Shown: positions 1 to 64,000 of the stretch, one piece after another
How positions within the stretch are numbered: position 1 is the stretch's first letter
Layout: the number at the start of each line of letters is the position of its first letter
NCBI RefSeq assembly: GCF_964063345.1
Contig: NZ_OZ061318.1
Span: 4,464,001-4,528,000 of the forward strand
Direction of reading: 5' to 3'
Length of the DNA stretch: 64,000 nt
Source: Pseudomonas lini
GTDB taxonomy: Bacteria; Pseudomonadota; Gammaproteobacteria; Pseudomonadales; Pseudomonadaceae
Position numbers and translations under genes: made by a program
Notes under the pieces: model-generated
Databases searched by the model: none
The model's input: the letters and a program-made list of their open reading frames with translations, nothing else
Told to the model about the DNA's origin: nothing

Positions 1-399
1 ACTGATAGTCACTGCCTGTTCTGTCGCGAAGGCCGCAGGCTCTTGAGCTTCGATATACAACAGCCCGATCGGGCTCAAGTGCAAGGTCTGGCGATGGGGC
101 GTGCGATTCACGATAACGAAGTAATCCTGTTCCAGCAGTAACGCCCGTCGATTGTGGAACATCTGGATGTTGATCTGATACTTGACGCCGATATTGCTGT
201 AGAGGTGCGGGAATGAAAAATTCCATTGGCCATCGGCAATTGAAGGATGGTGCCAGTCCAGCACTTTTATCGGAGGCGTTGAGTTGGCAGTCTGGACGCT
301 GATAACGGTTTCGCGCTCGCCATCATCGGCAGCGACAAAGTCTGGAGGCAGGCTGAAAGTTACAGTGACATGAGGGTTCGTATCATTTAAGAGGCTCAT
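1..399 (-). CDS. Unrecognised protein, N-terminal part only (runs off the left edge)
   Basis: An open frame of 133 codons begins at ATG 399-397 and is still open at base 1, so the C-terminus lies outside the window. The start is well supported by AAGGA seven bases upstream. The protein opens MSLLNDTNPHVTVTFSLPPD, has no signal peptide or membrane segment, and reads as alternating beta-strands rich in hydrophobic and aromatic residues (for example WNFSFPHLY, YQINIQMFHN). The pattern of a strand-rich domain followed by 'LLLEQDYFVIVN' is loosely like small beta-sandwich proteins of the YbaY/YscW type, but this is weak resemblance only and I do not assign a function. It is transcribed in the same direction as plsB, downstream of it, separated by about 100 bases that contain a hairpin. 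Confidence 0.7.
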   Translation of the reverse strand, partial: MSLLNDTNPHVTVTFSLPPDFVAADDGERETVISVQTANSTPPIKVLDWHHPSIADGQWNFSFPHLYSNIGVKYQINIQMFHNRRALLLEQDYFVIVNRTPHRQTLHLSPIGLLYIEAQEPAAFATEQAVTIS

Positions 400-452
400 C
401 GCGATGTCCTTATCGTGATCGGTTAGAAAAGCCTATTAATTCATGAATCAAG

Positions 453-482
453 TAACCGGAAAACATCCGTGTCTTCCGGTTA
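453..482 (-). terminator. Hairpin downstream of plsB, possible terminator
   Basis: TAACCGGAA at 453-461 pairs with TTCCGGTTA at 474-482 (9-bp perfect stem, 12-base loop), 15 bases after the plsB stop on the minus strand. The following bases (CTTGATTC in mRNA sense) give only a poor U-tract, so termination is plausible rather than clear. Confidence 0.4.
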
Positions 483-496
483 GTTGTCTGCAAGTT

Positions 497-2995
497 TCAG
501 ACTTCGGTAAGTGCACCGGTTTCTGCCGCATCTTCACTGCGATGCAGCGCCACCTGACGGATCGACAAACGAATCTCCGCCGGCAATACCCGTTTGGCTG
601 CGCCTTCGGCCAGTTCGCCTAACAATTCGTGGTAGCTCAACTTCCCGGCTTCGTCGCGGCGCAGCACGTCGAGGTCCAACATTGTCTGGATGAAGTGACG
701 GAACAGGCTCTTGTCGAAGAACTCCGGGGCGTTCAGGCCGTGGAGGATCGACAGGCGTTGGGCCATGACCGTGCACAGATCTTCGAGCTCTTCGGCGCTG
801 ATGCTGTTCTGGCCGCTGTTGATCAGCAACGACACGGTCATGTAAAAGCGCTGCAACGTCTGGGCGATGCTCTTGGACAACAGCGTCAGCAGCACAAAAT
901 GCCGCGAGCTTGGCGCCGGACGCAAGTAGACATCGTTTTCAAATCGCAGCAGACCTTGCTCGACGAACGCTTCCAGCCATTGGTCGATCACGGCGTCCAG
1001 TTCATCCATGGACCAGCGAATGAACAGCTCCGCTTGCAAGTACGGATACAGCGCGCGGGTGTAGCGCAGGATCTGCTCGCGGCTCATGCGCGAGGCGCTC
1101 TGGAAGAAGCTGGCGAGCAGCGCTGGCAACGCGAAGATGTGCAGCACGTTGTTGCGGTAGTAAGTCATCAGGACGGCGTTTTGTTCGTCCAGGTACAGAA
1201 TTTTGCCCAGCGCATCGCTTTGCTCGGACAGCAGGTCCATGTCCTTCACGTGCTCGATCAGCGCCCGACCGTCGCCCTCCGGCAGCGTGGTGTGCGATGA
1301 GTAGGGAACCTTGCGCAACAGCGCCAGATACAGATCGAGGACCCGCGCCATGGCGCGATCGTCCAGGGCCAGACGGCTGGTGGACAGCAGCGCCAGGGCC
1401 ACCAGATTCACCGGGTTGATCGCCGCCGCCTCATTCAAATGCTGCGCGACTTTCTCGCCCAGGCGGTTGGTGGTTTCGTTGAGCCAGGCCGGTTTGAACT
1501 GCGGGCCAAGTTCCTGTTGGCGCCAGTCTGGCTGTTCGCTGTCGAGGAATTCCGCCAGTTTGATCGGCTCACCGAAGTTGACCGCAACCTGACCGAAGCG
1601 CTGTTTGAGCGCGCCGATGACTTTGAAGATGTCGAAGATCGATTCTTTCTTCTTGCTCGCGCCACGCAATTCGCCGAGGTAGGTGCGTCCTTCCAGCACG
1701 CGCTCATAGCCGATGTACACCGGCACGAAGACGATCGGCATGCGTGACGAACGCAGGAAGCTGCGCAGAGTGATTGCGAGCATCCCGGTTTTCGGTTGCA
1801 GCATGCGCCCGGTGCGCGAACGGCCGCCCTCGACGAAGTACTCGACCGGGAAGCCTTTGGTGAACAGGGTATGCAGGTATTCGTTGAACACCGAGGTGTA
1901 GAGCGGGTTGCCTTTGAAGGTACGGCGCATGAAGAACGCGCCGCCACGCCGTAGCAGGCTGCCGATCACCGGCATGTTGAGGTTGATCCCGGCGGCGATG
2001 TGCGGCGGGGTCAGGCCGTTGCGGAACAGTAGATATGAGAGCAGCAAATAGTCGATGTGGCTGCGGTGGCACGGCACGTAGATCACTTCGTGACCCTGGG
2101 CGACTTTCTGCACACCTTCGATGTGGTTGACCTTGATCCCGTCGTAGATCTTGTTCCAGAACCAGCTCAGCACCACTTCCAGAAAGCGGATCGCGGTGTA
2201 GGTGTAGTCCGAGGCGATCTCGTTGCCGTAGCGCAGGGCCTGGGCCTTGGCTTTTTCCGGCGAGATGTTCTCGCGCTCGGCTTCGTCGAGGATCGCCTGT
2301 TTGACCAAGGGCTGATTGAGCAGGCCTTTGACCAGATTGCGGCGGTGGGAAATGTCCGGGCCGATCACCGCGGCTTTCAGGTTGCGAAAGTGCACCCGCA
2401 GAATCCGCTGGGCCATGCGCACGGTGCGTTCGTGGCCTTTGTTGTGATCGATCAGTTCACGCAGATGAATCGGCGCCGAGAACTGCACCCGGGTCTTGCG
2501 CCCCAGAATCATGATGCTCAGCAGCCGACGCAAACGCCCGGTGACCGCCCAACTGTCGGCGAACAACAGTTTCCACGGGCTCGATTCGCTGTCCGGCGAC
2601 TGGCCCCAGAACACGCTGACCGGAATGATCTGCGCGTCTTCGGCGGCGTTCTGGCTCAGGGCGCTGACCAGGCGGGTCAGGGTCGGTGGCGCACCGCGCT
2701 TGTCCTGACGGCCGAGCCAGTCGGGCTCCGGCGTCAGGTAAAAGAACGCGGCGGGCTCCACCAACGCACCCACCGATACCGACAACACCGGGCGCGGCAG
2801 GCCGGCTTTGCTGCACTCGGTATCGACCACGGCGAGGTCGGTCAATGAAGGATTTTGCAGGACGTAGAACACCGGCCGACTGCGGTCGAGGTTAAGGGTG
2901 AACGACGACTGGTTGATCGTCTCCGAGCGAACCCAGAGGTACAGCAGTCGGCGCAGGGTGCCAAACACAAGACGGCGGAACGGGGAGCGGGTCAT
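497..2995 (-). CDS. plsB: Glycerol-3-phosphate 1-O-acyltransferase PlsB
   Basis: Inner-membrane enzyme that puts the first acyl chain on sn-glycerol-3-phosphate, giving lysophosphatidic acid for phospholipid synthesis. The 832-residue product has the family's usual length. The acyltransferase signature HX4D is present as HRSHID at about residues 310-315, followed by the substrate-binding blocks GGRSRTG (about 390-396) and [11 protein letters not shown] (about 421-431). The frame stays open upstream to a TTG at 3028, but the ATG at 2995 ([12 protein letters not shown]) matches the usual Pseudomonas N-terminus and is preferred. The gene stands alone and is divergent from the cold-shock gene, with a 165-base shared promoter region. 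Confidence 0.95.
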
Positions 2996-3160
2996 ACGGC
3001 TTCTGCGTGAGTGAAAAAAACCGAGCAATTGCTTGGGCGGCCGATAGTGTGCCGTATTCGTCGAAAATCGGCAAAAAAGCGCCTAAGTAAACTTGAGTTG
3101 AGAGTTTTGATGGCTGTCATATACTCGGCCGTTCAAAATAAAAAGAAGAGGTACCGAGAC

Positions 3161-3370
3161 ATGGCAACGCGCGAAACCGGCAATGTGAAGTGGTTCAACG
3201 ACGCCAAGGGCTATGGCTTCATTCAGCGCGAGGACGGGGTGGACGTGTTCGTGCACTACCGCGCGATCCGCGGCGAGGGGCACCGCTCGCTGGCTGAAGG
3301 TCAGCAGGTTGAGTATGCAGTGGTGACGGGGGAGAAGGGCTTGCAGGCTGAGGATGTGGTGGGGTTGTAA
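3161..3370 (+). CDS. Cold-shock domain protein (CspA family)
   Basis: A 69-residue single-domain OB-fold protein that binds single-stranded nucleic acid and acts as an RNA chaperone. Both RNA-binding motifs are visible: RNP1-like KGYGFIQ (about 15-21) and RNP2-like VDVFVHY (about 26-32). The ATG at 3161 is preceded by an AAGAAGAGG ribosome site. The frame remains open upstream to base 3011, but the domain starts at 3161. The roughly 165 bases between this gene and plsB would hold its leader. Whether it is cold-induced or constitutive cannot be read from the sequence. It is followed by a REP pair. Confidence 0.93.
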
Positions 3371-3397
3371 ACACAACCCTTCAAGTCACCCAACACC

Positions 3398-3489
3398 CTG
3401 TGGGAGCGTGGCTTGCCCGCGATGACGGCGGCACATCCAACAATGATGTGACTGACAAACCGCAATCGCGGGCAAGCCCGCTCCCACAG
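3398..3489. repeat. REP palindrome pair
   Basis: CTGTGGGAGCGTGGCTTGCC near 3398 is mirrored by GGCAAGCCCGCTCCCACAG ending at 3489, with about 50 bases between the arms. This is the typical head-to-head REP doublet of fluorescent pseudomonads. It lies between the convergent cold-shock gene and the hypothetical gene at 3506, where it may also stop transcription. Confidence 0.85.
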
Positions 3490-3505
3490 GTCCGTTGTAC
3501 GGCTC

Positions 3506-3883
3506 TTATGCAGTTTTCCAGGTGATTTCTTCTTCACCATCGGCGCTGATGCGCATCCAGCGATCCGCCGTCTCTTCACCTTCTTCCTCGACCCAACTGC
3601 CTGGCGCACAACGCACTTCGACGTTCAGCGCGGCAAAGGCTGCGCGGGCGCAGGCGATGTCGTCTTCCCATGGGGTCTGGTCGCTTTCCAGGTACAGGCT
3701 GTTCCATTTGCCGACGGCCTTCGGCAGCCAGGTAACCGGCACGTTGCCCGCCTTGCACTTGTAGGTCTGGCCTTTCTGAACCCAATCGGTGCACGGGCCT
3801 AAAGCCGCGCCGAGCCAGGCTGCGATGGCCTTGTAGTCGACGTCGGCGTCTTTCAGGTAAATCTCGATATCGGGTTGGCGCAT
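3506..3883 (-). CDS. Conserved hypothetical acidic protein, 125 aa
   Basis: I do not recognise a named family. The product is soluble, acidic and tryptophan-rich, with no signal peptide and no membrane segment. It starts MRQPDIEIYLKDADVDYKAI and ends in a run of acidic residues (WVEEEGEE) followed by a beta-rich tail. The start at 3883 is chosen because GAGG sits seven bases upstream and the reading further upstream looks non-coding. It is not overlapped with rlmA (about 85 bases apart), so coupling to it is uncertain. Confidence 0.8.
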   Translation of the reverse strand: MRQPDIEIYLKDADVDYKAIAAWLGAALGPCTDWVQKGQTYKCKAGNVPVTWLPKAVGKWNSLYLESDQTPWEDDIACARAAFAALNVEVRCAPGSWVEEEGEETADRWMRISADGEEEITWKTA

Positions 3884-3967
3884 GGATGTCCTCACTGCGG
3901 GTCTGAAAAATCCATTCGCGGATTTAGCCGGCCTCAAGCCATTGCTCAAGACCAAAAAATTAAGAAA

Positions 3968-4777
3968 TTATTGAAGCACGAAGTAATCGTAGCGCATCGA
4001 AACAGTGACCTCGAACGGCTCGACCTGTTCGATGACTGCCGCCCGGCGTTCGGCACTCGCGCGCCAGCCGTGGGGTGTCATGGCCAACAGGTTCGCGCGA
4101 TCCTGACCGTTAACCAGCGTCAGTTTGAACTCCAGGGTTTCGCTGTGCTGCAGCGCCATGCCTTCTGGCACCAACGCCAAATGCTTGTCGTCGGTGTACT
4201 CGCGCACTTCGTCGTACAGCCGCTCGCGCAATTCCATCAGATGGCCGCTGGTCGGCCCGACTTTCATCAAGCCGCCGCCGGGGCTGAGCAGGCGTTTGGC
4301 TTCTTCCCAGTCCAGCGGGCTGAAAACGCTGGCGAGAAACTGGCAACTGCCTGAGGCCAACGGCACCCGCGCCATGCTGGCGATCAACCAGGTCAGCGCA
4401 GGGTTGCGTTTGCAGGCGCGTTTGACCGCTTCCCGGGAAATGTCCAGCGCATAGCCATCGGCGTTAGGCAAGGCTTCGGCGATTTGCGCGGTGTAATAAC
4501 CCTCGCCACAACCGATGTCCAGCCAGCGCTGGGGCGCGTATTGCGCTGCCAGTTGCGCCAGACGCTTGGCCACCGGCGCGTAATGGCCGGCGTTCAAAAA
4601 GTCGCGACGGGCTTCGACCATCGCCAAGTTATCCCCAGGGTCGCGGCTATTTTTATGCTGCACCGGCAACAGGTTCAAGTAACCCTGCCGCGCACGGTCG
4701 AAACGATGCCCGGCGGGGCAAGCCACGCCGTTGTCCACCGCGTTCAGCGGTTCGCTGCAGATCGGACACGCAAGCAT
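3968..4777 (-). CDS. rlmA: 23S rRNA (guanine-N1)-methyltransferase RlmA family
   Basis: SAM-dependent methyltransferase of the RlmA(I) type, which modifies G745 of 23S rRNA in E. coli. The 269-residue product begins with the family's zinc-binding knuckle: CPIC at residues 4-7 and CPAGH at 20-24. The SAM-binding motif WLDIGCGEGYYT follows at about 95-106. The ending EVTVSMRYDYFVLQ is complete. The ATG shares its A with the dapE stop codon (TGATG), so translation is coupled to dapE. Confidence 0.92.
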   Translation of the reverse strand: MLACPICSEPLNAVDNGVACPAGHRFDRARQGYLNLLPVQHKNSRDPGDNLAMVEARRDFLNAGHYAPVAKRLAQLAAQYAPQRWLDIGCGEGYYTAQIAEALPNADGYALDISREAVKRACKRNPALTWLIASMARVPLASGSCQFLASVFSPLDWEEAKRLLSPGGGLMKVGPTSGHLMELRERLYDEVREYTDDKHLALVPEGMALQHSETLEFKLTLVNGQDRANLLAMTPHGWRASAERRAAVIEQVEPFEVTVSMRYDYFVLQ

Positions 4778-5928
4778 CAGGCGAGCAACTTGATCAGGGT
4801 CTGGTAGTAGATTTCGGTCAGCACATCGAGATCGGCCGCCAGCACGCGCTCGTTGACCTGGTGGATCGTCGCGTTGACCGGGCCCAATTCGACAACCTGA
4901 GTACCCATGGTCGCGATGAAGCGCCCGTCGGAAGTACCGCCGCTAGTGGACGCCTTGGTCTCGCGACCGGTGATGTCCTTGATGCTCGCCGATACCGCGT
5001 CGAGCAGGGCGCCCGGTTCGGTGAGGAACGGCAGGCCGGACAGCGCCCAGTCGATGTGCCAGTCCAGACCATGCTTGTCGAGAATATCGGCGACGCGCTT
5101 TTGCAGGCCTTCGACGGTGGATTCGGTGGAGAAGCGGAAGTTGAACACCGCCACCAGATCACCCGGAATCACATTGGTCGCGCCGGTGCCGGAATTCACG
5201 TTGGAAATCTGGAAACTGGTCGGCGGGAAGAAATCGTTGCCGTGGTCCCAGTGCTCGGCGGCCAGTTCGGCCAGCGCCGGGGCGGCGAGGTGGATCGGGT
5301 TCTTCGCCAGGTGCGGATACGCCACGTGACCTTGCACGCCGCGCACGGTCAATTTGGCGCCGAGGGAGCCGCGACGGCCATTCTTGACCACGTCACCCAC
5401 CAGGGTAGTGCTCGACGGTTCGCCGACGATGCACCAGTCCAGACGTTCTTTACGGGCGGCGAGGCGTTCGATCACAGCCTTGGTGCCGTGGTGCGCCGGG
5501 CCTTCTTCGTCGCTGGTGATCAGGAAAGCGACCTTGCCCTTGTGGTCCGGGTAGTCGGCGACGAAGCGCTCAGCGGCTACGGTCATGGCCGCGAGGCTGC
5601 CTTTCATGTCTGCCGCGCCACGGCCGCAGAGCATGCCGTGCTCATCGATCACCGCGTTGAACGGATCGATCTGCCAGGCGGTTACCGGACCGGTCGGGAC
5701 CACGTCGGTGTGGCCGGCGAAGCACAGCACCGGGCCGTCGTGTTTACCGTGGGTCGCCCAGAAGTTATCCACATCTTCAATGCGCATCGGTTCCAGTTTG
5801 AAACCGGCATCGCCCAGGCGCTGCATCATCTGCTTCTGGCAATCGGCGTCGATCGGCGTCACGGACGGACGGCGGATCAGGTCGATGGCGAGTTGAAGGG
5901 TCGGCGAAAGGTCGGCGTGGGCCGTCAT
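4777..5928 (-). CDS. dapE: Succinyl-diaminopimelate desuccinylase DapE
   Basis: Zinc peptidase-family (M20) enzyme that removes succinate from N-succinyl-L,L-diaminopimelate, the step before L,L-DAP in lysine and peptidoglycan precursor synthesis. The 383-residue protein has the metal-ligand segments [10 protein letters not shown] (about 66-75), [10 protein letters not shown] (about 97-106) and EEGPAHHGT (about 133-141), and the late [11 protein letters not shown] block. ATG 5928 is chosen; the frame continues upstream to 6084 only because the REP DNA lacks stops. It is the first gene of a dapE-rlmA unit. Other pathway genes (dapD, dapC) lie 6-10 kb away. Confidence 0.95.
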
Positions 5929-5967
5929 GGAAAGCTCCGAAAACATGAAATATGGGCGCGGGCTAAA

Positions 5968-6040
5968 TGTGGGAGCGGGCTTGCTCGCGAAGGGGCCATC
6001 ACTGACGCCAAAAGCTTCGCGAGCAAGCCCGCTCCCACAG
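5968..6040. repeat. REP palindrome pair
   Basis: TGTGGGAGCGGGCTTGCTCG at 5968 is mirrored by CGAGCAAGCCCGCTCCCACA ending near 6039, with the inner GCGA/TCGC continuing the match. It lies upstream of dapE, between dapE and ndvB. Confidence 0.88.
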
Positions 6041-6102
6041 GTATGGCGTTCGGCCGTTGGTACGTGCCCGGCCAAGGCCTGCAAAATGGCGGTTATCTTA
6101 AA

Positions 6103-6130
6103 GCAAAACGGCGGCCATTGGCCGCCGTTT
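6103..6130 (-). terminator. Rho-independent terminator of ndvB
   Basis: AAACGGCGGCC (6106-6116) pairs with GGCCGCCGTTT (6120-6130) over 11 bp with a 3-base loop. Read on the minus strand it is followed by TTTTGCTTT. It sits 17 bases after the ndvB stop. Confidence 0.8.
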
Positions 6131-6147
6131 AGTGCATCTGTACTGAT

Positions 6148-8739
6148 TTAGACAGCCGGTGCGGTCGCGACTTCGGCTACCGGTTTGGGCAGCGACGACA
6201 GGAACGCCATGATCAGCGCCGCCAGATACGGCAGCGACTGCACCAGCAACATAGTCACCCAGAAGCGCATGTCGTTGCTCGGCAGGCCCTGCACCAGGAA
6301 GATCCCCAGCGCCGCGCCCCACAACAGCAGCATGATGAATACCTCTTCGCGCGCTTCCGAAATGGCTACCCAGAAGCCGTGGTTATCGGCGTTTTTCGGG
6401 GTACGGAAGAACGGAATGCTGCTGGTGAAGAAACCGTACAGCACCGCTTTGGCGATGGTGTGCGACAACGCCAGCCCTGCCAATGCCGCGCAGAACGCAT
6501 CCTTGAGGTTGACCCCGACCGCACGACGGTAGAGGAAGATGATCTTGCCGACCTTGAACACGAACAGCGCCAACGGCGGGATCGCAAATATCAGCAGCGG
6601 TGGATCGACCCGTTGCGGCACGATGATCATCGCCGCCGACCACAACAGCGCGCCGACGGTGAAGAAGATGTTCATGCCGTCCGCCACCCACGGCAACCAG
6701 CCCGCGAGGAAGTGGTAACGCTGGCCACGGGTCAGTTCGGTGTCCTTGCCGCGCAGCAAGCTGGCGGTGTGACGCTTGATGATCTGAATCGCTCCGTAGG
6801 CCCAGCGAAAACGCTGCTTCTTGAAGTCGATAAAGGTATCGGGCATCAGGCCTTTGCCGTAACTGTCGTGGTAATACGCCGCCGACAGACCTTTTTCGAA
6901 CACGCGCAGACCCAACTCGGCGTCTTCACAGATGCACCAGTCGGCCCAGCCCAGTTCCTCGAGCACCGAGCGTCGGGTCATGGTCATGGTGCCGTGCTGG
7001 ATGATCGCGTCACGGTCGTTGCGGGTGACCATGCCGATGTGGAAGAAGCCTTTGTATTCCGCGTAGCAGAGCTTCTTGAAGGTGCTTTCGTTCTGGTCGC
7101 GGTAATCCTGTGGCGACTGCACCACGGCGATTTTCGGATCGGCGAAGTGCGGCACCATGTGCTTGAGCCAGTTCGGGTCTACACAGTAGTCCGAGTCGAT
7201 CACCGCAATCACTTCGGCATCTTTGGCGGTGTGCGGAATCAGGTAATTCAGCGCGCCACCCTTGAAACCGGCCAGCGGTGCCACGTGGAAGAACTTGAAG
7301 CGCGGGCCGAGGGTTTCGCAATAATCGCGCACCGGTTCCCAGACCGCCGGGTCTTTGGTGTTGTTGTCGATGATCAGGACTTCGAAGTCCGGATAGTCGA
7401 GGTTGGCCAGGGCGTTGAGGGTCTGTTTGACCATCTCCGGCGGCTCGTTGTAGCAAGGTACGTGTATCGACACTTTCGGTCGGTAGTCCGAATCGCCCAC
7501 CACTGGCAGGAATTCACGCCGGCGTTTGTGGGTCCAGACCGCTTCGGCCAGTTCGTGGGCCTCGGTCAGCAGCACGATAAACACCCCGAGTGCACCGAGG
7601 GCGAGCAAGAAGCCCACCGTCAGGCTGAACCAGGTGCTGTATTGCTGGCTGTAGTCATAACCGATCCACACCAGCACCGAACCGCACAGGAACGCGATAA
7701 AGGTCAGGAAGGTGCGGCCGCGTTGACGCAGGGCCGAGCCGTCGATCATCAGCAGGGTCAGCGACAGCAATGCCAGCACTACCGAGCCGATAGCCAATAC
7801 GCGCCATTGCGGGATCGCGACGACCGGGCCTTCGAAGTTGAATTTCTGCTGACGCGCGGCGTTGAACACGCCCCAATACGCGCCCACCGAACCTTCGTCA
7901 CTGGCCTTCCACGGTTGGTCGAATGCTTCGATCACGAAGTAGTTGAAACCCTGACGGTTGAGCTTGTTGACCAACGTGCGCAGGTAAATCGCCTGGTCCG
8001 CCGGCGACGCATCGGCGCCACCGCGCATGCGGCCGTTGCTCGGCCAGCCGACCTCGGAGAGCAGTAGCGGTTTTTTCGGGAACATTTTTTTCAGGTCACG
8101 GGCGCGGTCGAGAACGAACTGACCGGCCTTGTCCACCGGAACGAATTCCCAGTAGGGCAGAATGTGAGCCGCGATCAGGTCGACGTGCTTGGCCAGGCTC
8201 GGGTTTTCTTCCCAGACGTGCCACTGTTCGGAGGTGGTGACTGGAACCTTGACGGCCGCGCGGACGCGATCCAGGATCAGGCTTAGCTCTGCTGCAGTGA
8301 TTTCCTTACGGAAGATCGCCTCGTTACCGACAATCACACGAACCACGCTGCGCGAGGTATTGGCGATTTCGATGGCGCGGGTGATCTCGCGCTCGTTGCG
8401 CTCTTCATCCGGGCTGATCCAGATCCCCAGGGTCACCCGCAGGCCGAATTCTTCCGCCAGTTTGGGGATGTTCTCCAGGGTGCCGTCGACCGAGTAGGTG
8501 CGGATGTTGTCCGTCAGCTTGCTCATGATCTCCAGATCGCGACGCATTTCATCGTCGGTCGGCCACTGGGCTTTTTGCGGGTACTGGCCTTGTTGAAACG
8601 GCGAGTACGAAAAGCCGGAGATCTGTTCAGGCCAGTTGGGGGCGGTGACCGGGCGATTGACCAGCGCCCAGAAACCGGTGAACAAGGCGGCGATTGCAAG
8701 AACCACGACCAGGTTGAGTCCAAATTTACGCGATGACAT
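6148..8739 (-). CDS. ndvB: Membrane beta-glucan synthase with GH17-like domain (NdvB type)
   Basis: A two-part 863-residue inner-membrane protein. After an N-terminal membrane anchor (about 9-27) comes a periplasmic GH17-like domain with the acid/base VGNEA (E140) and nucleophile LSEVGWPSN (E229). A pair of membrane segments then leads to a GT2 processive transferase with VPCYNEP, DSDYCVDPNW, EDAELGLR and QRFRWAYG (the Q/RxxRW motif), and a cluster of C-terminal membrane segments. This architecture matches P. aeruginosa NdvB, which makes periplasmic cyclic beta-1,3-glucans linked to biofilm antibiotic tolerance. That role is inferred here from architecture. ATG 8739 has only a weak ribosome site. 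The gene is monocistronic with its own terminator. Confidence 0.88.
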   Translation of the reverse strand: MSSRKFGLNLVVVLAIAALFTGFWALVNRPVTAPNWPEQISGFSYSPFQQGQYPQKAQWPTDDEMRRDLEIMSKLTDNIRTYSVDGTLENIPKLAEEFGLRVTLGIWISPDEERNEREITRAIEIANTSRSVVRVIVGNEAIFRKEITAAELSLILDRVRAAVKVPVTTSEQWHVWEENPSLAKHVDLIAAHILPYWEFVPVDKAGQFVLDRARDLKKMFPKKPLLLSEVGWPSNGRMRGGADASPADQAIYLRTLVNKLNRQGFNYFVIEAFDQPWKASDEGSVGAYWGVFNAARQQKFNFEGPVVAIPQWRVLAIGSVVLALLSLTLLMIDGSALRQRGRTFLTFIAFLCGSVLVWIGYDYSQQYSTWFSLTVGFLLALGALGVFIVLLTEAHELAEAVWTHKRRREFLPVVGDSDYRPKVSIHVPCYNEPPEMVKQTLNALANLDYPDFEVLIIDNNTKDPAVWEPVRDYCETLGPRFKFFHVAPLAGFKGGALNYLIPHTAKDAEVIAVIDSDYCVDPNWLKHMVPHFADPKIAVVQSPQDYRDQNESTFKKLCYAEYKGFFHIGMVTRNDRDAIIQHGTMTMTRRSVLEELGWADWCICEDAELGLRVFEKGLSAAYYHDSYGKGLMPDTFIDFKKQRFRWAYGAIQIIKRHTASLLRGKDTELTRGQRYHFLAGWLPWVADGMNIFFTVGALLWSAAMIIVPQRVDPPLLIFAIPPLALFVFKVGKIIFLYRRAVGVNLKDAFCAALAGLALSHTIAKAVLYGFFTSSIPFFRTPKNADNHGFWVAISEAREEVFIMLLLWGAALGIFLVQGLPSNDMRFWVTMLLVQSLPYLAALIMAFLSSLPKPVAEVATAPAV

Positions 8740-8994
8740 AGCTATTTCAGGTTCCAGGGGCTACTGAACGAAGTAACGGTCGGCGGCCGGCTGCCATGAG
8801 GCGGGGGCGCGCATCCTACACCGGGCGTTCACTGACCGTACAGCGGACAGGGAAATGCCGGACGTTGGGCAATCCAAGTCGACTTAAGTTCTTTGACCGG
8901 TGCGGTATCACCCAATTCCAATAAATTTGTAGTCAATTGAAGCCGTCCAGACTGCCGTTCATAGCGCAAAGATGTTCTTGGTCGCCGACGGCCC

Positions 8995-9000
8995 TATAAT
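8995..9000 (+). promoter_or_regulatory. Putative -10 element of tcdA
   Basis: A perfect TATAAT lies 27 bases before the tcdA start in the ndvB-tcdA divergent region (8740-9026). No good -35 is seen at 17 bases. The rest of this gap shows nothing else I can name. Confidence 0.5.
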
Positions 9001-9026
9001 GCGCGCCGGTTTTTGGGGTAATGGTC

Positions 9027-9836
9027 ATGAGTACAGAAGATCCGCGGTTTGCTGGCATCGCCCGCTTGTATGGCATCGAAGGCCTTGAGCGTTTGCGCGC
9101 GGCCCATGTGGCGATCGTCGGCGTCGGTGGCGTCGGTTCCTGGGCGGCGGAAGCTGTTGCCCGGTGTGGCGTGGGCGAGATTTCGCTGTTTGACCTGGAT
9201 GACGTCTGTGTCAGCAACGTCAACCGTCAGCTACATGCGCTGGACAGCACCGTCGGCAAGCCCAAGGTCGAGGTGATGGCCGAGCGTCTGCGCGGGATCA
9301 ACCCGGATTGCACGGTGCATGCAGTGGCGGACTTCGTCACCCGTGAAACCATGGCCGAGTACATCACGCCGAACATCGACTGTGTGATCGATTGCATCGA
9401 CAGCGTCAACGCCAAAGCCGCGCTGATCGCCTGGTGCAAGCGACGCAAGATTCAGATCATCACCACCGGTGGCGCGGGCGGGCAGATCGACCCGACACTG
9501 ATCCAGGTCTGCGACCTGAATCGCACGTTCAACGATCCGCTGGCGTCGAAAGTGCGCTCCACGCTTCGCCGCGACTACGGCTTCTCCCGCACCGTGACCC
9601 GGCACTACAGCGTGCCCTGCGTGTTTTCCACCGAGCAACTGCGCTACCCGAAACCGGATGGCAGCATTTGCTTGCAGAAGAGTTTTGTCGGGGATGGCGT
9701 GAAGCTCGACTGCGCTGGGGGTTTTGGCGCGGTGATGATGGTGACAGCGACGTTCGGCATGGTCGCGGCGACCAAGGCTGTGGATAAGATTGTGGCCGGG
9801 GTTCGACGCCCGGCGGATCGGGTCAAGCCTGCCTGA
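9027..9836 (+). CDS. tcdA: tRNA threonylcarbamoyladenosine dehydratase TcdA (CsdL)
   Basis: E1-like (ThiF/MoeB fold) ATP-dependent enzyme that cyclises t6A37 of tRNA to ct6A. The nucleotide-binding glycine motif IVGVGGVGSWAAEA occurs near residues 31-44, followed by LFDLDDVCVSNVNRQ, a strong family match. The 269-residue length is usual. Two in-frame ATGs compete. The second (9027, MSTEDPRF) is chosen because TTGGGGT lies eight bases before it, too close to the first ATG at 9021. The gene converges on csdE-csdA. In E. coli, CsdA-CsdE hand sulfur to this protein (CsdL), so the neighbourhood fits a functional unit. Confidence 0.94.
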   Translation: MSTEDPRFAGIARLYGIEGLERLRAAHVAIVGVGGVGSWAAEAVARCGVGEISLFDLDDVCVSNVNRQLHALDSTVGKPKVEVMAERLRGINPDCTVHAVADFVTRETMAEYITPNIDCVIDCIDSVNAKAALIAWCKRRKIQIITTGGAGGQIDPTLIQVCDLNRTFNDPLASKVRSTLRRDYGFSRTVTRHYSVPCVFSTEQLRYPKPDGSICLQKSFVGDGVKLDCAGGFGAVMMVTATFGMVAATKAVDKIVAGVRRPADRVKPA

Positions 9837-9840
9837 CACC

Positions 9841-9950
9841 GATCGTTCCCACGCTCTGCGTGGGAATGCAGCCCGGGACGCTCTGCGTCCCTTCACAGCC
9901 GAACGCGGAGCGTCCGTGGAGGCATTCCCACGCGGAGCGTGGGAACGATC
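9841..9950. repeat. Inverted repeat of a second REP family (GTTCCCACGC type)
   Basis: GATCGTTCCCACGCTCTGCG at the left end is mirrored by CGCGGAGCGTGGGAACGATC at the right end. A second nested palindrome (GGGACGCTCTGCGTCCC) and its degenerate copy lie inside. It sits between the convergent tcdA and csdE genes and is probably also a two-way transcription stop. Confidence 0.85.
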
Positions 9951-9961
9951 AGTTAAGGCGA

Positions 9962-10366
9962 TTAACCAGCCAACTCATTCATCCGCTGTAGCACGGCGTT
10001 GAGGCCATTACTGCGCGATGACGACAACTGCCGCGACAGTCCTAGCTGATTGAACCAATCCGGCAAATCCACCTGCTGCAGCTCAGACGCGGACAAACCG
10101 TTGACCCGCGCCAGCAGCAGCGCCACCAACCCGCGAATCAGCCGTGCATCGCTGCTGGCGCTGAACTGCCAATGACCATCCTGCAGCGTACCGACCAGCC
10201 AGACCTGGCTTTCACAGCCATGCACGCGGTTGGCCTCGACTTTATCCACATCGCTCAACGCCGGCAGGCGGTCGCCCCATTGCATCAGCAACCGCGCCCG
10301 CTGTTCCCAACTCGCAGTCTTCTGAAAAGTATCCAGCGCCATGACGGCATCGGCGGGCAAGGTCAT
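9962..10366 (-). CDS. csdE: Sulfur acceptor protein CsdE (SufE family)
   Basis: Small 134-residue SufE-fold partner of the cysteine desulfurase CsdA. It takes the persulfide sulfur on a conserved cysteine, seen here in VHGCESQVWL (Cys at about 51). The start ATG at 10366 overlaps the csdA stop by four bases (ATGA), so the two are translated together. SufE cannot be strictly excluded by sequence alone, but the csdA partner and nearby tcdA favour CsdE. Confidence 0.9.
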   Translation of the reverse strand: MTLPADAVMALDTFQKTASWEQRARLLMQWGDRLPALSDVDKVEANRVHGCESQVWLVGTLQDGHWQFSASSDARLIRGLVALLLARVNGLSASELQQVDLPDWFNQLGLSRQLSSSRSNGLNAVLQRMNELAG

Positions 10367-11568
10367 CGCAACAACTCCAGTGCCTGATCCAGCGCTTCAA
10401 AAAAGCGCTCAAGGTCTTCCGAATCGTTGTACAACGCCAATGACACCCGAATCGCCCCGGCCAGTTCAAAGCTTTTGAGCAATGGCATGGCGCAATGATG
10501 ACCGGCGCGAACGGCGATTCCCTGTTCGGTCAGCAAATGCGCCAGATCAGAGTTATGCACACCCTCGACGACAAAACTGGCCAGTGCCAGTTGCGGCTTG
10601 CCCAGCAGACGAATGCCATTGCGCGCCTCAAGGCCTTTGAGCAAATAGTCATGCAGCGTGGCTTCGTGGGCGGACACGGCGTCCTGATCCAGCCTGGCCA
10701 GATAATCCAGGGTCGCCCCCAGGCCAATCACGCTGGAAATCGGCGGCGTACCCGCCTCGAACCCCAGTGGAGCAGGACGAAAGCGTGCGTCGTGGTAGTT
10801 GGCATCCAGCACCATTTCGCCGCCGAACTGCCACGGACGCAGTTGCTCGAGCGCTGCATGACGACCGAACAGCACACCCAGGCCATCCGGGCCGTAGAGC
10901 TTGTGGCTGGAAAACACATAGAAGTCGCAGCCCAGCGCCTGCACGTCATGCCGGCCGTGGACCACGCCTTGAGCGCCGTCGACCACGGTCAACGCGTTGT
11001 GCGCCTTGGCCATCGCCAGTAACGCGGGCAACGGTTGCCAGGCGCCGAGCACGTTGGACAGCTGACTGACCGCCAGTAGGCGGGTGCGCGGGCCGATCAG
11101 GCGAGCGGCGGCTTCAAGGTCAATCAAACCGTCGACATCCAGCGGCAGGATCGCCAGCTTCAAGTCGCGACGGTGGGCCAGTTGCTGCCATGGCAACAGG
11201 TTGGCGTGGTGCTCCAGAGCACTGATGACAATTTCATCGCCCGGATTGAATACGTGTTCCAGGCCATAGGCCAGGAGGTTCAGCGCGGACGTCGCGCCGT
11301 GAGTAAAGATGATCTGCCCGCAATCGCCGGTATTGAGCCATTGCGCAACTTTGCTGCGGCTGTCCTCGAACGCCTGGGTGGCATGGGCGCCGGGCAAGTG
11401 TTGCGCCCGATGCACGTTGGCCGCGCCATTGGCGTAGTAATGCGCCAGGGCATCCAGCAGGGCTTGAGGTTTTTGCGTGGTGGCGGCGTTGTCCAGATAA
11501 GTCTGGTCTTGCCGTTGCAGTGCGGCGATGGCCGGAAAATCGGCGCGCCAAGGAGAGGGAATCATCAT
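10363..11568 (-). CDS. csdA: Cysteine desulfurase CsdA
   Basis: PLP enzyme of the group II (SufS/CsdA) desulfurases that turns cysteine into alanine and an enzyme-bound persulfide. The 401-residue product has the PLP lysine in FSSHKLYGPDG (about 220-230) and the persulfide cysteine in RAGHHCAMPL near residue 360. Two adjacent ATGs (11568, 11565) are possible; the first is taken, with CAGGG about nine bases upstream. The frame is open further upstream into repeat DNA, which is not counted. It leads the csdA-csdE pair. Confidence 0.93.
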   Translation of the reverse strand: MMIPSPWRADFPAIAALQRQDQTYLDNAATTQKPQALLDALAHYYANGAANVHRAQHLPGAHATQAFEDSRSKVAQWLNTGDCGQIIFTHGATSALNLLAYGLEHVFNPGDEIVISALEHHANLLPWQQLAHRRDLKLAILPLDVDGLIDLEAAARLIGPRTRLLAVSQLSNVLGAWQPLPALLAMAKAHNALTVVDGAQGVVHGRHDVQALGCDFYVFSSHKLYGPDGLGVLFGRHAALEQLRPWQFGGEMVLDANYHDARFRPAPLGFEAGTPPISSVIGLGATLDYLARLDQDAVSAHEATLHDYLLKGLEARNGIRLLGKPQLALASFVVEGVHNSDLAHLLTEQGIAVRAGHHCAMPLLKSFELAGAIRVSLALYNDSEDLERFFEALDQALELLR

Positions 11569-11610
11569 GCTATCGGGCCCTGGTGAACATGGGCGGGTGG
11601 AACGCCTGAC

Positions 11611-11692
11611 CTGTGTAGGAGCAGAGCTTGCTCGCGAAGGGGCATTTGAGATCGCCAAAAGCTTCGCGGGCAAGCCTCGCTCCTACACACAG
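11611..11692. repeat. REP palindrome pair (variant TGTAGGAGC)
   Basis: CTGTGTAGGAGCAGAGCTTG at 11611 is mirrored, with a few mismatches, by CAAGCCTCGCTCCTACACACAG ending near 11692. This variant core has TAGGAGC where other copies have GGGAGC. It lies between csdA and dapD. Confidence 0.82.
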
Positions 11693-11712
11693 GTGATCGT
11701 GTGACGCTCTGC

Positions 11713-12747
11713 TTAGTTGTGAGCGTGCAGCGCTTCGTTCAGTTCGATGGCCGATTTGTGGGTTTTGCACTCCACGGCACCGGTCTCCGAATTGCGACGG
11801 AACAGCAGGTCAGGCTGACCGGCCAGTTCACGGGCCTTAACGACTTTGACCAGTTTGTTGTGCTCGTCCAGCAGCGCAACCTTGGTGCCGGCCGTCACGT
11901 ACAGACCCGACTCAACAGTGTTGCGGTCGCCCAACGGGATACCGATACCGGCGTTGGCGCCGATCAGGCAGCCTTCGCCGACCTTGATCACGATGTTGCC
12001 GCCGCCCGACAGGGTGCCCATGGTCGAGCAGCCGCCGCCCAGGTCCGAACCCTTGCCGACGAAGACGCCTGCCGATACACGGCCTTCGATCATGCCCGGG
12101 CCTTCGGTGCCGGCGTTGAAGTTGACGAAACCTTCGTGCATCACGGTGGTGCCTTCGCCGACATAAGCGCCCAGACGAATACGCGCCGCGTCAGCGATAC
12201 GCACGCCGGCCGGTACCACGTAGTCGGTCATTTTCGGGAACTTGTCCACCGAGAATACTTCCAGCAACTCGCCGCGCAGACGGGCTTCCAGTTGATGCTC
12301 GGCCAGTTCAGTCAGGTCGATCGCGCCCTGGCTGGTCCAGGCCACGTTTGGCAGCAGCGGGAACACGCCGGCCAGGTTCAGGCCATGCGGCTTGACCAGA
12401 CGATGAGACAGCAAATGCAGCTTGAGGTAAGCCTCAGGCGTGGAAGTCAGCTGAGCGTCTTCGGCCAAAATAGTGGCGACCAGTGGCTTGTGGCTCTCGG
12501 CCAGACGGGTCAGCAATGCAGCCTGGGCAGCGTCGACGCTTTTCAGCGCTTCGGCCAATTGCGAAGCTTGAGCAGTGCTGAAGGCGATGGCCTGATTGCC
12601 GTCGGTGTAACCCAAAACCGGCGCAATGGCAGCGACCAGTTCGGCCGACGGGTTGAGCAGTGGCTGCGCGTAAAACACTTCCAGCCATGCGCCTTGACGG
12701 TTTTGAGTGCCGACACCAAAGGCCAGGCTGAACAGGGTAGTGGACAT
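11713..12747 (-). CDS. dapD: Tetrahydrodipicolinate N-succinyltransferase DapD
   Basis: Adds succinate from succinyl-CoA to tetrahydrodipicolinate, the first step of the succinylase branch to diaminopimelate and lysine. The 344-residue product belongs to the longer DapD type found in Pseudomonas. It has an N-terminal helical domain and then a left-handed beta-helix built of hexapeptide turns (for example IRLGAYVGEGTTVMHEGFVN and GGGNIVIKVGEGCLIGANAG). ATG 12747 gives the expected start MSTTLFSLAFG. The 34-base gap to the yffB-like gene suggests the two are cotranscribed. Confidence 0.95.
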   Translation of the reverse strand: MSTTLFSLAFGVGTQNRQGAWLEVFYAQPLLNPSAELVAAIAPVLGYTDGNQAIAFSTAQASQLAEALKSVDAAQAALLTRLAESHKPLVATILAEDAQLTSTPEAYLKLHLLSHRLVKPHGLNLAGVFPLLPNVAWTSQGAIDLTELAEHQLEARLRGELLEVFSVDKFPKMTDYVVPAGVRIADAARIRLGAYVGEGTTVMHEGFVNFNAGTEGPGMIEGRVSAGVFVGKGSDLGGGCSTMGTLSGGGNIVIKVGEGCLIGANAGIGIPLGDRNTVESGLYVTAGTKVALLDEHNKLVKVVKARELAGQPDLLFRRNSETGAVECKTHKSAIELNEALHAHN

Positions 12748-12781
12748 GTTTGATACCTCTAACAAAATGAAACGGGCTGCC

Positions 12782-13144
12782 TTACTTGAGCGCTGCCGCG
12801 TAGATATCTGGCTTGAAGCCAATCAGGGTTCGGTCACCGAGATCGAGCACCGGGCGCTTGATCATCGAGGGTTGTGCGAGCATCAGTTCAATGGCTTTCG
12901 GCTGGTCGAGATCGGCTTTGCGTTCGTCGTCGAGCTTGCGAAAGGTCGTGCCTGCACGGTTCAACACCACTTGCCAGCCATGCTCGTCGCACCATTGGCT
13001 CAGGTGTTCACGGTCGATTCCGACCGTTTTGTAATCATGGAAGTCATAGCTGACAGCGTGTTCATCGAGCCAGGTGCGCGCCTTTTTCATGGTGTCGCAG
13101 GCTTTGATGCCGAAAAGGTGCAACGTTTTGCTTGAAGCGGTCAA
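12782..13144 (-). CDS. yffB: ArsC/Spx-like thioredoxin-fold protein (YffB family)
   Basis: A 120-residue member of the arsenate reductase-like family. The single cysteine motif FGIKACDTMKKA near residue 15 is that of YffB/Spx-like proteins, which in other bacteria react with glutathione. The family is often mislabelled arsenate reductase, and true function is unknown. The likely start is TTG at 13144: a GGGGGG ribosome site sits about six bases upstream and no ATG lies near the domain start. It stands between dapC and dapD, as in other pseudomonads, apart from the metalloprotease insertion. Confidence 0.85.
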   Translation of the reverse strand: MTASSKTLHLFGIKACDTMKKARTWLDEHAVSYDFHDYKTVGIDREHLSQWCDEHGWQVVLNRAGTTFRKLDDERKADLDQPKAIELMLAQPSMIKRPVLDLGDRTLIGFKPDIYAAALK

Positions 13145-13219
13145 GGAATTGCCCCCCTTGCAGGTGCTGAAAATAAAAGGTGACGGATTATGCCATGACC
13201 GTTCAGTTAAAACGCAAAA

Positions 13220-13253
13220 CCCTGTGGGAGCGAGCAAGCTCTCTCCCACAGGG
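13220..13253. repeat. Single compact REP palindrome
   Basis: CCCTGTGGGAG at 13220-13230 is mirrored by CTCCCACAGGG at 13243-13253 with a 12-base centre. It marks the boundary between the conserved yffB-like gene and the inserted metalloprotease pair. Confidence 0.8.
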
Positions 13254-13291
13254 ATTGCGGTGCAAATGCTCAGCCCTTGCGTTCGCTGGAC

Positions 13292-14037
13292 TCAATCAGC
13301 GTCATTCGGTCGATATTTTGGGTAGGCTTTGCGCATGGCTCGCCTGTCCAGCATGCTGATTTTGGTGTTGATACCCACTTCCCAATCCTCTGTCGTCAGC
13401 TCGTTCGGGACTGGGTAGTGCATGATCGAATCCTTGTCGTAGCTGCCCCATAGATGGTCGCTGCCTCCAAAGGGCGTCAGGACGTTAAGATCAGTGTCTT
13501 CCTCGGTCCACTCATAGTGGGTTTTATAAAACTCGTAAACCTTCGGTTTATCCCAGGGAATGTTCGCTTTTGGATGCTGCTGCTCGTGCTGCAGACCCAA
13601 CGCGTGACCGAACTCATGCAGTACGGTTGCTTCGAATTCTGGATGGTCGATTTCAATATTAAAATTCAGCGTCGGTACATGTTGTTCGTACAACAACGCA
13701 TCAGTTCCTACTGCGCAGTCGTTTGTCGCGCTGGAGGTTGAAATCCTGATCTCGCTTTCGCCTTGGTCAATAAATTCGAACTGCAGGTTCACAGAGCGTT
13801 GCCATTGCTTGATCAACGCTTCGATGGCAAGCCTTTTCGTTTGAGTTGAGTATCCACGAACGCGATTCTTAACGTCCGGCCGTTACCCCAGAATTTGCTC
13901 CAGGTGCCAATCGCACGCTTGGAGCGTCGGCCTGTGGAAGAGCGTTGGGCGTTGTCGGGGTTTTCCAGGATAGCTGCGTCGTAAGAGGCGAGTTCATCAA
14001 TTGCGCGGATCATTTTACAGGGAGTACTAATGTTCAT
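13292..14037 (-). pseudogene. Astacin-like (M12A) metalloprotease, broken by a one-base frameshift
   Basis: Two overlapping frames together match the intact neighbour at 14145-14876. Codons from ATG 14037 read through VDTQLKRK and then hit a TGA at 13815-13813. The rest continues one frame over to a stop at 13292. Restoring one A in the A-run (T-run 13834-13837 on the + strand) gives DTQLKRKRLAIEALIKQW, which aligns with the neighbour's DGPDDEHKQKIIDAASQW without a gap. The rejoined protein would be about 248 residues. The downstream part keeps the zinc motif HEFGHALGLQHEQQHP and the Met-turn SIMHYP. There is no signal peptide. A sequencing error or a real, recent inactivation are both possible, and a translational -1 slip at A_AAA_G cannot be excluded. 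Confidence 0.8.
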
Positions 14038-14144
14038 GATTGATTTGCTTATGTGTGCTTGTAGTCGTTTTGATAGCGGCAGTGCTCGTCCGTTGACTTA
14101 AATGACGATACCCCTGTTCTCGATCGTTACAAATGAATGAAGTT

Positions 14145-14876
14145 TTAGCGCTTGGGATAGAGCAGTTTCATCAAGCGCTTGTCTTTTCTGCTGATCTTGC
14201 GGTTGATTGGAATTTCCCAATCCCCCAATGTCAGGGTGTTCGCCACTGGATGGTGCATGATCGACTTTCTGTCGTACGGCGTATAAATCGCTTCGATTGT
14301 ATCGAAGGGCTGAAACAGGTTCCTGTCGACTTGTTCTATGGTCAGCGGATTCATTTCTCGATTCTGGTAGAACGCATACACTTTCGGTTTATCCCAAGGG
14401 ATATTAGCCTCAGGGTGTTGGTGTTCATGCATGGCGCCTAAGGCATGTCCAAACTCATGAGTCACGATCACGTCGAAATCTTCATGTTCAGGTTTGACCC
14501 CCAGGTCCATGGTCTGCCAGTCCGGATGAATCAACAGCGCATCGGTGCCCAGCATTGAGCTGTTGACGTTGTTTTTTGTCGCAATCCGGATATCACCTTC
14601 AAGTCCATCGACAAAATCGAAGCTCAGATTGATATAGGACAGCCACTGGCTGGCAGCGTCGATGATCTTCTGTTTGTGCTCATCATCGGGGCCGTCGATA
14701 AAGGCGATTTTGAGCGTCCGTCCGTTAGCCCACAGTTTTGAGTAATTGATCAGCGAGCGCTTGCCGCGAGTACGGCTGGAGGAGTTTGCGTTTGCGGGGT
14801 TTTCGTTAACGGCAGCATCGTAGGATTGCTGATCATCAGGCCATTGGATAAGAGAACAGTTTTCAATGCAGTTCAT
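14145..14876 (-). CDS. Astacin-like (M12A) zinc metalloprotease, 243 aa
   Basis: The extended zinc motif HEFGHALGAMHE (H140, E141, H144, H150, E151) and a Met-turn SIMHHP (205-210) identify a metzincin protease of the astacin type. The Met-turn carries His where astacins have the zinc-facing Tyr; the broken neighbour still has Tyr. About 60 N-terminal residues rich in Asn, Ser and basic residues precede the fold and could be a short propeptide. There is no Sec signal, so export, if any, must use another route. The start ATG 14876 has AAGAAG upstream. The region is visibly more AT-rich than its neighbours and lies between dapC and yffB, which are normally adjacent. Substrate unknown. Confidence 0.85.
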   Translation of the reverse strand: MNCIENCSLIQWPDDQQSYDAAVNENPANANSSSRTRGKRSLINYSKLWANGRTLKIAFIDGPDDEHKQKIIDAASQWLSYINLSFDFVDGLEGDIRIATKNNVNSSMLGTDALLIHPDWQTMDLGVKPEHEDFDVIVTHEFGHALGAMHEHQHPEANIPWDKPKVYAFYQNREMNPLTIEQVDRNLFQPFDTIEAIYTPYDRKSIMHHPVANTLTLGDWEIPINRKISRKDKRLMKLLYPKR

Positions 14877-15007
14877 TCGTTACTTCTTCCATGAAGTGGA
14901 TGTAAGGATTTATGCGTGCACACAGTTATGTGCTGCATGAGAGTAAGGGAACTCTGCAGTGTGGTGAACTTTAATTGTGGGCGAAATGTAACTGGCTATA
15001 TAAGAGT

Positions 15008-15034
15008 GCCCGCACTGTGTTGCGCAGTGCGGGC
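15008..15034 (-). terminator. Terminator hairpin of dapC
   Basis: GCCCGCACTG (15008-15017) pairs with CAGTGCGGGC (15025-15034), a perfect 10-bp stem just after the dapC stop on the minus strand, followed in mRNA sense by ACTCTTATATAG. The U-tract is imperfect. Confidence 0.6.
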
Positions 15035-15042
15035 TGGGATAT

Positions 15043-16242
15043 TTACTTGTTGCGGGTAATAAACTCGCGAATTCTCTTGGCCGCTTCCACACATTCGGCC
15101 AGCGGCGCGACCAGCGCCATGCGCACACGCCCGGCGCCCGGGTTGACGCCATCGACTTCGCGGGACAAGTAAGAGCCCGGCACCACGGTCACATGTTCCT
15201 GTTCGAACAGATCGCGACAGAACGCAGCATCATCTCCCGCCACGTTCGGCCACAGGTAAAAACCACCGTCCGGGCGCTGCACATCCATCACCGGGCCGAG
15301 AATCTCCAGTACTGCATCGTACTTCTCGCGATACAGCGCACGGTTGGCGCGTACATGCACTTCGTCATTCCATGCGGCAACGCTGGCCAGTTGAGTCTGA
15401 ACCGGCATCGCGCAGCCATGGTAGGTGCGATAGAGCAGAAAGCCTTTGAGAATATCCGCGTCACCGGCCACAAAGCCCGAACGCAGGCCTGGCAGGTTGG
15501 AGCGCTTGGACAGGCTGTGGAACACCACGCAACGCTTGAAGTCCTTGCGGCCCAGTTCCACGCACGCGCTGAGCAGGCCCGGCGGTGGGGTTTGTTCGTC
15601 GAAGTACAGTTCGCTGTAGCACTCGTCGGCCGCGATCACGAAGTCGTATTCATCGGCCAGAGCGATCAGCTTCTTCAGGGTGTCGACCGGAATCAGTGCG
15701 CCGGTCGGGTTGCCTGGCGAGCACAGGAACAGGATTTGGCAGCGCTTCCAGATGTCTGGCGAAACGGCGTCAAAGTCCGGGTTGAAGCCGTTTTCGTCCA
15801 GGCACGGCAGGTAATGCGGCTTGGCGCCGGCGAGGAACGCCGCACCTTCGTAGATCTGATAGAACGGGTTCGGGCTGACCACCAGCGCATCGTCGCCACG
15901 GTTGACCACGGTCTGGGTGAAGGCGAACAGCGCTTCACGGGTGCCGTTGACCGGCAGTACGTTGCGCGCCGGGTCGAGCCAGCCGTTCGGGACGCTGAAG
16001 CGACGTTCGCACCAGGCGGCAATGGCTTCACGCAGGGCCGGGATGCCGAGGGTGGTCGGGTACACGGCCATCTGATCCAGATTGCTCGCCAGCGCTTCGG
16101 CGACGAAGCTCGGCGAACGATGTTTCGGCTCGCCGATGGACAGCGCGATGGCGCGCTTATCCGGGTTTGGCGTGACGCTGCCGAGCAGGGCGCGGAGCTT
16201 TTCGAACGGGTAGGGTTGCAACTGGTTCAGAGCGTTGTTCAT
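15043..16242 (-). CDS. dapC: Succinyldiaminopimelate aminotransferase DapC
   Basis: Class I PLP aminotransferase converting N-succinyl-2-amino-6-ketopimelate to N-succinyl-L,L-DAP with glutamate. The 399-residue product has the PLP lysine in HSLSKRSNLPGLRSGF (Lys at about 239), the substrate-region motif CSPGNPTG (about 161-168) and an RVRMALV ending typical of the fold. ATG 16242 is chosen with GAGG about six bases upstream; a further in-frame TTG lies five codons earlier. The position between glnD and dapD is the standard Pseudomonas arrangement, which supports DapC over other class I transaminases. Confidence 0.92.
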   Translation of the reverse strand: MNNALNQLQPYPFEKLRALLGSVTPNPDKRAIALSIGEPKHRSPSFVAEALASNLDQMAVYPTTLGIPALREAIAAWCERRFSVPNGWLDPARNVLPVNGTREALFAFTQTVVNRGDDALVVSPNPFYQIYEGAAFLAGAKPHYLPCLDENGFNPDFDAVSPDIWKRCQILFLCSPGNPTGALIPVDTLKKLIALADEYDFVIAADECYSELYFDEQTPPPGLLSACVELGRKDFKRCVVFHSLSKRSNLPGLRSGFVAGDADILKGFLLYRTYHGCAMPVQTQLASVAAWNDEVHVRANRALYREKYDAVLEILGPVMDVQRPDGGFYLWPNVAGDDAAFCRDLFEQEHVTVVPGSYLSREVDGVNPGAGRVRMALVAPLAECVEAAKRIREFITRNK

Positions 16243-16301
16243 GGGGGCCTCGTTCAATGTAGGAGCAGCCTTGCTCCAATCTCAGTCAGGGCAAGAAACC
16301 T

Positions 16302-16389
16302 GTGGGAGCGAGCCTGCTCGCGATGAGGGCAGTAGATTCAGCATCAATGTGTGCTGATCCATCGCTATCGCGAGCAGGCTCGCTCCCAC
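16302..16389. repeat. REP palindrome pair
   Basis: GTGGGAGCGAGCCTGCTCGC at 16302 is mirrored by GCGAGCAGGCTCGCTCCCAC ending at 16389. It lies between glnD and dapC. Confidence 0.88.
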
Positions 16390-16453
16390 CCGGGTTCCAC
16401 TTGCCCAATTCGCATTGGAGTTTGCTTGTTCCAACAGGGGAAAATGAGTTAAT

Positions 16454-19156
16454 TCAAAAGCTGATGCGCGACAGTTTGGTATCGGGTTCCTGGCTGACGC
16501 TCAACTGTTCGACGATTGCGTCCTGCAAGCGGCTGCACAACAACGGGTCGGACAGTGGCTGATTGTTCGCGTCGGTGATGAAGAACACGTCTTCCACGCG
16601 CTCGCCCAAGGTAGCGATCTTGGCGTTCTGCAGCGACAGGTCGAACTCGAGGAAGATCGTGCCGATCCGCGCCAACAGGCCGGGGCGATCCGGGGCGCTG
16701 AGCTCCAGCACCGTCACCGGACGCTGAGCGTCGTTGTGGATCGTCACCTGTGGCGCAAACGCGAAATGCTTGAGCTGGCGCGGCACCCGACGCTGAATAA
16801 TCGTTGGGTAGTTGTCCGGATTGCGCAAGGCCTCAGTCAGGCCTTCGCGGATCTGCTTGACTCGCGCCGGGTTGTCGCCGATCGAATCGCCATCGGTGTC
16901 GAGCACGATATAGGTATCGAGGGTGAACTGGCTGCTGGAGGTGATGACCCGGGCGTCGTGAATGTTCAGATTGAGCTGGTCCATCGCCGCCACGGTCACG
17001 GCGAAGAAGTCGTGCTGGTCCGGTGCATAGATGAAAATCTGCGTACCGCCCTCGAACTCGCGCTGGGTGGTTTCCTTGATCAGCACCAGCGGGCCGCCGT
17101 CGGCCGGCTGCTGCAGGATCGCATCAGTGTGCCAGGCCACATCGCCGGCGGTGTGGCGCAGGAAATAGTCATCGCCCAATTGCGCCCACAACTGCTCGAC
17201 ATCGTCCGGATCGTTGCCGCCGCGTACCAGGATGTCCAGCGCAGCGCTTTGGGTCTGGCGAATCTGCTCTTCGCGATCCACCGGGTTTTCAAGGCCTCGA
17301 CGCAAGGCGCGCTTGGTCTCGGTGTAGAGCTGGCGCAACAGGCTCGCTCGCCAGGAGTTCCATAGCGTCGGATTGGTCGCGTTGATGTCCGCCACGGTCA
17401 ACACGTACAGATAATCGAGGCGGGTTTCATCGCCGACAGTCTGCGCGAAATCATGGATTACGTGCGGATCGGACAGGTCCTTGCGCTGGGCCGTGGTCGA
17501 CATCACCAAGTGGTTCTGCACCAGCCAGACGATCAGGCGGCTGTCCCAGATCGGCAACTGGTGGCGCTGGCAAAAGGCTTCAGCATCCACGGCGCCGATT
17601 TCCGAATGATCGCCATGCCGGCCCTTGCCGATGTCGTGATACAAGCCGGCCAGGTAAATCAGTTCGGGTTTGGGCAGTTTGGCCATGAGCTTGCTGGCCA
17701 ACGGGAATTTTTCCGACACCTGCGTGTACTGCAGCTTACGCAGGTGCTTGATCAGGTTCAGGGTGTGCGCGTCGACCGTATAGATGTGAAACAGGTCATG
17801 CTGCATCTGCCCGACAATGAAACCGAACTCCGGCAGATAGCGCCCAAGGATGCCGTAACGGTTCATGCGTCGCAGATTGCGGTGGATGCCGATCTTGCAC
17901 TTGAACAGTTCGATGAACAGGCTGGTATTACGAATATCGTTGCGGAAATCGTCATCGATCAAATGACGGTTCTCGCGCAACAGGCGGATGGTATCGGCAC
18001 GTACGCCTTTGATCTCCGGTTGCTGGGCCATCAGCACAAAAATCTCGAGCATGGCGAATGGCGTACGGCGGAACACGTTGTCGTTGCGTGCCTCGATGTA
18101 GCCGTCGTGCAGCTGGAACCTTGAGTTGATCGGTTGCGGCGGTGCTTCGTCTTCGGGGGCCAGGATCACTTCTTCGAAGTGCTGGATGATCAGGTCACTG
18201 AGCTGGGCAATGCTCATGACCACCCGGTAGTACTGCTGCATGAAGTTTTCGATGGCTTGCTTGGCATCATGGCCTGCGAAACCCAGCAGCCCGGCAATCG
18301 AGCGCTGGTGATCGAACAGCAAGCGGTCTTCGGAGCGGCCGGCGAGCATGTGCAGGGCGTAACGTACTTTCCACAAAAACTCCTGGGACGAGGCCAGCAG
18401 GGCGTTTTCGCTCTCCACCAGGAAGCCTTCGCCCGCCAGGGCTCGCAGGTTCAGGGTGCCGTACTGACGACGGGCAACCCAGAGAATCGTCTGAATATCC
18501 CGAAGGCCACCGGGCGAACCTTTGACGTTGGGTTCCAGGTTGTATTCGGTGTCGTTGTACTTGTGGTGACGGGCCTTTTGCTCGGCGCGCTTGGCCAGGA
18601 AGAACTCCTTGCTCGGCCACATGTGCGCGGTGCTGGTGACATCCAGCATGCGCTGGCGCAGGCGCTCGGGGCCGCAGATGGTGCGGCTTTCCATCAGGTT
18701 GGTGACGACCGTCAGGTCGGCACGGGCCTCGACGGCGCATTCGTCCACCGAACGAACGCTCTGGCCGACTTCCAGGCCGATGTCCCACAGCAACGTCAGA
18801 AAACGCTCGATGGAATCACGAAAAATTTCGTGATCGGCGCTGTCCAGCAAAATCAGCAGATCGATGTCGGAATAGGGGTGCAACTCGCCGCGACCGTAGC
18901 CGCCGACTGCCACCAGGGCGATATCGGCGTCTTCGCTCCAGTTAAACTGTTCCCAGGCCTGTTGCAGGATGTTGTCGATAAACCAGGCGCGATCCTCGAT
19001 CAGCCGACGAATGTCCCGGCCACTGCGAAACCGCTCGTCGAGCGCCTCGCGGGCCTGACGGATCGCCTTCTTGAAGGCAGCAATAGGGCTTGCCTTCAGG
19101 GCCAGTTCAGCCTGGAACTGGCCGCGGTCGAAGAGTTCGGGATCCACCTGCGGCAT
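16454..19156 (-). CDS. glnD: Bifunctional uridylyltransferase / uridylyl-removing enzyme GlnD
   Basis: Nitrogen sensor that adds UMP to, or removes it from, the PII protein according to glutamine. The 900-residue protein shows the whole domain order: nucleotidyltransferase motif [17 protein letters not shown] (about 85-101), a central helical part, an HD hydrolase domain with [15 protein letters not shown] (about 510-525), and two C-terminal ACT domains that bind glutamine. ATG 19156 is preceded by AGGAAAG. The gene follows map by about 45 bases in the same direction, as in other gammaproteobacteria. Confidence 0.96.
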
Positions 19157-19201
19157 CGATTGGCTTTCCTTTCTATAAAGCTGGGAACGGAGCGGGCGAG
19201 A

Positions 19202-19984
19202 TCAGGCCGAAACGCGCGCGATGGTATCGTCGCTGCGCAAAGTGAAGATCTCGTAACCGGTTTCGGTTACCAGCAAGGTATGTTCCCACTGTGCCGACAG
19301 CTTGCGGTCCTTGGTAATGGCGGTCCAGCCGTCGCCCAGCACCTTGGTGTCGGCCTTGCCCTGGTTGATCATCGGTTCGATGGTGAAGGTCATGCCGGCT
19401 TTCAGTTCCATGCCGGTGCCGGCGCGGCCGTAGTGCAGAATTTGCGGTTCTTCGTGGAACACCTTGCCGATGCCGTGGCCGCAGAACTCACGAACCACCG
19501 AGAAGCCGTTCTTTTCCGCGTGCTTCTGGATCACTTCACCGATATCGCCCAGGCGGCAGCCGGGCTTGACCAGTTCGATGGCCTTGTACATGCATTCCTG
19601 AGTCACCTGGGACAGACGCTCGGCCCAGACCGGCACGGTACCAACGTGGAACATGCGGCTGGTGTCGCCGTGGTAACCGTCCTTGATCACAGTCACGTCG
19701 ATATTCACGGTGTCGCCATCTTTAAGCGGCTTCTCGTTCGGGATGCCGTGGCAGACCACATGGTTGATCGAAGTGCAGATCGACTTCGGGAAGCCCTTGT
19801 AGTTGAGCGGGGCAGGGATGGCTTTCTGCTCATTGACGATGTAGTCGTGGCAGATGCGGTCCAGCTCTTCGGTGGTGACACCCGGCTTGACATAATCGGC
19901 AATCATTTCCAGCACATCGGCGGCCAATTTGCCGGCGATCCGCATTTTTGCGATGTCCTCTGGGGTTTTGAGGGTGACGGTCAT
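19202..19984 (-). CDS. map: Methionine aminopeptidase type I
   Basis: Cobalt/iron-dependent enzyme that removes the initiator methionine from nascent proteins. The 260-residue length and the metal-ligand stretches (NIDVTVIKDGYHGDTS at about 94-109, EFCGHGIGKVFHEEPQ at about 167-182, and a late TIEPMIN) fit the family. ATG 19984 yields the usual MTVTLKTPEDI start. It is divergent from rpsB across about 370 bases, a conserved arrangement. Confidence 0.95.
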   Translation of the reverse strand: MTVTLKTPEDIAKMRIAGKLAADVLEMIADYVKPGVTTEELDRICHDYIVNEQKAIPAPLNYKGFPKSICTSINHVVCHGIPNEKPLKDGDTVNIDVTVIKDGYHGDTSRMFHVGTVPVWAERLSQVTQECMYKAIELVKPGCRLGDIGEVIQKHAEKNGFSVVREFCGHGIGKVFHEEPQILHYGRAGTGMELKAGMTFTIEPMINQGKADTKVLGDGWTAITKDRKLSAQWEHTLLVTETGYEIFTLRSDDTIARVSA

Positions 19985-20212
19985 ACAGGCTCTCTCTGCG
20001 CTCAATGGCGCCTTCTAAAACGAAATGGGCATTGCGCGAATAATTGTCGCGGCCCTGAAAAACACGATTCTATCAGACGATCAGCGCAAATCTGAGCCTC
20101 TGTGCATCGCTTCTCTCTATAGGATGGCGCATTCTGGGGGGATTCCAAGGCGGGGGCCAAAAGCATTCCCAAGGTTTTCAGAATCCGGGTTCCGTTTTTT
20201 TCTGCCTTGTGA

Positions 20213-20357
20213 TATAAAATGCGCCGCTTTCCGGGGATACCCTGGAAGGCTTAAATCCACACACGTGTCGACACGATGACCTGGGTGCCTTCAGCTGATG
20301 CTGCTGGTTGGTCATTGGGATACGTGGAGGCCAAACCCGACTTATTAAGGAACTATC
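20213..20357 (+). promoter_or_regulatory. rpsB promoter and long leader
   Basis: In the 373-base map-rpsB gap a TATAAA (20213-20218) forms a likely -10. About 140 bases of leader follow, containing short self-complementary stretches before AAGGAACTATC-ATG. In E. coli and relatives S2 represses its own operon through the rpsB leader. Such control here is inferred from position and length, not from a matched motif. The remainder of the gap would hold the map promoter. Confidence 0.45.
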
Positions 20358-21095
20358 ATGTCCCAAGTCAACATGCGCGATATGCTGAAGGCCGGTGTGC
20401 ACTTCGGTCACCAGACCCGTTACTGGAACCCGAAAATGGGTAAATACATTTTCGGCGCGCGTAACAAGATTCACATTATCAACCTTGAAAAAACCCTGCC
20501 AATGTTCAACGAAGCTCTGACTTTCGTAGAGCGTCTGGCCCAGGGCAAAAACAAGATCCTGTTCGTCGGCACCAAGCGTTCCGCTGGCAAGATCGTTGCT
20601 GAAGAAGCAGCACGTTGCGGTTCGCCGTACGTCGACCACCGCTGGTTGGGCGGCATGCTGACCAACTTCAAAACCATCCGTGCTTCCATCAAGCGTCTGC
20701 GTGACCTTGAAGTGCAAGCCGAAGACGGTACTTTCGCCAAGCTGACCAAGAAAGAAGCGCTGATGCGCACTCGCGATCTTGAGAAGCTGGATCGTTCCCT
20801 GGGTGGTATCAAGGACATGGGCGGTCTGCCAGACGCTCTGTTCGTTATCGACGTTGATCACGAGCGCATCGCGATCACCGAAGCCAACAAGCTGGGCATC
20901 CCGGTTATCGGCGTAGTCGATACCAACAGCAGCCCGGAAGGCGTTGACTACATCATCCCAGGCAACGATGACGCAATCCGCGCTATCCAGCTGTACATGG
21001 GTTCGATGGCTGACGCTGTAATCCGCGGTCGCAACCATGTTGCTGGCGGCACCGAGCAGTTCGTTGAAGAAGCTCCGGCAGCTGCAGCTGAGTAA
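20358..21095 (+). CDS. rpsB: 30S ribosomal protein S2
   Basis: Universal small-subunit protein, 245 residues. Recognised by the N-terminal [20 protein letters not shown], the central [16 protein letters not shown] and [14 protein letters not shown], and the [11 protein letters not shown] segment. AAGGA lies six bases before the ATG. It is the first gene of the rpsB-tsf unit. The alanine-rich acidic tail (EEAPAAAAE) is common in Pseudomonas. Confidence 0.98.
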
Positions 21096-21121
21096 CTGAC
21101 GCCCTGGCGTTGACTCAGTAA

Positions 21122-21150
21122 GCAAAAAGGGGGCTTGGCCCCCTTTTTGC
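21122..21150 (+). terminator. Terminator-like hairpin between rpsB and tsf
   Basis: GCAAAAAGGGGG pairs with CCCCCTTTTTGC around a short TTGG-containing loop, with the U-run forming part of the stem. It begins 27 bases after the rpsB stop and would let only part of the transcripts continue into tsf, as known for the E. coli operon. Confidence 0.85.
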
Positions 21151-21288
21151 CACCTCGAAAACCATTTGTGAGCAGCGCAGCTACAGCATTTGTAACGTGC
21201 AGCGGCTAACAAAGGGTGGTTCGGGAAGAATTGAACGCCCGTTCGATCGGGTGGAATGGTTGAAAACCTATCCAAGAGGAATTTTGAA

Positions 21289-22152
21289 ATGGCAGAGATT
21301 ACTGCAGCGTTGGTCAAAGAACTGCGCGAGCGTACCGGCGAAGGCATGATGGACTGCAAAAAGGCCTTGACCAAGGCTGGCGGCGACATCGAAAAAGCCA
21401 TTGATGACATGCGTGCTTCTGGCGCCATCAAGGCTGCCAAGAAAGCAGGCAACGTTGCCGCTGAAGGCGCGATCGCTCTTAAAGAAGACGGTAAATCCGC
21501 CGTTCTGCTGGAAGTGAACTCGCAGACCGACTTCCTGGCCCTGCAAGACGACTTCAAGGCATTTGTTGCTGCAAGCGTTGAAAAAGCGTTCACCGACAAA
21601 CTGACTGACGTCGCTCCGCTGATCGAAGCTCAAGAAGCCGATCGTCTGGTTCTGGTCGGCAAGGTTGGCGAAAACGTCAACATCCGTCGCCTGGCGCGCG
21701 TTGAAGGTGATGTTGTTGGTGGTTACCTGCACGGCAACAAGATCGGTGTCGCGGTTGTTCTTAAAGGCGGCAACGTTGAGCTGGCCAAGGACATCGCTAT
21801 GCACGTAGCGGCCACCAACCCTGAATTCCTGCTGCCATCGGAAGTTTCCGCTGAAGCGGTCGAGCGCGAGAAAGGCGTGTTCCTGACCCTCAACGCTGAC
21901 AAGATCGCTGGCAAGCCAGAAAACATCGTTGAAAACATGGTCAAAGGTCGTATCAGCAAGTTCCTGGCTGAAGCGAGCCTGGTTGAGCAGGCGTTCGTCA
22001 AGAACCCTGAAATCAAGGTCGGCGAACTGGCCAAGAAAGCCGGTGCTGAAATCGTTTCTTTCACCTACTTCAAAGTAGGCGAAGGCATCGAGAAGCCGGT
22101 CGACAACTTCGCTGAAGAAGTTGCTGCCCAGCTGGCTGCCGCCAAGCAATAA
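21289..22152 (+). CDS. tsf: Elongation factor Ts
   Basis: Guanine-nucleotide exchange factor for EF-Tu, 287 residues. The N-terminal UBA-like domain carries the signature RTGEGMMDCKKALTKAGGD (about 14-32), and the core contains NSQTDFLALQDDFK, the EF-Tu contact region. ATG 21289 has AAGAGG upstream; an earlier in-frame start at 21256 is discarded because the UBA domain starts at MAEITAALVKEL. Confidence 0.97.
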   Translation: MAEITAALVKELRERTGEGMMDCKKALTKAGGDIEKAIDDMRASGAIKAAKKAGNVAAEGAIALKEDGKSAVLLEVNSQTDFLALQDDFKAFVAASVEKAFTDKLTDVAPLIEAQEADRLVLVGKVGENVNIRRLARVEGDVVGGYLHGNKIGVAVVLKGGNVELAKDIAMHVAATNPEFLLPSEVSAEAVEREKGVFLTLNADKIAGKPENIVENMVKGRISKFLAEASLVEQAFVKNPEIKVGELAKKAGAEIVSFTYFKVGEGIEKPVDNFAEEVAAQLAAAKQ

Positions 22153-22176
22153 GACGGTTTTTTAACTGTCGCCCTG

Positions 22177-22214
22177 AAGAGGCTGCCCGCTCACGCGCGC
22201 AGCCTCTTTTCAGA
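22177..22214 (+). terminator. Terminator after tsf
   Basis: AAGAGGCTGC (22177-22186) pairs with GCAGCCTCTT (22199-22208) and is followed by TTCAG. The stem is strong and the U-tract is short. It closes the rpsB-tsf unit before pyrH. Confidence 0.75.
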
Positions 22215-22362
22215 TGGGGTTGCCAATTTTAATTGGTTTCCTTTTGGAACTGGCTTACAAAGCCATGTTCCGATGGCGCTGAAGCAGTGCCAAGCTAGAG
22301 TGAACGCCAGCTGTAAACAGCTCGCAAAGAATTTTTAAAATACGCCGCAGGAGAGATTCGCA

Positions 22363-23106
22363 ATGGCTCAGCAGGGCAGTGGTTATCAGGCTCGCTATAA
22401 ACGCATTCTACTCAAGCTTAGCGGCGAGGCCCTGATGGGCTCGGAAGAGTTCGGGATCGACCCCAAAGTTCTGGATCGCATGGCGCTGGAAGTTGGCCAA
22501 CTGGTCGGCATCGGTGTTCAGGTCGGTCTGGTGATCGGTGGTGGCAACCTGTTCCGCGGCGCGGCGCTCAGCGCTGCGGGCATGGATCGGGTGACTGGCG
22601 ACCACATGGGCATGCTGGCCACTGTGATGAACGCCTTGGCGATGCGCGATGCGCTGGAACGTGCCAATATCTCGGCCATCGTGATGTCGGCCATTTCCAT
22701 GGTTGGTGTGACCGATCACTACGATCGCCGCAAAGCCATGCGCCATCTGAACGCCAAGGAAGTCGTGATTTTTGCGGCCGGTACCGGTAATCCGTTCTTC
22801 ACCACGGATTCGGCAGCCTGCTTGCGTGCAATCGAAATCGACGCTGACGTGGTGCTCAAGGCAACCAAGGTCGATGGCGTTTACACGGCTGATCCATTCA
22901 AAGACCCGCATGCCGAGAAGTTCGATCATCTGACTTATGATGAAGTACTGGATCGCAAGCTGGGTGTAATGGATTTGACGGCTATTTGCCTGTGCCGCGA
23001 CCACAAGATGCCGCTGCGCGTATTTAACATGAACAAGCCCGGCGCCCTGCTGAATATCGTACATGGCGGCGCTGAAGGGACCCTGATCGAGGAAGGCCAA
23101 CAATGA
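22363..23106 (+). CDS. pyrH: UMP kinase PyrH
   Basis: Hexameric bacterial UMP kinase (amino-acid-kinase fold) making UDP for RNA and cell-wall precursors. 247 residues with [12 protein letters not shown] (about 15-26), [10 protein letters not shown] (about 58-67) and the [12 protein letters not shown] segment (about 168-179). The ATG has GGAGAG upstream. The stop overlaps the frr start by four bases. Confidence 0.97.
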
Positions 23107-23660
23107 TCAACGAAATCAAGAAAGACGCTCAAGAGCGCATGAAAAAATCCGTGGAATCGCTGGCGCATAACTTCGGTCGTATTCGTACGGGCCAGGCGCA
23201 CCCAAGCATTCTGGAAGGTGTGATGGTTCCGTACTACGGCTCCGACACTCCGATCAAGCAAGTGGCGAACATCACCGTTAAAGACGCCCGTACCCTGCAA
23301 GTGGTTGCCTTTGAGCGCAACATGCTGGGTGCCGTCGACAAAGCCATCGGTAGCGCGGGTCTGAACCTCAACCCGACCAACCTCGGTGAGTTGCTGCTGA
23401 TCTCCATGCCGGCCCTGACCGAAGAAACCCGCAAGGGCTTCACCAAGCAGGCGCGTGATGTCGCTGAAGATGCACGTGTTGCAGTGCGCAACATCCGTCG
23501 TGATGCGAACAGCCAGCTCAAGGATCTGGTCAAGGAAAAGGAAATCAGCGAAGACGAAGAGCGTCGCGCCACTGGCGAAATTGATGATCTGACCAAAAAA
23601 TACGTGGCTGAAATCGACGCGAATTTGGCGCAGAAAGAAAAAGACCTGATGGCCGTATAA
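23103..23660 (+). CDS. frr: Ribosome recycling factor
   Basis: Splits post-termination ribosomes together with EF-G. The 185-residue protein has the expected all-helical arms with a small beta domain. Recognised by [16 protein letters not shown] (about 25-40), [16 protein letters not shown] and the C-terminal [21 protein letters not shown] overlap with pyrH shows translational coupling. Confidence 0.97.
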
Positions 23661-23673
23661 GGGTCACGTTTTA

Positions 23674-24429
23674 ATGGATAAGACAAAGCAGACTGCACCG
23701 CCCGCGGTGCCGCGCCATGTCGCGATCATCATGGATGGTAATAATCGCTGGGCGAAAAAACGCTTTATGCCGGGTGTCGCCGGGCATAAAGCGGGGGTGG
23801 ATGCGGTTCGTGCGGTAATCGAGGTGTGTGCCGAGGCCAAGGTCGAAGTACTGACCTTGTTCGCCTTCTCCAGCGAGAACTGGCAGCGTCCGGCCGATGA
23901 GGTCAGTGCCTTGATGGATTTGTTTTTCAGGGCGTTGCGTCGCGAGGCCAAGCGCCTCAACGACAACAACATCAGTTTGCGCATCATTGGCGATCGTTCG
24001 CGTTTTCACCCGGAGCTTCAGGCCGCCATGCGCGAAGCCGAGGCGATGACTGTCGGTGCCAACCGCTTTGTCCTGCAGATTGCTGCCAATTACGGCGGTC
24101 AGTGGGACATTGCGCAAGCAGCGCAGCGTCTGGCACGGGAAGTTCAGGCCGGGCACCTGCGTCCGGAGGACATTACCCCTGAGCTGTTGCAAACGTGTCT
24201 GGCAACCGGTGACCTGCCGTTGCCGGACTTGTGCATCCGTACCGGTGGCGAGCATCGCATCAGCAACTTCCTGCTGTGGCAGCTGGCTTACGCCGAGTTG
24301 TACTTCTCCGACCTGTTCTGGCCGGACTTCAAACACGACGCCATGCGCAATGCGCTGGCCGATTTCGCTTCTCGCCAGCGTCGCTTCGGTAAAACGAGCG
24401 AGCAGGTCGAGGCTGGAGCCCGGGTTTAA
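23674..24429 (+). CDS. uppS: Undecaprenyl diphosphate synthase UppS
   Basis: Cis-prenyltransferase that extends farnesyl diphosphate with IPP to C55, the lipid carrier for peptidoglycan and O-antigen. 251 residues. The catalytic Asp is in IIMDGNNRWAKKR (about 17-29), FAFSSENW follows (about 67-74), and the late RTGGEHRISNFLLWQ and ELYFSDLFWPDF are diagnostic. The stop shares its A with the cdsA ATG (TAATG). Confidence 0.96.
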   Translation: MDKTKQTAPPAVPRHVAIIMDGNNRWAKKRFMPGVAGHKAGVDAVRAVIEVCAEAKVEVLTLFAFSSENWQRPADEVSALMDLFFRALRREAKRLNDNNISLRIIGDRSRFHPELQAAMREAEAMTVGANRFVLQIAANYGGQWDIAQAAQRLAREVQAGHLRPEDITPELLQTCLATGDLPLPDLCIRTGGEHRISNFLLWQLAYAELYFSDLFWPDFKHDAMRNALADFASRQRRFGKTSEQVEAGARV

Positions 24430-25232
24430 TGCTTAAACAACGAATCATCACGGCGCTGATTCTGCTGCCGATTGCCCTGTGCGGGTTTTTCCTGCTCGAA
24501 GGGTCCGGTTTTGCGCTGTTCATCGGGCTGGTGGTGACGCTCGGAGCGTGGGAGTGGGCGCGTTTGGCAGGTTTCGCGGCTCAGTCGATTCGCGTTGCCT
24601 ATGCGGCTGTGGTCGCGTTGGCGCTGTTTGTCATGCATATCGTGCCGGGGCTCGCGCCTTGGGTGTTGGGCGCCTCAGTGCTCTGGTGGGGCGTGGCCAC
24701 CTATCTGGTATTGACCTATCCACAGTCCAGTGAACACTGGGCCAGCGCAGCCTGCAAACTGGTAATCGGTTTGTTGATTCTGTTACCGGCCTGGCAAGGC
24801 CTGGTGTTGATCAAGCAAGAGCCCTTGGGCAATTGGCTGATCATGGCGGTGATGGTGCTGGTCTGGGGGGCCGATATCGGTGCGTACTTTTCCGGTCGGG
24901 CCTTCGGCAAACGCAAGCTGGCGCCACAGGTCAGCCCTGGCAAGAGCTGGGAAGGGGTGTACGGCGGCTTGCTGCTGAGTCTGGTAATTACAGCATTCGT
25001 CGGTTTTGTGCGGGACTGGAGTTTCGCTCAGATGCTGATGGGGCTGTTCGGTGCCGCAATTATCGTCTTCATTTCAGTCGTGGGCGATCTCACCGAAAGC
25101 ATGTTCAAGCGCCAGTCGGGGATCAAGGACAGCAGTAATCTGCTGCCCGGCCACGGCGGTGTGCTGGACCGCATCGATAGTCTGACGGCGGCGATTCCGG
25201 TATTCGCTGTGCTGCTGTGGATGGCCGCATGA
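24429..25232 (+). CDS. cdsA: Phosphatidate cytidylyltransferase CdsA
   Basis: Integral membrane enzyme making CDP-diacylglycerol from CTP and phosphatidate. The 267-residue product is hydrophobic with about seven to eight membrane segments. The family signature near the C-terminus is present as [17 protein letters not shown], with [20 protein letters not shown] upstream. Its stop overlaps the dxr start (ATGA). Confidence 0.95.
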
Positions 25233-26419
25233 GCCGCCCACAACAGATTACCGTGCTGGGAGCGACCGGTTCGATTGGTCTGAGTACCCTCGACGTCATT
25301 GCTCGTCATCCCGAGCGTTATCAGGTTTTCGCCTTGAGCGGCTTCACTCGTTTGAGTGAGTTGCTGGCGCTGTGTGTGCGTCACTCGCCGCGCTTCGCCG
25401 TCGTGCCGGAATCTGGCGCTGCCCGGGGCTTGCAGGACGATTTGCGCGCGGCCGGTCTGTCGACCCGCGTTCTGGTGGGAGAGGAGGGCTTGTGTCAGGT
25501 CGCCTCCGATCCGGAAGTCGATGCCGTGATGGCGGCCATTGTCGGTGCGGCGGGCTTGCGTCCGACCCTGGCGGCGGTCGAGGCCGGCAAGAAAATTCTT
25601 CTGGCCAATAAAGAAGCACTGGTGATGTCCGGTGCGCTGTTCATGCAGGCCGTGCGCAAAAGCGGTTCAGTGCTGCTGCCGATCGACAGCGAGCACAACG
25701 CGATTTTCCAGTGCATGCCACAGGATTTCGCTCGTGGGCTTGGCGCGGTCGGTGTGCGTCGGATTTTACTGACAGCCTCTGGCGGCCCGTTCCGGCAGAC
25801 GCCAATGGCCGAACTGGCGCATGTTTCCCCCGAGCAAGCGTGTGCGCATCCGAATTGGTCCATGGGGCGCAAGATTTCGGTGGATTCGGCCAGCATGATG
25901 AACAAAGGGCTCGAGCTGATCGAGGCCTGCTGGCTGTTCGATGCCACGCCGTCCCAGGTCGAAGTGGTGATTCACCCGCAGAGCGTGATTCATTCGCTGG
26001 TCGACTACATCGATGGTTCGGTACTGGCGCAGTTAGGCAATCCGGACATGCGCACGCCGATTGCCAATGCCTTGGCATGGCCAGAGCGAATCGACTCGGG
26101 TGTTGCGCCGCTGGACCTGTTTGCCATCGCTCGCCTGGATTTCCAGGCGCCCGATGAAGAGCGTTTCCCTTGCCTGCGACTTGCACGACAAGCCGCCGAG
26201 GCTGGCAACAGCGCGCCGGCCATGCTCAATGCCGCGAATGAAGTGGCTGTGGCGGCCTTTCTCGACGGACGGGTTCGCTACCTGGAAATCGCGAGTATTA
26301 TCGAGGAAGTGTTGAGCCTCGAGCCTGTGGTTGTGGTGGATGATCTCGAGGCAGTGTTTACGGCTGATGCGAAAGCACGGGTACTGGCCGGGCAATGGTT
26401 GAGCCGTCACGGGCGATAA
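25229..26419 (+). CDS. dxr: 1-Deoxy-D-xylulose 5-phosphate reductoisomerase Dxr
   Basis: Second step of the MEP isoprenoid pathway: NADPH-dependent conversion of DXP to MEP. 396 residues with the N-terminal NADPH motif [16 protein letters not shown] (about 8-23), the substrate region [13 protein letters not shown] (about 148-160), and [20 protein letters not shown] (about 209-228). The ATG at 25229 lies within the last codons of cdsA; an earlier in-frame GTG is less likely. Supplies precursors for uppS just upstream. Confidence 0.96.
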
Positions 26420-26469
26420 GTGCTGCAGTACGTTGCCCCATGCAGCACTGATAGTTGCGGAGAAAATAC

Positions 26470-27822
26470 ATGAGCGCGCTCTATATGATTGTCGGCACCC
26501 TGGTAGCGCTGGGCGTGCTGGTCACCTTCCACGAATTCGGCCATTTCTGGGTCGCGCGTCGCTGTGGGGTCAAAGTGCTGCGTTTCTCCGTAGGCTTCGG
26601 CATGCCGCTGCTGCGCTGGCACGACAGCAAAGGCACTGAGTTTGTGATCGCCGCCATCCCGTTGGGTGGCTACGTGAAGATGCTCGACGAGCGCGAAGGT
26701 GAGGTCCCGGCCGATCAGGTCGATCAATCCTTCAATCGCAAATCTGTCCGTCAGCGCATCGCCATCGTCGCGGCCGGCCCGATCGCCAACTTTCTATTGG
26801 CAATGGTGTTTTTCTGGGCACTGGCAATGCTGGGCAGCGAGCAGGTGCGGCCGGTTATCGGTGCGGTCGAGTCCGGCAGTATTGCCTCCAAGGCAGGTTT
26901 GAGCCCGGGTCAGGAAATCATGGCCATCGATGGTGAGCCAACCTCCGGCTGGGCCGCGGTGAACCTGCAGCTGATCCGTCGTCTGGGTGAGAGCGGTTCC
27001 CTTCAATTGCTGGTCCGCGAACAGGGCACCACGGTGGACTCCCCTCGTGAGCTGGTGCTGGACAAGTGGCTCAAGGGTGCCGAGGAGCCAGATCCGATTC
27101 GCTCGCTGGGTATTCGTCCTTGGCGTCCGGCGTTGCCACCAGTCCTGGCCGAATTTGATCCGAAAGGGCCGGCGAAGGCTGCGGGCCTGAAGCCGGGTGA
27201 CCGCTTGTTGGCCCTTGATGGCAAGGCGCTGGACGACTGGCAGCAGGTAGTCGACATCGTCCGTATGCATCCGGATACCAAAATCATGCTGCGCGTCGAG
27301 CGCGATGGTGCTCAAATCGACCTCCCTGTGACGTTGGCCGCTCGCGGCGAGAGCAAGTCACCCAGTGGTTATCTGGGCGCCGGGGTGAAAGCGGTCGATT
27401 GGCCACCAGAGATGATTCGCGAAGTTAGTTACGGTCCGGTGGCTGCGATTGGCGAGGGTGCCCGACGCACTTGGACCATGAGCGTACTGACCCTCGATTC
27501 GCTCAAGAAAATGTTGTTCGGTGAGCTCTCGGTAAAAAACTTGAGTGGACCGATAACCATTGCTAAAGTGGCGGGCGCTTCTGCCCAGTCGGGCGTCGCT
27601 GATTTCCTGAATTTCCTTGCTTATCTGAGTATTAGCCTGGGGGTTCTGAATTTGTTGCCCATTCCTGTACTGGATGGGGGGCATTTGTTGTTTTATCTGA
27701 TCGAGTGGGCGCGTGGTCGTCCCTTGTCGGATCGGGTGCAAGGTTGGGGGATACAGATCGGTATCAGTTTGGTGGTCGGGGTGATGTTACTTGCTCTGGT
27801 CAATGATCTGGGTCGACTGTAA
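26470..27822 (+). CDS. rseP: Site-2 protease RseP
   Basis: Inner-membrane zinc protease that makes the second cut of the anti-sigma factor (MucA/RseA) and releases the envelope-stress sigma factor AlgU/RpoE. 450 residues. Zinc site HEFGH at 21-25 in the first membrane helix, two periplasmic PDZ domains (about 110-190 and 200-285), and the second active-site motif NLLPIPVLDGGHL near 393. ATG 26470 has GGAG upstream. Start at 26455 is rejected because it adds only charged residues before the first helix. Confidence 0.96.
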   Translation: MSALYMIVGTLVALGVLVTFHEFGHFWVARRCGVKVLRFSVGFGMPLLRWHDSKGTEFVIAAIPLGGYVKMLDEREGEVPADQVDQSFNRKSVRQRIAIVAAGPIANFLLAMVFFWALAMLGSEQVRPVIGAVESGSIASKAGLSPGQEIMAIDGEPTSGWAAVNLQLIRRLGESGSLQLLVREQGTTVDSPRELVLDKWLKGAEEPDPIRSLGIRPWRPALPPVLAEFDPKGPAKAAGLKPGDRLLALDGKALDDWQQVVDIVRMHPDTKIMLRVERDGAQIDLPVTLAARGESKSPSGYLGAGVKAVDWPPEMIREVSYGPVAAIGEGARRTWTMSVLTLDSLKKMLFGELSVKNLSGPITIAKVAGASAQSGVADFLNFLAYLSISLGVLNLLPIPVLDGGHLLFYLIEWARGRPLSDRVQGWGIQIGISLVVGVMLLALVNDLGRL

Positions 27823-27842
27823 CGCTTCGCTGAATTGCGAAT

Positions 27843-27868
27843 CTGCCGCATTTTGCGGCAGTTTTTAT
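27843..27868 (+). terminator. Rho-independent terminator between rseP and bamA
   Basis: CTGCCGCA (27843-27850) and TGCGGCAG (27854-27861) form an 8-bp stem with a TTT loop, followed by TTTTTAT. It lies 27 bases before the bamA start, inside a run of same-strand genes, so it likely lowers readthrough into bamA rather than ending an operon fully. Confidence 0.85.
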
Positions 27869-27894
27869 TGCCAGTTGGAATAAGAAAGGACTTC

Positions 27895-30285
27895 ATGAAA
27901 CGTCTGCTGCTAACTGCGGTTCTCACCGTATTGATGATCGCCGAAGTTCACGCCGAGTCCTTCACTATCTCTGATATTCGCGTCAATGGCCTCCAGCGGG
28001 TCTCCGCGGGTAGCGTCTTTGGTGCCTTGCCGTTGAACGTCGGCGAACAGGCGGATGATCGTCGCCTGGTGGAATCCACTCGTGCGCTGTTCAAAACCGG
28101 GTTCTTTCAAGATATCCAACTGGGTCGCGATGGCAATGTACTCGTCATCACTGTAGTCGAGCGTCCGTCGGTCGCCAGTATCGAGATCGAAGGCAACAAG
28201 GCGATCTCCACTGAAGACCTGATGAAGGGCCTCAAACAATCCGGTCTGGCCGAAGGCGAGATCTTCCAGCGCGCCACCCTTGAAGGTGTGCGTAACGAGC
28301 TGCAGCGTCAATACGTCGCTCAGGGCCGTTACTCGGCCACCGTCGATACCGAAGTGGTGCCACAGCCGCGTAACCGCGTGGGCCTGAAGGTCAACATCAA
28401 CGAAGGCACCGTTGCAGCTATCCAGCACATCAACGTGGTGGGTAACACGGTTTTTCCTGATGAAGACCTGATCGATCTGTTCGAACTCAAGACCAGCAAC
28501 TGGCTGTCGTTCTTCAAGAACGATGACAAGTACGCCCGTGAAAAGCTCTCCGGTGACCTGGAGCGTCTGCGTTCCTACTATCTGGATCGCGGCTATATCA
28601 ACATGGATATCGCTTCGACCCAGGTGTCCATCACCCCGGACAAGAAACACGTCTACATCACCGTCAACGTCAACGAAGGCGAGAAGTACACCGTTCGTGA
28701 CGTCAAGCTCAGTGGCGACCTGAAAGTGCCTGAAGACCAGGTCAAGTCGCTGCTGCTGGTCCAGAAGGGCCAGGTGTTCTCACGCAAGCTGATGACCACC
28801 ACGTCCGAACTGATCACCCGTCGCCTGGGTAACGAGGGTTACACCTTCGCCAACGTCAACGGCGTGCCTCAGCCTCACGATGACGATCACACGGTCGATA
28901 TCACCTTCGCTGTCGATCCGGGCAAGCGTGCTTACGTGAACCGCATCAACTTCCGTGGCAATACCAAGTCCGAAGACGAAGTGCTGCGCCGTGAAATGCG
29001 TCAGATGGAAGGCGGTTGGGCTTCGACTTACCTGATCGACCAGTCCAAGACGCGTCTGGAACGTCTGGGCTTCTTCAAGGAAGTCAACGTCGAAACGCCG
29101 GCCGTGCCCGGTGTCGATGACCAGGTTGACGTGAACTACAGCGTTGAAGAGCAGGCGTCCGGTTCGATTACCGCCAGCGTCGGTTTCGCCCAGAGCGCCG
29201 GCCTGATCCTCGGTGGTTCGATCACCCAGAACAACTTCCTGGGTACCGGTAACAAGGTCAGCATCGGTTTGACCCGCAGTGAATACCAGAGCCGCTATAA
29301 CTTCGGTTATGTCGACCCCTACTGGACTGCTGACGGTGTGAGCCTGGGTTACAACGCGTTCTACCGCACCACCGACTACGACGAGCTTGATGCCGACCTC
29401 ACCAGCTATGCGGTAGATAGCCTGGGTGCAGGCGTGAATGTGGGCTACCCGATCAGCGAGACTTCGCGTCTGACCTTCGGTCTGTCGGCACAGCAGGACG
29501 ACATCAAGACCGGCCAGTACACCGTTGACGAGATTTTCGACTTCGTTAACCGTGAAGGCGATAGCTACCTGAACTTCAAGGCTTCGGCCGGTTGGTCCGA
29601 GTCCACCCTGAACAAGGGCGTACTGGCGACCCGTGGTCATTCCCAGAGCCTGACTCTTGAAGCGACGACGCCTGGCAGTGACCTGTCGTTCTTCAAGCTC
29701 GATTATCGTGGCCAGCTGTTCCAGCCATTGACCGAAAACTACACCATGCGCCTGCACACCGAGCTGGGCTATGGCGATGGTTACGGTTCGACCGACGGCT
29801 TGCCGTTCTATGAAAACTACTATGCTGGTGGTTTCAACTCGGTTCGTGGCTTCAAGGACAGTACCCTTGGTCCTCGCAGTACCCCTAGCCGCGGCGCAGC
29901 TGTGACGGGGAACGCCGGTACGACCCGCGACCCGGACCAGGATCCGCTGCCATTCGGTGGTAACGTGCTGATCCAGGGTGGTGTCGAAGTGCTGTTCCCG
30001 CTGCCATTCGTCAAGGATCAGCGTTCCCTGCGTACTTCGGTATTCTGGGATGTGGGTAACGTATTCGACTCCAAGTGCGAAAAAACGACAAATGCGAATG
30101 TCGGTTCAACGTCTCAAACAGCGTGCAACGACATCAGCCTGAGCAACATGGCCAGTTCTGTCGGTGTCGGCGTGACCTGGGTCACCGCACTGGGTCCTTT
30201 GAGCTTCGCACTGGCAATGCCGGTCAAGAAACCGGATGACGCTGAGACTCAAGTGTTCCAATTCTCCCTCGGCCAGACGTTCTAA
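27895..30285 (+). CDS. bamA: Outer membrane protein assembly factor BamA
   Basis: Core of the BAM complex that folds beta-barrel proteins into the outer membrane. 796 residues: signal peptide about 1-20 (cut after EVHA), five POTRA repeats to about residue 425, then a 16-strand barrel. The conserved lid motif is seen as SVRGF within GGFNSVRGFKDSTLG. The last residues FQFSLGQTF end in the C-terminal aromatic typical of outer-membrane barrels. ATG 27895 is chosen since the signal peptide begins there, with AAAGGA seven to eight bases upstream. Confidence 0.97.
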   Translation: MKRLLLTAVLTVLMIAEVHAESFTISDIRVNGLQRVSAGSVFGALPLNVGEQADDRRLVESTRALFKTGFFQDIQLGRDGNVLVITVVERPSVASIEIEGNKAISTEDLMKGLKQSGLAEGEIFQRATLEGVRNELQRQYVAQGRYSATVDTEVVPQPRNRVGLKVNINEGTVAAIQHINVVGNTVFPDEDLIDLFELKTSNWLSFFKNDDKYAREKLSGDLERLRSYYLDRGYINMDIASTQVSITPDKKHVYITVNVNEGEKYTVRDVKLSGDLKVPEDQVKSLLLVQKGQVFSRKLMTTTSELITRRLGNEGYTFANVNGVPQPHDDDHTVDITFAVDPGKRAYVNRINFRGNTKSEDEVLRREMRQMEGGWASTYLIDQSKTRLERLGFFKEVNVETPAVPGVDDQVDVNYSVEEQASGSITASVGFAQSAGLILGGSITQNNFLGTGNKVSIGLTRSEYQSRYNFGYVDPYWTADGVSLGYNAFYRTTDYDELDADLTSYAVDSLGAGVNVGYPISETSRLTFGLSAQQDDIKTGQYTVDEIFDFVNREGDSYLNFKASAGWSESTLNKGVLATRGHSQSLTLEATTPGSDLSFFKLDYRGQLFQPLTENYTMRLHTELGYGDGYGSTDGLPFYENYYAGGFNSVRGFKDSTLGPRSTPSRGAAVTGNAGTTRDPDQDPLPFGGNVLIQGGVEVLFPLPFVKDQRSLRTSVFWDVGNVFDSKCEKTTNANVGSTSQTACNDISLSNMASSVGVGVTWVTALGPLSFALAMPVKKPDDAETQVFQFSLGQTF

Positions 30286-30330
30286 GCGTCTGACCCAAGA
30301 TAACGACAATGGATTTTGTAGGAGTGCATC

Positions 30331-30834
30331 GTGCGTAAGTTGACTCAATTGGTTCTCCTGGCAACCGTCCTGGTAGCAGGTCCGGCTTTTGCCGACATGA
30401 AAATCGCTGTTCTGAACTATCAGATGGCACTGCTGGAATCCGACGCGGCGAAAAAATACGCCGTGGATGCCGAGAAGAAGTTCGGCCCGCAACTGACCAA
30501 GCTCAAGAGCCTGGAAAGCAGCGCCAAGGGTATCCAGGACCGTCTGATGGCCGGTGGCGATAAAATGCAGCAAGGCGAGCGTGAGCGTCTGGAGCTTGAG
30601 TTCAAGCAAAAGGCCCGTGATTTCCAGTTCCAGTCCAAGGAGCTGAACGAAGCCAAAGCCGTTGCCGACCGTGAAATGCTGAAACAGCTCAAGCCGAAAC
30701 TGGACAGCGCTGTGGAAGAAGTCATCAAGAAAGGTGCTTTTGACCTGGTCTTCGAGCGTGGCGCAGTGATTGATGTCAAGCCTCAGTACGACATCACTCG
30801 CCAGGTTATCGAGCGCATGAATCAGCTGAAGTAA
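30331..30834 (+). CDS. skp: Periplasmic chaperone Skp (OmpH)
   Basis: Holdase that carries unfolded outer-membrane proteins to BAM. 167 residues with a signal peptide (about 1-22, cut after GPAFA), then a short beta core and long charged alpha-helical arms. The start is GTG at 30331 with AGGAG seven bases upstream; no ATG fits the signal peptide. It directly follows bamA, its functional partner, and ends three bases before lpxD. Confidence 0.94.
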   Translation: MRKLTQLVLLATVLVAGPAFADMKIAVLNYQMALLESDAAKKYAVDAEKKFGPQLTKLKSLESSAKGIQDRLMAGGDKMQQGERERLELEFKQKARDFQFQSKELNEAKAVADREMLKQLKPKLDSAVEEVIKKGAFDLVFERGAVIDVKPQYDITRQVIERMNQLK

Positions 30835-30837
30835 CCC

Positions 30838-31893
30838 ATGACAGCGACTATAAAGCTCGGCCAGTTGGCCGAGTTCCTCGGCGCCACCTTACGTGGCGAC
30901 CCGAAGAAAGAAATTACTGGGCTAGCCACTTTGCAAGAGGCTGGCCCAGCTCAGTTGAGCTTTCTGGCAAATCCTCAATACCGTAAGTACCTGGCTGAGA
31001 GTCGGGCCGCAGCCGTGTTGCTGAAGGCCGCTGACGCTGAAGGTTTTGCCGGTGATGCATTGGTGGTGCCAGATCCGTATCTGGCCTACGCGCGCGTTTC
31101 CCACCTGTTCGATCCCAAGCCCAAGGCGCCTGCCGGTATTCATCCGACAGCGGTGGTGGCAGCGGACGCAGTGGTCGACCCGGCAGCAAGCATCGGTGCT
31201 TTTGCGGTGATCGAAAGTGCAGCGCGTATTGGCGCAGGTGTAACCGTTGGGGCTCATTGCTTCATCGGTGCGCGCTGCGAAATCGGCGAGGGCGGCTGGT
31301 TGGCCCCGCGGGTCACGCTGTATCACGATGTGCGCGTCGGCAAACGGGTGGTGATTCAATCCGGTGCCGTGCTCGGCGGTGAAGGCTTCGGTTTTGCCAA
31401 CGAGAAAGGTGTCTGGCAGAAAATCGCCCAGATCGGCGGTGTTTCGATCGGCGATGACGTGGAAATCGGCGTAAATACTGCTATCGATCGCGGCGCACTG
31501 GCCGATACCGTCATTGGTAATGGTGTGAAGCTCGATAACCAGATTCAGATTGCCCACAACGTCCAGGTCGGTGACCACACCGCTATGGCCGCGTGTGTGG
31601 GGATCTCCGGCAGCACCAAAATCGGCAAGCATTGCATGCTCGCCGGTGGCGTAGGGCTGGTGGGGCATATCGAAATTTGCGACAACGTTTTCCTGACCGG
31701 GATGACCATGGTGACCCACTCGATTACCGAGCCAGGTTCCTATTCTTCCGGTACGGCGATGCAACCGGCAGCCGAATGGCGCAAAAGCGCGGCACGTATC
31801 CGTCAGCTCGATGACATCGCGCGACGTCTGCGACAGCTGGAAAAGCGTGTAGGGGACGTGACCCCTGACGGTAATGCTTCATCAGATGGCTGA
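30838..31893 (+). CDS. lpxD: UDP-3-O-acylglucosamine N-acyltransferase LpxD
   Basis: Third step of lipid A synthesis: adds an N-linked 3-hydroxyacyl chain to UDP-3-O-acyl-GlcN. 351 residues with an N-terminal uridine-binding domain, a hexapeptide left-handed beta-helix (about 105-290) and a short C-terminal helix. The catalytic His is in [13 protein letters not shown] near residue 240. It starts the lpxD-fabZ-lpxA-lpxB lipid A set. Confidence 0.96.
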
Positions 31894-32002
31894 TACCATT
31901 TCCATATCAAGTGTGCACAGCCGCTAGACTGCCTCCCTTGATTTGCTAGAGGAGTGCGCGTCAGTCGCGCGCTCCCAATCTTTACATAGGCTTCCCCCCG
32001 AA

Positions 32003-32443
32003 ATGATGGACATCAACGAGATTCGCGAATACCTGCCTCACCGTTACCCGTTCCTGCTGGTGGACCGGGTCGTGGATCTGGATGTGGAAGGCAAGCGCAT
32101 TCGCGCCTACAAGAATGTCAGCATCAACGAACCGTTCTTCAATGGTCACTTCCCTGCGCATCCAATCATGCCGGGCGTATTGATCATCGAAGCGATGGCT
32201 CAGGCTGCCGGGATCCTTGGTTTCAAAATGCTCGACGTGAAACCTGCCGACGGCACGCTTTATTACTTCGTCGGCTCCGATAAGCTGCGCTTCCGCCAGC
32301 CCGTGCTGCCAGGCGATCAGCTGATCCTTGAAGCCAAGTTTCTGAGCTGCAAGCGTCAGATCTGGAAGTTCGAGTGCCAGGCTTCGGTCGACGGCAAGCC
32401 AGTCTGCTCCGCTGAAATCATCTGCGCGGAACGCAAACTATGA
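32003..32443 (+). CDS. fabZ: 3-Hydroxyacyl-ACP dehydratase FabZ
   Basis: Hot-dog fold dehydratase of fatty acid elongation. 146 residues. The active His is in [20 protein letters not shown] (about 46-65). Two adjacent ATGs (32003 and 32006) could serve; [16 protein letters not shown] is the usual Pseudomonas N-terminus. It shares the 3-hydroxyacyl-ACP pool with LpxA and LpxD, which explains the placement between them. ATGA overlap with lpxA. Confidence 0.95.
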
Positions 32444-33216
32444 GTTTGATTGACCCTCGCGCAATCATCGATCCGACGGCCATTCTGGCCGACGACGTCG
32501 AAGTCGGCCCTTGGTCGATCATCGGCGCAGGTGTGGAAATCGGCGAGGGGACAGTGATCGGGCCGCATGTGATTCTCAAGGGCCCGACCCGAATCGGTAA
32601 GCACAACCGCATCTACCAGTTTTCTTCGGTAGGCGAGGACACGCCCGATTTGAAATACAAGGGCGAAGAAACCCGTCTGGTCATCGGTGACCACAACGTC
32701 ATCCGTGAAGGCGTGACGATTCACCGTGGGACCATTCAGGACCGTTCTGAAACGACCCTGGGCGATCACAACCTGATCATGGCCTATGCCCACATCGGTC
32801 ACGACAGCGTTATCGGCAATCACTGCATTCTGGTCAACAACACCGCGTTGGCGGGCCATGTGCACGTTGAAGACTGGGCGATCCTGTCCGGTTTTACCCT
32901 GGTTCACCAGTATTGCCACATTGGCGCCCACAGCTTTTCCGGCATGGGCACTGCCATTGGCAAGGACGTTCCCGCCTACGTCACGGTATTCGGCAACCCC
33001 GCCGAAGCCCGCAGCATGAACTTCGAAGGCCTGCGCCGTCGCGGTTTCAGCGAAGATGCGATCCACGCCCTGCGTCGTGCCTATAAGGTGGTTTACCGCC
33101 AGGGCCTGACAGTCGAACAGGCGCTCGCCGAGCTGGCCGAACCTTCGCTTCAGTTCCCGGAAGTCGCGGTGTTCCGTGATTCCATCCAGTCTTCGACCCG
33201 CGGCATCACCCGTTAA
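32440..33216 (+). CDS. lpxA: UDP-N-acetylglucosamine O-acyltransferase LpxA
   Basis: First step of lipid A synthesis, acylating UDP-GlcNAc at O-3. 258 residues, almost entirely hexapeptide repeats forming a left-handed beta-helix, then a C-terminal helical part ([19 protein letters not shown]). The signature VTIHRGT (about 96-102) and the catalytic His in [14 protein letters not shown] (about 116-129) are present. The start overlaps fabZ, and the stop is two bases before lpxB. Confidence 0.96.
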
Positions 33217-33218
33217 CC

Positions 33219-34346
33219 ATGGCCAATCTGCGTATTGCGCTGGTGGCGGGAGAGGCTTCCGGTGACATTCTGGGTGCGGGCCTCATGCGCGCGCTCAAAG
33301 CTCAGCACCCGGCGGTCGAGTTCATCGGTGTCGGCGGTCCGCTGATGCAGGCCGAAGGCCTGACGTCGTATTTCCCGATGGAACGCCTTTCTGTCATGGG
33401 CCTGGTGGAAGTGCTGGGTCGTTTGCGCGAGCTGTTGGCACGTCGCAAGAAACTGGTCGCGGACCTGATCGCCGAGAAGCCGGACGTGTTCATCGGTATC
33501 GATGCCCCGGACTTCAACCTCAATATCGAACTCAAGCTGCGTCAGGCCGGGATCAAGACCGTGCATTACGTCAGCCCGTCGGTCTGGGCCTGGCGGCAGA
33601 AGCGGGTGCTGAAGATTCGCGAAGGTTGCGACCTGATGCTGACGCTGTTCCCGTTCGAAGCCAAGTTTTATGAAGAGAAGGGTGTGCCGGTGCGGTTTGT
33701 CGGCCATTCCCTGGCCGATGCGATTCCGCTTGAGGCTGATCGCGCCGCAGCGCGGGCCGAACTTGGCTTGCCGGACGGGCCGCTGGTCGCCCTGATGCCG
33801 GGTAGCCGGGGTGGTGAGGTTGGGCGCCTTGGTGCGTTATTCCTCGACACCGCCCAGCGGCTGCGGGCTATGCGTCCTGGCGTACGGTTCGTTATGCCAT
33901 GCGCGAGCCCGCAGCGCCGGGCCCAGCTTGAAGAGCTGCTGGCCGGTCGCGATTTGCCGCTGACCTTGCTCGACGGCAAATCCCATCTGGCCCTGGCTGC
34001 TTGCGACGCCGTGTTGATCGCTTCGGGCACGGCTACGCTGGAAGCATTGTTGTACAAGCGGCCGATGGTGGTCGCTTATCGCTTGGCACCGCTGACGTTC
34101 TGGATTCTCAAACGGATGGTGAAAAGTCCTTACGTCTCCTTGCCAAATCTGCTGGCCCAGCGCCTGCTGGTGCCGGAGTTGTTGCAGGACGATGCGACGG
34201 TTGAGGCCTTGGCCCAGACCCTGTCGCCACTGATCGAAGGTGGCCAGGAGCAGACCCGAGGCTTTGACGAAATCCACCGAACCCTGCGCTTGGACGCCTC
34301 CAATCAGGCAGCGGATGCGGTACTGAACCTGATTGGCAGAGCATAA
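33219..34346 (+). CDS. lpxB: Lipid A disaccharide synthase LpxB
   Basis: GT19 glycosyltransferase that joins UDP-2,3-diacyl-GlcN to lipid X. 375 residues. Recognised by [20 protein letters not shown] (about 8-27), [13 protein letters not shown] (about 109-121), [12 protein letters not shown] (about 193-204) and the [20 protein letters not shown] segment (about 268-287). The stop shares its A with the rnhB start. Confidence 0.95.
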
Positions 34347-34987
34347 TGAGCAAAGCAAGCAAGCAGCTGGGCCTGGATTTTATGCTAGTCGATGAACTTG
34401 AAGATCTGGTGGCGGGTGTCGATGAAGTCGGTCGCGGCCCGCTGTGTGGTGCAGTGGTGACGGCGGCAGTGATCCTCGATCCGAGCCGCCCCATCCTGGG
34501 CCTCAACGATTCGAAAAAGCTCACCGAAGCTCGCCGTGATGCGCTTTACGACGAAATCTGCGAAAAGGCCCTGAGCTGGTATGTCGCTCGCGCTGAAGTA
34601 GAAGAAATCGACGAACTGAACATTCTTCACGCCACCATGCTGGCCATGCAGCGTGCCGTCGAGGGGCTGCACATTCAGCCGAAACTGGCGATGATCGACG
34701 GCAACCGCTGCCCTAAACTCTCGATGCGTGCGGAAGCGGTGATCCAGGGCGATGGCAAGGTGCCGGCCATTGCCGCGGCATCGATTTTGGCCAAGGTCAG
34801 CCGTGATCGAGAAATGGCGGCATTCGAACTGATTTATCCGGGTTACGGGATCGGAGGCCATAAAGGCTACCCGACACCCGTTCATCTGGAAGCGCTGGCC
34901 CGCTTGGGGCCGACCCCAATTCATCGCCGCTCGTTCGCCCCGGTACGCTTGGCGTATGAAGCGCGGGAAAACCTGATCGGTAGTTAG
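34346..34987 (+). CDS. rnhB: Ribonuclease HII
   Basis: Removes RNA from RNA-DNA hybrids and single ribonucleotides from DNA. 213 residues. The family motif [17 protein letters not shown] with catalytic D-E occurs at about 25-41. The later acidic residues appear in [10 protein letters not shown], and [13 protein letters not shown] plus [11 protein letters not shown] are typical. TAATG overlap with lpxB indicates coupling, although the function is unrelated to lipid A. Confidence 0.95.
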
Positions 34988-35009
34988 TCGCAAGGCTGAT
35001 GTTTTACTC

Positions 35010-35033
35010 AAGGCCCGGTACAATCCGGGCCTT
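35010..35033 (+). terminator. Hairpin between rnhB and dnaE
   Basis: AAGGCCCGG (35010-35018) pairs with CCGGGCCTT (35025-35033) around TACAAT. GTCGTCTTTACG follows, a weak U-tract. It may attenuate readthrough into dnaE. Confidence 0.55.
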
Positions 35034-35070
35034 GTCGTCTTTACGTTTCTAGTTTCTAGACAGGATCACT

Positions 35071-38592
<3,522 letters not shown>

Positions 38593-38744
38593 CGGTCAGG
38601 CGGCATTCCTTACCATTGGAACGCGCCTGATCCCGACCCAAATTTTTAATCTCGACCTGAACGCGCCTGTCCCTTAAGGTAGGGCGCGAATAGACAACCG
38701 GCCGGCCCAAGCTCTTTTGGAAGGTCGACCCAAGACGGACGCCT

Positions 38745-39692
38745 ATGAACCCGAATTTTCTAGATTTCGAACAGCCGATCGCCGACCTGCAAGCCAAGAT
38801 CGAAGAGTTGCGCTTGGTCGGTAATGACAATTCGCTGAATATCGGCGATGAGATCTCCCGCCTGCAGGACAAGAGCAGCACGCTGACCGAAGACATCTTC
38901 GGCAAGCTGACCAGCTGGCAGATCGCACGTCTGGCGCGTCATCCGAAACGTCCGTATACCCTGGACTACATCGAACACATCTTCACCGAGTTCGACGAAC
39001 TGCACGGCGACCGTCACTTCTCCGACGACGCAGCCATCGTTGGCGGCATTGCCCGTCTGGACGACCAGCCGGTGATGATCATCGGTCACCAGAAAGGCCG
39101 CGAAGTGCGCGAGAAGGTTCGCCGCAACTTCGGCATGCCGCGTCCGGAAGGCTACCGCAAGGCGTGCCGTCTGATGGAAATGGCCGAGCGCTTCAAGATG
39201 CCGATCCTGACCTTCATCGACACCCCGGGTGCTTACCCGGGCATCGACGCCGAAGAGCGCAACCAGAGCGAAGCAATTGCCTGGAACCTGCGTGTCATGG
39301 CTCGCCTGAAAACCCCAATCATCGCCACCGTGATCGGTGAGGGTGGTTCCGGTGGTGCACTGGCGATTGGCGTCTGCGATCAGTTGAACATGCTGCAATA
39401 CTCGACCTACGCGGTGATTTCGCCGGAAGGTTGCGCTTCGATTCTGTGGAAAACTTCCGAGAAAGCCCCGGATGCCGCTGAAGCCATGGGCATCACCGCC
39501 GAGCGTCTGAAGGGCCTGGGCATTGTCGATAAAGTGATCGGCGAGCCATTGGGCGGCGCTCATCGTGATCCGGCCGCCGCGGCTGCCTCGATCCGCGCCG
39601 AACTGAGTTCGCAACTGGCGATGCTGAAGAAGTTCGATAACGAGGCGCTGCTCAAGCGCCGTTACGATCGACTGATGAGCTACGGTCTCTGA
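38745..39692 (+). CDS. accA: Acetyl-CoA carboxylase carboxyltransferase alpha subunit AccA
   Basis: Half of the carboxyltransferase that makes malonyl-CoA for fatty acid synthesis; it works with AccD, BirA-biotinylated AccB and AccC. 315 residues. Crotonase-like fold with [20 protein letters not shown] (about 98-117), [20 protein letters not shown] (about 158-177) and [15 protein letters not shown] (about 198-212). The ATG is preceded only weakly (CAAGACGGACGCCT). dnaE-accA order is conserved in gammaproteobacteria. Confidence 0.96.
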
Positions 39693-39726
39693 TCTGACGC
39701 TGCTTCGGCAAATGCTGGATAACCAA

Positions 39727-39754
39727 TGTGGGAGCGAGCAAGCCCGCTCCCACA
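39727..39754. repeat. Single compact REP palindrome
   Basis: TGTGGGAGCG and CGCTCCCACA flank an 8-base centre. It lies between accA and tilS, where it could act as the accA terminator. Confidence 0.85.
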
Positions 39755-39778
39755 TTTGATTTGTGCGAAGTGATCGAT

Positions 39779-41107
39779 ATGAGTCAGCCCACGACTGATT
39801 TGCCTACCAGGCTCCTGCGCAATCTCACGCCTTGGCGCACCGCTACAACTTGGCGCATCGCGTTCTCCGGTGGTCTCGACTCCACCGTCCTGCTGCACCT
39901 TCTCGCGCACCTTGCGAAAACCCAATCCCTGCCGGCGCTGAGCGCCATCCATGTCCACCACGGCCTCCAGGCTGCGGCTGATGCGTGGCCGGAACATTGT
40001 CAGTCGGTCTGTGATGCGCTGGGAGTGCCGTTAGAGGTCGTGCGTGTTCAGGTTGAATCGGGCGCCAGCCTTGAGCGTGCGGCGCGGGATGCGCGTTATG
40101 GCGCTTTCAACGCGGCGACTCATGCCGGTGAAGTGCTGCTCACTGGCCAACACCGTGACGATCAGGCAGAAACCCTGCTGTTTCGGCTGATGCGTGGGGC
40201 AGGGGTGAGAGGCTTGTCGGGGATGCCGGGCGAGCGTCCTTTGGGTCGGGGGCATCTGCTGCGCCCCTTGCTTGACGTCACTCGCGCCGAGCTTGAAGCC
40301 TACGCGACTGAATATCAGTTGGGCTGGATCGAGGATCCGTCAAACCAGAACCGACAGTTCTCACGCAATTACTTGCGCCATCAGGTGTTCCCCGTGTTGA
40401 CCGCCCGCTGGCCGCAAGCGGTGGCGACCATGGCCCGCAGCGCTGCGCATCTGAGCGAAGCGCAGGGACTGCTCGACGAATTGGCGCAAATCGATCTGGC
40501 CCACGCCACCACGGTCAGCGATTTCGATTGGCTGGGTTTGCCGTCGCTGGAGCTGGCGCCACTGGAAAAACTGTCTGATGCGCGCCAGCGCAACGCGCTA
40601 AGTCACTGGCTCAAACCGTTGACGACTTTGCCGGACAGTGACCATTGGTCGGGTTGGGAGAATTTGCGCGATGCGACCGGCGATGCGCGTCCGGTCTGGC
40701 GACTCGCGGCGGGTGAATTGCATCGCGCGGGCGGGCGTCTCTGGTGGTTGTCTGGTGGTTGGCTGCGCACTCCGCCATCCCTGGTGTCTTGGGCTGATCC
40801 CTCGGTATTACTGGCGTTGCCGGATAACGGCGTAGTTACGTTGACCGGTCAGCCCCCCGATGGCCCACTGCAGATCCGCTATCGTGAGGGAGGCGAGGTG
40901 ATGAACCTGCCCGATCGTGGCCACCGTGACCTGAAGCGTTTGCTCAACGAAAGCGGTGTGCCGGGCTTCGCCCGTGGCAGATTGCCGCTGGTCTACAGAG
41001 GCCAGCAATTGCTGGCGGTGGCGAACCTGCGGGGGCTAAATGGCGATGAGCAAGGTGGCTGGTATTTGCATTGGCAGCCGCCGATCGAAGATCAAGGTTT
41101 GAGCTGA
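39779..41107 (+). CDS. tilS: tRNA(Ile)-lysidine synthase TilS
   Basis: N-type ATP pyrophosphatase that converts C34 of the CAU-anticodon tRNA(Ile) to lysidine, changing decoding from AUG to AUA. 442 residues. PP-loop motif FSGGLDSTVLLHLL at about 29-42, HHGLQAAADAW shortly after, and LTGQHRDDQAETLLFRLMRG (about 122-141). The C-terminal TilS domain (NLPDRGHRDLKRLLNES) is complete. ATG 39779 is preferred; a frame-open GTG upstream lies inside the REP. Confidence 0.93.
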   Translation: MSQPTTDLPTRLLRNLTPWRTATTWRIAFSGGLDSTVLLHLLAHLAKTQSLPALSAIHVHHGLQAAADAWPEHCQSVCDALGVPLEVVRVQVESGASLERAARDARYGAFNAATHAGEVLLTGQHRDDQAETLLFRLMRGAGVRGLSGMPGERPLGRGHLLRPLLDVTRAELEAYATEYQLGWIEDPSNQNRQFSRNYLRHQVFPVLTARWPQAVATMARSAAHLSEAQGLLDELAQIDLAHATTVSDFDWLGLPSLELAPLEKLSDARQRNALSHWLKPLTTLPDSDHWSGWENLRDATGDARPVWRLAAGELHRAGGRLWWLSGGWLRTPPSLVSWADPSVLLALPDNGVVTLTGQPPDGPLQIRYREGGEVMNLPDRGHRDLKRLLNESGVPGFARGRLPLVYRGQQLLAVANLRGLNGDEQGGWYLHWQPPIEDQGLS

Positions 41108-41235
41108 AAGGGGCTTTCCGGTAGACTACGCTCCCTTCTTGATACAACTTCTGTGGATTCGCCTGAATCGCAGGAGTTGCCGATTACCAAGCAGTCTTTG
41201 CTGGGCGATTCCAAAAAATGTGTAGCGAGCAACCT

Positions 41236-41256
41236 ACCGGTGTTTCATCCACCGGT
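41236..41256 (+). promoter_or_regulatory. Hairpin in the tilS-pyrG gap
   Basis: ACCGGTG (41236-41242) pairs with CACCGGT (41250-41256). A run of seven Ts follows at 41274-41280, too far for a normal terminator. The 274-base gap (41108-41381) has no gene I can support. The element may belong to a pyrG leader, but no known CTP-sensing motif is recognised. Confidence 0.4.
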
Positions 41257-41360
41257 CTGTCCCAACGCGGCGGTTTTTTTGAAAGGTGCACTGTGATTAA
41301 TGCAGGTGATCGGGGGCTTCGGCCTTCCTTCGCTTTCCCCGGCGGCTCGGACCGCTTTAA

Positions 41361-43864
<2,504 letters not shown>

Positions 43865-43900
43865 ACCTCAATTCTCCGGTAAAGTACCGCACGATTTAAT

Positions 43901-43922
43901 GCTCAGGCCCTCGGGCTTGAGC
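43901..43922 (+). terminator. Hairpin after kdsA
   Basis: GCTCAGGCCC and GGGCTTGAGC can pair with one mismatch around a two-base centre. CTTGTCGT follows, with no clear U-run. It may be a partial stop upstream of eno. Confidence 0.4.
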
Positions 43923-43969
43923 CTTGTCGTCCGCAAGCTTGCCTGTTGCCTGTCGCTTGCCGACGATAA

Positions 43970-45310
<1,341 letters not shown>

Positions 45311-45462
45311 GTAAGGTGCCCCGACTCGCCATTACTGCTTCTTTTTGACGGTGTCAAAGAGCAGCGTATTGGTGAGGCAGGGCATGAGATAGTAAAAAGA
45401 CACCGGATTGTGTCGGAAAAATCGCAGCAGCGATGGATTTGCCACTAATCTGATGCCTTAAG

Positions 45463-45494
45463 AGCACAAGCCTGGTTCTTCCAGGCTTCGTGCT
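45463..45494 (+). promoter_or_regulatory. Strong hairpin in the eno-ftsB gap
   Basis: AGCACAAGCCTGG pairs with CCAGGCTTCGTGCT through a 13-bp stem with one bulged C and a TTCTT loop. There is no U-run (ATCAGAAG follows), so it is not a standard terminator. It lies 58 bases before ftsB in a 242-base gap that also must hold the ftsB-ispD promoter. Confidence 0.5.
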
Positions 45495-45552
45495 ATCAGA
45501 AGCTTCAAAGTTTTGGCATGGCTGTCTTTTTTCACTGGATACCTGATATTCG

Positions 45553-45831
45553 ATGCGCAGTCCCAATTGGTTGTTCCTCGTCTTGCTCTTGCTGCTGGCT
45601 GGCCTGCAGTACCGCCTGTGGGTGGGTAATGGCAGTCTGGCGCAAGTGGCGGAGTTGAAGCAGCAGATTGCGGATCAACACGCCGAGAACGAGTCTTTGC
45701 TGGAACGCAATCGGGTGATGGACGCCGAAGTCAGCGAATTGAAAAAAGGCATGGAGACCGTTGAAGAGCGGGCTCGCCATGAGTTGGGCATGGTCAAGGA
45801 CGGTGAAACCCTTTACCAGTTGGCCCAATGA
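45553..45831 (+). CDS. ftsB: Cell division protein FtsB
   Basis: Small bitopic divisome protein that binds FtsL and FtsQ. 92 residues: a short cytoplasmic start (MRSPN), one membrane helix (about 5-22, LFLVLLLLLAGLQYRLW) and a periplasmic coiled coil (about 28-72) ending with the typical RARHELGMVKDGETLYQ. Overlaps ispD by ATGA. The ftsB-ispD pairing is widespread in gammaproteobacteria. Confidence 0.94.
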   Translation: MRSPNWLFLVLLLLLAGLQYRLWVGNGSLAQVAELKQQIADQHAENESLLERNRVMDAEVSELKKGMETVEERARHELGMVKDGETLYQLAQ

Positions 45832-46535
45832 CTGAGTCGTTACCGGCCTTCTGGGCCGTGATTCCTGCCGCGGGCGTCGGTGCCCGTATGGCCGCGGACC
45901 GTCCCAAGCAATACTTGCAACTGGGCGGGCGCACTATTCTCGAACACAGCCTCGGCTGTTTCCTCGATCATCCTGCCTTGAAGGGGTTGGTGGTCAGTCT
46001 TGCAATCGACGATCCTTACTGGCCGAACCTGGCGTGTGCTGCCGATCCGCGTATTCAGCGGGTTGAAGGTGGCGCCGAGCGCTCCGGGTCGGTGCTCAAT
46101 GCCTTGCTGCATCTGCATGCCCAAGGCGCTGGCGATGAGGATTGGGTGTTGGTTCATGATGCCGCACGACCGAATCTGGCGCGTGATGATCTTGATAAAT
46201 TGCTCAGTGAACTCGCTGACGATCCGGTCGGCGGTCTGTTGGCGGTGCCTGCGCGGGACACTCTCAAGCGGGTCGACCAGCATGGGCGCGTGCTGGAAAC
46301 AGTGGATCGCAGCGTGATCTGGCAGGCGTATACGCCGCAAATGTTTCGCCTTGGCGCATTGCATCGAGCGTTGGCGGACAGTCTGGTGGCGGACGTTGTC
46401 GTCACCGATGAAGCCTCGGCCATGGAGTGGTCGGGCCAGGCGCCGCGCTTGATTGAGGGGCGATCCGATAACATCAAAGTCACTCGCCCCGAAGACCTTG
46501 AATGGTTGCGCCAGCGTTGGGCTAACCGCCGCTGA
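45828..46535 (+). CDS. ispD: 2-C-methyl-D-erythritol 4-phosphate cytidylyltransferase IspD
   Basis: Third MEP-pathway step, making CDP-methylerythritol from MEP and CTP. 235 residues. The CTP-binding motif AAGVGARMAADRPKQYLQL occurs at about 14-32, VHDAARPNLARDDLDKLL at about 108-125, and the C-terminal IKVTRPEDLEW is diagnostic. dxr (25 kb) and ispF (49.7 kb) are the other MEP genes in this window. Confidence 0.95.
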   Translation: MTESLPAFWAVIPAAGVGARMAADRPKQYLQLGGRTILEHSLGCFLDHPALKGLVVSLAIDDPYWPNLACAADPRIQRVEGGAERSGSVLNALLHLHAQGAGDEDWVLVHDAARPNLARDDLDKLLSELADDPVGGLLAVPARDTLKRVDQHGRVLETVDRSVIWQAYTPQMFRLGALHRALADSLVADVVVTDEASAMEWSGQAPRLIEGRSDNIKVTRPEDLEWLRQRWANRR

Positions 46536-46561
46536 TTGGCTTTGTTTCTGCGTTGCCCTCA

Positions 46562-46652
46562 ATCGCGAGCAGGCTCGCTCCCACAGGGCTCTATGGTGTT
46601 TACAAGATTTGTGGTCGACCCCGCTCACTGTGGGAGCGAGCTTGCTCGCGAT
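46562..46652. repeat. REP palindrome pair, outward orientation
   Basis: ATCGCGAGCAGGCTCGCTCC at the left is mirrored by GGAGCGAGCTTGCTCGCGAT at the right. The order of the cores is opposite to the other doublets (CTCCCACAG comes first), so this is a tail-to-tail pair. It separates the convergent ispD and LysR gene. Confidence 0.85.
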
Positions 46653-46699
46653 AGCGGTAGTTCAGACGACCGACATCTCGCTGACACGCCGGTAAGCTC

Positions 46700-47596
46700 C
46701 TAGCTTCGATATTCCGGCCGTTCGGCCAACCCTTCCTTCAAGTAATCCACCAACTTGCGCACTTTCGGCGACAGATGCCGTTGCTGTGGATAAAGCGCCC
46801 AAACCGCTGTGTTTGGCGGTTGATGGGCTTCCAGCAGCGAAATCAATTCGCCGTTTTTCAGGTATTCCAGCACGTAGTAATCCGGTAACTGACACAACCC
46901 AACCCCTTGTAGCGCGGCATCCAGCACTGCCTGCCCACTGTTGCAGCGCCAGTTTCCCTGCACTCGCTGGGAAAATTCCCGCCCGTTCTGTTCCAGTTGC
47001 CAGATATCCGAGCTACCGATGAGGCAGTTATGGCGACTCAATTCCGACAAGCTGTGTGGGCGACCATACCTTTCCAGGTAGGACGGCGAGGCGCACAGGT
47101 ACATGCGTCGTGGTGCCAGACGTGTGGCGACCAATCTTGAATCCTGCAGACGGCCGAGGCGGATGGCCAGGTCCAACCCTTCATGCACCAGGTCGAGCGG
47201 GCGGTTACTCAGTTCGATGTCGACGCGCAGTTGCGGATACAACCCCATGAAGCGAGTCACCAGTGGCACGATGAATCGTTCGCCGTAGGCCACGGCGCAG
47301 GTCATGCGCAGCATGCCCTTGGGTTCGCTGGTCAGGTCGCCGACAGCGCGCAACGCTTCTTCGCGACCGTCCTGCAAACGCTGGCAATGCTGCAAAAAGG
47401 TTTGCCCGGCCTCGGTCAGCGTGACCCGGCGGGTGCTGCGATAGAGCAAGCGGGTTTGCAGGCGCTCTTCCAGTCGTACGATTTGGCGACTGATGTGAGA
47501 GGAAGACACCCCAAGGCGTTCGGCCGCGGCGGTGAATTGGCTGCATTCGGCGACGGCGACGAACTCATCGATGCCTTCCCAGCGGTTTTCGGACAT
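46700..47596 (-). CDS. LysR-family transcriptional regulator
   Basis: 298 residues: N-terminal winged helix-turn-helix (about 5-64; FTAAAERLGVSSSHISRQI, then LEERLQTRLLYRSTRRVTLT) and a C-terminal effector-binding fold. The sequence resembles the common CrgA/DsdC-like subgroup with short linker. It is divergent from frmA with 106 bases between, the usual layout for a LysR regulator of its neighbour, so control of the formaldehyde genes is the natural inference. The inducer is not known from the sequence. Confidence 0.9.
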   Translation of the reverse strand: MSENRWEGIDEFVAVAECSQFTAAAERLGVSSSHISRQIVRLEERLQTRLLYRSTRRVTLTEAGQTFLQHCQRLQDGREEALRAVGDLTSEPKGMLRMTCAVAYGERFIVPLVTRFMGLYPQLRVDIELSNRPLDLVHEGLDLAIRLGRLQDSRLVATRLAPRRMYLCASPSYLERYGRPHSLSELSRHNCLIGSSDIWQLEQNGREFSQRVQGNWRCNSGQAVLDAALQGVGLCQLPDYYVLEYLKNGELISLLEAHQPPNTAVWALYPQQRHLSPKVRKLVDYLKEGLAERPEYRS

Positions 47597-47621
47597 CAGG
47601 ATTATCCCTGTATGGCAATAA

Positions 47622-48815
<1,194 letters not shown>

Positions 48816-48823
48816 GGTCGGTC

Positions 48824-49669
48824 ATGAGCCTGGAAAATATCTCCTGTCAGAAAAGCTTCGGCGGCTGGCACAAGCGCTATCGGCACCGCTCCGACGTGCT
48901 CGGTTGCGACATGGTGTTTGCCGTGTACCTGCCACCGCAAGCGGAGCAGGGCGGTAAACTGCCGGTGCTGTACTGGTTGTCCGGCCTGACCTGCACCGAC
49001 GAGAACTTCATGCAAAAGGCCGGCGCCATGCGCATGGCCGCCGAGCTGGGGCTGATCATCGTCGCACCGGATACCAGCCCTCGCGGTCCTGATGTGCCGG
49101 GTGATCCGGACGGCGCCTGGGACTTCGGCCTAGGTGCCGGGTTTTATCTGAATGCCACGCAGGAACCGTGGTCCCGGCACTATCGGATGCATGACTATGT
49201 CGTGCAGGAATTGCCGGCATTGGTCGAAGCGCATTTCCCGACGTCGGACAAGCGTGGCATCAGTGGTCACTCCATGGGCGGCCACGGCGCGCTGGTTTGC
49301 GCGTTGCGCAATCCGGGGCGTTATCTGTCGGTGTCGGCGTTCTCGCCGATCAACAATCCGATTGATTGCCCTTGGGGCCAGAAAGCCTTTTCCCGTTACT
49401 TGGGCGAAGACCGTTCGAAGTGGCGCGAATGGGATGCCTGTGCATTGATCGCCGAGGCTGACGAGAAGCTGCCGCTGCTGGTGGATCAGGGTGATCGCGA
49501 TGATTTCCTGGCCACCCAGCTCAAGCCTGAAGCCTTGCAACAGGCCGCCAAACTGGCGGGTCATCCGCTGACGTTGCGTCTGCAACCGGGCTACGACCAC
49601 AGTTATTTCTTCATCGCTAGCTTCATTGACGACCACCTGCAACATCATGCGCGCGCTCTAGGCGCCTAA
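48824..49669 (+). CDS. fghA: S-formylglutathione hydrolase
   Basis: Serine hydrolase that splits S-formylglutathione to formate and glutathione, completing detoxification begun by FrmA. 281 residues, esterase D family alpha/beta fold. Nucleophile elbow [10 protein letters not shown] (Ser at about 148), with the Asp near [12 protein letters not shown] and the late His in [12 protein letters not shown]. The neighbouring LysR, frmA and fghA form a complete glutathione-dependent module inserted between the MEP genes ispD and ispF. Confidence 0.95.
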
Positions 49670-49682
49670 TGCAGGTAGAATC

Positions 49683-49712
49683 ACGCCCTGACAAAAATCG
49701 GGGCGTTTTTTT
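49683..49712 (+). terminator. Rho-independent terminator of fghA, abutting the ispF start
   Basis: ACGCCC (49683-49688) pairs with GGGCGT (49701-49706) and leads into TTTTTTT. The last T is directly followed by the ispF ATG. The 3' arm, CGGGGCG, is also the only purine-rich stretch at ribosome-site distance from ispF. Confidence 0.8.
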
Positions 49713-50186
49713 ATGCGTATTGGCCACGGCTACGATGTGCACCGTTTCGCTGAAGGCGATTTCATCACACTGGGCGGCGTGCGGATTGCACACAGCTTCG
49801 GGCTGCTCGCCCATTCCGACGGTGATGTCCTGCTGCACGCCTTGAGCGATGCCTTGCTCGGTGCTGCCGCGCTGGGTGATATCGGCAAGCATTTTCCGGA
49901 CACCGACCCGCAATTCAAGGGCGCCGACAGCCGCGTGCTGTTGCGTCACGTCGTCGCACTGATCCATGCCAAAGGCTGGAAAGTCGGCAACGTCGATAAC
50001 ACCATTGTTGCCCAGGCCCCGAAAATGGCCCCGCATATCGAATCGATGCGCGCGCTGATTGCCGCGGATCTTCAAGTTGAGTTGGATCAAGTGAACGTGA
50101 AAGCTACCACCACCGAAAAGCTCGGCTTTGTCGGTCGCGAAGAAGGCATTGCCGTGCACTCCGTTGCTCTGTTGCTGCGCGCATGA
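49713..50186 (+). CDS. ispF: 2-C-methyl-D-erythritol 2,4-cyclodiphosphate synthase IspF
   Basis: Fifth MEP-pathway step, closing the cyclic diphosphate. 157 residues, trimeric zinc enzyme. Zinc ligands in [10 protein letters not shown] (Asp8, His10) and the lining [18 protein letters not shown] (about 34-51), with [11 protein letters not shown] following. There is no normal ribosome site; the ATG touches a terminator U-run. ATGA overlap with truD. It heads ispF-truD-surE-pcm. Confidence 0.95.
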
Positions 50187-51228
50187 ACGAACTGCAATTG
50201 CTCGGCCCGCGGGCCTATGGTGAGTCTCTCGGTACCGCTGTACTGAAAGCCACAGCAGAAGATTTTCAGGTCGATGAAGTGCTTGATATCCCCCTCAGTG
50301 GTGATGGCGAGCACCTGTGGATCTGGGTGGAAAAGCGCGGTCTGAATACCGAAGAAGCGGCACGGCGCATTGCCAAGGCGGCGGGTGTGCCGTTGCGCAC
50401 CGTCAGCTATGCCGGCCTCAAGGACCGTCAGGCGCTGACGCGCCAGTGGTTCAGCGTGCAACTGCCGGGCAAGGCCGATCCTGATCTGTCGGCGGCGGAA
50501 AACGACACGCTGAAAATCCTCAAGACCGGTCGGCATAAACGCAAACTGCAGCGCGGTGCCCACTCGGCCAACGGCTTCACCTTGCGCTTGACCCAGTTCG
50601 CCGGTGACAAGGCGGCGATCGAAGCGCGTCTGCAGCTGATCGCCAAGCAAGGTATTCCCAATTATTTCGGCGCCCAGCGTTTCGGCTTTGATGGCGGCAA
50701 CGTGGTCGACGCCCGTGCCTGGGCGGCGCGCAAAGCCCTGCCGGAGCAACGCAATGTGCGTTCGCGGCTGCTCTCCACCGCTCGCAGTTTTCTGTTCAAC
50801 CAAGTGTTGGCGGCGCGCGTTGCCGATGGCACCTGGCAGCGCGCTCAAGTGGGCGATCTGCTGGCGTTCACCGACAGCCGCAGTTTTTTCCCGGCAGGTG
50901 TTGCCGAATGCAGCGACCCGCGCTTGGCGATTCTCGACCTGCACCCCACCGGCCCGCAGTGGGGCGAAGGTGACTCGCCGACGTCAGGCGCTGTCCATGA
51001 ACTGGAGCAGGCAATCGCTGCGCGCGAAGTGGATCTGCGCGATTGGTTGATTAACGCCGGAATGAGCCACGAACGTCGCATCCTGCGGCTGCCCATTGGT
51101 GCGTTGACGTGGCATTATCCCGAGCCTGACATTCTGCAACTGGAATTCGTCCTGCCGGCCGGATGCTTCGCCACCGTATTGGTGCGCGAACTCGTCGATC
51201 TGGTGCCGGTGGGGCAGACGGACAGCCC

Positions 51229-51241
<13 letters not shown>
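50183..51241 (+). CDS. truD: tRNA pseudouridine(13) synthase TruD
   Basis: Makes pseudouridine 13 in tRNA(Glu). 352 residues. The catalytic Asp and family signature are in [17 protein letters not shown] (about 74-90). [10 protein letters not shown] and [17 protein letters not shown] follow, the latter also diagnostic. Its 3' end overlaps the surE start by 13 bases. Confidence 0.95.
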
Positions 51242-52655
<1,414 letters not shown>

Positions 52656-52755
52656 GCATTTGTTTAAGCACGCTGAATTCTCTTCGATTGCCCCGGTCTT
52701 ACAGCGGCATCGATTGGTTAAACGGAATTCATCGTCAGACAGCAAACGTGTGCGC

Positions 52756-52804
52756 GAAGCGAATCCGCTTCATTAAAGGTAAAGCCTGTTCGGCCCGTTA
52801 TACT
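52756..52804 (+). promoter_or_regulatory. Hairpin and putative -10 upstream of nlpD
   Basis: GAAGCG-AATC-CGCTTC (52756-52771) is a small perfect hairpin in the pcm-nlpD gap. TATACT at 52799-52804 is a good -10 for nlpD, 62 bases before its start. The -35 is not clear. Confidence 0.4.
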
Positions 52805-52866
52805 TGCGACATTTTGTGCCGGAGCACGGCAATCCATATTTTCAGCCACCACAAAGGGAGCGGCGG

Positions 52867-53724
52867 GTGAGTCTCACAGTCATTGCGCAGCGAATGGGTA
52901 TAACGAGCTTTCAGCGTCTGGTGACTGGCCTTGTCTTGAGTACCTTGCTGGTCGGATGTTCCAGCACCAAATCAGGTAGTGCGAACGTCGTCGATCGTAA
53001 CAACGCGGTCGCCCAGCGTCCGGCCGTGACCACCGGCCAGTACGTTGTCCGACCCAAGGACACCTTGTTCTCCATCGCCTTTCGCTATGGTTGGGACTAC
53101 AAAGCCCTCGCGGCTCGGAACAACATTCCTACGCCTTACACGATCCATCCGGGTCAGACAATTCGCTTCGACGGTCGTAGCGGTTCAGCGCCGACGGCGG
53201 TGGTGAGTTCGTCCAGTTCCTCACCTTCGTCGTCGAGTAAAACCACCGTCATTCGGCGCCAGGCAAATGGCGCGACGACCAGTACAACAGTGCTTGCACC
53301 GTCCGTCGCCAACAAGCCGGCACCCGCTCCATTGCCTCCTGCCGGTCCGGCCCCGACGGGCTGGGGGTGGCCTTCTAATGGCATTCTGATCGGTAAATTC
53401 TCTTCAAACGGTAGTTTGAATAAAGGAATTGATATCGCCGGAGATTTGGGACAGCCTGTTTTAGCTGCGTCTGATGGGACGGTGGTATACGCCGGGAGTG
53501 GCTTAAGGGGCTACGGCGAATTAGTCATCATCAAACACAGCGATACCTACGTCAGTGCCTACGGACATAACCGCAGGCTGTTGGTTCGGGAGGGGCAGCA
53601 GGTCAAAGTCGGACAGACAATTGCCGAAATGGGGTCAACGGGTACAGACCGGGTGAAACTGCATTTTGAGATTCGCCGACAAGGTAAGCCTGTAGATCCG
53701 CTGCAATTCCTGCCACGTCGTTGA
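52867..53724 (+). CDS. nlpD: Murein hydrolase activator NlpD (LysM-M23 lipoprotein)
   Basis: Lipoprotein activating amidase (AmiC) at the septum. About 285 residues from GTG 52867, which has AAGGGAG six bases upstream; ATG 52894 is an alternative. Lipobox LLVGC with Cys at 31, LysM domain (about 59-100, YVVRPKDTLFSIAFRYGWD), a Ser/Pro/Thr-rich linker, and a C-terminal LytM/M23 domain (about 175-283). The first zinc ligand position reads NKGIDIAGD, with Gly where active enzymes have His, so it is a non-catalytic activator as in E. coli NlpD. The rpoS promoter region lies inside it. Confidence 0.93.
   Translation: MSLTVIAQRMGITSFQRLVTGLVLSTLLVGCSSTKSGSANVVDRNNAVAQRPAVTTGQYVVRPKDTLFSIAFRYGWDYKALAARNNIPTPYTIHPGQTIRFDGRSGSAPTAVVSSSSSSPSSSSKTTVIRRQANGATTSTTVLAPSVANKPAPAPLPPAGPAPTGWGWPSNGILIGKFSSNGSLNKGIDIAGDLGQPVLAASDGTVVYAGSGLRGYGELVIIKHSDTYVSAYGHNRRLLVREGQQVKVGQTIAEMGSTGTDRVKLHFEIRRQGKPVDPLQFLPRR
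53403..53420 (+). promoter_or_regulatory. PsrA-type operator inside nlpD, upstream of rpoS
   Basis: TTCAAAC-GGTA-GTTTGAA is a perfect 7+4+7 palindrome containing CAAAC-N4-GTTTG. It fits the published PsrA consensus (C/GAAAC-N2-4-GTTTG/C), and PsrA activates rpoS from a site within nlpD in other pseudomonads. It lies 411 bases before the rpoS start. Confidence 0.75.
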
Positions 53725-53735
53725 TTTGTTAGCCA

Positions 53736-53764
53736 GCCTGTTCCGTCACGTAGAGGGAACAGGC
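53736..53764 (+). promoter_or_regulatory. Hairpin in the rpoS leader
   Basis: GCCTGTTCC (53736-53744) pairs with GGAACAGGC (53756-53764) around an 11-base loop. It begins 12 bases after the nlpD stop and ends 67 bases before rpoS. No U-run follows, so it is a leader structure rather than a terminator. Confidence 0.55.
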
Positions 53765-53830
53765 TCCAGCGTTGCCAGGGATCAAGGCGCCGCTTGAGCT
53801 TGAGGTCGAACTCACCAAAGGACTATAACA

Positions 53831-54838
53831 ATGGCTCTCAGTAAAGAAGTGCCGGAGTTTGACATCGACGATGAGGTTCTCCTGATGGAGACCGGCATCG
53901 CCACGGATTCGATGTCGAATGATGAAGGGGATGCACCACCTTCCGTTCGTGCCAAATCCAAACACTCCGCTTCGCTTAAGCAACACAAGTACATCGACTA
54001 CACACGGGCACTCGATGCCACGCAGCTGTACCTCAACGAAATCGGCTTTTCCCCATTGCTCTCCCCGGAAGAAGAAGTTCATTTTGCGCGCTTGTCGCAA
54101 AGTGGCGATCCGGCCGGACGCAAGCGCATGATTGAAAGCAACCTGCGGCTGGTGGTGAAAATCGCCCGACGTTACGTCAATCGTGGGCTGTCGCTGCTGG
54201 ACCTGATCGAAGAGGGCAACCTCGGCCTGATCCGGGCAGTAGAAAAGTTCGATCCCGAACGTGGATTCCGCTTTTCGACCTACGCCACCTGGTGGATTCG
54301 TCAGACCATCGAGCGCGCGATCATGAATCAGACCCGGACCATCCGGTTGCCGATCCATGTGGTCAAAGAGCTCAACGTGTACTTGCGGGCTGCACGAGAG
54401 CTGACTCAAAAGCTCGATCACGAACCCTCACCCGAAGAAATCGCCAACCTGCTGGAGAAACCGGTAGGCGAGGTCAAGCGCATGCTCGGCCTGAACGAGC
54501 GGGTTTCTTCGGTCGACGTCTCGCTGGGTCCTGATTCGGATAAAACCCTGCTGGACACTCTTACCGACGACCGCCCGACCGATCCATGCGAACTGTTGCA
54601 GGACGACGACCTGTCACAGAGCATCGATCAGTGGCTCTCGGAGCTGACCGACAAGCAACGCGAGGTGGTCGTACGCCGCTTCGGCTTGCGAGGTCACGAG
54701 AGCAGCACACTTGAAGATGTAGGCCTGGAAATCGGCTTGACCCGGGAGCGGGTCAGGCAAATCCAGGTTGAAGGCCTCAAGCGTCTTCGGGAGATTCTCG
54801 AGAAAAATGGCCTGTCGAGCGAGTCGCTGTTCCAATAA
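53831..54838 (+). CDS. rpoS: RNA polymerase sigma factor RpoS (sigma-38)
   Basis: Stationary-phase and general stress sigma factor, 335 residues. Region 1.2 [20 protein letters not shown] (about 57-76), region 2 with [21 protein letters not shown] and the -10-reading [19 protein letters not shown], region 3 [20 protein letters not shown], and region 4 helix-turn-helix [23 protein letters not shown] 53831 is preceded by AAAGGACTATAACA. Transcription probably starts inside nlpD under PsrA, and the following rsmZ links to the same Gac/Rsm stationary-phase network. Confidence 0.98.
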
Positions 54839-54860
54839 GCAACTCGTTCAGCCGGTACAG

Positions 54861-54887
54861 AAAGCCCCAACTGGTTTGGGGCTTTTT
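54861..54887 (+). terminator. Rho-independent terminator of rpoS
   Basis: AAAGCCCCAA pairs with TTTGGGGCTTT around CTGG, followed by TTG after the T-run. It lies 22 bases after the rpoS stop. Confidence 0.9.
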
Positions 54888-54948
54888 GTTGCCGGAAATA
54901 TGAGAGGTGCGTTGTTTTTTGCACCACCTCAGGTTTGTAGTCTCGTGT

Positions 54949-54966
54949 TGTAAGTCTTTGCTTACT
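54949..54966 (+). promoter_or_regulatory. GacA upstream activating sequence of rsmZ
   Basis: TGTAAG-TCTTTG-CTTACT matches the 18-base TGTAAG-N6-CTTACA palindrome bound by GacA, with one mismatch at the last base. It sits about 170-190 bases before the likely rsmZ start, as in other fluorescent pseudomonads. Confidence 0.8.
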
Positions 54967-55124
54967 CTTTCGTAAGTGTTCGTTATTTTTACACCCTGGT
55001 AGTTGTCTATTTAACTTGCTGTGTTCGTTTATCTTATTGATCTATATGGTTATTTTTTTAGATTAACAACGTGTGACAGGCGATTTCAGCGACAGAGGCC
55101 GATTGCTCTTAGTGGGGAATTCTC

Positions 55125-55130
55125 TAGTAT
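55125..55130 (+). promoter_or_regulatory. Putative -10 element of rsmZ
   Basis: TAGTAT lies about seven bases before the expected RNA start (CTGTGTCGACGG). No consensus -35 is evident, as expected for an activator-dependent promoter. Confidence 0.55.
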
Positions 55131-55136
55131 CTGAAC

Positions 55137-55267
55137 TGTGTCGACGGAAAGACACGCCCTTCAAGGAAGAGGGGAACGGACATCGCAGGAAGCGGTTCAT
55201 CAGGACGATGAAAAGGAACACAAGGAATAGGGAAAAAATGTGGGCGGGTCATACCGCCCCTTTTTTT
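55137..55267 (+). ncRNA. rsmZ: Small regulatory RNA RsmZ
   Basis: Gac-controlled RNA that titrates the translational repressors RsmA/RsmE. The location between rpoS and fdxA is the standard rsmZ locus. The sequence starts TGTGTCGACGG, carries nine GGA motifs (55146, 55165, 55173, 55178, 55188, 55203, 55215, 55224, 55231), several as A-GGA or C-GGA in predicted loops (CGCAGGAAGCG; CATCAGGACGATG), and ends in the terminator GGGCGG-GTCATA-CCGCCC plus seven Ts. The 5' end is estimated within a few bases. It has its own promoter and upstream GacA palindrome. Confidence 0.93.
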
Positions 55268-55281
55268 GCCTGCAGAAAAGC

Positions 55282-55305
55282 AAAAAGGCCCACAAGGGGC
55301 CTTTT
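55282..55305 (-). terminator. Terminator of fdxA (probably two-way)
   Basis: AAAAAGGCCC (55282-55291) pairs with GGGGCCTTTT (55296-55305) with an ACAA centre. On the minus strand the T-rich arm follows the stem 17 bases after the fdxA stop. Confidence 0.75.
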
Positions 55306-55321
55306 CGGGAACGCGCTTTGA

Positions 55322-55645
55322 TCAGCGTTCGAGGTCTTTGATCTTGCCTTTGACGCCATCCCACTCTTCGGCATCAGGCAACGATTCTTTCTTCTCGGTA
55401 ATGTTCGGCCAGATTTCAGCCAACTCAACGTTCAGCTGAATGAATTCCTGCATATCTTCCGGAACTTCATCTTCGGAGAAGATGGCCACGGCAGGGCATT
55501 CGGGTTCGCACAGTGCGCAGTCGATGCACTCATCCGGGTGAATCACCAGGAAGTTCGGGCCTTCGTAAAAGCAGTCCACCGGACAGACTTCTACGCAGTC
55601 GGTGTACTTGCACTTGATGCAGTTGTCGGTGACGACGAAGGTCAT
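55322..55645 (-). CDS. fdxA: 7Fe-8S ferredoxin FdxA
   Basis: Small electron carrier of the Azotobacter-type 7Fe ferredoxins, 107 residues. Cluster cysteines in [19 protein letters not shown] (residues 9-27) and [12 protein letters not shown] (about 40-51), followed by the long acidic C-terminal extension typical of the class. The start at 55645 has GGAGAGAATTAGAA upstream. It lies 142 bases from mutS, on the same strand. Confidence 0.95.
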
Positions 55646-55787
55646 TTCTAATTCTCTCCTCAGGCGGCGGCAGCGGAGCCCCTTCAGGACGGGGTCGCCA
55701 GGTTCGGGAGCGATAGTCTGCAGGCCAGGCTATTAGCCTGCAGCATCCCAAACCGCGCGAGATTCTAACAGCTTGCAGGCAAGTGCG

Positions 55788-58367
55788 TTAGATCCGTGTC
55801 TTTAATGTATAGAGCATTTCGAGTGCACGACGCGGTGTCATGTCATCCAGATCAAGTTTGGCCAGTTCATCCAGTACCGGATGCGGCAGGCTGGCGAACA
55901 TGTCGCTCTGCTGCGGCGCGGCCGGTTTACCTTTGGTTGGCTTTGGAACTTCATGAGGCAACGCTGTAGATTCCAGTCGGCTCAGATGCTCGCGAGCACG
56001 CACGATTACTTCGCTCGGCACACCAGCCAACTGCGCAACCGCCAGGCCATAGCTCTGGCTGGCAGGCCCAGGCAACACGTGGTGCAGGAACACGATGCGT
56101 TCGTTGTGCTCAGTGGCATTGAGGTGCACGTTGGCCACCAGCGGCTGGGCTTCCGGCAGCACTGTCAGCTCGAAATAATGTGTGGCGAACAATGTGTAGG
56201 CCCGCAGTTGCGCCAAGCGCTCTGCCGCGGCCCAGGCCAGGGACAGACCGTCGAAGGTGCTGGTGCCGCGACCGACTTCGTCCATCAGCACCAAGCTGCG
56301 TTCGGTGGCGTTGTGCAGGATGTTCGCGGTTTCGCTCATTTCGACCATGAAGGTCGATCGTCCACCCGCCAGGTCATCGCTGGAACCGATCCGGGTGAAG
56401 ATTCGGTCTACCAAGGACAATTCGCAACTGGCCGCCGGCACGAAACTGCCGATATGCGCCAGCAGTACGATCAATGCGGTCTGACGCATGTAGGTGGATT
56501 TACCGCCCATGTTCGGACCGGTGATCACCAGCATGCGGGTGCTGTCGTCGAGGCTAAGGTCGTTCGCCACGAACGGCGTGGTGAGTACTTGCTCGACCAC
56601 CGGATGGCGACCCTGGGTGATGCGCATGCACGGCTCGCTGACGAAACGCGGGCAGTTCAGGTCCAGATTCAGTGCGCGCTCGGCGAGGTTGCTCAGCACG
56701 TCCAGCTCGGCCAGTGCGGCGGCCGTGTCTTGCAAGGGCGGCAATTGGGCGATCAAGTCTTCGAGCAGCGCTTCGTAGAGCATTTTCTCGCGAGCCAGGG
56801 CGCGGCTCTTGGCTGACAGTGCCTTGTCTTCGAACGCCTTCAGTTCTGGCGTGATGAAGCGCTCGGCACCTTTGAGGGTCTGCCGGCGAATATAGTCCGC
56901 AGGCGCCGATTCAGCCTGCTTGCTCGGCAACTCGATGAAGTAACCGTGAATCCGGTTGTAGCCGACCTTCAAGTGCGACAGACCGGTGCGGGCCTTTTCA
57001 CGCGCTTCGAGATCGATCAGGAACTGCCCGGCGTTTTCGCTGAGCGATTGCAGATCGTCCAACTCGGCGTCGTAACCGGTTTTCAACACGCCACCGTCAC
57101 GGATGACGGCGGGCGGGTTGTCGATAATGGCTTTTTCCAGCAGCGCCGCCAGTTCCGGATAGGTGCTGGTGGTCGTCGCCAGTTGAATGATGTGCGGAGC
57201 CTCAAGCTCGGCCATCGCTACCTGCAACTCTGGCAGTGCACCGAGGGCATCGCGCAGACGCGCCAAGTCACGAGGACGGGCATTGCGCAGGCCGATCCGC
57301 GCCAGAATCCGCTCGATGTCACCGATTTCCTTGAGCTGCGGTTGCAGTTTCTCGAAGCGGTAACCATCGAGCAGGCAGGTAATCGAAGTCTGGCGCGCCA
57401 GCAGTACGGTCAAATCCCGCAGCGGACGGTTCAGCCAGCGAGTCAGCAAGCGGCTGCCCATGGCGGTCTGGCAGCGATCGACCACCGATTGCAAGGTGTT
57501 GTCGCGACCGCCGGCCAGGTTGGTGTCCAGTTCCAGGTTGCGACGGCTCGCGCCGTCCAGCACCACAGTGTCGTCCAGGCGTTCATGACGCAGGCTGCGC
57601 AAGTGCGGCAGGGCGGTGCGCTGGGTTTCCTTGGCGTAGCTGAGCAGGCAGCCAGCAGCGCCGATCGCCAGGGTCAGGTTCTCGCAGCCGAAACCTTTCA
57701 GGTCCTGGGTGGAAAACTGCTGGCAAAGACTTTTCAACGCCGAGTCGCGCTCGAAATCCCACGGCGCACGGCGACGAACCCCACGGCGCTTTTCCGCCGG
57801 CAGGTCTTTCGGCCAGTCGTCCGGGATCATCAGCTCTACCGGATTGACCCGCTCCAGTTCCGCCAGCAGGTTTTCCCAGCCTTTGATCTCCAGCACAGTG
57901 AAGTTGCCGCTGGTGATGTCCAGCACCGCCAGACCGAACAGACGCTCGTCACCCAGCACCGCCGCGATCAGGTTGTCCCGACGCTCATCCAGCAGCGCTT
58001 CATCGCTGACCGTGCCGGGGGTGATGATCCGCACCACCTGACGATCCACCGGGCCTTTGCTGGTGGCCGGGTCGCCGACCTGCTCACAAATCACCACCGA
58101 CTCGCCGAGCTTCACCAGTTTCGCCAGGTAACCTTCCGCGGCGTGGTAAGGAATCCCACACATCGGAATCGCCTGACCCGCCGATTGCCCACGAGCCGTC
58201 AGGGTGATGTCCAGCAACTTGGCGGCCTTCTTCGCGTCTTCATAGAAGATCTCGTAGAAGTCGCCCATGCGATAGAACATCAGCTGGTCAGGGTGCTGGT
58301 TCTTCAGGCGCCAGTACTGCTGCATCATTGGCGTGTGGCTGGATAAATCTGAAATTGCTTTATTCAT
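55788..58367 (-). CDS. mutS: DNA mismatch repair protein MutS
   Basis: Mismatch recognition ATPase. 859 residues. The mismatch-binding Phe-X-Glu is in [16 protein letters not shown] (about 34-49). Walker [10 protein letters not shown] (about 617-625), Walker [16 protein letters not shown], and the [10 protein letters not shown] switch follow. The tetramerisation tail is present. ATG 58367 gives [19 protein letters not shown]; the frame is open to 58475 but that stretch is not family-like. In many pseudomonads the next gene is cinA then recA; here the accessory cassette intervenes. Confidence 0.97.
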
Positions 58368-58674
58368 CAGTGGCTTATGGATAAATATCAAAGTCTTGGG
58401 CGGAAATGGGCGTTTCGATTCGCAAATTGCGACTCTATAGCCTCGCGGGGTCAGCACATGACGCAAGGTTAACATGCCTGGTGATTGTGAGTCGGGAGCC
58501 GGCAGCGTTGGGGGCTTTTCTATGATGCCTGAGCATTTGCGCTTGCGGCGGCGTCTCGACGGTATTGCGAAAGTAGTGGGGTGAGCGGCAGAGGTGCCTG
58601 GATCGAACCTAAGCGGTGTATCATGCTGCGCGATCTTTTTTAATTACTCCTTTAAGCATTGAAGTGAACTTTAA
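58368..58674. other. mutS / glycan-cassette divergent intergenic region
   Basis: A 307-base gap with no gene I can support. A TATCAT at 58619-58624 could be a -10 for the cassette, without a convincing -35. The last 50 bases turn AT-rich (a run of six Ts, then TTAAGCATTGAAG). No REP, IS end or repeat of mutS sequence is seen. Confidence 0.5.
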
Positions 58675-59691
58675 ATGGATTTTTATCCCTGTTTCCTATC
58701 CGTGGTTTTCGTCGTGCGCAATCAAGCGCTCTCGATCGAGAAAATCCTCACGGATGCCGCGTCTGTTATCGGCCAGATTGTCAGTGATTATGAGCTGATC
58801 ATCGTCGACAACGCCTCGGACGACGACAGTGTTGCCGTCATGAAACGTTTGACCGGTGAACAGGGACTGGCCAATCTGCAGGTGTATGCCCTGACTCAGG
58901 AAGTAGACGCCGACGCGGCCTCTTGGGTCGGAATGGAGAATGCGCTAGGGGATTTCGTGGCGGTCATCGATCCGTTGGCGGATGACATCGGCTTCTTGCC
59001 TGAAATGCTGGATCAGGCGGTCAGAGGTGCCGACGTGGTGTTTGCCAACAATGAGCAGAAACCGGTGCAGAGTCTGGCGTACCGCTCGGCGTTCACGCTG
59101 TTTCATGGGCTTTATAACTGGTTCAACGGTGTGCACCTCGCCAAAGAGGCCCCGTTCTACCGCATCCTCAGTAAAAGCGTGATCAATTTCATTCTTCAGC
59201 ACCCGCAGCCGACGGTCACTTATCGTCATTTGCCGGCTACCGGTGGGTTTTCCCGTGCCTACCTGAGTTACAGCTCGATGCCCAAAGCGTGCCCGAAGAA
59301 ACGCTTGGGTGAGAGCATCGACCGTGGCATGCGCCTGCTGGTCTCGACCACCCGAGCGCCGATGCGTCTGGTAACAACGCTGTCGCTGTTCGGGGCCGTG
59401 GCCAATCTGGTCTATTGCGTTTATGTGGTCGCCGTCGGTCTGTTGAAAACCGATGTGGCACCGGGCTGGATCAGTGTTTCGTTGCAGCAGTCAGGGATGT
59501 TTTTCCTTATCTCTCTGGTGCTACTGGTGTTGGGCGAGTACATCCTGAACATGGCCAGCCTGTCAAATGAGGGGCCCAGATACCATGTGGGTCAGGAATT
59601 CACCAGTGCGCGCATGACCCGTCTGGAGAAACTGAATATCGAAGAGGTGAGTTCAAAGCCGGCCACGGTCGTCAGTGACAGGGCTTCCTGA
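58675..59691 (+). CDS. Membrane-anchored GT2 glycosyltransferase
   Basis: 338 residues. The N-terminal GT-A domain (about 5-215) opens LSVVFVVRNQALSIEKILTD and has the nucleotide-binding IIVDNASDD (42-50). The acidic site reads VIDPLADD (97-104) rather than the usual DADLQ-type motif. Two C-terminal membrane helices (about 232-257 and 272-292) and a polar tail follow, the layout of GtrB/DPM-type enzymes that load sugars on polyprenyl phosphate. Specificity unknown. It is the first gene of the cassette. The start has only AAGTGA upstream and the stop shares its A with the next ATG (TGATG). Confidence 0.85.
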   Translation: MDFYPCFLSVVFVVRNQALSIEKILTDAASVIGQIVSDYELIIVDNASDDDSVAVMKRLTGEQGLANLQVYALTQEVDADAASWVGMENALGDFVAVIDPLADDIGFLPEMLDQAVRGADVVFANNEQKPVQSLAYRSAFTLFHGLYNWFNGVHLAKEAPFYRILSKSVINFILQHPQPTVTYRHLPATGGFSRAYLSYSSMPKACPKKRLGESIDRGMRLLVSTTRAPMRLVTTLSLFGAVANLVYCVYVVAVGLLKTDVAPGWISVSLQQSGMFFLISLVLLVLGEYILNMASLSNEGPRYHVGQEFTSARMTRLEKLNIEEVSSKPATVVSDRAS

Positions 59692-60848
59692 TGCAGAACC
59701 GGCATCCCGATCAGGATGTGGTGGTGATCGGCGGCGGGTTTTACGGTGCTGTCATCGCTGTTTACCTGGCCAGGCAACGTGGCCTCAAGCGTGTAGTGCT
59801 CGTGGAGCGGGAACCGCAGCTAATGACGCGCGCCTCCTACAATAATCAGGCGCGGGTGCATAACGGTTTTCACTACCCGCGTAGCTTTACCACGGCCTAT
59901 CGCAGCCGGGTCAATTTGCCCCGTTTTGTCCGCGACTGGCCAGAGGCGGTCAAGACTGACCTCACCAAGCTCTACGCCATCGCCCGCCGCAACTCGAAAT
60001 GCACGGCTCGGCAGTTCGAGCGGTTTTGCCGGAACATCGGTGCCGAGATCCAGGTAGCGGACCCAGGCTTGCGTGCACTGTTTGACCCCCGTCTGATCGA
60101 AGAAGTGTTTCTGGTTGAGGAGCACGCGTTCGACAGCACGAAACTGGCCGCCTGGGCTGAGCGTGAACTCAGCGAGAGCGGGGTGCAGATTCGTTATCAG
60201 ACCCGAGTGACGGCGATTTCGAGATCCGCTGACGCAGCGCTGAACGTCACGGTTCAGAGACGCGACGGTATCCTGGAGCAGTTGTCCAGCCGGTATGTAT
60301 TCAACTGCAGTTACAGCGGCCTCAATCAGCTGACGGGAGATTTCCCCGGCGTCAGCACCGGTCTGAAGCAGGAGATCACCGAGATGGCACTGATGCAGAT
60401 GCCTCCGGCTCTGGACGACTTGGGGGTAACAGTGATGGATGGGCCATTTTTTTCGATGATGCCATTCCCGGCTCGCGGTCTGCATACATTGTCCCATGTC
60501 CGCTATACCCCGCATTTGCACTGGAATGACCAGCAGGGTCTCGATCCCTACCGAAAACTGGCGCAATACGACCGTGTCAGCCGTGTGGATCGGATGATTC
60601 GCGACGTCGGTCGCTACATCCCCGCGATGCTCGATGCGCGCTATGTGGAGTCGCTGTTCGAAATCAAAACCGTGCTGGTGAAGAATGAGAGTGACGATGG
60701 TCGGCCCATTCTGTTTGAGAAACATGCCGAGCTGCCGGGTTGTTATTCGGTGTTGGGCGGAAAAATCGACAATGTTTACGATGTTCTGGAAAAGCTCGAT
60801 TCGGAAGAATTTCCAATGAGTCAGCTGGGGAACAGCCAGGAGCAATAA
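59691..60848 (+). CDS. FAD-dependent oxidoreductase (DAO fold)
   Basis: 385 residues. N-terminal dinucleotide motif VVVIGGGFYGAVIAVYLARQ (10-29) ending at the ribose-binding acid in VLVERE, and a late GGKIDNVYDVLEKL FAD-contact segment. The block RASYNNQARVHNGFHYPRS (about 46-64) recalls oxidases found in surface-polysaccharide clusters. No signal peptide or membrane segment. The substrate is unknown; given its neighbours, a sugar or sugar-nucleotide is likely (inference). Coupled to the GT2 gene by TGATG. The next gene begins after its TAA with no gap. Confidence 0.8.
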   Translation: MQNRHPDQDVVVIGGGFYGAVIAVYLARQRGLKRVVLVEREPQLMTRASYNNQARVHNGFHYPRSFTTAYRSRVNLPRFVRDWPEAVKTDLTKLYAIARRNSKCTARQFERFCRNIGAEIQVADPGLRALFDPRLIEEVFLVEEHAFDSTKLAAWAERELSESGVQIRYQTRVTAISRSADAALNVTVQRRDGILEQLSSRYVFNCSYSGLNQLTGDFPGVSTGLKQEITEMALMQMPPALDDLGVTVMDGPFFSMMPFPARGLHTLSHVRYTPHLHWNDQQGLDPYRKLAQYDRVSRVDRMIRDVGRYIPAMLDARYVESLFEIKTVLVKNESDDGRPILFEKHAELPGCYSVLGGKIDNVYDVLEKLDSEEFPMSQLGNSQEQ

Positions 60849-61628
60849 ATGAACAATGCATTGATAGGTTTCTCGGGTTTTGTGGGAGGGACGCTACTCA
60901 AGCAAGCGCAGTTCGAGTCGCTTTATCGTTCGACCAACATCGCCGATATTGAAGGGCAATCGTTCGATACGGTGGTATGTGCTGGTGCGCCTGCGCAGAA
61001 GTGGATCGCCAACCGTGAACCTGAAGCCGATCGATTGAAAATCGAAGGTTTGATCGCCCACCTGAAGACACTCACTTGTCGCCGGTTCATCCTCATCAGC
61101 ACAGTCGATGTGTTCAAGAAAGCGGTGGACGTCGATGAAGACACGCCTGTGGATGAGGCTGGGTTGCACGCTTATGGTTTGCACCGTCGTTTGCTGGAGA
61201 AGTTCGTCGAGGCGCATTTCCCCGAGCACTTGATCGTTCGCCTTCCAGGGCTGGTAGGCCCGGGCCTGCGCAAGAACGTGATCTTCGACTTCCTGAATGA
61301 CAACAATCTGCAGGCGATCGATAGCCGTGGCGTGTTTCAGTTCTATCCGATGGTCAATCTCTGGTATGACATCCAATTGGCACTGCACGCCGGACTGAAG
61401 CTGGTGCACCTCACCGCAGCGCCGATCAGCGTGGCGGATGTTTCGCTGGGCGGGTTCGGTCAGACGTTCAACACCACATTGGGTAACCCGATCGGGTTCT
61501 ACGACATGCAAACGCGCCATGCGTCGGTATTTGGGGCATCCGGTCGCTATCAGTACAGCGCCCGTGAAACCCTGCAGGCGGTCAGGGCCTATGCGCAATC
61601 CGAGCCATGTGCGGTCGTGAATCCATGA
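60849..61628 (+). CDS. Short SDR-like sugar-nucleotide epimerase/reductase
   Basis: 259 residues, shorter than typical extended SDRs. Rossmann motif ALIGFSGFVGGTLLKQ (4-19), a serine region FILISTVDVFK (80-90), and the catalytic tyrosine in HAYGLHRRLLEKF (Y109). The residue four after the tyrosine is Arg113, where the classical YxxxK has lysine. The C-terminal half holds GLVGPGLRKNVIFD and a substrate-lid-like region. It may be an epimerase, dehydratase or reductase; the sequence does not decide. Its stop overlaps the next start (ATGA). Confidence 0.78.
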   Translation: MNNALIGFSGFVGGTLLKQAQFESLYRSTNIADIEGQSFDTVVCAGAPAQKWIANREPEADRLKIEGLIAHLKTLTCRRFILISTVDVFKKAVDVDEDTPVDEAGLHAYGLHRRLLEKFVEAHFPEHLIVRLPGLVGPGLRKNVIFDFLNDNNLQAIDSRGVFQFYPMVNLWYDIQLALHAGLKLVHLTAAPISVADVSLGGFGQTFNTTLGNPIGFYDMQTRHASVFGASGRYQYSARETLQAVRAYAQSEPCAVVNP

Positions 61629-62461
61629 GGCTGGCTATTTCCAACATCGCCTGGGACGTCGCTGAAGATCAAGCGGTGGCCGAATTGCTGCAACGCTATG
61701 GCGTCGATGCCATCGATATTGCGCCAGGCAAATACTTTCCCGTACCAGCAGATGCTAGCGCCCAAGACATCGCACGGGTCAAAAGCTGGTGGGCTGAGCG
61801 TGGGATCGAAATCACCGGCATGCAGTCATTGCTGTTCGGCACCACCGGACTGAACGTGTTTGGCTCCGATGAAAGTCAGACCGCGCTGTTGCGACACCTG
61901 AGCGCAATCTGCCGGATTGCCGGGGAACTGGGGGCCACGCGGCTGGTATTCGGTTCGCCGAAAAATCGCGATCGAACCGGCCTGAATGATCAGCAGGCTC
62001 TGGACGCAGCAGTGAGGTTTTTCCGGAAGTTGGGCGATGTCGCCCAAGACAATGGTGTCTTCATTTGCCTGGAACCGAACCCGGTCTGCTACGGCGCGAA
62101 CTTCATGACCACCAGTCCTGAAACTGCGCATGTGGTGCGCCAGGTTGCTCATCCCGCCATCCGAATGCAATTCGATACCGGTGCGCTGGCCATCAACGAT
62201 GAAAACCCTCTGACGCTGTTGGAAGATAGTGCCGAGCTGATCGGCCATGTGCATGCCAGTGAACCGAACCTGGTGCCGTTGGGTGACGGTGGCACCGAAC
62301 ACGGGAGTATGAGCGCTGCCGTGCAGCGCTATCTGCCGGAGCATGTGGTGTCCATCGAAATGGTCGCCACGGCCAACGAGCCGCATATCGTCTCGATTGA
62401 ACGTGCGTTGGCCAAAGCCATTCAGTTCTACGGCGTTCAAGATGAGGGGATTGTTCAATGA
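61625..62461 (+). CDS. TIM-barrel sugar (phosphate) isomerase/epimerase
   Basis: 278 residues of the xylose-isomerase-like AP endonuclease 2 family. Likely metal ligands: Glu in ICLEPNP (about 144), Asp in MQFDTGAL (about 180), His in GHVHASEP (about 205) and Glu in VSIEMVA (about 240), the E-D-H-E set of the family. ATG 61625 overlaps the previous gene. It probably isomerises a free or phosphorylated sugar or keto-intermediate for this pathway. Overlaps the next gene by ATGA. Confidence 0.82.
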   Translation: MRLAISNIAWDVAEDQAVAELLQRYGVDAIDIAPGKYFPVPADASAQDIARVKSWWAERGIEITGMQSLLFGTTGLNVFGSDESQTALLRHLSAICRIAGELGATRLVFGSPKNRDRTGLNDQQALDAAVRFFRKLGDVAQDNGVFICLEPNPVCYGANFMTTSPETAHVVRQVAHPAIRMQFDTGALAINDENPLTLLEDSAELIGHVHASEPNLVPLGDGGTEHGSMSAAVQRYLPEHVVSIEMVATANEPHIVSIERALAKAIQFYGVQDEGIVQ

Positions 62462-62814
62462 AGTGGATGATTCTGATCCTGGGCATCTTGTCCAACGCCT
62501 CAGCCAGTGTGCTGATCAAGATTGCCATGACACCGCCTCGTCGGTTTCCGTCGCCTGCCGACCCGATGAGTGCGTTGAACAACTGGCCGTTCTGGCTGGG
62601 ACTGGGTCTTTATGGCACAGCGTTCCTGCTCTATGCCGCGGCACTCGCTCGTCTGCCACTGAACGTTGCACACCCTGTGTTGACGGCGGGCGCTGTGGCG
62701 GCCGTCGCTCTGTCCTCCGTCCTTGTTTTTCGTGAACCCTTCCACTGGACGACAGGGGCGGGGATTTTATTGGTAATTTCCGGCGTAGCGCTGATTACGG
62801 CGCGCGTGGCCTGA
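62458..62814 (+). CDS. Small SMR/EamA-like membrane protein, possible lipid-linked sugar flippase
   Basis: 118 residues, four predicted membrane helices (about 3-22, 45-63, 68-88, 97-116). The LPLNVAHPVLTAGAVAAVAL segment fits the small multidrug resistance fold. The glutamate of EmrE-type drug exporters is missing from helix 1 (LSNASASVLIKIA), as in ArnE/ArnF, which flip undecaprenyl-linked aminoarabinose. A flippase role is inferred from this and from the two flanking GT2 genes. The stop shares its A with the next ATG. Confidence 0.8.
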   Translation: MKWMILILGILSNASASVLIKIAMTPPRRFPSPADPMSALNNWPFWLGLGLYGTAFLLYAAALARLPLNVAHPVLTAGAVAAVALSSVLVFREPFHWTTGAGILLVISGVALITARVA

Positions 62815-63638
62815 TGGAACACAAAATGACGTCTTCTGTAATTGACCCTGTCGTACGCAGCACCTGGCAGGTACCTGCCTTTGATACACCGCTGTGGCTG
62901 GGCCGTCAGCATGCCTTTTGCGCGGTCATTCCGCTGATTAACGAAGGTGAACGGATCAAGAACCTGCTGGCCAGGATGGCTGCACTGGGCATCGCCTCCC
63001 ACGCCGACATCATTATTGTCGATGGCGGCAGCACCGATGGCTCTCTGGTGTTGGATGCGCTGCAACAGGTTGGTGTTCGTGGCCTGCTGGTGAAGACCGG
63101 CCCAGGCAAGCTCAGTGCACAATTGCGCTGCGCCTATGCATTTGCCCTGGATCAGGGTTACGAGGGCATTGTCACCATCGACGGCAACGACAAGGACGAT
63201 CCTGATGCCATCCCGCGTTTTATCGAGGCTCTCCAGCAGGGTGTCGACTTTGTCCAGGCCTCGCGCTTCGTGGACGGTGGCGTCGCGGAAAACACCCCTG
63301 CATCGCGGGACTTTGCAATTCGCTTCATTCACGCACCGATGTTGAGTCTGACTTCCGGTTTCAAATGGACCGACACCACCCAAGGATTCCGCGCATACAG
63401 CCGAAAGCTGTTGCTGGATCCGAAGGTAGCGATTTTTCGCGATGTGTTCATGACTTACGAGTTGCTGGCGTATCTGTCTTATCGCGCGCCAAAGCTGGGT
63501 TACCGCTGTGTGGAGTTGCCGACAGTGCGGCGCTACCCCAAAGGCGAGGTACCGACGAAGATCAGCGCCTTCAAGGGCAATCTGTCGGTGTTGGAGATAC
63601 TGTTTAAGGCGTGTCGGGGCGGGTTCAATCCCACATAA
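62814..63638 (+). CDS. GT2 glycosyltransferase (DPM/GtrB-like, soluble)
   Basis: 274 residues. AVIPLINEGERIKNLL (37-52), IIIVDGGSTDGS (66-77), the acidic site TIDGNDKDDPDAI (121-133) and the acceptor loop TDTTQGFRAYSRKLL (186-200) are as in polyprenyl-phosphate sugar synthases. No C-terminal membrane helices are seen, unlike the first GT2. ATG 62814 overlaps the SMR gene (TGATG); ATG 62826 is an alternative with no better ribosome site. Last gene of the tightly coupled six-gene unit. Confidence 0.85.
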   Translation: MEHKMTSSVIDPVVRSTWQVPAFDTPLWLGRQHAFCAVIPLINEGERIKNLLARMAALGIASHADIIIVDGGSTDGSLVLDALQQVGVRGLLVKTGPGKLSAQLRCAYAFALDQGYEGIVTIDGNDKDDPDAIPRFIEALQQGVDFVQASRFVDGGVAENTPASRDFAIRFIHAPMLSLTSGFKWTDTTQGFRAYSRKLLLDPKVAIFRDVFMTYELLAYLSYRAPKLGYRCVELPTVRRYPKGEVPTKISAFKGNLSVLEILFKACRGGFNPT

Positions 63639-63663
63639 TTCGACATCCAGTCTTGCAAGAAAA

Positions 63664-63691
63664 AGCGGCGCCCAATGGCGCCGTTGTTTAG
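63664..63691 (+). terminator. Hairpin after the cassette
   Basis: AGCGGCGCC pairs with GGCGCCGTT around CAAT (about 63664-63685), followed by GTTTA. It lies about 25 bases after the last GT2 stop and may separate the six-gene unit from the next gene. Confidence 0.6.
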
Positions 63692-63777
63692 CGAGATGAA
63701 TTTTCAGTAACGTCTCCGAGCAATATCTAGTCTTCTCGTACTCCCAATTTATTGTAGATTTTTTATGAGAGGTATTG

Positions 63778-64000
63778 GTGCTAAATATACTATTGATATT
63801 CTTTGTTTTTCTTGGGCTTGTAGCCTTTGTCTCAAGGGTTGTTTCTTCAAGATATCGCGCCGAGCATCCGGGTTCATTCGTATTTGCAATGGTCATTCTC
63901 TATATCTTCGGATGCGTGCAACAACTCGATCTCGGGGTAAAGATCGTTATTGGTTGCGCGGTAATTGGAGGATGTCTAGGTGCGTGGGCACTTGTGACTG
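63778..64000 (+). CDS. Membrane protein, N-terminal part (runs off the right edge)
   Basis: Translation from GTG 63778 gives VLNILLIFFVFLGLVAFVSR, a first membrane helix, then a charged loop (SSRYRAEHPGSF), and two more hydrophobic stretches (FAMVILYIFGCV and IVIGCAVIGGCLGAWALV). It stays open to base 64000. GAGAGG precedes the GTG by about six bases. A competing frame from ATG 63764 is also open but has no membrane pattern and odd composition. The DNA is AT-richer than upstream. A multi-spanning GtrC-like glycosyltransferase or polymerase would fit the cassette, but this is a guess from 74 residues. Confidence 0.65.
   Translation, partial: MLNILLIFFVFLGLVAFVSRVVSSRYRAEHPGSFVFAMVILYIFGCVQQLDLGVKIVIGCAVIGGCLGAWALVT

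Follow-up and report, generated by a model that had tools for sequence, protein, structure and literature searches.

A mobile gtr-like gene cassette with a putative sugar-editing triad beside mutS in Pseudomonas lini

In a 64,000-nucleotide stretch of the Pseudomonas lini genome (the window; contig NZ_OZ061318.1, positions 4,464,001 to 4,528,000), six genes next to mutS form a conserved unit that, with an exchangeable seventh, we interpret as a mobile gtr-like cassette that would load a sugar onto a lipid, flip it and transfer it, and that has a sugar-editing triad built in. We give this model as a whole a probability of roughly 0.6. Gene content, co-inheritance, conservation of domains and active sites, occupation of one slot by either SMR or GtrA, and the diversity of neighbouring polytopic genes were observed directly. 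A sequence-only reading of this DNA had proposed that an unusual sugar is made, lipid-loaded, flipped and added to a surface glycan; that interpretation appears broadly right, its parts being partly supported by the results below.

The six open reading frames (g1 to g6) lie back to back on the plus strand at 58675-63638, and the upstream neighbour of g1 is mutS (55788-58475, minus strand). The features are:

58675..59691, plus strand: g1, GT2-fold protein with two C-terminal membrane helices (Pfam PF00535)
59691..60848, plus strand: g2, DAO-type FAD oxidoreductase (Pfam PF01266, 2e-23)
60849..61628, plus strand: g3, extended SDR (Pfam PF01370, weak)
61607..62461, plus strand: g4, AP_endonuc_2 TIM barrel (Pfam PF01261, 3e-22)
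62458..62814, plus strand: g5, SMR/EamA small membrane protein (Pfam PF00892 and PF00893; PF10639 slightly below cut-off)
62814..63638, plus strand: g6, GT2 without membrane helices (Pfam PF00535)
63666..63683, reported on the minus strand (L002:5667-5684): terminator-like hairpin of 7 pairs, all GC
63775..64000, plus strand: first part of g7, a large polytopic membrane protein (ends at L002:7566)

All junctions from g1 to g6 overlap by 1-22 bases or abut, which confirms the claim of six coupled genes beside mutS. Since the family alignment of g4 begins at the seventh codon, its true start is probably 61625, and the g3/g4 overlap would therefore be 4 bases. A membrane-protein gene does follow, as had been stated, but it is not coupled to the cassette: a 136-base gap containing the hairpin separates g6 from g7, and GC content is 0.44 in g7 versus 0.57 in the cassette. 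A promoter and terminator scan of the cassette region found no more sites than in shuffled sequences. Inspection past position 64000, the window's end, showed g7 to encode a polytopic protein of 596 codons, beyond which lie R-tailocin genes (PrtR-like repressor, holin, tail sheath and baseplate J); the cassette here is thus placed with mutS on one side and an R-tailocin on the other.

Among 149 Pseudomonas genomes, g1 was present in 10 and g2 in the identical 10, while g6 and g3 shared an identical set of 8 and g4 occurred in those 8 plus one. A search of 398 genomes returned 20 that were g3-positive, and g1 to g6 stood together in all 20, with an interrupted gene in two. When loci were chosen by g2 only (80 loci from Proteobacteria, Nocardioides, Chloroflexota and others), all six genes were found in 63, the tightest-linked pair being g1 and g2 (79/80); both Chloroflexota loci were without g5. 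Because the genes co-occur across genomes, the set is not a chance assembly, and the co-occurrence to which the sequence-only reading had looked is indeed conserved. Fused open frames join g1 with g6 (L123), g3 with g4 (L112), and g6 with a polytopic domain (L120 and L207). In variant loci, a GT2b-aldo/keto reductase-GtrA block replaces the SDR-TIM-SMR-GT2 block; these loci keep g1 and g2, are without g3 to g6, and again hold one reductase, one flippase and one GT2.

Matches were found in 10 of 72,556 plasmid records, all under 60%. In the eight of these loci that were examined, g1, g2, g3, g4 and g6 were detected by profile in 8/8, in altered order; some of the profiles used on plasmid and viral loci include sequences of the loci tested, yet L119, L207 and L208, which lie outside the g1, g3, g4 and g6 profiles, were also matched by them. 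On a 10.8-kb Psychrobacter plasmid, the gene set is the main cargo. Viral sets contain few close relatives: one of 16 IMG/VR loci exceeded 50% identity (L103, which carries g1 to g6 complete), and 50,697 phage records yielded a single partial match at 33%. Distant FAD-SDR-TIM triads without g1 or g6 occur on six IMG/VR contigs, on one of which (L104) the triad lies inside a DNA-modification operon that also encodes a T4-type glucosyltransferase; a search of viral contigs for the phage SDR returned its own contig only. Database matches at E <= 0.001 numbered 4528 for g3, and 7977 of 7999 scored candidates for g2; among the best 120 matches of each (all of at least 75% identity), names were generic. 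We interpret the cassette, whose occurrence is patchy across many bacterial kinds, as a horizontally moving element.

By homology, the three enzymes g2, g4 and g3 point to oxidation of a sugar, epimerisation of a neighbouring carbon and reduction, in keeping with the earlier claim that sugar-editing enzymes are on board. The AlphaFold2 model of g2 (pLDDT 89.7) had glycine oxidase and E. coli GlpD as its best fold matches, and the g2 profile matched L-alpha-glycerophosphate oxidase (4x9m, 2e-11). Some of these similar flavoenzymes turn a secondary alcohol into a ketone, and we propose that g2 oxidises a secondary hydroxyl. The g3 protein contains GxxGxxG, S84, Y109 and R113; its S/Y/R residues are kept in 91/91 alignment rows in the form YxxxR (Y109-x3-R113), the YxxxK canonical for extended SDRs being absent, and its best PDB profile match is dTDP-4-dehydrorhamnose reductase (5e-7). 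We propose that g3 is a divergent SDR acting as a reductase. Residues E156, D190, H216 and E251 of g4 (92/92 rows) are shared with E. coli YcjR and are the metal and acid-base residues of YcjR and ketose 3-epimerases. The g4 profile, from which YcjR was left out, scored higher against ketose 3-epimerases (1e-11) than against YcjR (6wn6, 4e-7), and BLASTP of g4 against YcjR gave 6e-5. Thus g4 appears to be a TIM barrel of the ketose-3-epimerase/YcjR kind.

Both GT2 proteins match the GtrB/ArnC/DPMS family by profile. The two GT2s of the sequence-only reading are present but not equivalent, since g1 is without key GtrB catalytic residues. Over positions 8-306 of its 337, the g1 profile matched GtrB (5eke, E 8e-21) and ArnC (9hwj, 4e-20). 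In the alignment, the Asp of GtrB D96 and the Arg of R122 were each found in 0/89 rows and the Asp of D157 in 1/89, while the D94 equivalent was kept in 83/89; in alphaproteobacteria, the GT2 motifs of g1 have eroded further. In GtrB, D96, R122 and D157 are donor-binding or essential residues (PMC4728340). Hence g1 is probably a catalytically dead GtrB/ArnC homologue. For g6, the best profile match was DPMS (5mlz, 2e-18), and a match to AglJ (1e-10) fell far under the AglJ cut-off; D123, N125, R151 and D187 were found in 85/85 rows, with DGN replacing DXD. A DPMS/AglJ-like polyprenyl-phosphate glycosyltransferase is the likely identity of g6, and such membership supports the proposed lipid loading by a GT2.

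The remaining genes fit the flipping and transfer stages that had been predicted. Matches of g5 to NCBIfam models, ArnE and ArnF among them, were weak and sub-cut-off. An SMR match lies inside the cassette in 65/80 g2-selected loci, and GtrA occupies the g5 position on six alphaproteobacterial plasmids and in the aldo/keto-reductase variant loci. We propose from this homology that g5 is the flippase for a lipid-linked sugar; a drug-efflux SMR was set aside because of those 65 cassettes and the GtrA substitution in the six plasmid relatives. The polytopic g7 has an invariant WDE motif. In a GT-C test with a model of pLDDT 68, GT-C enzymes or complexes took up 21 of the 22 leading VIA rows, although unrelated helical proteins also appear in the VIA and Foldseek lists; Foldseek gave no match at E <= 0.001, and the best VIA match of the g7 homologue was ArnT. 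We regard g7 as a probable GT-C glycosyltransferase. The 84 neighbouring polytopic frames fell into 28 clusters, whereas core cassette proteins were mostly 55-85% identical to the window's own, and the slot for the terminal, seventh enzyme is thus variable and its occupant apparently exchangeable.

In the model that we favour, g6, anchored or assisted by g1, would place a hexose on undecaprenyl phosphate; g2 would turn a single hydroxyl of the ring into a ketone and hand the electrons to a flavin acceptor; g4 would invert the carbon adjoining the ketone via an enediol, in the manner of YcjR acting on 3-keto-glucosides; and g3 would reduce the ketone back. Overall, the starting hexose would be converted to an unusual epimer, which g5 would flip to the periplasm and the exchangeable GT-C enzyme, g7 here, would transfer to a surface glycan. 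We infer the direction and order of these reactions, the carbon positions, the acceptor, the sugar and its editing on a lipid rather than a nucleotide. An elaboration, which we hold only tentatively, is that g1 is a dead glycosyltransferase turned lipid-substrate-presenting subunit of the flavin oxidase, that the sugar is edited on undecaprenyl phosphate by a portable editor serving various GT-Cs, and that the soluble FAD-SDR-TIM version edits other glycosides, in L104 perhaps a phage-DNA sugar. It is conceivable, if rather unlikely, that the triad instead does its editing in the cytoplasm on a nucleotide sugar, which g6 would then load onto the lipid, with g1 an anchor for g6 only. The viral triads without g1 or g6 would suit this, as would the L123 frame, in which g1 is fused with g6 and not with g2. 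However, the tightest linkage is that of g1 with g2, kept even in the variant without g3 to g6, and we know of no description of YcjR-type chemistry with a nucleotide sugar as substrate.

The acceptor might be a protein or an exopolysaccharide and not the O-antigen of LPS, a less probable arrangement that would accord with two Rhodobacterales copies adjoining the exosortases XrtE and XrtD and with the protein-modifying GT-Cs (PMT, PglB and OST) among the VIA matches. Several loci, however, carry genes for Wzm/Wzt-like ABC export, dTDP-rhamnose, Wzz or sugar transferases, and a variable terminal enzyme fits a variable acceptor such as O-antigen. We doubt strongly that g1 is active as a glycosyltransferase by means of unusual catalytic residues and that the cassette transfers a disaccharide or two different sugars; the full length of g1, its conservation and its D94 equivalent would permit this, but the losses at D96, R122 and D157 and the further erosion in alphaproteobacteria argue against it. 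Equally improbable is that the cassette serves the neighbouring tailocin by changing the O-antigen and so protecting the producer from its own or related tailocins. Such a link would accord with the location of the cassette, flanked by mutS and the tailocin repressor, with the acyltransferase-3 gene that one other genome has in this gap, and with the dependence of pseudomonad sensitivity to several tailocins on O-antigen genes (PMC8319346). However, mutS, fdxA, repressor, holin and sheath were absent from the 13-20 kb read around the other 19 Pseudomonas cassettes of the 398-genome search, the 80 g2-selected loci gave two weak (31-32%) repressor matches only (L059 and L063), and the gap holds unrelated cargo, e.g., a Zeta toxin, in other genomes. 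A general tailocin-accessory role was rejected, as only the present cassette among the 20 in Pseudomonas adjoins tailocin genes.

If the favoured model is right, it adds a sugar-editing stage to the gtr paradigm, offers a testable explanation of where rare hexose epimers of surface glycans come from and provides a genomic marker for the swapping of terminal transferases; a pseudo-glycosyltransferase/flavoprotein pair, if true, would be a new route for processing lipid-linked sugars. Kelly et al. (2024, PMC11127046) wrote that they knew of no further epimerase in systems for O-antigen side-chain glycosylation.

The cassette as a gene set was not found in open-licence PMC literature, and no close characterised pathway emerged among those compared, in line with the original failure to match a named system. 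We also considered fuzY of P. fluorescens SBW25, which we take to be part of a glycan-modifying operon. It was set aside because its reciprocal best match in PAO1 is wapH. The ArnC-ArnEF-ArnT system of lipid A resembles the cassette in its ArnC-like GT2 fold, SMR-type ArnE/F flippase and, if g7 is one, GT-C transferase; however, the terminal gene of the cassette is variable and its locus patchy, and the ArnA, ArnB and ArnD families were absent from the six cassette proteins. E. coli YcjS-YcjR-YcjQ, acting on 3-keto-glucosides/gulosides, likewise combines oxidation, TIM-barrel epimerisation of the adjacent carbon and reduction, but it is catabolic and not known to be tied to a lipid carrier, and the putative dehydrogenases of the cassette are, by Pfam, a DAO flavoprotein (g2) and an SDR (g3). 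Mycobacterial DprE1, of the arabinan pathway, belongs to a different flavoprotein family than g2, and the cassette has a TIM-barrel epimerase as a third enzyme. In the arabinan pathway, a lipid-phosphate sugar is oxidised by DprE1 and reduced by DprE2, and an SMR-type exporter is proposed (PMC11127046). The same paper describes three-component pentofuranose systems with a lipid-phosphate sugar, a flippase, a GT-C and an auxiliary SDR epimerase; the cassette differs in having a GT2, a flavoenzyme and a TIM-barrel epimerase rather than a PRPP-dependent polyprenyl phosphoribose synthase, and Pfam found no UbiA-like phosphoribosyl synthase/phosphatase domain in g1-g6 or g7. With gtr (GtrABC), whose families are classed by their last gene (PMC3688519), the cassette shares a GtrB-like PI-GT, a putative small flippase (GtrA in relatives), a variable polytopic protein that is probably a transferase, and horizontal mobility. 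It departs from the three-gene gtr module, which draws its sugar on the common UDP-hexose pool, in having an SMR in place of GtrA, seven genes versus three and a degenerate second GtrB homologue; and, as had been noted for the FAD enzyme and TIM barrel, the oxidoreductase-epimerase-reductase triad adds three further enzyme genes within the conserved unit.

The mutS gene (minus strand) is followed, in a single-contig Pseudomonas chromosome of 6.58 Mb, by six plus-strand open reading frames, g1 to g6, and every junction among them overlaps or abuts, as the sequence-only reading had claimed. Together they span window positions 58675-63638, in this order:

g1, plus strand, GT2 with two C-terminal helices
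g2, plus strand, DAO-type FAD oxidoreductase
g3, plus strand, short extended SDR
g4, plus strand, AP_endonuc_2 TIM barrel
g5, plus strand, SMR/EamA protein
g6, plus strand, GT2 without helices

Among the matches listed, the closest named relatives of g2 were in P. atacamensis and P. koreensis. Sequence past the window end (L002) gave the full seventh gene, g7, which that reading had left cut at 64000: a polytopic membrane protein of 596 codons with zero matches in a Pfam search, separated from g6 by 136 bases that contain a GC-rich hairpin. Since its GC content is 0.44, against 0.57 for the cassette and 0.58 for the window, g7 probably has a history separate from that of the cassette. Elsewhere in the window, Rfam matched RsmZ at 55137-55267 (+ strand, 128 bits) and t44 RNA at 20240-20336 (+ strand, 71 bits).

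Beyond g7 lie, in order, a PrtR-like repressor, a holin, a sheath and a baseplate J gene (L002); the genes 3' of g7 are an R-tailocin, and mutS-cinA is a known pseudomonad tailocin site (PMC8319346). The repressor was searched for in 99 Pseudomonas genomes, 61 of which had a match, and the best 30 of the 61 loci were read. The distance from mutS to the repressor was 181-215 bases in 18 of the 30 and 1.2-1.3 kb in two, while in ten, the window strain included (7,423 bases), mutS lay outside the ~1.4 kb fetched. Eight of the other nine were fetched further: six had a gap of 1.5-8.6 kb, and in two mutS was absent within about 9.5 kb. Insert-bearing gaps (L002:476-7707 here; L189, L192-L194 and L196-L198) vary in content across Pseudomonas, holding an acyltransferase-3 gene and a group II intron protein in L194, a peptide-binding protein in L189, and a Zeta toxin in L197, one of the 1.2-1.3 kb gaps. 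Because this cargo varies, the cassette and g7 occupy a gap that is open to other inserts too; the gap is filled here by the cassette and g7 and elsewhere by other inserts. Within the stretches read, mutS or tailocin markers adjoined the cassette at the window locus only (1/20 Pseudomonas loci), and a weak repressor match was seen in 2/80 loci selected by g2 (L059, L063).

Conserved co-occurrence of the six genes was borne out by protein searches. Searches for g1, g2, g4 and g6 (E <= 1e-30) all used the same 149 Pseudomonas genomes: ten had a g2 match, and the identical ten matched g1; g6 matched in 8, and g4 in those 8 plus a genome (G086) with a solitary g4 adjoined by one polytopic gene. 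A search for g3 at 1e-40 in 398 genomes, the 149 included, matched 20, and its matches within the 149 were the same 8 genomes as for g6. All 20 carry g1 to g6 together in a single order, with g1 split over two frames in one and a stop inside g2 in another; since these genomes share ancestry, such counts are not independent events. In some of the 20, g2 and g3 are separated by one more membrane gene. Outside the genus the set is sparse, g3 being found in 2/274 Gammaproteobacteria and 4/299 genomes of the phylum (window genome counted in both). Scanning a species-genome collection with an alignment of g2 confirmed at least 574 places, of which 80 loci, selected by g2 alone, were obtained from Pseudomonas, Burkholderiales, Methylobacter, Legionella santicrucis, Nocardioides, Anaerolineae, Bdellovibrio and others. 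The complete set was present in 63/80 (g1 79, g3 72, g4 71, g6 70, g5 65), where several missing genes reflect contig ends and a variant replaces the set in 4/80. Partial duplicates were also seen: Pseudomonas sp. T1-3-2 (L020/L062) has a second g3-g4-g5-part of g6 adjoining a complete cassette, and G115:C48:124460-125449 is a second g1-like stretch with an internal stop, about 13 kb from a complete cassette.

Alignment rows were kept at query coverage >=70% and above a bit-score floor. In g4, E156, D190, H216 and E251, the same residues as in YcjR, were present in 92/92 rows, and a g4 profile from which YcjR was left out matched ketose 3-epimerases (1e-11) and YcjR (4e-7) in the PDB. S84, Y109 and R113 of g3 were present in 91/91 rows, giving YxxxR. 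The confident predicted model of g2 has glycine oxidase and GlpD as closest folds, and its sequence profile matches glycerophosphate oxidase. In GtrB, the DXD is D94/D96, and activity is lost in D157N and in mutants at R122, R125 and R200 (PMC4728340). The g6 rows keep D123, R151 and D187 in 85/85, with N125 at the D96 position. At the GtrB positions g1 has no Asp at D96, no Arg at R122, and Asp at D157 in 1/89 rows, a tally made on window-protein residue 162, the D157 equivalent being placed at 161 or 162; residue 161 had zero Asp in nine close rows. Because most of the GtrB residues compared are kept in g6 and missing in g1, g6 is the likelier enzyme of the two GT2s and g1 probably a degenerate partner.

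Most likely, the genes form one scheme of loading, editing, flipping and transfer. The g6 protein, with g1, would load a hexose onto undecaprenyl phosphate; g2 would oxidise one hydroxyl, g4 epimerise the carbon next to it and g3 carry out the reduction, after which g5 would flip the lipid-linked sugar and g7 transfer it. The triad g2-g4-g3 would follow the logic of YcjS-R-Q, which oxidise, epimerise and reduce (PMC11543891). The tightness of the g1-g2 pair favours editing on the lipid rather than on a nucleotide sugar. Six IMG/VR contigs (L104, L109-L112 and L117) had g2-g3-g4 matches and, at E <= 1e-5, matched neither g1 nor g6, while both of these matched in all eight plasmid loci read and in L103, which points to g1 accompanying the lipid-loading machinery and suggests that the triad family can exist without g1. 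On one of the six, the 386-kb L104, a distant FAD-SDR-TIM triad forms one overlapping run (8129-13770) with thymidylate-kinase/thymidylate-synthase-like genes on one flank and a T4-type beta-glucosyltransferase on the other; DNA hypermodification using an edited sugar is possible there, and no further contig of this kind was found. Another, L112, has a single open frame (8473-9987) holding a g3-like SDR and a g4-like TIM barrel, adjoined by a g2-like gene.

Parts of the cassette are exchanged or joined elsewhere. In L030 (same genome as L016), L033, L037, L038 and also L017, g1-g2 are followed by a different GT2, an aldo/keto reductase and GtrA; oxidation and reduction alone, in this variant lacking the TIM barrel, would invert one centre, in the manner of DprE1/DprE2. 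Six loci (L041, L046, L061, L066, L077 and L097) have g6 and no SMR match in the cassette. Ten plasmid matches were obtained and eight loci read; profiles found g1, g2, g3, g4 and g6 in 8/8, and the putative flippase was an annotated GtrA in 6/8, an SMR in a Psychrobacter plasmid, and absent from the annotation among the cassette genes of an Azospirillum plasmid. The 10.8-kb Psychrobacter plasmid has the set as its main cargo, and on it one open frame of 592 codons spans g1 (24% identity) and g6 (48%), a single case whose GT2 part is annotated separately in the record; the sole related genome found for this frame, G1174, had a g1-like match alone. GT2 and polytopic domains are fused in two Rhodobacterales plasmids (839 and 812 aa). 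The exosortase genes xrtE and xrtD adjoin the cassette in Rhodobacterales plasmids L207 and L208. At L015:11007-14977 (genome also of L028), two different GT-C-like genes stand in tandem, separated by a partial second copy of g6, as recombination swapping the terminal gene would leave them.

No description of this gene set was found in open-licence PMC text. The defining features of PRPP-dependent pentofuranose systems and of Arn, as tested, are missing from the cassette. It would work like a gtr module, yet falls outside the strict definition: as the sequence-only reading held for its FAD oxidase, TIM-barrel isomerase and two GT2s, it goes beyond the classic module, adding the triad and an apparently degenerate second GtrB homologue.
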